Virus record (IMG/VR): IMGVR_UViG_3300010885_061695
Span: 1-20,274 of that record
DNA: 20,274 nt
DNA from: a virus
Direction: 5' to 3' (one strand)
Shown here: one piece after another, positions 1 through 20,274 of the stretch
How the letters are laid out: each line of letters starts with the position of its first letter
Numbering within the stretch: the first letter of the stretch is position 1
Made by a program: the position numbers and the translations under genes
The notes under the pieces: generated by a model
Database searches by the model: none
What the model saw: the letters and a program-made list of their open reading frames with translations, nothing else
What the model was told of the DNA's origin: nothing

Positions 1-240
1 AATAAAACTTTTAATTTCTTTAATAGTATTAAAAGCTGGATCTCCAGTTGGATTAATTAGATAAGATATTTGAAAAGTGCTAGAACTAGGACCAGTTGTT
101 ATTTGTTTTTTGAATGGTCTTCTTTTACCCAAAGTATAAACTGGACCCATAGTTATATCTGAGTTAAAATTAGCAGATACAGCTAATACGCCAGTATTGT
201 TAATCTTTACTTCGCATTGATCATAATATATTCTGGCCAT
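1..240 (-). CDS. Probable tail-tube-like structural protein (3' end cut by window edge)
   Basis: An open frame of 80 codons runs from the ATG at 240 to the window edge with no stop, so the C-terminus is missing. The ATG is preceded by a strong ribosome binding site. The visible part starts MARIYYDQCEVKINNTG and has the alternating polar/hydrophobic pattern of beta strands. It resembles the start of the next gene upstream on this strand (275-1081): both have an R-I-Y, then I-N-[DN], a G-V, and a strand ending A-[SN]-[YF]-[DN]. This suggests two paralogues. I infer a tail-tube or major-tail-type protein from that resemblance and from the tail-gene context. No catalytic motif is visible. Any other beta-barrel virion protein remains possible. 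Confidence 0.5.
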   Translation of the reverse strand, partial: MARIYYDQCEVKINNTGVLAVSANFNSDITMGPVYTLGKRRPFKKQITTGPSSSTFQISYLINPTGDPAFNTIKEIKSFI

Positions 241-243
241 TTT

Positions 244-255
244 CCTTGCTCCTTT
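244..255 (-). promoter_or_regulatory. Ribosome binding site with tandem Shine-Dalgarno (AAAGGAGCAAGG)
   Basis: Read on the minus strand, AAAGGAGCAAGG ends 3 bases before the ATG at 240. AAGGAG is an excellent match to the 16S anti-Shine-Dalgarno with 8-base spacing, and a second AAGG follows it. The identical 12 bases precede the plus-strand gene at 1156. Confidence 0.75.
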
Positions 256-274
256 TACCTATTAAAATTACACA

Positions 275-1081
275 CTATCTTGATATAGTACTTTGGTAAG
301 TTAATTGCATCAAAGTACTGCCATCTACATCAGTGTTGTAGTCTTCTTTTACGAGTAAAGCATCAGTAATATTGAATGAATTTACTGTTGTGGATGTATT
401 ATGTTTCTTTAAATTTATATTAAAGTTATAAACATTTTGTTTTTGCGGATAATCAAATAAACTTTTATTTTGATAATCATGCAAAGATATAGAAAAACTG
501 GTAGTAACTATAACAGGATATTGCAATTTGACATCTATAGGCTTAACAGAAGTAGCATCAAAAATAGGTAATCTGGTAGATTTAATACCTATGCTTAAAT
601 TATTGATTTTTTCAGTTTCTAATTCATTAAAATTAAGCTCAATATCTCCAGGATTAACTATATTAAGTTTAGTTTCATCCATTTCAAATGGTAGTTTAGT
701 GGAAGAGATATTACCAAAATCACTATAAAAATTCCATTTTGTGGCTAAAGTTGGTATTGTGCCTACTCCACATGAAAATTGATATTCAGCCATATATCCG
801 CTATTCATACCAAATGTATTATTATCGTATTGTATCTTTAAATTAGCCCCAATTTCTCCAGTATATTTAATAAAAGGATCAGTATTAATAAATAAAGACT
901 CTACATTTAAAGCCCCAACAAACATACCGATTGGAACGCGATTTAAATGATTATTATTTGAGCCTAAATATTTAATATTTTCAACAGGCAGATCATAACT
1001 AGCAGCAATTGATTGAACTCCCGTTAAAGGAGAATCATTAATATAAATTCTATTGAATTCTCTGCTAAATCTAGATAACAT
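275..1081 (-). CDS. Probable tail-tube / major-tail-type structural protein
   Basis: A 268-residue protein, rich in Asn, Ser, Thr and Ile and predicted to be almost all beta strand, with no signal peptide or membrane segment. Motifs include SREFNRIYINDSPLTGVQS at the start and FSCGVGTIPT around residues 103-112. The N-terminal pattern is shared with the partial protein at 1-240, so the two look like paralogues. Its position beside a complete tail-tip module on one side and another such protein on the other makes a tube subunit the best guess, but I recognise no named family with certainty. Its start is supported by AAAGGTATAAGG just upstream of the ATG at 1081. It is divergent from the tail-tip operon. 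Alternatives are a tail terminator or another beta-barrel virion protein. Confidence 0.5.
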   Translation of the reverse strand: MLSRFSREFNRIYINDSPLTGVQSIAASYDLPVENIKYLGSNNNHLNRVPIGMFVGALNVESLFINTDPFIKYTGEIGANLKIQYDNNTFGMNSGYMAEYQFSCGVGTIPTLATKWNFYSDFGNISSTKLPFEMDETKLNIVNPGDIELNFNELETEKINNLSIGIKSTRLPIFDATSVKPIDVKLQYPVIVTTSFSISLHDYQNKSLFDYPQKQNVYNFNINLKKHNTSTTVNSFNITDALLVKEDYNTDVDGSTLMQLTYQSTISR

Positions 1082-1082
1082 A

Positions 1083-1094
1083 CCTTATACCTTT
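1083..1094 (-). promoter_or_regulatory. Ribosome binding site with two AAGG repeats
   Basis: The minus strand reads AAAGGTATAAGG, then one base, then the ATG at 1081. It follows the same AAAGG-NNN-AAGG design as the sites at 244-255 and 1141-1152, but here the upstream AAAGG is the better-spaced Shine-Dalgarno. Confidence 0.55.
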
Positions 1095-1100
1095 AATGAG

Positions 1101-1124
1101 AATTACACGGCTTTAAGTGTAATT
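1101..1124. repeat. Perfect inverted repeat (8-bp arms, 8-base spacer)
   Basis: AATTACAC at 1101-1108 is the exact reverse complement of GTGTAATT at 1117-1124, with GGCTTTAA between. The arms are AT-rich and no T-run follows on either strand, so an operator-like protein site or an mRNA leader hairpin is more likely than an intrinsic terminator. Its location between divergent genes favours a regulatory role. Confidence 0.5.
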
Positions 1125-1140
1125 ATTAATATAAAAGGAT

Positions 1141-1152
1141 AAAGGAGCAAGG
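1141..1152 (+). promoter_or_regulatory. Ribosome binding site with tandem Shine-Dalgarno (AAAGGAGCAAGG)
   Basis: AAAGGAGCAAGG followed by TTT and the ATG at 1156. The 12 bases are identical to the minus-strand site at 244-255 and fix the start of the first gene of the tail-tip operon. Confidence 0.75.
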
Positions 1153-1155
1153 TTT

Positions 1156-1635
1156 ATGGAAGGAATATACGAAGAATTATATACATTTCTATTATCACAG
1201 AATGTAGAAGAATGTAAAATACACTGTTTTAAAGAGTGGTTAAAATGGTATATAGATAATGACTTATATCATATAGAACGAGATGCTGATGGTAATTTAG
1301 TAAAAGCTGTATTTTTAAGAAGACTCAACTCTAATGATATACAAGAATTTCCAGAATATCTTCACGCAGAGATTGTAAATATAGATTTAGTTACAAAATT
1401 TTATCTTCATAGACCAGAAGGTAATGTATTTTACTGTGAACTTTTAGCTGATAAAAATCAAAATTTTAAAGATCTTAAAATTGAAAATTTAAATTTTGCA
1501 TTTTCTTGGGCTATAAATAAATTTAATGTTGAATCTATAGATCCTTCTCAAATTCTTCTATATTATAAAAAAGGCGATAAAGTAAATATAAGACTAAAAG
1601 ATATAGAGGATGTTGTTTCTAGATATAGAGGATAA
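1156..1635 (+). CDS. Unknown 159-residue protein, first gene of the tail-tip operon
   Basis: I do not recognise this family. The protein is soluble-looking and mixed alpha/beta, with no signal peptide or membrane segment. It starts with an amphipathic helix (MEGIYEELYTFLLSQ) and has Cys residues in VEECKIHCFKEW. A central part reads RDADGNLVKAVFLRRL, and the C-terminal part is Lys-rich and charged. The start has an excellent tandem Shine-Dalgarno, and the stop lies 5 bases before gpM, so it is translated as part of the tail-tip operon. In lambda the gene before M is the tape-measure gene H; here that place is taken by this small protein while the tape-measure gene is elsewhere on the other strand. 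A tail-assembly chaperone or minor virion component is possible, but that is inferred from position only. Confidence 0.85.
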   Translation: MEGIYEELYTFLLSQNVEECKIHCFKEWLKWYIDNDLYHIERDADGNLVKAVFLRRLNSNDIQEFPEYLHAEIVNIDLVTKFYLHRPEGNVFYCELLADKNQNFKDLKIENLNFAFSWAINKFNVESIDPSQILLYYKKGDKVNIRLKDIEDVVSRYRG

Positions 1636-1640
1636 GCAAT

Positions 1641-2231
1641 ATGGGACTCGGACAAAAAAAGACAAGTTTTGTAGCGGAAGACGCTGGATCAATTAATGAT
1701 GCAATGATTCCTTGGGCAAATAAAACTTTAGGTTATAATTTTTTAAAAAATGATATTGTAAAATATAGAGGTGGATTTTGGTATTGTATTAAAGATCATT
1801 TTAAAACTGCTGAAAGCGAACCAGGAACAGAAACTGGAATTGAATATTGGGGAGGAGTTATTCGATTATCAAATGATCAAATTATTACAAAGTTTATTTG
1901 GACTCCTTCTTACGCTTCTTCTATACAACATAAACCACAGATTACTACTATTAGATTTGGAAATGGATACGAGCAAAGAATTTCAAAAACTATAAATCCA
2001 GATTTAAAAACTCTTCAATTAACATTTGATCAAAGGACATTAAGAGAAGCAAGAGCAATCCTGCATTTCTTAAAAGAAAGAGGAGCATCAGAATCTTTTG
2101 CATATAATCCAGGAGACATATATAGTGATCAAACATATAGAACAAAATATGTTTGTAGAGAGTGGGAAACGACTTTTACATTCAAAGAAAACTATTCAAT
2201 AAAAGCAAAATTTGAAGAAGTTTCCGCATGA
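1641..2231 (+). CDS. M: Minor tail protein M with N-terminal carbohydrate-binding-like module
   Basis: The 196-residue protein has two parts. Residues about 95-196 match lambda gpM (phage minor tail protein family): HKPQITTIRFGNGYEQR, a central helix (LREARAILHFLKERGA), then YVCREWETTFTFKENYS and a final beta strand. gpM-type proteins sit in the tail tip, between tube and hub. Residues about 25-71 are an addition absent from lambda gpM. Here a Trp, GYNFLKNDIVKYRGGFWYC, an H and a terminal EYW follow the layout of small CBM5/12 (chitin-binding type 3) modules. The start follows AGAGGA by 8 bases, and the next gene begins 19 bases after the stop. I am confident of the M domain and moderately so of the carbohydrate-binding module. 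Confidence 0.85.
   Translation: MGLGQKKTSFVAEDAGSINDAMIPWANKTLGYNFLKNDIVKYRGGFWYCIKDHFKTAESEPGTETGIEYWGGVIRLSNDQIITKFIWTPSYASSIQHKPQITTIRFGNGYEQRISKTINPDLKTLQLTFDQRTLREARAILHFLKERGASESFAYNPGDIYSDQTYRTKYVCREWETTFTFKENYSIKAKFEEVSA
1713..1853 (+). other. CBM5/12-like module inside gpM
   Basis: Residues 25-71 of gpM show W, Y, a D-I-V-x-Y strand, an aromatic F-W-Y-C strand, then H and a terminal Y-W. This is the usual order of aromatics in small CBM5/12 domains. A similar arrangement occurs in gpL. The assignment rests on pattern only. Confidence 0.45.
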
Positions 2232-2249
2232 GCTTAAGAAAGAGATAAT

Positions 2250-4589
2250 ATGGGAATTGGACCTTTACCGACAGCACCGACAGCACCGAATAGAAGACTT
2301 CAACCAAGTGAATATTTCTTAAAAGCTTTAGAAGCTCAAAGAGCAATTAATACTCACATACATGAAATTGAACCAACAACTCCAATTTTTCTTTATGAGA
2401 TAGATTTAAACGAGATAAGACCCGCTTCAATTTCTTATCCAATTTCTTCTGGTCCTATAACGAATGGAGTATTAAGAATTCATAATGATTTTAATTTATT
2501 CAATATAAATAAAGGGATCATTAAATGGAGAGGAAATAATTATTTTCCATTTCCTGTTTATGGAGAACAATTTGATATCACATCTAATGGAACAATTCCA
2601 ACTCCAAAAGTTAAATTTTCAAGTCAATTTTTAGATGATGAATTTAATTCTTTTTATAAATATATTCGAATGCAGATTAATGACCTCAAAGATATAGTTG
2701 GCTCAAAAGTAACAAGAGTTAAAACTTTTGTAAGATATTTACATCCAGATAATTTTGTTGGAGGAGTTAATCCATTTAATGATTTTCTAGATACTCCATG
2801 GGCATCAAGAGATGGAGAGGTTTTAACAGTTAGAACTCTAGAAAGAGTCCCATCAGATTCTTCAAAATGGTTAATATATAATATTAAACAAACGAAATTA
2901 AATAATGGAATTTTTACATGTACAAGAACAGATGATAGACTAAAAACTTTAGATATTCAATTACAACAAAATAATTTTTATATAGAATCTTATGATTTCT
3001 TCAATTACATAACGAATGAAAAAATTTCAGATAATCCAGATATAGATTCATTTTCATCTGATGTGTTTATAATTCCTCATGCTTCTGCAAGTTATGCAAA
3101 CATTATTCCAAAAGCTACTCATGACTTCAGAAGAAAAAATTCAACAGAAACGTTAAAGTCTATATCTTATTATAATACAAAAACATTCACTAATCAAACT
3201 ACAACAAGTATATCTTATCCATTTTCACATGCAGATACACCAGATAAATTAATAAATTTTATTTCTTTAAGAGCAGATAACGAAATGATTAACAAAAATT
3301 TTAATTATTCTATAACAAATCAAACTAGTTCAACTTTTTCTGCAAATTTTTCAACACCATTAAGTGGTACATTTTATGTTAATTTTTTTACAATTTCAAC
3401 TGGGATTTATACTGGAGTGAATTATTTTTCAAACGAAGATGCTCAATTATTGGCTTTGAAATTAACGAAAGATTTTGGAACTGATACATCTGGAGAATAT
3501 AATATTGTATTTCCATTATCATTTCAAAATGTTCCAAAAATATTATTCAATAGTTGGGGAAATTCAGGATTCAAATACAATCAATATTTAAAAAACATAA
3601 ACTCAACAGGATGTACGCTAGTTGCAACTCATACTGGAGATAATATTGGATTATATACTCAAAATATTAATTTAATAGCGACAGATTATATAACTGAAGA
3701 TTCAACTCCTGTTGATAGTGCTCAAATATATACATCTTATCAAAATAACGCATCAAATTATTTAAGTCAAATAGGTAATACAGATATAGAAGTTTACGAA
3801 GTTGAATTAACTCCAGATATCTATTACATAGACAGAAAAGTACAAGAAGATTCTCAAAATGTTATTTATGAATTAGCATCATTATTAGATATAGAAGGAA
3901 TTAAAATACCAGGAAGATTATTATTATCTAAAAATTGTCCATTTACTTATCGAGGAGAAGGATGCTTATACGAAAGACAAGATAGATTAACTTATGCTCA
4001 TTCTGGAGTATATGGAGAAGTTAGCTCTATTATTGTAGCTGCAACTAATGATGGAACAGATGGTATTGCTAATACTGCTATAAGTTCACAGGAAAAATGT
4101 TTGGGATTACAGTCTGCACCACCAGTAGCAAATCTTAAAGATGATACTTTTTATGGTGCAAGTAAAAGTGCAGGTTGGGAAGATAAAGGAAGTTGGCAGC
4201 AAAATATTTACTATGTAAGTAATAATTATATTTTTATAGAAAAAAATGGAATTAAATATTATTTTGTATGTAAATTAAATCATACATCAAATTCATTAAA
4301 TTCTCCACCAAATTCAACCTATTGGGAATCAGATTCTTGTTCAAAAACTTTAAAAGGATGTAGATTACGATGGAAACAAAATCCTAATTTTACTGAAAGA
4401 ACTATTAATTTTAATTATAAAATGGTTCTTCCAGATGGTCAATCTATAAATAATACAGTATTAACCTTAAAATCACAAAGCCCTATTGATTCAAATGGAA
4501 AACCGCTAGTTGGAGTACTTCCTTTTGGAGGATATCCTTCTATAGAAGGAAAATATCAATCTCAACAAGGTGGAATGGGTGGACCATAA
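2250..4589 (+). CDS. L: Minor tail protein L, iron-sulfur type, greatly enlarged
   Basis: At 779 residues this is over three times lambda gpL (about 230). The N-terminal gpL domain is clear: FLYEIDLN at 47-54, KWRGNNYFPFPV at 92-103, and V-G-S-K-V-T-R-V-K-T-F near 150-160. The C-terminal gpL region follows from IPGRLLLSKNCPFTYRGEGC at 553-572 and ends CSKTLKGCRLR at 697-707 and LPFGGYPS at 757-764. C563, C572, C697 and C704 correspond to the four gpL cysteines that hold an iron-sulfur cluster. Inserted between these parts are a long beta-rich region (about 230-500), including an H-type-lectin-like stretch at 412-482, and a CBM5/12-like module at 640-693 placed between the two cysteine pairs. 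The protein should sit in the tail tip next to gpM and the hub. The Shine-Dalgarno is weak (AAGAAAGAG). Confidence 0.87.
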   Translation: MGIGPLPTAPTAPNRRLQPSEYFLKALEAQRAINTHIHEIEPTTPIFLYEIDLNEIRPASISYPISSGPITNGVLRIHNDFNLFNINKGIIKWRGNNYFPFPVYGEQFDITSNGTIPTPKVKFSSQFLDDEFNSFYKYIRMQINDLKDIVGSKVTRVKTFVRYLHPDNFVGGVNPFNDFLDTPWASRDGEVLTVRTLERVPSDSSKWLIYNIKQTKLNNGIFTCTRTDDRLKTLDIQLQQNNFYIESYDFFNYITNEKISDNPDIDSFSSDVFIIPHASASYANIIPKATHDFRRKNSTETLKSISYYNTKTFTNQTTTSISYPFSHADTPDKLINFISLRADNEMINKNFNYSITNQTSSTFSANFSTPLSGTFYVNFFTISTGIYTGVNYFSNEDAQLLALKLTKDFGTDTSGEYNIVFPLSFQNVPKILFNSWGNSGFKYNQYLKNINSTGCTLVATHTGDNIGLYTQNINLIATDYITEDSTPVDSAQIYTSYQNNASNYLSQIGNTDIEVYEVELTPDIYYIDRKVQEDSQNVIYELASLLDIEGIKIPGRLLLSKNCPFTYRGEGCLYERQDRLTYAHSGVYGEVSSIIVAATNDGTDGIANTAISSQEKCLGLQSAPPVANLKDDTFYGASKSAGWEDKGSWQQNIYYVSNNYIFIEKNGIKYYFVCKLNHTSNSLNSPPNSTYWESDSCSKTLKGCRLRWKQNPNFTERTINFNYKMVLPDGQSINNTVLTLKSQSPIDSNGKPLVGVLPFGGYPSIEGKYQSQQGGMGGP
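3483..3695 (+). other. H-type-lectin-like beta segment inside gpL
   Basis: Residues 412-482 of gpL include YNIVFPLSFQNVPKILFNS, then INSTGCTLVATH, then INLIATDY. This resembles the H-type lectin fold seen in many phage fibre tips: a strand ending in F-x-x-x-P-K-[IV], then a [VI]-x-x-[ST]-G-[FC] strand, then a closing strand. It lies in an insertion absent from lambda gpL. Pattern-level evidence only. Confidence 0.33.
4167..4328 (+). other. CBM5/12-like module inside gpL
   Basis: Residues 640-693 of gpL contain W643, W649, an N-x-x-Y-x-x-x-[NS] turn, a strand with Y-Y-F-V-C, a His, a PP, and the terminal Y-W. The order matches the module in gpM. It lies between the two cysteine pairs of gpL, so it would project from a loop of the iron-sulfur domain. 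Confidence 0.45.
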
Positions 4590-4593
4590 TTTT

Positions 4594-5346
4594 ATGGAAT
4601 TTAACTCTCAAATTAAAAGTCAAATTAAAGATTTGTCTCTTAAAAAATTTCCAGAAGAAATTTGTGGTTTTATTTACTCAGATAAAGATAATTACAAATT
4701 TGATATTTATCCTTGCAAAAATAAAGCAAATAATAAAATAAATAATTTTACAATTTCTCCTCAAGATTATTTAAATTGTCAAAGATTAGGCAAAATCGTA
4801 GCATGTTACCACTCTCATTGTAATGATAATATTGAATTCAGCGAAATAGATAAAAATAATAGTAACATATATAAGATTAATTATATATTATATAATGCTA
4901 AATATGATTACTTTAATTTCTATTTTCCTGGAACAAGTAATAATCCATATATAGGCCGACCATTTTTATTAGGTAAATCCGATTGTTTTACTCTTATGAA
5001 AGAGTATGCTCTAAAAGAAGAAGGAGTAAAAATAGATTTTCCCAAAGATTTAATTTATCCAAGAAATTTAGAAGATATCAAAGATTTATATGAAAATAAT
5101 TTTAAAAATCAAGGATTTCTTAAATTAGATAAAAACACTAAACTAGAGAAATCAGATGGAATTATGATGAAATTTGGATCAGTTTCAGATGAGTTTCCGA
5201 CTCATGCAGCAGTTTACTTAGGAAATGGATTAATTTTACATCAACCTTTTAACTCTTTTTCTTGTGTAAATATATATGATAATTTCTTCAAAAAGCATAC
5301 TAGTTATGTTTTGAGGTATAAGGAGCTAGGAAATGGTAAAGGTTAA
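4594..5346 (+). CDS. K: Tail tip assembly protein K: JAMM protease plus NlpC/P60 peptidase
   Basis: A 250-residue protein with the lambda gpK architecture. The N-terminal JAB/JAMM metalloprotease domain has all expected zinc and catalytic residues: E22 in PEEICGF, H73-x-H75, then after seven residues S83-x-x-D86. The C-terminal NlpC/P60 domain has catalytic C131 (KSDCFTLM) and H204 (THAAVYLGNG), with H216/Q217 as the likely third position. The NlpC/P60 half is expected to cut peptide bonds in peptidoglycan. JAMM enzymes usually cut after ubiquitin-like domains, and the neighbour gpI has one. I chose ATG 4594, just after the gpL stop, because the protein then begins like lambda gpK. An in-frame GTG at 4570 overlapping gpL is the alternative. 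The 3' end overlaps gpI by 14 bases. Confidence 0.92.
   Translation: MEFNSQIKSQIKDLSLKKFPEEICGFIYSDKDNYKFDIYPCKNKANNKINNFTISPQDYLNCQRLGKIVACYHSHCNDNIEFSEIDKNNSNIYKINYILYNAKYDYFNFYFPGTSNNPYIGRPFLLGKSDCFTLMKEYALKEEGVKIDFPKDLIYPRNLEDIKDLYENNFKNQGFLKLDKNTKLEKSDGIMMKFGSVSDEFPTHAAVYLGNGLILHQPFNSFSCVNIYDNFFKKHTSYVLRYKELGNGKG
5320..5325 (+). promoter_or_regulatory. Ribosome binding site of gpI inside the end of gpK
   Basis: AAGGAG lies 7 bases before the ATG at 5333 and within the gpK coding sequence. The following CTAGGAA resembles the CAAGG seen after the Shine-Dalgarno at 1141 and 244. It supports 5333 as the start and translational coupling to gpK. Confidence 0.75.
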
Positions 5347-6655
5347 ATTACATGGAGAGTTAGGCCAAGAAATTGGTGAAGATTGGAATCTAGAAGTATC
5401 TAGTGTGGCAGAAGCTTTTCGTGCCATAGAAGCTAATACAAGAAAATTAACTAAATTTTTAGTTTTACAAGCTGAAAAAAATGCAAAATATGAAATTTTA
5501 ATAAATAATCGACCATTATGGGTTCCTAAAGCAGAAGATCTTCCATTAGATTATAAGGATGTTAAAAAAGAACATTTTAGCATGCTTCAACAATCTGAAA
5601 TGTGCATGGATTTTGGAAAACAATTAAAAACTATAGATATTGTGCCAATCCTAGAAGGAGCTGGCAGCAGCGGTGGTGGAGGAGGAGGTGGAGGATGCTT
5701 TCCTGCTGGTACAAAAATATCTACTCCACAAGGAGTAAAGAATATAGAAGATTTAAAAGAAGGAGATGAAATACTGTCTTTTAATAAAGATAAAAATATA
5801 GAAATTGATGTTATAGAAAAAGTTTTTGAGCATGAGAATAATAAAATTTTAAAAATTACACTCTGGGATGGATCAATTGTAAGAGCAACACCCAATCACT
5901 GGTTCTTCAATGAATATAATAGATTTACTCCTTTAGAAAATTTTAAAGTTGGAGATGTTTTAATACATGAAAGTGGCGATGTAATGCCAATTGAAAAAAT
6001 AGAAGAAGATGGAAATGAAAAAGTATATAATTTCCATGTTTTTAAAAATCATACATATATAGCAAATAATATATTTGTGCATAATGGAGGAGGAGGAAAA
6101 GGTGGAGGAGGAAAAGGAGGAGCAGGAGGAGGAGGAATGAAAAGTATATTTGCCGTCTTCTTATCCATTATGTTAGCTCCACTTACTGGTGGTTCAAGTT
6201 TAGGTTTTATGAGTATACTTATGCCAGCTATTTTAGGACTTGTAGCTCTTGGAGTTTCAATGCTATTAATGAAACCACCACCAATGGTAAGTCCACAATC
6301 CATAGCTAATCCTTCTGCAGATTTTGAAGCGTCACCAGATTCTGGAGGAGGAGAACCTTCATACACATTTAATGGACCAGTAAATACAGTAGGAGAAGGA
6401 GGACCAATTCCTCTTGGATATGGAAGACTTATAATTGGAAGTCATCAAGTTTTTAGTTCTTATGATCAAATATATAGAATCCAATCAAGAAATAATGTAT
6501 ACGAAAGTGACGGAAAAGCACCAATTGGAATAGGAGCTGGAGAAAAGAATTATCCAACAAAAAGTTATTATTTTGATACTCAAGGATATCCTATAACTAT
6601 TCAAACTCCTGTTGCTATTGACGGATCTGTGTCGCAAAGTTCTTTATCGGTTTAA
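5333..6655 (+). CDS. I: Tail assembly protein I (ubiquitin-like) interrupted by an intein-like Hint domain
   Basis: The 440-residue protein is lambda gpI split by an insertion. Residues 1-108 are the beta-grasp ubiquitin-like domain, ending in the family's IDIVPILEGAG. Residues 114-121 are eight glycines. Residues 122-251 are a Hint domain. Residues 252-268 are a second Gly/Lys/Ala linker. Residues 269-313 are two hydrophobic segments, and the gpI C-terminal motif follows at 348-373 (GPVNTVGEGGPIPLGYGRL, then GSHQVFSS). Without the Hint domain the protein would be about 310 residues with one continuous glycine linker, close to other gpI proteins. Lambda gpI acts in tail-tip assembly. The ubiquitin-like part may be cut off by the JAMM domain of gpK or, here, by the Hint domain. 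It overlaps gpK by 14 bases and ends 4 bases before gpJ. Confidence 0.9.
   Translation: MVKVKLHGELGQEIGEDWNLEVSSVAEAFRAIEANTRKLTKFLVLQAEKNAKYEILINNRPLWVPKAEDLPLDYKDVKKEHFSMLQQSEMCMDFGKQLKTIDIVPILEGAGSSGGGGGGGGCFPAGTKISTPQGVKNIEDLKEGDEILSFNKDKNIEIDVIEKVFEHENNKILKITLWDGSIVRATPNHWFFNEYNRFTPLENFKVGDVLIHESGDVMPIEKIEEDGNEKVYNFHVFKNHTYIANNIFVHNGGGGKGGGGKGGAGGGGMKSIFAVFLSIMLAPLTGGSSLGFMSILMPAILGLVALGVSMLLMKPPPMVSPQSIANPSADFEASPDSGGGEPSYTFNGPVNTVGEGGPIPLGYGRLIIGSHQVFSSYDQIYRIQSRNNVYESDGKAPIGIGAGEKNYPTKSYYFDTQGYPITIQTPVAIDGSVSQSSLSV
5672..5695 (+). repeat. Glycine-codon tract before the Hint domain (GGN x8)
   Basis: Eight consecutive Gly codons, mostly GGA and GGT, end exactly at the Cys codon of the Hint domain. 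With the tract at 6086-6136 they form imperfect direct repeats bracketing the domain. Confidence 0.85.
5696..6085 (+). other. Hint domain: mini-intein or bacterial-intein-like (BIL type A) element
   Basis: Residues 122-251 of gpI. Block A is CFPAGTKISTPQGVKNIEDL, with the nucleophile C122, followed by the conserved GDEILSF. Block B has T186-P-N-H189 (TxxH). Block F is VYNFHVFKNHTYIANN, with Asn at 233 where inteins usually have Asp, and H240. Block G is IFVHN, ending in H250-N251. The next residue is Gly252, so the Cys, Ser or Thr needed for ordinary protein splicing is absent. The residues for N-terminal thioester formation and for Asn cyclisation are all present. At 130 residues there is no room for a homing endonuclease. 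BIL type A domains lacking the +1 nucleophile are known to autocleave and sometimes splice; which of these happens here is unknown. Confidence 0.92.
6086..6136 (+). repeat. Glycine-rich codon tract after the Hint domain
   Basis: Seventeen codons encode GGGGKGGGGKGGAGGGG, nearly all GGA, and begin at the codon right after the terminal Asn of the Hint domain. It is a direct-repeat partner of 5672-5695 and contains two internal GGxGGAGGAAAA units. Confidence 0.85.
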
Positions 6656-6659
6656 TTAT

Positions 6660-9600
6660 ATGGCTAAAAAATGTAAAGATTGTGATCCAAATAAATATAT
6701 AGAAGGTTTAGCGTATAGAGGCGCAAACGGAATTTCTTATGATGGATTTATCAACTACAATAGCGTAGGGAAACCAACTCAAACAGATGTAACATTAGCA
6801 GATGTAAATGCATTGCTAGATGCTTATAATCCTATTTTTGGAAATGATGATACTACTGCTTTGCCTCCTCAATCTGCGCCTCTTTCATTAAAAGGTATTG
6901 ATAGAAGTCAAGGATTTTGGTTAGTTTGGGGTTTAACAAAAGGTTTAGTAGCGTTTGGTATTCCTGGTCAAAAATTAACTGCAGCCAGTATCCTTAATGG
7001 ATATAATACAACAACAAAAAAAGGAGATAATTTTAATTTTACTGTTACTACAGATCAAGTACCAAGTAGTTTATTTTTTACTGATTTTGGAAAAATAGCT
7101 GATACTGGCTCTAGTGATCCATTAAGATTTAATAGTGCCCTAACAGTACAAAACAGCTTAATTAAAGATAAGATGAATTATGTAGGATACTATACGGGTA
7201 TTATTGTATCGACCCTAAATGGTAGTAAATATATTACGACAGGAACAGGTAAAAATAAAAAAACTCAATTAGAAGTTCTTATAAGTAAAAAAAGTTTAAC
7301 AATTAAATCAAAAGACTCACAGGGGAATGATCCGATTTATGTGACCAGTGCTCCAACAATTCATCTTTTTAAAAATACCACTTTTTCTTATACGTTAACA
7401 ACAAATTTACCGCAAAGTCAATATACAGTATATCTTAGTCCAGCTGATATCAATAGTTTGCAATTATTAGGACTTACTTGGAATAGCTCCAATAAAACAA
7501 TAACTGGCGTGGGTTCAAGTTCACTTGCTGCCGCTGCTAAAAATTTAAGTTTAACTTTTACTGTATATGGTCCAGATAAAGACTCTGGAAATAAGCAAAC
7601 ATTTACATTAGGTATTGTTTACGGAGGTTATAACAGTAAAGAAACATTACCAACAATATCCAATAAAGTATTTAATTTATCAGTTGGTGACGATGTTGGA
7701 AAATTACCTTTAAATGGATTAAATAATAAACATACAATCATAGGAATAGCTTCATTACCCGAAGGATTAACTTTTAATGCAACATCTAAAAATATAACTG
7801 GTACGCCAAAACATGCTGGAACTTTTTATGCATATGCTAGTTGTTCAAATTTAAGAGGATCAAGCAGTAAAGCCACATTAACTTTTAATATAGGCCCGTA
7901 TGTTTTAAATGCAAAAGCCGCAGGAAATACATTTCCTAGCGTAATTAATTTTCCTAAATGGAGCTTTGATAAGATTAAAAATAATTCAGTAACAATATAT
8001 GCAAAACCATCTGGAGATGATATATTAGCATACAAAAAAATTAATATAAGTGATCTTCCAAATATAATAAAAAATGGAGTCCCAACAGATCCAACCGATG
8101 CACAAATAGCTCAAGGCGCAGATCCAAGAAGAGTTCGAAAAGGATTTATGACTGAAATTTTTTACCCTGGTAGAGGAATCAATGAAGAGAGTTATTTTTG
8201 GTTGAGTTTAGATGATCCTACAAAAAATAATACAAAATCAGGAGAATTTAATCTTGAATTAAATGGAAGATATTATTTAAATTATTCAAGTGCAGCAGCA
8301 ATAGATAACCTAGATAATGCTTGTTTTAATCCAACTTCAACGTCTAGTGGTCCAGCGTCTACACCTTATAGTGAATCTTTAAAATTAACTGCTACGAATC
8401 TTGTTAAAGGTGGCATAAGTGGAAATCCAGCAGACAATGTTATAAGCGTTAGTTTTTCTCCAACTAACATAGAACATCAAGTAGTTTATTTAAGTGGACC
8501 AGGACCATTCGATACAGCTAGTGCATTTGCTAAAACAACATTAAGTAGTGGTAAACTAAAATATCCAAATGGAATACCTAATAGAAATGGTACATATACA
8601 TTTTATATCAAAGCTATGGATACTTGCGCTTTTAATTCTAATACGCAAGAATTTGTATCTTATATAGGATCATACTCTCCAAGACCAGGAGATGTATATA
8701 GTTGCTATTATGAATATTGGCAAAGAGGTTATTGGACTTACAATAAAAGCACTCGTAGAAATGATCTTTGGGTTGTTTGTAATAATAATAATAGAGGCTG
8801 TATAAATAGGAAAGTTTCAGGATATCAAAATGTTGTTTTAGGGGGATATAGTATTCCAGGTGGTTGTAATGCGGTTGTATCTTATACTGGAAATACCGTC
8901 ACAAGAGATAATTATGCTTATAGATATGGTAATACTTTGAAAGATTCAAAAGATATAGGAATAAGTTCTTTAACAAATATATCTATTTTAGATGTTTTAG
9001 GCGAAGGACCAATAGAAGGAATTGTTGATTATGAAATATCTCCAAATGCAGGATATGCTCTAGGTGATATAGGATATAAAAATGGTGTTACAATCAAACG
9101 TTACTCACCAAACGAATACGATAAATATGGCATACTTAGATCTATTTATTGGAATGAAATACCTATAGCAGATAGTTCATACGATAAACCTGGTAGTTTA
9201 AATTTTGAATTTATTAGACTTTACTATGACAATGGATCAAGCGCACCAAAACATACAAATATACAATCTTTAGAAAATATAAATCTAGAAGAAGAATTCT
9301 ATACTAGAAGATTATTAAATGGAACTTATGTAAATTTTTTAGAAGCAGTCGCTACAGATGGAACGTATATAGGAAATAGCATTAAATTGCCTAAAAAATT
9401 AACAAATACAAAAGTAGTAGGAACAAAATTATTTGGTAAACGAGTCTTTCAAGATGGAACTTCTAAAACTTATAAAAAATCATTAGTTATTCTTAATAAA
9501 GATATTTCTGGATTAAGACTACATATAAAAGGCTTAAGTTTATTTAAAACTATTGTAGATTTAACCATTTGGGATTCGGCTGATCAAGCAGCTGCAAATT

Positions 9601-11720
9601 CAGTTGCTGGCAGAATAGATCGTCAAGAAATGAGTTTCAATTTATATTTAAAAAGAATAGATGTAGGTCCTGATGGTAAAACAGTTACTTTAATTGGTAA
9701 TCCAAAATACACTGGAGCTACTACTGGAACTTATAGCATTTCATTAAGAGACTATTATGATCAATATTTTGTAAAAGAATATGATGTATTGAATCTTTAT
9801 TATCCACCAAATGATCCAGGTGGTCCTGGAAATGGACCAGATGGTTACCAAAGAGTTCCAAATTATGATCAATTTATAGCTGGATATACAACTTATTCTC
9901 ATAGACACGATGGTAAAGTTTATAATAGTTATGCTAAAGACGTTAATAAATCAAATTCAGACTTGAATGCAAGATATTATGATCACGTAAATCAAAGACT
10001 AAGATATTTTGCTGGAGAAGCAAGAGATTATTCTACTTTAACTATGGTTGGTAAATTAAATCAAGGGCCTTATATTGAAACTTTTGAATGGACGGGATTA
10101 AAAGAATCTGCAAAAACTGGATTTAATCAAGCAACCACAATAGGATGGGAAATAGAAATAGAACCAACTTATATAGAGAGTGTAGATCCAAACGTAGTAA
10201 TAAAAAGCGCTATAGATTCAATAACAGAAATGTATGATGATTTTATTTCTATGCCTAATACCGCTGGAGTTCTAACTACATTTGATGCTAGATATTTTAC
10301 TAGTATTCCACAAAGAGCCTATGATGTAAGAATGCTTAAAGTTAAAGTTCCATCTAATTATAATCCTTTTGCAAAAACTTACGATGGAATATGGGATGGA
10401 ACTTTTAAATTATCATGGACAGATAATCCAGCTTGGTGTTTTTATGATTTAATAACTAATAGAAGATATGGATTAGGAAAATATGTAGACCCAGACCTCA
10501 CAGATAAATGGACATTATATGAAATTGGTCAATATTGTGATCAATTAGTTAGCGCTGGACAAGCTGGTTTATATGAGCCAAGATTTACATGCAACGTCTT
10601 AATTAGCACAAGAGAAGACGCATATAAAGTTATTAATGATATGGCGAGTATTTTTAGAGCGATAGTGTTTTATAATGGTGGATTAATATTCACTTCACAA
10701 GATCGACCAAAAGATGCAATATATATATTTAATAATAGTAATGTCAAAGATGGAGAATTCACTTATAGCAATACAAGCAAAAGAGTCAGAAGAAATGTTG
10801 CTCTAGTAAGATACAATGATAAAAATAATTTTTACAAACCAGCAGTAAAATATGTAGAAGATAGAAATGGTATAATAAGATTTGGAATTAGAGAAACTGA
10901 GGTAAGTGCTTTTGGTTGCACTAGCGAAGGACAAGCAGAAAGACTTGGAAAATGGACACTGCTATCAGAAAATTTAGAATCAGAATTGATTAATTTTGAA
11001 ACTAGTTTACCAGCGATGTATTTAAAACCTGGAGATATTGTATTTATACAAGATCAAAATAGACAAAATAAAATTCTTGGTGGAAGAACTTATGAATTGA
11101 CAAAAGATCATGCTATTTTAGATGTCTCATACGATAATATATCTGGATATTTAAATTCAATTAATGCGTGCAATTTTAATGTATTAACACCTGCAGGCAA
11201 CGTAGAAATTGGCACAGAAATAGGGAATTTTGTAATAGAAAATGCAGACCAATTAAATACTCCAGTTACAATTGATAATGAATTAGTCTCTGGAATAAAT
11301 TCAAAAACTATTAGAAGAAAACAAATACAAACTGTTCAATATGAATCAGCATTTACTAAAACAAACACAGGCGATACTAGTATATTCCAAAATTTTGTTT
11401 CAGTTGTGGATAGTGGTAATTTCGCGGGATATACTAAATTATCTTTTGGTGGACAACTTTTAGATGACAAAACTCATACTTTAATGCAAAATACAGTATG
11501 GACGATAGAAATTAATCCAGATAATTACGATGAACAATATAGTCCAAGTATTAGTGGATTTAACAGTAATGGAGCATATCCTGGTTCAGGATTAGAGCCT
11601 CATATAGACAAAACTCAAAAGTTTAGGATTTTAGATATAGAAGAGCAAGAAGAATTTAGATATAAAATCACAGCTTTACAATATGATGAATCAAAATTTA
11701 AATTAGGAGATGACATTTAA
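6660..11720 (+). CDS. J: Tail tip hub / host-specificity protein J with long N-terminal extension
   Basis: From the ATG at 6660 the protein has 1686 residues. The gpJ core starts near residue 770 (SLTNISILDVLGEGPIEG, GEGPIEG at 781) and includes VPSNYNPFAKTYDGIWDGTF from 1230, IGQYCDQ at 1289 and FGCTSEGQAERLG at 1418. It ends YKITALQYDESKF close to the C-terminus, which matches the end of the lambda gpJ hub region. The lambda distal fibre region is absent. The first 770 residues are extra: a CKDC motif at 5-8, at least two Ig-like domains (about 225-325 and 330-412), further beta-rich sequence, and a Cys-rich patch from 682. gpJ forms the hub at the tail tip. An earlier in-frame TTG at 6612 is unlikely. 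No Shine-Dalgarno is visible; the gpI stop 4 bases upstream suggests termination-reinitiation. Confidence 0.92.
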   Translation: MAKKCKDCDPNKYIEGLAYRGANGISYDGFINYNSVGKPTQTDVTLADVNALLDAYNPIFGNDDTTALPPQSAPLSLKGIDRSQGFWLVWGLTKGLVAFGIPGQKLTAASILNGYNTTTKKGDNFNFTVTTDQVPSSLFFTDFGKIADTGSSDPLRFNSALTVQNSLIKDKMNYVGYYTGIIVSTLNGSKYITTGTGKNKKTQLEVLISKKSLTIKSKDSQGNDPIYVTSAPTIHLFKNTTFSYTLTTNLPQSQYTVYLSPADINSLQLLGLTWNSSNKTITGVGSSSLAAAAKNLSLTFTVYGPDKDSGNKQTFTLGIVYGGYNSKETLPTISNKVFNLSVGDDVGKLPLNGLNNKHTIIGIASLPEGLTFNATSKNITGTPKHAGTFYAYASCSNLRGSSSKATLTFNIGPYVLNAKAAGNTFPSVINFPKWSFDKIKNNSVTIYAKPSGDDILAYKKINISDLPNIIKNGVPTDPTDAQIAQGADPRRVRKGFMTEIFYPGRGINEESYFWLSLDDPTKNNTKSGEFNLELNGRYYLNYSSAAAIDNLDNACFNPTSTSSGPASTPYSESLKLTATNLVKGGISGNPADNVISVSFSPTNIEHQVVYLSGPGPFDTASAFAKTTLSSGKLKYPNGIPNRNGTYTFYIKAMDTCAFNSNTQEFVSYIGSYSPRPGDVYSCYYEYWQRGYWTYNKSTRRNDLWVVCNNNNRGCINRKVSGYQNVVLGGYSIPGGCNAVVSYTGNTVTRDNYAYRYGNTLKDSKDIGISSLTNISILDVLGEGPIEGIVDYEISPNAGYALGDIGYKNGVTIKRYSPNEYDKYGILRSIYWNEIPIADSSYDKPGSLNFEFIRLYYDNGSSAPKHTNIQSLENINLEEEFYTRRLLNGTYVNFLEAVATDGTYIGNSIKLPKKLTNTKVVGTKLFGKRVFQDGTSKTYKKSLVILNKDISGLRLHIKGLSLFKTIVDLTIWDSADQAAANSVAGRIDRQEMSFNLYLKRIDVGPDGKTVTLIGNPKYTGATTGTYSISLRDYYDQYFVKEYDVLNLYYPPNDPGGPGNGPDGYQRVPNYDQFIAGYTTYSHRHDGKVYNSYAKDVNKSNSDLNARYYDHVNQRLRYFAGEARDYSTLTMVGKLNQGPYIETFEWTGLKESAKTGFNQATTIGWEIEIEPTYIESVDPNVVIKSAIDSITEMYDDFISMPNTAGVLTTFDARYFTSIPQRAYDVRMLKVKVPSNYNPFAKTYDGIWDGTFKLSWTDNPAWCFYDLITNRRYGLGKYVDPDLTDKWTLYEIGQYCDQLVSAGQAGLYEPRFTCNVLISTREDAYKVINDMASIFRAIVFYNGGLIFTSQDRPKDAIYIFNNSNVKDGEFTYSNTSKRVRRNVALVRYNDKNNFYKPAVKYVEDRNGIIRFGIRETEVSAFGCTSEGQAERLGKWTLLSENLESELINFETSLPAMYLKPGDIVFIQDQNRQNKILGGRTYELTKDHAILDVSYDNISGYLNSINACNFNVLTPAGNVEIGTEIGNFVIENADQLNTPVTIDNELVSGINSKTIRRKQIQTVQYESAFTKTNTGDTSIFQNFVSVVDSGNFAGYTKLSFGGQLLDDKTHTLMQNTVWTIEINPDNYDEQYSPSISGFNSNGAYPGSGLEPHIDKTQKFRILDIEEQEEFRYKITALQYDESKFKLGDDI
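7647..7895 (+). other. Putative Ig-like (He_PIG-type) domain in the gpJ extension
   Basis: Residues 330-412 of gpJ show the signature SLPEGLTFNATSKNITGTP followed by A-G-T-F and a final strand TLTFNIG. This is the usual order for putative Ig (He_PIG) repeats found in surface and fibre proteins. A more divergent copy may precede it at about 7336-7630. Confidence 0.65.
11704..11709 (+). promoter_or_regulatory. Ribosome binding site of the gene after J
   Basis: AGGAGA lies 10 bases before the ATG at 11720, inside the end of gpJ. The gpJ stop and the new start overlap as TAATG, typical of translational coupling. Confidence 0.6.
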
Positions 11721-11974
11721 TGAGTGCGCCTATTATCAATAGTACATTATCTGTTTCTGCAAATATTGGCGAATATTTTGAATATACTATAACTGCTTCA
11801 AATTCTCCAACAAGTTATAACGCGACTAATTTACCAGTAGGTTTTAGTATTAATAATGATTCTGGATTAATAAAAGGAGTACCAAGTATAGCTGGATCTT
11901 ACAGTATTGATCTTTTTGCTACTAATGTAGATGGAACAGATTCGCAAACTTTAACATTAAATATTCAAGTAAAA
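11720..11974 (+). other. Putative Ig-like (He_PIG-type) domain at the fibre N-terminus
   Basis: Residues 1-85 show the L-P-x-G-[FL]-[ST]-[IF]-N then G-x-[PI]-[KS] layout of the Ig-like domain at residues 330-412 of gpJ. Shared domains in neighbouring proteins suggest exchange or duplication within the tail-tip region. Confidence 0.65.
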
Positions 11975-14900
11975 GATTCTATTTTAAACTTAAGCACGAA
12001 TATCATACAAACTGTTTCTTCTCCAGATGCACAAATTTCTATTATTGATATAACTAAAAATACAAAAGGATTTAAAGTTAATATTAAGCCTAAGAAAAAT
12101 ATAGATGATATAAAATATTACAATGTATATCTAGATAATATTAATTTCAATTTAAAACCAAATACTAATGATAGTTCTTTATTAATTAAACAATTACCTT
12201 ATTCAGAATTAGAACAAACATTCGACTATATTCCTAGAAATAGTGGATTACATTATCTTACTATTTTTTCTAAAAATTCACTTGGTTACGAATCTTCTGG
12301 AATACTATTTAGTGGTATCATTCCTAATCAACAAGTTATAAAAGAAATAAGTTTTAAAAATTTTAATTATTATAAAAATGATAAAAATGATACAGATGAC
12401 GCGCTCATTGGAGAAATGAATATCTTTCCATCTTCTGGTCAAATTACTGTAAATACACCATTTTCTTTAATTGGTTTTGAAATAGATTATCTTTCTGAAA
12501 CTACAGAAGAGGTCGCTAATTTTGAAGGATTTTATTTAAAAGATTTTTCTAGCTATTTCAAAGAAAAAGCACTTAATGTATACTGTAGAGTAATTCAAGC
12601 TTTAGATAATAATAGTGGAATTTTATTTGATAATACATTACTTAGGAATACTTCAAATGATGTATTTACTTTCCAACAAAAAGGTGATTCAGTAATTAAA
12701 GACAGTTATAAAAATGATTTGTCTATAAGAAATACAGATTTAATTGCAGATAATCAAAATAGAAGCATTATTCCAAGCAACAGTAGATATTTTATATTTG
12801 ATTATATAAACAATCATAATGCATTTATATCTAAAAATACAAGATATGAAGAAGCGGTAAATTCCCAAAATAATTTATTATTTAATCCAGAAAAAGATAC
12901 AGAATCTTCATTTTTACAAAAAATGTTAAATGCTACAGGATTAACAGGAGAATTAAATAAAAATTATATTCTAACTACTAATCCAGGACATTACAATACT
13001 TATTATATATCAGTAGAGTTGACAGATGAAAATGGATTTTCTTCCGCAGGAGGAAATGTTGAAAGTCCAAGTAATACAGATCTAGAAAGATACACGAATC
13101 AGGATGGATATAAAATAATAAAAATAGAACATAATACTATATCAAGAAATAAAGTATCAAATATGTTCAAAAATTATAGAAGAGAAGATAATAAGATCGT
13201 TTTTGATATAAAAGGTGATTTACCTATAGATATTGGATTAAACTCTATTCTTATTATTCCACAAAAATATCAAGAAAATATAAATCTACAAGAAAACAAA
13301 ACCTATTTTGATGACTATATCTTCTTAAGAAATATTGATGATATAAAAGCTCAAAATGAAAAGAATTACAAAATAGAAATGATAGATTCTCAAAATGAAT
13401 CTAAATATAGAATAACAACATATTTAAATCCAGATAGTCCTCTATTAAAAGATAATATATTCTCTGCTAAAATTTATTACTTGAATTCATTACAAGCTCA
13501 TTCTTTGAGCTTCTATTTATCTGAGAATGGATATACTCTAAAAGCTTTATTGTATTATATAAGTAATACAGAAGTAATTGATAAATATATAGTTTTAAAT
13601 AAATTTATAAAAGATAATCAGAATTATACTTCTACAATTGCTGCAAGTTATCAAGGTCTTGTGTACTTTTTCACACCAGAAAGCTTCCCGTATATAGCTT
13701 GGCCAGATCAAAAATATAGAGAAAATTATTTAAATAAACATGGAGCTAGAATGCTTGATTTTGAAGCAGACGGAGTAGCTTCTGGTCCAGAATTTTTTGA
13801 TTACTTTCCAAAAGCAAATGCTGAAATATATGACAATTTTCCATCAGAAATTCAATACAAAACAACTTATAGATGTTTAGATTCTTATAAATATAGTAGT
13901 AATAATCTTCTTGAATTTTTAACTCCAGAAGATGTGCCCACAAATGGTATTAATGGAAGTAGTAGTTATCTTGGAGTTTATGATCCTGGAAATATTGGAG
14001 ATGTGGATTCTCCAAATACAGCAGATTTTAAGAGTATTAATAATGATTTGGTATATTTTAAATCTAAAAATATATCATATATTAAATTTATTAGTGCTGG
14101 AATGCAAAAAGATGATGCTTATGCTATTATAGAATTTATATTGGATATACCAGATGCTCAAGATTTTATAGTACAAGGAATATCTGGAACAGATACTATA
14201 CTAGAAAAAGGTATTAAAGAAATTAATGGTGTAAATCATCATTATTTTGTTGCTAAATTTGTATCATCCTGTGGAGTAGATACAGATCCTATATTGAATG
14301 GTACTCCAATTAATCAAAAAAATATAGTAGATTCTAAAAAGATGATATCTTTCTTAATTTATCCTACTAAAATTAAAATAATAGAAGATCCAGATGATGT
14401 GCCATTTTTCGGAGATTTATATCTTCTTGCAACAAGCTTTGATAATAATCAATTCAGCATCCTTAAGGAATGTCCTTATACAGTATTAAATAATTCAACA
14501 GATTGCGTAAAATCATGTTGCGTGCAACCTGAAGATACAATTAACCAAAAATCAATTTTTGCTAATTTCCATATATTAAGTAGACATATAGGAAATCAAA
14601 CTGGTAATAATTACCCATATGGTAAAATAGGAGGCACAACTAATAACGTATTAGGATCTATTGCTTATAGATATAAAGCCGCAAATTATAGTACTTCTAA
14701 TATTACATTAGAGTATAAAAAGCCAACAAATCAAATTAATCCTCTTAATTTTGGTATAGTATGCTATCCAGAACATAATGTAGCTTTAGATAAAATTCTT
14801 ATATATATGAAACAAGTAAATGATGTTAATAATATAACTTGGCAATCTGCTGATCTTATTGATAGTTATATTTTTGAAGATATTGTTAAAACTTATCCTA

Positions 14901-15085
14901 TATATCTTTCTATTCCTGACTTCACTTTCTCTAAAAAAGGCCCTTACTTATTTAATCAAATTAAAAGAGACTATGAAGCTTGGGTAATTGGTCAAAAAAC
15001 ATTTGCTGTAAAAATATTACTATTAGATAAAAGTGGAGATACACTAAGTCAAATATTTACATTTACTAACAACGAAAATTGTTAA
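11720..15085 (+). CDS. Probable tail-tip or fibre protein with N-terminal Ig-like domain
   Basis: A 1121-residue protein rich in Asn, Ser, Thr, Ile and Tyr and predicted to be mostly beta strand, with no signal peptide or membrane segment. Residues 1-85 are a putative Ig (He_PIG-type) domain with NLPVGFSINNDSGLIKGVPS, then AGSYSIDL and a final TLTLNIQV strand, like the domain inside the gpJ extension. Residues about 90-200 may be a fibronectin-III-like domain ending YLTIFSKNSLGYESSG. The rest is unrecognised. Near the C-terminus C918, C929, C933 and C934 form a cysteine cluster that could bind metal or form disulfides. Its start overlaps the gpJ stop (TAATG). Because gpJ ends at its hub region, this protein may be the distal fibre or receptor-binding part; that is inferred from position and domain type. 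Confidence 0.85.
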   Translation: MSAPIINSTLSVSANIGEYFEYTITASNSPTSYNATNLPVGFSINNDSGLIKGVPSIAGSYSIDLFATNVDGTDSQTLTLNIQVKDSILNLSTNIIQTVSSPDAQISIIDITKNTKGFKVNIKPKKNIDDIKYYNVYLDNINFNLKPNTNDSSLLIKQLPYSELEQTFDYIPRNSGLHYLTIFSKNSLGYESSGILFSGIIPNQQVIKEISFKNFNYYKNDKNDTDDALIGEMNIFPSSGQITVNTPFSLIGFEIDYLSETTEEVANFEGFYLKDFSSYFKEKALNVYCRVIQALDNNSGILFDNTLLRNTSNDVFTFQQKGDSVIKDSYKNDLSIRNTDLIADNQNRSIIPSNSRYFIFDYINNHNAFISKNTRYEEAVNSQNNLLFNPEKDTESSFLQKMLNATGLTGELNKNYILTTNPGHYNTYYISVELTDENGFSSAGGNVESPSNTDLERYTNQDGYKIIKIEHNTISRNKVSNMFKNYRREDNKIVFDIKGDLPIDIGLNSILIIPQKYQENINLQENKTYFDDYIFLRNIDDIKAQNEKNYKIEMIDSQNESKYRITTYLNPDSPLLKDNIFSAKIYYLNSLQAHSLSFYLSENGYTLKALLYYISNTEVIDKYIVLNKFIKDNQNYTSTIAASYQGLVYFFTPESFPYIAWPDQKYRENYLNKHGARMLDFEADGVASGPEFFDYFPKANAEIYDNFPSEIQYKTTYRCLDSYKYSSNNLLEFLTPEDVPTNGINGSSSYLGVYDPGNIGDVDSPNTADFKSINNDLVYFKSKNISYIKFISAGMQKDDAYAIIEFILDIPDAQDFIVQGISGTDTILEKGIKEINGVNHHYFVAKFVSSCGVDTDPILNGTPINQKNIVDSKKMISFLIYPTKIKIIEDPDDVPFFGDLYLLATSFDNNQFSILKECPYTVLNNSTDCVKSCCVQPEDTINQKSIFANFHILSRHIGNQTGNNYPYGKIGGTTNNVLGSIAYRYKAANYSTSNITLEYKKPTNQINPLNFGIVCYPEHNVALDKILIYMKQVNDVNNITWQSADLIDSYIFEDIVKTYPIYLSIPDFTFSKKGPYLFNQIKRDYEAWVIGQKTFAVKILLLDKSGDTLSQIFTFTNNENC

Positions 15086-18000
15086 CGGCCTAAATCTCTT
15101 CCCTTACTGCCTTGATATAATACTCCGCCTGGACGTTGTTCTTCTACTATAACTTTCAATACTTGTTGTCTTAATAATTCTGCAAGGACTCTTGATCTTT
15201 CCATTGTCTTTTTGAATTTCTCTTGATCAGTTTCTTCTTTATTGCTTCCAGTTTGATCTTCTTCTTTTGTGGAGTCTGTTGTTTTACCATTTTGATCAAC
15301 GTTAACGCTTATGTTTATATTATTAGTTACTCCTCCAGCTCCAGTTGTATCAGAAGTTGTTGCTCCACCTTCTGCTTGAGCTTTGGCTCCTTTATTTTGC
15401 TCTTCGATTCCTTTATTTAATTGCTCTAAAGATTTTACTAATTTTGTAATAGATTCTACAAATTGATTTCTAGAATTATCCTGTTGATTTGGTCCTACAC
15501 CTCCAACAGAAGGTAAAGCAGTTCCAACTGGACCACCTTCTGCAAATCCAGTAACTTGTCCTCTGTTTAATCTATCAAAAAATGGTTGTCCAAAGCGATC
15601 TACAGCATCTTTTCTAACTACATATTCTCCGCCCATAAGCATAGCTGGTACATCGTCCTTAGTAGAAGTTCCGCCATAAATCATTCCACCAGTAGCTCTA
15701 CTAGCCCAACTTGGAGTAATTCCTAATCTACTTCCTGTTGAAAACCAATTACTAAATACATTTCCTAAAGAATTAAATCCTGATTGATATCCTGTTCCAC
15801 CAAACCCACCAAAATTTTGACTTCCAAATGCAAATGGACTATACATGCTTGGGGTCATTGGATATTTAAAAGCATTAAATTGAGAAAGACTTGAGTATGG
15901 ACTTGCGCCAATATACTTTAGATAATTATTAAAACCTTTTTCACCAAATGAAGAGAATCTATTTTGTAAAGTATTGCCATAAAATGAAGAGAACTTCGAA
16001 GATAATCTGCCGTAATCACCTTTATTTTTAACATCATATAAGCTACCTACACTTTGATATAGAGTCGGTGAAGCTCCAGAAGTTTGGTCTATTATATTTT
16101 GTAAATTTTGAAAGAAAGGTAGTATTTGATCTGGAGATTGTTGATTTATTCCCAAGAAATCTTGTTGAGTAATAGCTTCTGCTACTGCTTGTGGAGTTAC
16201 TTTCGTTCCTCTTAAATAGTCTCCCATAGCAGGAGAAGGAAAACTCATTTTTGTTTGATAACCAGCACTAGGATTAAATATACTTCTATTATATAAATTT
16301 CCACCTAAATTATATAATGCGTCATAACCTTTTCCAGCTAAATTCTTCATTCCACCCAAACTAGCCATTAATGCTCCACCAATTCCACCTGCTCCACCAC
16401 CAATTGCTGGCATTTTCATTCCAGCATTAGAAATAGTTTTTGTAACGCCACCTTGAGGCATATTAAATGGAGTTGCATTTAATCTATTAGTATTAAATGT
16501 TGCAGCTGTTCCAGTAAAAGCTGGAGCATTAGTTGCTTTCAAGAAATTTGTTACAGCATTAGCACTTCTCGCCTGATTAGCAAATGGATTAGGCTGCATT
16601 CCTATTGTATCAATCCCTTTTGCTATTTGATTGGTCGAAGGAGAAAAAGATGTTAGTGGGAAAGATTGTTTTGATGGCAATCTAAATCCAGCCACTACAG
16701 CAGGAGTATTTGTACCAGCTATATTCCCTGCTGGAATACCCATATTCATTGCTGCAATTTTTGTTGCACCAGTTTTATTTAGTTGAAAATCAAAATGAGT
16801 TCCAGTCGCTCCAGGAGTTTTAGGGCCTTCAAAATTCAAAGAATAATCTTTTTCAGAAAGACCCATACTAGATAAATAATCTTTAATTTGTTGTTTTCCA
16901 GCTGTATAGTCATTTAATGTAAAATCACTTTTAAGTCCAGTTCTATGAGATGTTCCTGCGGACCTAACTCCAGCGTGATAAAGATCATTCATGCCAGTCA
17001 TTCTATTAAAATTAGATCCCAAAGCCCCTTGAATTCCTCCCATTAAATTTAATAATTCTGGACTATTGTATCCTCCACCAAAAGCCTGACCACCCATTTT
17101 TTGTAAATCTGCATAAGTACTATTTGTTGTTAATCCCATTTGAGCTAATGTATAAGTCTTTCCATCTGAACCTTTAACTCTTAAATTAAGAGCATTAGAC
17201 GGAAGATATTGATTTGCCATACCACCAGTTTGATAACCACGAACTAGTCCACCTTTTGCATATCCTCTATTATATCCAAATGGATTAGAATTTTGATTCA
17301 AGAAATCATAAACAAGATTTCCTCGACCAGGAGCAATTGGAGCAACAGGAGATGCAAAATTCATTAGATAATCTTGCTGTGCATTTTGAGTATAAGTTTG
17401 GAATCCTGCTGGCGCTCCTAATCCTACTCCAAATTGAAATCCTCCAATAGTAGAAGTTGGTTGACCATAGTTATAGCTTGAACCTCCATATCCACCCTGA
17501 CCACCAAATTGTGGAAATAGTTGAGCTTGTTGTTTTGAGAACGGATCGCCATAACCACCAAATTGACCTCTTTCAATTGCGTCACTCATAGCTTTTTTCT
17601 GATCATCTGTAAGCTTATTACCTACTATTGCTCCACCAGGCATACTAGAAAATTGCGAGAATCCTCCTGTTAGAGCAGTTTGAAGAAGACCTGCGCCTGT
17701 ATTAAGTATGCCACCAAATATACCTCCAAGTCCACCTCCACCTCCGCCTCCACCAAATAATCCACCTAAACCACCACCGCCACCTAGACCACCTAAAAGT
17801 GGTCCAGCAAGACTCATTCCAACATTTAGCAATCCACCAATCAACATGTTTGATCTTGCTTGATTATATGCAGCCATTCTTCTTGCATTTTCTTCGTCTG
17901 CTGCTTTTTGCGCTAGTCTTCTCTGCTCTTCTACTTGACGATATTGTTCGTTATATCCAGTTTTAAAGTTTGACACTTGCTCTTGATAGTTTTGCATTCC

Positions 18001-20274
18001 AAGAAATCTTTGAGTTCTTAGAGCGTTCATTGGATTATTTTCATCCATTAAAGCTCTACTACTTAACATGTCTGATATATTAAATTTACCTGTTAAAGCT
18101 GGAACATTACCTAATTCACTTGGAGCATTTACTGTAGTTTTAAATGCTTCGGCAGTATAATTATCATTTAATTTTTCTCCATTTGCTCCAAAGAAATCAT
18201 AACTATTATTCAATAATCCAATAACACTTCCGCCACCAGCATATCCTCTTACCATACCGCCTTTATTAAGCATATCCAACATGCCTTTGCCATATTTATT
18301 AACCGCACTTTTTCTTAATACGTATTCTCCATCTGTTAGCATCGCAGGAACATCATCTTTCATTCCACTTCCACCTTTAACATGACCACCAGAACTATAC
18401 TTTTTAATTATTCCTCCTTGAGATTTTCCACCAAATAAACTTCCTAAAATATTACCTAATAATCCTCCACCACCCCCACCTTGTTCACCAAATCCACCAC
18501 CACCAGTTAATCCACCAAGTAAACTTCTCATTCCAATACTAAATTGTTCTTTTATAATTTGTTGAGATATACTTAATAACATATCTTGGAAAGCTTGATC
18601 TGCAGTTTTTGTTCCATCTATAAATGCGCCAAATGCGTCTTCAAATCCAGTTTGCATATTAGTTGCAAGATTAGCAAAAGATTTATTTATTTTATCTGCT
18701 GTTGTTGCAGCATTATCGCCAAACTTATCAAAGAAAGACGTAAGAGGATCAAATCCTTCAGCAAAGTTTCCTTGTTTCAATGATCTCTCCATCAAGCTTT
18801 GACGAGCTGCTGCTCGTTCATCAGAGAACATGTATTGTGAATTTTTACCAAATTCAATTTTATCTATTGATAATTTTAATCTTTCAAAAGCTTGAGTAGT
18901 TGTTATTGCTCCATTATTCCAAGCCTTTTGTATCTCTGCAGCTTCTTGAGTATATTGACTTAAATATTTTATTCTATCTGCACCATATCCTAATTCATCA
19001 CTTAATTGCTTATATCCAGTTATAACTTGTTCTCCAAATGCTTGACTTTTACCTACGCTTAAATTTTGTTCTATTTTAGAATAATCTATATTACCTAGAG
19101 CAGCAGAACTAATTCCTCCAGGAAGAGAGAACTGCCTTTGTAATGCTTGTATATCTGTAATAGATCTTGTACCTTGAGTGAAAGCTGCATTTTCTGCTGC
19201 TAAAGCTTCTCTATATTTTTCTACGCTTTCTTGATGTTCTTTCCAAGCTTTTAGATACTCATCCAATAATCCTTTTTCATCTACCTTTTTTAATTCTTCT
19301 CCTATTAATTTAGAATACTCTCCAGTACTAATTAATCCATCTACTAAACCTTGTACTCCATTTATTCCTCCTGATTTATAAGCTTGTTGAAGTTTTCCAA
19401 TATCAACACTACCTACTGCTTCTCCTGTTTTACTGAAGTTAGAAAAAAGATCAGATAATTGTTGTCCACCAGTTTGTATATATCCTCTATAACTCATTTG
19501 ATCTCTTTGAGACATGCCTTTAATTTTTTCTTGTGGACTTTTCATGTAATCACTTGTAAAAAAGTCATACCATTTTTCACCTGCTAAATCATTTATTTTT
19601 TGAGTTGTTCCTAATAATCCTCCACCAGCAGCAAGTCCTTTTGATTCTCTTTGAGCTTTAATTTGAACTTCGCTTATCTTTTGCCTCAACTCTGCTGTAT
19701 CGCCTATCTTTTTATAAAGATCAACAATTTCATCTCCTGCACCTGGAAGTGCGGCATTTAATTGAGTAATACTTTTAGCAAAATCAGTTTCAGATTTATT
19801 TCTTAAATCTAGTCTTGTTTTTGCATCTAAATCTGCTCTACCTTCTATTGAACTTAAAGTTTCTAAAGATACTGATAAGTTTTGAGTTGCAGCTGAAATA
19901 CTATTAAATTTTTCTGTTGAAGTTTCTATTGATTTTGCAACATCTGGCATGATATCATTTAATTTTTCAAATACATCATAAGCTGCCATGATTCCACCAA
20001 TTCCACCTCCAACAGCTGCCCCCATTGGTCCTCCAACAGCAAATCCTAATCCAGCATAAGAAGCTGCTGTACCCAATCCAGATATTCCAGCTTTAGTTGC
20101 TCTTCCTCCAGCTGTATTTTCATTTCCAATAAACTGAGCAGCTGTATCTGCTAATAATGGAGCAGCTAATGCAAGTCCTGCTCCATATCTTGATCCAAAT
20201 CTTCCTAATGCTCCACGAGCTCCACCAGATATTCTTCCTTGTTGATTTCTTGCAAATACTCCCATCTGATTATT
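15082..20274 (-). CDS. Tape-measure protein with M15-like peptidase motifs (5' end open at window edge)
   Basis: At least 1730 codons. The first in-frame ATG is at 20265, but the frame stays open to the window end and the visible start already looks internal, so the N-terminus is probably missing. In order: hydrophobic Ala/Gly helices (about 28-95); long helical region (100-530); a lambda-tape-measure C-terminal-like segment near 535-580 (GFEDAFGAFIDGTKTADQAF); a Gly-rich part; a first KDDVPAMLTDGEYVLRK unit near 637; a coiled coil near 765-800; Gly-rich hydrophobic stretches; an M15-like motif set at 1107-1159; a second DDVPAMLMGGEYVVRK unit near 1537; and a C-terminal EEQRPGGVLY. Such proteins set tail length and leave through the tube at infection. 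It converges on the fibre gene, and the two stops share a TTAA. Confidence 0.9.
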   Translation of the reverse strand, partial: NNQMGVFARNQQGRISGGARGALGRFGSRYGAGLALAAPLLADTAAQFIGNENTAGGRATKAGISGLGTAASYAGLGFAVGGPMGAAVGGGIGGIMAAYDVFEKLNDIMPDVAKSIETSTEKFNSISAATQNLSVSLETLSSIEGRADLDAKTRLDLRNKSETDFAKSITQLNAALPGAGDEIVDLYKKIGDTAELRQKISEVQIKAQRESKGLAAGGGLLGTTQKINDLAGEKWYDFFTSDYMKSPQEKIKGMSQRDQMSYRGYIQTGGQQLSDLFSNFSKTGEAVGSVDIGKLQQAYKSGGINGVQGLVDGLISTGEYSKLIGEELKKVDEKGLLDEYLKAWKEHQESVEKYREALAAENAAFTQGTRSITDIQALQRQFSLPGGISSAALGNIDYSKIEQNLSVGKSQAFGEQVITGYKQLSDELGYGADRIKYLSQYTQEAAEIQKAWNNGAITTTQAFERLKLSIDKIEFGKNSQYMFSDERAAARQSLMERSLKQGNFAEGFDPLTSFFDKFGDNAATTADKINKSFANLATNMQTGFEDAFGAFIDGTKTADQAFQDMLLSISQQIIKEQFSIGMRSLLGGLTGGGGFGEQGGGGGGLLGNILGSLFGGKSQGGIIKKYSSGGHVKGGSGMKDDVPAMLTDGEYVLRKSAVNKYGKGMLDMLNKGGMVRGYAGGGSVIGLLNNSYDFFGANGEKLNDNYTAEAFKTTVNAPSELGNVPALTGKFNISDMLSSRALMDENNPMNALRTQRFLGMQNYQEQVSNFKTGYNEQYRQVEEQRRLAQKAADEENARRMAAYNQARSNMLIGGLLNVGMSLAGPLLGGLGGGGGLGGLFGGGGGGGGLGGIFGGILNTGAGLLQTALTGGFSQFSSMPGGAIVGNKLTDDQKKAMSDAIERGQFGGYGDPFSKQQAQLFPQFGGQGGYGGSSYNYGQPTSTIGGFQFGVGLGAPAGFQTYTQNAQQDYLMNFASPVAPIAPGRGNLVYDFLNQNSNPFGYNRGYAKGGLVRGYQTGGMANQYLPSNALNLRVKGSDGKTYTLAQMGLTTNSTYADLQKMGGQAFGGGYNSPELLNLMGGIQGALGSNFNRMTGMNDLYHAGVRSAGTSHRTGLKSDFTLNDYTAGKQQIKDYLSSMGLSEKDYSLNFEGPKTPGATGTHFDFQLNKTGATKIAAMNMGIPAGNIAGTNTPAVVAGFRLPSKQSFPLTSFSPSTNQIAKGIDTIGMQPNPFANQARSANAVTNFLKATNAPAFTGTAATFNTNRLNATPFNMPQGGVTKTISNAGMKMPAIGGGAGGIGGALMASLGGMKNLAGKGYDALYNLGGNLYNRSIFNPSAGYQTKMSFPSPAMGDYLRGTKVTPQAVAEAITQQDFLGINQQSPDQILPFFQNLQNIIDQTSGASPTLYQSVGSLYDVKNKGDYGRLSSKFSSFYGNTLQNRFSSFGEKGFNNYLKYIGASPYSSLSQFNAFKYPMTPSMYSPFAFGSQNFGGFGGTGYQSGFNSLGNVFSNWFSTGSRLGITPSWASRATGGMIYGGTSTKDDVPAMLMGGEYVVRKDAVDRFGQPFFDRLNRGQVTGFAEGGPVGTALPSVGGVGPNQQDNSRNQFVESITKLVKSLEQLNKGIEEQNKGAKAQAEGGATTSDTTGAGGVTNNINISVNVDQNGKTTDSTKEEDQTGSNKEETDQEKFKKTMERSRVLAELLRQQVLKVIVEEQRPGGVLYQGSKGRDLGR
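15530..15690 (-). repeat. Tape-measure repeat unit 2 (DDVPAML...GEYVVRK)
   Basis: Encodes GGMIYGGTSTKDDVPAML, then MGGEYVVRKDAVDRFG, a short helix, and LNRGQVTGFAEGG. It aligns end to end with the unit at 18236-18400. The shared D-D-V-P-A-M-L and G-E-Y-V-[LV]-R-K-x-A-V cores are clear despite divergence. Confidence 0.75.
16760..17060 (-). other. Peptidase M15-like domain inside the tape-measure protein
   Basis: TSHRTGLKSDF gives H1107, G1110 and D1114 in the spacing of the M15 motif S-x-H-x-x-G-x-x-x-D. GTHFDF supplies H1157, 43 residues after D1114, as the third zinc ligand. The preceding NRMTGMNDLYHAGVRSAG fits the strand-and-loop before that motif. The usual catalytic Glu three residues before the last His is not seen, so activity is uncertain. 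Family members cut peptidoglycan peptides. Confidence 0.6.
18236..18400 (-). repeat. Tape-measure repeat unit 1 (DDVPAML...GEYVLRK)
   Basis: Encodes GGHVKGGSGMKDDVPAML, then TDGEYVLRKSAVNKYG, a short helix, and LNKGGMVRGYAGGG. This unit is common in tape-measure proteins of environmental phages. It recurs about 900 residues later at 15530-15690. Confidence 0.75.

Follow-up and report, generated by a model that had tools for sequence, protein, structure and literature searches.

The gene for tail assembly protein I (gpI) in the window, that is, in the whole 20,274-nucleotide stretch of viral DNA analysed, carries a Hint domain in the Gly-rich tether between its N-terminal ubiquitin-like (Ubl) domain and its C-terminal tail-tip plug. 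Its sequence and modelled fold place the domain among the type-A bacterial intein-like (BIL) domains. We regard it, with moderate confidence, as part of a BIL cassette that occupies flexible Gly-rich tethers in tail-tip proteins and most likely processes itself in a single turnover, which in gpI would separate the Ubl from the plug.

Architecture of the gpI gene

The features discussed are listed below, with window positions, strand and basis.

4570..5346, +, gpK homologue with JAB metallopeptidase and NlpC/P60 domains, overlapping the gpI start (Prok-JAB, NLPC_P60, phrog_30)
5333..6655, +, complete gene for gpI (tail assembly protein I), including the Hint, 440 aa and a stop codon (translation, phrog match, 24 related contigs)
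5333..5662, +, Ubl, a MoaD/SAMP/Urm1-like beta-grasp domain, residues 1-110 (phrog_32, structure model)
5657-5659, +, conserved terminal Gly of the Ubl, residue 109 (alignment)
5663..5695, +, N-side Gly tether, residues 111-121, with eight Gly at its end (variable among relatives)
5696..6085, +, Hint (type-A BIL-like), residues 122-251, with Cys122, T186-x-x-H189 and His250-Asn251 (profiles, model, alignment)
6086..6139, +, C-side Gly/Lys tether, residues 252-269, starting GGGGK, with Gly at +1 (alignment)
6140..6652, +, C-terminal part of gpI, with two predicted hydrophobic helices followed by the plug/beta-strand region (9l9p, 25vf, phrog_4554)
6660..11720, +, gpJ homologue, Hint-free in the window (Phage-tail_3, 7.8e-21; phrog_2589, phrog_31)

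The translation of 5333-6652 reads ...ILEGAGSS-GGGGGGGG-CFPAGT...FVHN-GGGGKGGGGKGGAGGGG-MKSIF, with eight Gly (residues 114-121) immediately before Cys122 and GGGGKGGGGKGG right after Asn251. A scan of IMG/VR with the gpI protein sequence found 24 viral contigs encoding a homologous protein. In every contig covering the N-terminal part of the gene, the order is Ubl, Gly tether, Hint, GGxGK tether and plug, and the architecture is thus neither chance nor an assembly artefact. The series of Ubl, polyglycine and Hint that the initial annotation had described is borne out by the translation, the profiles, the models and these contigs. At the nucleotide level the Hint is exactly bordered by direct repeats of Gly codons, the N-side and C-side tethers being 83% identical over 24 nt.

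The identity of the gene as gpI, which had also been claimed, is confirmed by the phrog_32 match of its N-terminal part, by solved tail assembly structures and by its neighbours. The protein has a beta-grasp domain with a terminal Gly, followed further on by hydrophobic helices and a plug, and profile matches of the adjacent genes place it between K and J in the order K-I-J. Its C-terminal part matches the phage tail assembly proteins 9l9p (3.4e-9 over residues 266-366) and 25vf (4.5e-6), as well as phrog_4554.

Elsewhere in the window, the gpL homologue at 2250-4589 (+) is much enlarged, at 779 residues, and has a segment weakly matching an H-type lectin (E 0.028) inserted between its two parts. 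Downstream of gpJ, the other strand encodes a Gly-rich protein of 1727 residues (15082-20265, -), possibly a tape measure protein, whose location is unusual. An ORF of 1121 residues (11720-15085, +) lies between it and gpJ.

The Ubl domain and its distance from the Hint

The Ubl matches the tail assembly protein family phrog_32 at 4.8e-24, with residues 1-114 as the best stretch, and alignment with relatives shows the ..IDI.P..EG motif at its end. A comparison of residues 1-121 with ubiquitin-like folds, proposed in the initial annotation, turned out positive. The model of this segment, built from 50 homologues, has a mean pLDDT of 87, and its top 23 structural matches by VIA-align are all of the MoaD/SAMP1/Urm1/CysO type; the best is the MoaD-related 1v8c with a Z of 8.1, a score near the level of 8 at which VIA-align warns of mere resemblance. 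Foldseek alone returned no significant match for the same model (best E 0.14). The beta-grasp assignment is considered safe because the match list is uniform and the assignment has been published (Iyer et al. 2006, PMC1779556). The full-length AlphaFold model of gpI is poor except for the Hint and part of the Ubl.

The structural alignments of the Ubl extend to residues 107-110, and Gly109, 12 residues before Cys122, is the conserved residue that corresponds to MoaD's C-terminal Gly. According to the model, the Ubl-like fold ends at about Gly109, and it is a 12-residue tether, not the Ubl itself, that adjoins the Hint. The Hint had been described as sitting directly after Ubl-Gly8; the eight Gly do adjoin Cys122, but they belong to the tether that follows the end of the fold.

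A type-A BIL-like domain

The Hint matches PT-HINT (2.6e-11) and Intein_splicing (2.7e-9) of Pfam and intein_Nterm (1.3e-9) of NCBIfam. Its best solved relative by profile is CthBIL4 (2lwy, 3e-18). The AlphaFold model of the domain, with pLDDT mostly 77-94 and some blocks at 63-73, was compared with known structures by Foldseek. CthBIL4 ranked first (5.6e-12, target TM 0.85), followed by BIL2 of the Tetrahymena BUBL1 locus (1.2e-11, target TM 0.78) and, close behind, the gp41-1 intein (1.1e-10, target TM 0.89). Comparison by sequence only gave 2.5e-13 for CthBIL4, 5e-10 for gp41-1 and 4e-5 for the BUBL BIL2.

Type-A BILs end in His-Asn without a +1 nucleophile, form an N-terminal thioester and cleave C-terminally by Asn cyclisation; they mostly yield cleavage products, and the freed amine can attack and join the flanks (PMC4031507; PMC7664689). 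The gpI Hint has the fold, Cys1, the block B TxxH and the terminal His-Asn, and the +1 nucleophile is absent. Cys1 and the terminal His-Asn are found in all 66 distinct phage Hints tabulated, none of which has Cys, Ser or Thr at +1, and this position is Gly in 17 of the 17 distinct gpI Hints. It should be mentioned that some marine gpJ Hints from the later Hint-profile scan end in Ser-Asn, not His-Asn. The invariant alignment columns among the gpI relatives include Cys122, T186, N188, H189, H250, N251, G252, G253, G255 and K256. The domain is distinct from a class 1 intein in two respects: the +1 Cys/Ser/Thr is absent, and the insertion lies in a variable Gly tether, not at a conserved functional site. 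With Gly at +1 in gpI and Cys, Ser or Thr in none of the 66 Hints, canonical protein splicing is ruled out.

CthBIL4 of Clostridium thermocellum resembles the gpI Hint in having a Hint fold of ~130 residues with Cys1, TxxH and His-Asn and in having neither a +1 nucleophile nor an endonuclease. Described type-A BILs sit in variable regions of bacterial proteins (PMC7765530), whereas the gpI Hint sits in the Gly tether of a conserved phage tail-tip protein. The HINT autopeptidases of polymorphic toxins (PMC3482391) are likewise placed between two protein parts, the C-terminal one of which is expected to be released; in contrast to them, gpI contains no toxin and the part released would be a structural tail-tip plug.

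Conservation and distribution among gpI proteins

All gpI of the window's clade, down to ~70% identity, retain the Hint. A survey with a gpI profile, in a non-random sample of loci collected in this analysis, gave 124 distinct gpI, 19 with the Hint and 105 without. The 19 belong to one clade and have the Hint at the identical site. No other gpI lineage with a Hint was present among the matches listed from two pattern scans (some patterns being narrow), the gpI scan and the Hint scan of IMG/VR. In Hint-less gpI, the ..IDI.P..EG(A/S)G motif is followed by zero to few Gly and leads directly into the hydrophobic helix. The stretch before the Hint differs in length and kind among the gpI lineages (GGGG, AQG, PQG, SSG, NS, SS), and residue -1 is Ser in two of them (L015 and L022).

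Selection was estimated in the style of Nei and Gojobori; in distant pairs the synonymous sites are close to saturation. The median pN/pS is 0.28 for the Ubl, 0.26 for the Hint and 0.22 for the plug side; in near pairs, dN/dS is 0.21, 0.14 and 0.14, respectively. The low dN/dS of the Hint indicates that it is maintained by purifying selection and is not decaying.

The same cassette in gpJ

The closest relatives of the gpI Hint are mostly located within a Gly run at the gpJ N-terminus. There the Hint follows GSGG or GAGGG of a short leader and precedes GGGGK or KGGGG, and no Ubl stands ahead of it. In the Hint-profile scan of IMG/VR, which was unbiased toward Gly flanks or gpI, gpJ N-termini made up about half of the 61 loci listed outside the clade (31 by eye); true inteins in other genes, some with visible HN-Cys ends, were also among the matches listed, and no further gpI was. 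In a maximum-likelihood tree the gpI Hints form a single clade (92/98), nested in a group (96/93) to which gpJ Hints also belong. The C-side GGGGK flank of the gpI Hint matches that of gpJ Hints and is missing from Hint-less gpI. An empty gpJ site can be recognised by comparing L172 (RGAGGGKSCSP) with L063 (RGAGGG-Hint-GGGGKGG-Hint-GGGGGGGGGKCRP), or in longer form KFYPKVLRGAGGGKSCSPRPPPDPHTP with KFYPKILRGAGGG-Hint-GGGGKGG-Hint-GGGGGGGGGKCRPNPPPDPHTP.

The gpJ contexts rule out that the Hint is a Ubl-specific element. Since it is placed in gpJ with no preceding Ubl, the Hint cassette looks more like an element of general use in tail-tip processing than a system for ubiquitin-style tagging. 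By the simplest history that the sequences suggest, gpI acquired the cassette once, probably from gpJ and along with the GGGGK flank, and the Gly-codon direct repeats would be a candidate route for the transfer.

The Gly-flanked Hint at the gpJ N-terminus is widespread, occurring in uncultivated phages of diverse kinds as well as in Leptolyngbya genomes; it is seemingly undescribed and a larger finding than that in gpI. The loci include L030, L041, L043, L047, L049, L066, L073, L078, L108, L114, L116, L119, L121, L175, L178 and L181-L183, among others. Tandem Hints with GGGGKGG between them and with intact catalytic residues in both occur at the gpJ start of L063, L118 and L131. A second Hint in mid gpJ, in a Cys-containing loop (YSC...T-Cys...HN-R/G/M), is present in many relatives: L008 (gpJ gene at 7321-12687), L009-L012, L014 and L015-L024; the corresponding loop of the window's gpJ is different and Hint-free. 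In L298 and L306, a Hint lies inside a Gly-rich, possibly tail-fibre-like ORF (T-Cys...HN-GGGGGGG).

When genomes were scanned for VHNGGGGK, real gpJ Hints appeared only in two Leptolyngbya genomes among the matches listed; a Magnetococcales MAG has a Hint in another context, and the remaining listed matches are due to chance. In cultured phages, the tblastn matches to gpJ-Hint queries that were inspected all start after the Hint, and in the five records read (mEp043, Medea1, 48ST307, AS5 and Scapp) gpJ begins with a plain Gly-rich stretch that lacks the Hint. A weak phrog_31 extension upstream of gpJ in cultured phages turned out not to be a Hint, and a Hint match in the phage collection, MT836326, was set aside as lying in an Rhs-like ORF.

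Relation to gpK and to phage lambda gpI

Iyer et al. 2006 (PMC1779556) proposed that the JAB peptidase of gpK releases the gpI Ubl. The lambda gpI and gpK JAB system of that study has the same beta-grasp domain, Gly-rich linker, C-terminal hydrophobic part, K-I-J order and JAB as found here; a Hint was not described in it, and in the present phages a self-processing domain would stand in the linker besides the JAB. The window's gpK matches Prok-JAB (1.1e-7), NLPC_P60 (1.3e-5) and phrog_30 (1.9e-57), and its JAMM residues E..HSHCNDNIEFSEID and NlpC Cys are intact. The JAMM motif is intact in all 18 Hint-gpI loci that have upstream sequence, which rules out the Hint as a substitute for a lost JAB; it is present in addition to the JAB. 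In L171-L174, L179 and L182, the gpI group nearest the window's clade, gpK (JAB/NlpC) was undetected upstream within ~5 kb.

The lambda virion contains gpI, which is resolved from ~101 on as hydrophobic helices (H1/H2), plug and gpJ-pairing strands (PMC11101478; PMC10721106); residues 1-100 are not resolved in the tail structure (PMC11101478). By analogy, the gpI Hint would fall near the lambda border between the unresolved N-terminal domain and the resolved plug part, where the cut by the gpK JAB had also been predicted.

Proposed self-processing and alternative explanations

The architecture, the gpI identity, the Hint fold, its conserved catalytic residues, the absent +1 nucleophile, the purifying selection and the phylogenetic nesting are established. 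From them we infer the activity of the gpI Hint, along with its products, timing and benefit. An N-S acyl shift at Cys122 would form a thioester on Gly121; this first step, foreseen in the initial annotation, is supported by homology and the conserved residues. Cyclisation of Asn251 would free the plug part with an N-terminal GGGGK. Because the side chain of the +1 Gly cannot take over the thioester, resolution would be mainly by water, which would release the Ubl with its tether; in part, the new N-terminal amine of Gly252 may attack the thioester and re-join the halves. The calculated masses are 47.6 kDa for the precursor, 13.3 kDa for the Ubl with its tether, 15.1 kDa for the Hint, 19.2 kDa for the plug side and 32.4 kDa for a re-joined product. 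The net effect would be a Ubl and a tail-tip plug that are separated or loosely re-joined, much like the predicted action of the gpK JAB. Some points speak against self-cutting. The gpJ leader and the gpI Ubl stay conserved in Hint-bearing phages, which fits re-ligation equally; with the JAB retained, the gain from a second cutting device is unexplained; and the cassette could be a near-neutral passenger.

Re-joining might even be the main outcome: after Asn251 cyclisation, Gly252 would attack the Gly121 thioester directly, which would regenerate gpI with its Gly tether lengthened and make the Hint an insertion that removes itself. Gly-Gly junctions should chemically be the least hindered case for such an attack, and both flanking parts are under selection, gpJ leaders being conserved with or without the Hint. 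We nevertheless consider this outcome unlikely, because tested type-A BILs give predominantly cleavage products (PMC4031507; PMC7664689), some N-side leaders of gpJ have only ~9 residues (L114) and leave little to restore, and the variable tethers reveal no visible pressure for an exact junction. Rather less probable is a near-neutral mobile passenger, moving by recombination among the Gly-codon tracts of tail genes, with Hint processing harmless because the tethers are flexible. The direct repeats flanking the Hint would suit such movement, as would the presence or absence of the Hint among close relatives at the gpJ start and in mid gpJ, the tandem copies and the Hints in Gly-rich regions of other ORFs. 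Against it, the Hint is kept by all gpI of the clade, its catalytic residues are never lost, and its dN/dS is as low as that of the plug part. The same invariance of Cys1, TxxH and His-Asn across the clade, together with purifying selection, makes a degenerate class 1 intein, inactive after losing its +1 nucleophile, the least probable reading of all, even though a Hint fold with neither +1 Cys/Ser/Thr nor an endonuclease domain would fit it.

The initial annotation had proposed, by analogy with the BUBL genes of ciliates, that the Hint converts the Ubl into an activated thioester, which could then be conjugated to another protein with no E1 enzyme involved. In BUBL, Ubl domains are flanked on both sides by BIL domains, with the terminal Gly of the Ubl directly at the BIL junction, and the Ubl is transferred to another molecule. 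Like BUBL, gpI combines in a single chain a Ubl-fold domain and, behind it, a BIL domain, with Hint folds alike (6y75/6tmm), and the Gly121 thioester would be the expected first intermediate. The structure search ranked BIL2 of BUBL1 second, though at 4e-5 by sequence. A ThiF-type E1 (PF00899) was found in none of seven related viral contigs of 38-96 kb, contigs that may be fragments; a host E1 could act, and E1 absence fits conjugation and non-conjugation alike. Unlike BUBL, however, gpI has one Ubl with one Hint behind it and none in front, the Ubl is of the MoaD/SAMP type, and its conserved Gly lies away from the junction, where the last residue varies and is Ser in two lineages. CthBIL4 and the gp41-1 intein match as well or better, and the nearest Hints are those of bacterial BILs and of phage gpJ. 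The commoner context of the family has no Ubl, the gpI Hints are nested among those of gpJ, 105 of the 124 gpI have no Hint, the JAB site of gpK is intact, and the sequence indicates no acceptor or partner. We therefore do not uphold BUBL-like activation and judge it highly improbable. Hints at unrelated positions in homologues had been named as evidence against the idea; in gpI the site is constant (19 of 19), but the same cassette stands in gpJ with nothing to activate. There is also only a slim chance that thioesters made by the Hint in gpI, and in gpJ of relatives where both carry it, serve ligation in trans: a second tail-tip protein would attack the Ubl-tether thioester of one chain with an amine, such as that of the new N-terminal GGGGK of a gpI plug or of gpJ, and tail-tip parts would become covalently joined without an E1.

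Significance

In the literature searched, we found no description of a self-processing Hint in conserved tail-tip proteins of lambda-type phages, and its occurrence there appears to be new. The initial annotation, which knew of no comparable system in phages, overlooked the prediction for the phage Ubl by Iyer et al. 2006 (PMC1779556). The N-terminal domain of lambda gpI has not been seen in tail structures, and a natural variant with a probably self-cutting domain at the border offers a way to test whether the Ubl is meant to leave the plug. Should the phages benefit from the Hint, it would represent a new means of timing the maturation of the tail tip; otherwise, tail-tip tethers would be a new mobile niche for BIL domains.

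Follow-up and report, generated by a model that had tools for sequence, protein, structure and literature searches.

A BIL type A-like Hint domain between the ubiquitin-like and plug regions of a phage gpI-like protein and its relation to the JAMM domain of gpK

The processing of gpI at its ubiquitin-like domain (Ubl) and the role of the gpK JAMM domain have been in question since 2006, when the JAB domain was proposed to cut TAPI at the last Ubl glycine (PMC1779556). The same work describes the gpI/TAPI family as Ubl-bearing. A preliminary description of the DNA considered here had referred to this proposal, which is indeed a published one. It had further noticed a self-processing domain in the gpI linker, which was suggested either to replace JAMM cleavage, to delay processing until gpK is present, or to leave the Ubl for later trimming or removal by JAMM. 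In these phages, a natural variant is available: the region of the Ubl-plug bond has its own putative autocatalytic domain.

Tail-tip cassette and domain order of gpK and gpI

The window, i.e., the whole analysed stretch of 20,274 nucleotides, is a virus record of 20.3 kb whose plus strand carries a lambda-like tail-tip cassette. According to Pfam and PHROG profile matches, the cassette includes the genes of a Phage_min_tail protein, a gpL-like protein, gpK, gpI and gpJ. The features discussed below are the following.

4594..5346, plus strand: gpK-like protein with JAMM and NlpC/P60 domains, 250 aa (Pfam and phrog_30 matches; AlphaFold mean pLDDT 88)
4615..4890, plus strand: JAMM/JAB domain of gpK, residues 8-99 (Prok-JAB, E=1e-7)
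4954..5313, plus strand: NlpC/P60 domain of gpK, residues 121-240, with C131, H204 and H216 (NLPC_P60, E=1.2e-5)
5333..5346, plus strand: gpK/gpI overlap, 14 nt (ORF coordinates)
5333..6655, plus strand: gpI-like tail-tip protein (TAPI), 440 aa (phrog_32 'tail assembly protein', E=4.8e-24; 24 viral relatives)
5333..5662, plus strand: ubiquitin-like domain of gpI, residues 1-110 (phrog_32 over 1-114; predicted secondary structure, moderate confidence)
5657..5659, plus strand: Gly109, conserved last Ubl glycine, bond region proposed for JAMM (invariant with and without Hint)
5663..5695, plus strand: N-side glycine linker, residues 111-121
5696..6085, plus strand: Hint domain, BIL type A-like, residues 122-251 (PT-HINT, intein and PDB profile matches; predicted fold)
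6080..6085, plus strand: Hint C-terminal His250-Asn251, with Gly252 at +1 and no nucleophile
6086..6130, plus strand: C-side Gly/Lys linker GGGGKGGGGKGGAGG (alignment of the clade)
6131..6652, plus strand: TAPI C-terminal (plug/tripod) region, residues 267-440 (sequence match to 9l9p and 25vf)
6660..11720, plus strand: gpJ-like central fibre/hub protein (profile matches)

In gpJ, an N-terminal extension of about 700 residues with a weak match to the Ig-like He_PIG family precedes the canonical hub (window 6660-8700). The minus strand encodes a 1727-aa protein (15082-20265) that is convergent with the tail-tip genes and carries a tape-measure-type motif twice (phrog tape measure families).

The gpI-like protein is encoded between the K and J genes and combines a Ubl having a conserved terminal glycine with a hydrophobic C-terminal plug, as expected of TAPI/gpI. 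Its parts follow in the order Ubl, glycine linker, Hint, linker GGGGKGGGGKGG and plug region. The last of these is matched in sequence by two solved tail assembly proteins, 9l9p and 25vf. Lys256 and Lys261 of the C-side linker are conserved in 17 of 17 window-clade rows. The full gpI model has a mean pLDDT of 51 and low confidence outside the Hint domain, so the Ubl and plug coordinates of this model carry no claim. Tandem gpI genes, two upstream of gpJ, were observed in L070, L126 and L195.

Read from the ATG at 4594, gpK has the intact motif E22...H73-S-H75-x7-S83-x2-D86, exactly as described earlier. This corresponds to the E-xn-H(S/T)H-x7-S-x2-D signature and MPN fold of JAMM/JAB peptidases. 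The five residues are invariant in 17 close relatives of the window gpK, in which the NlpC/P60 residues are conserved too, and across 34 diverse gpK proteins the invariant columns include these five together with the NlpC Cys and His. In a structure search with the AlphaFold model, the best PDB match of the gpK fold was 5lda, the complex of PfJAMM1 with SAMP2. Met1 is not conserved in distant clade members, for which initiation a few codons further upstream is the better fit; numbering from 4594 is adequate for the window. The gpK of L211, L253, L264 and L288 has JAMM with the NlpC/P60 half apparently missing. In the lambda virion, gpK was not detected (PMC11101478, PMC10721106). A bacterial defence system has been reported to conjugate Ubl to phage central tail fibres (PMC11676413).

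Identity of the gpI insert and its putative chemistry

The presence of a self-processing domain in the gpI linker, noted in the preliminary description, was borne out by several searches. PT-HINT was matched with E=2.6e-11 (Pfam), and the intein N-terminal region model TIGR01445 scored above its cut-off (NCBIfam). Pfam, NCBIfam and PDB profile searches agree on residues 120-251. The top PDB profile match is the BIL domain CthBIL4 (2lwy, E=3e-18), which also ranks first when the predicted Hint is searched with Foldseek (E=7.7e-12, TM 0.86 on the target); BIL2 of Tetrahymena BUBL (6y75) ranks second. The 10-residue pLDDT means of the Hint model range from 62 to 94 over residues 121-250. The catalytic motif comprises Cys122, T186-P-N-H189 and His250-Asn251 within CFPAGT...VHN/G, and the catalytic residues are invariant in the clade. 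Among the 18 distinct gpI-linker Hints, all have Cys1 and His-Asn, and the +1 residue is Gly in 17 and Lys in one. The Cys, Ser or Thr expected at +1 of a class 1 intein is absent from all 18, the window having Gly.

Hint fold, N-terminal Cys, TxxH block and terminal His-Asn without a +1 nucleophile together give the BIL type A pattern. Type A BILs lack the +1 nucleophile and cleave their own C-terminus through Asn (PMC7765530). By motif and fold, the gpI insert is thus a BIL type A-like Hint. A Hedgehog-type Hint was considered and rejected, as the domain is internal and followed by the plug rather than C-terminal with a sterol-recognition region.

The Hint domain is retained in every viral gpI locus complete over the region among the 24 found (L024 begins downstream of it). 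Over 17 sequences, the median pairwise dN/dS of the Hint was 0.127, as compared with 0.153 in the Ubl and 0.157 in the plug. The domain is fixed in the window clade and is under purifying selection equal to that on the flanking domains. The E-values, its presence in all region-complete relatives and a dN/dS of about 0.13 rule out a chance match.

The reading favoured here, held with about even confidence, is autocatalytic excision of the Hint, mainly as cleavage separating Ubl from plug, with JAMM keeping an older role independent of the Hint. Cys122 would form a thioester at Gly121, and Asn251 would cyclise at its bond to Gly252. Cleavage at both Hint ends would then set the Ubl (1-121) apart from the plug (252-440), while some Ubl-plug ligation might occur through aminolysis. 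The Hint would provide an additional maturation device where an N-terminal pro-domain (the Ubl in gpI, a leader or extension in gpJ) meets the built-in tail-tip part. The identity, fold and catalytic residues of the domain favour excision, as do Hints at the matching pro-domain boundary of gpJ. Given its own Hint at the Ubl-plug region, separation should be switchable by Cys122 and Asn251 independently of JAMM. In the lambda virion, the gpI plug is seen from residue 101 or 135 on and the N-terminal region is unseen (PMC11101478, PMC10721106); this absence of the Ubl from the maps may reflect disorder and not cleavage, which weakens it as an argument for separation.

The main alternative, though a less probable one, is splicing, in which the Hint would leave and join Ubl to plug as a neutral intein-like passenger lacking a homing endonuclease, and JAMM would act on the spliced gpI, as in other phages. 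The exact insertion seen in a second clade (described below) resembles a splicing element and speaks against cleavage, and Cys1, which is invariant together with TxxH and His-Asn, suits splicing as well. The glycine flanks would presumably be the least hindered for aminolysis, and the patchy gpJ Hints appear to have been gained or lost repeatedly. However, cleavage at both ends is likelier than splicing because no Cys, Ser or Thr follows Asn251. All gpI-linker Hints lack this residue, whereas a +1 Ser is present in the intein L162, which the same pattern scan retrieved. Furthermore, joining in the window clade would yield a linker of about 30 Gly-rich residues, for which no Hint-less gpI seen offers a parallel.

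A catalytically dead Hint, serving as a structural or assembly module, is highly improbable. Many viral structural proteins do carry Hint domains at variable places, but Cys1, TxxH and His-Asn are invariant both in the relatives and in the independent second clade.

JAMM with and without the Hint domain

JAMM and Hint had been placed at the same gpI junction. Both do map to the Ubl-plug linker region; the bonds, however, differ. The one proposed for JAMM is at Gly109 of VPILEG109AG, and the putative Hint-cut bonds are Gly121-Cys122 and Asn251-Gly252. The JAMM bond thus precedes the Hint by 12 residues in the window and by two in the second clade. Since these bonds are distinct, JAMM and Hint could both act on one molecule, and it is possible that JAMM acts on the same Ubl as well as the Hint.

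The interplay was examined in a sample gathered by scanning for a motif at the gpI C-terminus, which takes no account of Hint, linker or JAMM. It comprised 115 gpI proteins with a length of 150 aa or more; three loci had a Hint in gpI and seven had one in gpJ, one locus having both. The EHHSD residues were read in 89 of the 92 gpK proteins beside the sampled gpI. The other three are a contig ending before JAMM, a split gene with a separate EHHSD JAMM ORF, and one S-to-Y change. Over all loci collected and not this sample alone, JAMM is intact in 30 of 31 gpI-Hint loci, the remaining one (L108) being lost to the contig end. It is likewise intact in all 16 gpJ-Hint loci having gpK, with a glycine run or without. 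In L052, the closest Hint-less gpI, VPVLEGAG runs directly into the hydrophobic region, and JAMM of the L052 gpK is intact.

The correlation of Hint and gpK, which had been set beforehand as the check, was not found in these loci, and JAMM is equally conserved where the glycine linker is missing. The idea that the Hint replaces JAMM finds no comparative support, JAMM being intact in essentially every gpK sampled, be it next to a gpI with a Hint, with a glycine run or with neither of them. The idea of a Hint waiting for gpK finds none either, as the state of JAMM is the same with and without the Hint. Substitution and timing could be suggested by the two activities sharing one linker region and by the overlap of the gpK and gpI genes, yet no decay or change of JAMM is tied to the Hint, and the position of the Hint in gpJ or gpI varies while gpK is constant. 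Both are very improbable. The overlap, earlier taken to ensure co-translation, does exist (5333-5346) but is family-wide and no special device for this purpose, since 14 nt is the commonest value in the family (24 of 92 gpK/gpI pairs, 74 of which overlap).

Judging by these sequences, the Ubl-bearing gpI is constantly accompanied by JAMM, and a Hint has been added occasionally, with neither relaxation nor change of JAMM. JAMM and Hint appear to be mutually independent and not substitutes. A separate task for JAMM is favoured by its persistence where the NlpC half is apparently missing and irrespective of Hint or linker. In the favoured reading, this older task would probably be performed at or near Gly109 of the Ubl, which is consistent with PfJAMM1 bound to SAMP2 being the best match of the predicted gpK fold.

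Recurrent Hint domains in gpI and gpJ and comparison with known systems

In the second clade (L240, L291-L296), gpI carries a Hint at the corresponding junction, immediately after VLQGAG and ending in VHN/K. When this Hint is deleted in silico, VLQGAG followed by KGLLGIILGAALI gives a standard gpI linker, and the Hint-less L279 reads VTAGAGKGLGSIILGAALI. The insertion is therefore clean against empty homologues in the second clade, whereas in the window clade, with long Gly linkers on both sides, homology does not fix the boundary. A single origin of the gpI Hint was rejected on the Hint tree (p-AU 0.004) and more weakly on that of gpK (p-AU 0.037); both results are to be read with caution, L240 being a long branch. 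As judged from the phylogenies, the Hint has entered the same gpI junction at least twice. A search of bacterial genomes for gpI-Hint relatives gave no match. In 50,697 records of isolated phages (tblastn), no Hint was found in gpI or at the gpJ N-terminus, the Hint matches being other proteins.

Hints were surveyed by a pattern scan for a Gly-run plus CFxxGT, followed by local profiles. An N-terminal Hint of gpJ was found in about 18 loci; gpJ proteins with such a Hint are those of L180, L193, L201, L223, L256, L083, L070, L092, L101, L128 and L154. The motif scan also revealed N-terminal gpJ Hints with adjoining gpK and gpI in a contig of Oxalobacter sp. and in three contigs from MAGs (L319, L332, L314, L337). 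At the C-terminus of gpI or gpJ, Hints are rare in the same pattern scan and local profiles. Many other viral proteins (L054, L076, L123, L141, L163 etc.) end in a Gly-run and a Hint, the terminal His-Asn being followed by only about 3-14 residues.

Part of the window clade has a second Hint inside gpJ, e.g., at gpJ-ORF residues 711-842 in L031, 690-822 in L033 and 681-813 in L213. It is situated a short way ahead of the conserved gpJ hub start (...SLTNISLLDVLGEGPIEGIV) and is thus equivalent in position to the N-terminal Hint that other phages have. The window gpJ has no Hint at about nt 8706, where a different Cys-containing segment is found. The gpJ-internal Hints form the sister group of the window-clade gpI Hints in the Hint tree (SH-aLRT 89), and copying between the neighbouring genes gpI and gpJ would agree with this grouping. 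In the empty/occupied gpJ pairs L250/L180, L173/L083 and L174/L201, the GAGGGG motif flanks the Hint on either side, which would leave the C-terminal product complete without ligation. These pairs, together with the ten changes that gpJ Hints require on the gpK tree, indicate that gpJ Hints come and go. The repeated occurrence of Hints at the pro-domain boundaries of gpI and gpJ suggests a maturation strategy; a literature search with limited reach into subscription journals returned no description of a Hint in either protein.

In the cassette as a whole, the window shares with lambda (TAPK/TAPI/TAPJ) the gene order, a JAMM+NlpC gpK, a Ubl+plug gpI, a hub gpJ and overlapping genes. The lambda-type gpI linker is without a Hint, whereas that of the window has one. 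PfJAMM1 acting on SAMP2 (5lda) and gpK have the JAMM fold and metal-site residues in common. Unlike PfJAMM1, gpK has its JAMM fused to NlpC/P60.

The known system nearest to gpI in its Ubl-BIL arrangement is the ciliate BUBL locus. In gpI, the Ubl (1-110) lies upstream of the Hint (122-251), which is the BUBL-type order of Ubl and then BIL. The Ubl-flanked BIL2 of Tetrahymena makes Ubl-lysine isopeptide bonds without ATP (PMC8616854), and this same domain is the second-best fold match of the gpI Hint. By analogy, the gpI Hint might pass the Ubl Gly thioester to a lysine or another amine, e.g., Lys256 of the conserved GGGGK stretch or a partner tail protein, without E1, with the gpK JAMM as deconjugase. 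The second clade has a lysine at +1 and every row of the window clade has one at +5, which would suit such ligation, as would the best match of the gpK JAMM to a SAMP2-bound enzyme. Nevertheless, it is unlikely: no acceptor is known, GGGGKGGGG is ordinary also in Hint-less gpJ N-termini, and the conservation of JAMM is the same in phages lacking a Hint. More doubtful still is a self-contained conjugation cycle, in which the Hint would ligate the Ubl to lysine with no need of E1, E2 or ATP and the gpK JAMM, encoded by the overlapping gene, would remove it. If true, such a cycle would make the locus a viral equivalent of the ciliate BUBL system.

CthBIL4, a BIL type A domain, is similar to the gpI Hint in Cys1, the His-Asn end and the missing +1 nucleophile. 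Both BIL type A domains and the gpI Hint occur in variable non-housekeeping proteins. Known BILs, however, have been described for bacterial proteins, while the gpI Hint is located behind a Ubl in a phage tail-tip plug protein. Phage inteins in enzymes such as helicase and terminase share the Hint fold and first-step chemistry with it. They reside in conserved enzyme motifs and usually have a +1 Cys, Ser or Thr; the gpI Hint has neither and carries no homing endonuclease. The polyubiquitin-like BUBL1 locus of Tetrahymena, with BIL2 (6y75, 6tmm), places a BIL beside a ubiquitin-like domain, as in gpI. BUBL1 is a eukaryotic multi-Ubl protein with reported isopeptide ligation, whereas gpI, as known from its sequence, has a single Ubl fused to a structural plug.

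Follow-up and report, generated by a model that had tools for sequence, protein, structure and literature searches.

Tail assembly protein I (gpI, TAPI) of lambda-like phages is composed of an N-terminal ubiquitin-like beta-grasp domain (Ubl), a Gly-rich linker and a C-terminal domain, and it is encoded between gpK, which carries JAB and NlpC domains, and gpJ, in the gene order L-K-I-J. The Ubl of lambda and T1 gpI was assigned from sequence by Iyer et al. in 2006, who also described the Gly-rich linker leading to the C-terminal domain; in their prediction, the last Gly of the Ubl is where the JAB domain of gpK cleaves (PMC1779556). In the lambda virion, the C-terminal part of gpI forms a tripod plugging the tail tip, and its N-terminal domain is unresolved, which differs from cleaved (PMC10721106, PMC11101478).

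A-type BILs, such as the solved domain of C. thermocellum (PDB 2lwy), have a mini-Hint fold with Cys1, a TxxH motif, a block F of the form VYNF...HTY and a terminal His-Asn, lack Cys, Ser or Thr at the +1 position, and are often located in Gly-rich variable regions of proteins. BILs yield mainly cleaved products (PMC7664689). According to a passage of PMC5874633 citing Dassa 2004, splicing does occur in some A-type BILs that lack a +1 nucleophile, and the title of Aranko 2013 refers to ligation without nucleophilic side chains. In the ciliate BUBL genes (BIL2, PDB 6y75/6tmm) a Ubl lies directly N-terminal of the BIL, and BIL2 conjugates its own Ubl to lysine without ATP (PMC8616854).

The window, i.e. 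the whole analysed stretch of 20,274 nucleotides, shares with lambda the gpI architecture and the gene order. However, lambda gpI has no Hint domain, its predicted Ubl release being assigned to the JAB protease (PMC1779556), whereas the gpI of the window carries, between Ubl and plug, a domain that resembles A-type BILs in all the features listed above. It differs from them in its location in a tail-tip morphogenetic protein of a phage, where it is fixed in the lineage and separates two domains of known function. Class 1 inteins, e.g. gp41-1 (PDB 6qaz), have the same fold and N-terminal chemistry, but the gpI domain has neither a +1 nucleophile nor an endonuclease and is placed in a linker rather than at a conserved site. 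Like the BUBL proteins, gpI has a Ubl directly ahead of the Hint domain; in contrast to them, it belongs to a phage and contains one MoaD/SAMP-like Ubl, followed by a tail plug instead of another Ubl. A pairing of Ubl and BIL known from ciliate polyubiquitin genes is now placed in a phage. A-type BILs are known as a class; the tail-tip setting between Ubl and plug is new, and no description of a BIL at this joint of gpI was found in the open-access papers searched.

Layout of gpI and identity of its Hint domain

The gpI gene (5333..6655, plus strand) encodes a protein of 440 aa, of the lambda gpI kind, with the order Ubl, poly-Gly, Hint, poly-Gly/Lys and plug. In PHROG profile searches, residues 1-114 matched the tail assembly protein family phrog_32 (4.8e-24), and residues 300-373 matched the tail family phrog_4554 (9.1e-10). 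Positions 266-366 of the gpI family profile matched the tail assembly protein PDB 9l9p_A (3.4e-9), and the part C-terminal of the Hint domain also matched another solved tail assembly protein, 25vf_9 (4.6e-6). The adjoining genes encode gpK (4570..5346, plus strand; Prok-JAB 1.1e-7, NLPC_P60 1.3e-5) and the central fibre/tip protein gpJ (6612..11720, plus strand; phrog_31, 2e-127), whose copy in the window is free of Hint domains.

Residues 1-109 (5333..5659, plus strand) form the Ubl according to their AF2 model (pLDDT 73.5). In the VIA comparison, the best 22 rows, and almost all of the top 26, were sulfur carriers, ubiquitin-like modifiers or related proteins, among them SAMP1 (Z 8.2), MoaD, CysO and Urm1, with alignments reaching residues 107-110. 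Foldseek gave weaker matches (best E 5.1e-3). A Gly-rich linker, AGSSGGGGGGGG (residues 110-121; 5660..5695, plus strand), whose length differs among relatives, leads to the Hint domain (residues 122-251; 5696..6085, plus strand). The latter is followed by a Gly/Lys linker, GGGGKGGGGKGGAGGGG (residues 252-268; 6086..6136, plus strand), in which Lys256 occupies the +5 position, and by the hydrophobic helices and the plug region (residues 269-440; 6137..6652, plus strand). The AF2 model of full-length gpI is poor outside the Hint domain (mean pLDDT 50.6).

The Hint domain is located on the Ubl/plug joint, within an enlarged Gly linker, since in Hint-free gpI homologues of about 40% identity (L047-L049) the end of the Ubl, '...IDIVPVLEG', runs directly into the hydrophobic region. 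Such an alignment with insertion-free gpI had been proposed as a check in the preliminary description of this locus, which was made from the sequence without database searches.

An internal translation start at the ATG at position 6137 (6125-6139) was considered and rejected. The Gly codons immediately 5' of it, GGAGGAGGAGGA, resemble a Shine-Dalgarno sequence, but the corresponding Met269 is missing in several relatives (e.g. L004, L008, L009, L014, L023), so a separate start of the plug is not conserved. The promoter search of positions 5000-7000 gave nothing above chance.

That description had also recognised a complete minimal Hint domain at residues 122-251, which was confirmed by profile searches. 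The segment matched Pfam PT-HINT (2.7e-12), Intein_splicing (6.3e-11) and Hint_2 (6.1e-7), and NCBIfam intein_Nterm (6.1e-11) and intein_Cterm (0.0075; 16.5 bits against a cut-off of 15.6). The sequence search also matched the domain to the C. thermocellum BIL 2lwy (2.5e-13, or 3e-18 with the family profile). Its AF2 model is mostly confident (pLDDT 62-94 as averages of 10-residue blocks) and gave a VIA Z of about 20 (20.6 over 132 residues). The nearest solved fold is again 2lwy (TM 0.86, E 7.7e-12), and the second-best match is BIL2 of the Tetrahymena BUBL1 polyubiquitin locus. The BUBL arrangement of a BIL with a Ubl on either side is absent, as the tail plug lies C-terminal of the Hint domain. 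For the same reason the reading suggested by PT-HINT, that of a polymorphic toxin pretoxin, was rejected: the C-terminal part of gpI is a tail plug and not a toxin domain.

All the catalytic positions are present: Cys122, the N-terminal nucleophile Cys1 (5696..5698, plus strand); block B TxxH, T186-P-N-H189 (5888..5899, plus strand), with T186 and H189 invariant among gpI relatives; block F, N233 to H240 (NFHVFKNH; 6029..6052, plus strand), with N233 and H240 invariant; and block G, His250-Asn251, followed by Gly252 at +1 (6080..6088, plus strand), the predicted C-terminal cut falling after Asn251. Cys122 and block G with its +1 Gly are likewise invariant. The Asn in block F, formerly noted as an oddity in place of Asp, is indeed there, but it fits the BIL type because it is invariant in the family and 2lwy also aligns as 'VYNF'.

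The Hint fold, the residues Cys1, TxxH and His-Asn, a +1 residue other than Cys, Ser or Thr, a length of 130 aa, the lack of an endonuclease, and insertion in a variable, non-conserved Gly linker are all features of A-type BILs. Gly252 at +1 and a position in a Gly-rich linker, not at a conserved critical site, set the domain apart from class 1 inteins. Sequence and predicted fold thus support the assignment of 5696-6085 to the A-type BILs, and together with conservation they back the earlier suggestion of a BIL type A profile without a +1 nucleophile.

More than 20 further Hint-bearing gpI proteins were found in IMG/VR (69-98% identity in the best segment). The catalytic residues and the +1 Gly are kept in all relatives that read through the C-terminal junction (23 loci; 17 distinct Hint domains); the contigs of L045 and L046 end in the gene before this junction. 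The Hint residue set is therefore not due to chance, as every junction-reading relative keeps all of it, +1 Gly included; among the distinct gpI-family Hint domains, both this Gly and the Lys at +5 occur in 17 of 17. The record of L024 covers only the C-terminal part of gpI, and L046 has an in-frame stop ahead of the Hint domain, possibly an artefact of sequencing or assembly. Median pairwise dN/dS within the gpI family was 0.141 for the Hint domain, 0.141 for the plug and 0.169 for the Ubl; purifying selection acts on the Hint domain as it does on the remainder of gpI. All the close gpI relatives that were found carry the domain, Hint-free forms appearing only from about 40% identity.

Predicted self-cleavage of gpI

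Judging from the sequence and the modelled fold, the BIL of gpI probably cuts its own precursor and parts the Ubl from the plug, with cleavage dominating over splicing. Cys122 would attack the carbonyl of Gly121 (an N-to-S shift), and the Ubl with its poly-Gly tail would become a thioester, which would then be hydrolysed or transferred. Cyclisation of Asn251, assisted by His250, would free the plug part with the new start GGGGKGGGG. The expected products would be a Ubl of about 121 residues, the Hint domain of 130 and a plug of about 189 residues. In intein chemistry, junctions of the type Gly-Cys1 and His-Asn-Gly permit both cleavages and not canonical splicing. Cleavage is expected over splicing here because the +1 Gly offers no side chain that could take part in the usual transesterification.

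Since the cut site coincides with the point at which JAB was predicted to release the gpI Ubl, the BIL would, in cis, perform or support the task assigned to the protease in other lambda-like phages. It does not seem simply to replace JAB, as gpK retains an intact JAMM motif (HSH-x7-S-x-x-D), found in 16 of 16 distinct gpK proteins of the family. The location of a cutting domain at the joint suggests that no lasting covalent bond between Ubl and plug is required; if gpI cuts itself and tails still form, the two would be separate parts of a working tail. To our knowledge, there is no proof of the cleavage of the lambda gpI Ubl from the rest of the protein, predicted since 2006, and a self-processing domain at the predicted joint would give a direct, testable handle on that prediction.

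Hint domains in gpJ and in other proteins

A wider set of Hint domains was collected by two DNA pattern scans of viral contigs, one for a poly-Gly-Cys-Phe start and the other for a Val-His-Asn-poly-Gly end. Because such sampling is biased by the pattern, the unselected end of each domain was scored. Among the matches listed, N-terminal gpJ Hint domains found by the start pattern only kept His-Asn in 41 of 41 cases, with Ala (29), Gly (10), Thr (1) or Lys (1) at +1, and those found by the end pattern only had Cys1 in 40 of 40 full-length domains. Nearly all the related poly-Gly BILs of tail-tip genes in these matches lack Cys, Ser or Thr at +1.

At least 64 distinct Hint domains lie at the N-terminus of gpJ, the most frequent tail-tip location, in the manner of a prodomain in uncultivated lambda-like phages (e.g. 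L051, L079, L094, L127). Their N-extein is about 16 residues long, and in loci that extend far enough a Hint-free gpI usually immediately precedes them; in L217, two poly-Gly BILs stand in tandem at the gpJ start. The gpJ ORFs starting with 'VPLIEGGGGGGG' were considered as fused Ubl-Hint proteins, a reading rejected because a separate gpI precedes them.

Among 69 gpJ relatives of 70-100% identity, collected without regard to the Hint domain, 23 carry it and 46 lack it. The gpJ tree requires at least 9 Hint changes, and at least 3 of these are unavoidable given strongly supported branches. Hint-free gpJ starts read MTQTKY-IAGAGGGGKGGGGSHTP, and a Hint-bearing one MTQAKYTAIAGSGG-[Cys...His-Asn]-AGLGAR-IAGAGGGGKGGGGSHTP; residue 4 of lambda gpJ aligns 18 residues C-terminal of the Hint domain. 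A cut after His-Asn would therefore leave a gpJ start of native length, with AGLGAR replacing MTQTKY, which points to C-terminal cleavage as the reaction that matters in the gpJ-start BILs.

Another group of Hint domains occurs inside gpJ of the relatives of the window, in the long N-terminal part, 71-95 residues ahead of the conserved gpJ core (residues about 680-1116 in L036, L044, L040, L031, L030, L042, L035, L038 and L043). They occupy a variable loop that comes after the conserved motif GDVYxC and are followed by Arg, Gly or Met. Such a domain was found in 10 of the 11 relatives checked; none is present at this site ('GDVYSC' loop in the window) in gpJ of the window, L028, L029, L002 and L003. 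In the window, about 800 residues precede the lambda-like core of gpJ, with a weak match to the Ig-like He_PIG (9.4e-4).

In the Hint tree, the gpI domains form one clade (SH-aLRT 100) among the gpJ-start domains, and the gpJ-internal domains form a separate clade; many of the deeper forks lack resolution. Tail-tip genes harbour a family of BILs in gpI, at the gpJ start and in the gpJ interior, which might be a source of compact self-cleaving tags working in Gly-rich linkers. This family, the Ubl adjoining the Hint domain and the nearby JAB protease gene go beyond what the preliminary description had reported.

The turnover in gpJ bears on a second explanation of the gpI domain, which we consider possible yet less probable than the main reading: the BIL might be a neutral or selfish passenger that cleaves as proposed above and has no role for the phage, surviving because the poly-Gly linker tolerates cuts and the domain removes itself. 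The gpJ-start BIL, being gained and lost among gpJ proteins of 70-100% identity, is dispensable at that site and may be such a self-removing passenger. The patchy occurrence of the gpJ-internal domains, missing from the window and a few others, points the same way, and the Gly repeats on both sides could serve as a recombination target. However, all close relatives found (about 70-98% identity) have the gpI domain, the first Hint-free forms being met at about 40% identity, and a domain of 130 residues has no homing endonuclease to explain selfish spread. From these sequence comparisons, fixation in gpI argues for use and turnover in gpJ argues for tolerance. The idea that the gpI domain is a maturation switch for tail assembly, put forward in the preliminary description, stays plausible, given its position at the predicted Ubl-release site and its presence in every close gpI relative found, but the dispensability of the homologous gpJ-start BILs weakens it.

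Further Hint domains among the matches listed belong to other, mostly unassigned proteins and, in a few cases, to gpJ C-termini. A tblastn search of 50,697 phage records showed, at the sensitivity of this method, none in gpI or gpJ; the matches listed comprised inteins of helicases or terminases, proteins that are hypothetical or contain coils, and records lacking annotation. In bacterial reference genomes, the poly-Gly-Cys-Phe scan gave at least 29 Hint loci (L288-L406) among the 119 matches listed, none of them adjoining gpI or gpJ. These bacterial A-type BILs with poly-Gly flanks lie in unrelated large proteins, have Lys, Gly, Leu or Asp at +1, and occur also in tandem (e.g. L303, L308, L288).

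Possible splicing and possible transfer of the ubiquitin-like domain

The Ubl and the plug are a single chain in the Hint-free homologues, and non-canonical splicing would restore it: the Ubl would be joined to the plug through the backbone amine of the +1 residue, giving a gpI of 310 residues like that of other phages (440-130, the length given earlier for a spliced form). A-type BILs are described as able to splice without a +1 nucleophile in the passage mentioned above (PMC5874633), yet the products of BILs are mainly cleaved ones (PMC7664689). Moreover, the N-extein at the gpJ start is only about 16 residues long, therefore cutting alone would suffice there and leave +1 free to be Ala or Gly. 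We regard splicing of gpI as rather unlikely, and self-cleavage is still preferred.

It is more doubtful still that gpI possesses a built-in, E1-independent activation of its Ubl, in which the Cys122 thioester would be handed to a lysine, either Lys256 or one of another tail protein, as in BUBL BIL2. The Ubl lies directly ahead of the BIL as in BUBL, BIL2 is the second-best structural match, the +5 Lys is kept in all 17 distinct gpI-family Hint domains, and no ThiF/E1 gene was found in five long relatives, whose contigs may be incomplete. On the other hand, no acceptor is known, Lys is common in Gly-rich linkers, and the +5 Lys is missing from many gpJ-start copies. If true, such a transfer could mark or order the assembly of the tail tip, and it could be related to the bacterial systems that conjugate ubiquitin-like proteins onto the central tail fibre.

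An inert remnant or structural spacer without autoprocessing is very improbable, as every complete gpI copy and almost every gpJ copy retains Cys1, TxxH and His-Asn, unselected ends included, and the dN/dS of the Hint domain is 0.14.

Two other features of the window were observed. The gpL protein (2250-4589) has 779 aa and is over twice as long as that of the Hint-free relative L047 (361 aa), and its extra stretch gave only a weak match to an H-type lectin (E 0.028). The minus strand (15082-20265 and 275-1081) bears a 1727-aa Gly-rich ORF, tape-measure-like in appearance, which lies downstream of the plus-strand tail-tip genes and faces them, unlike the order in lambda.
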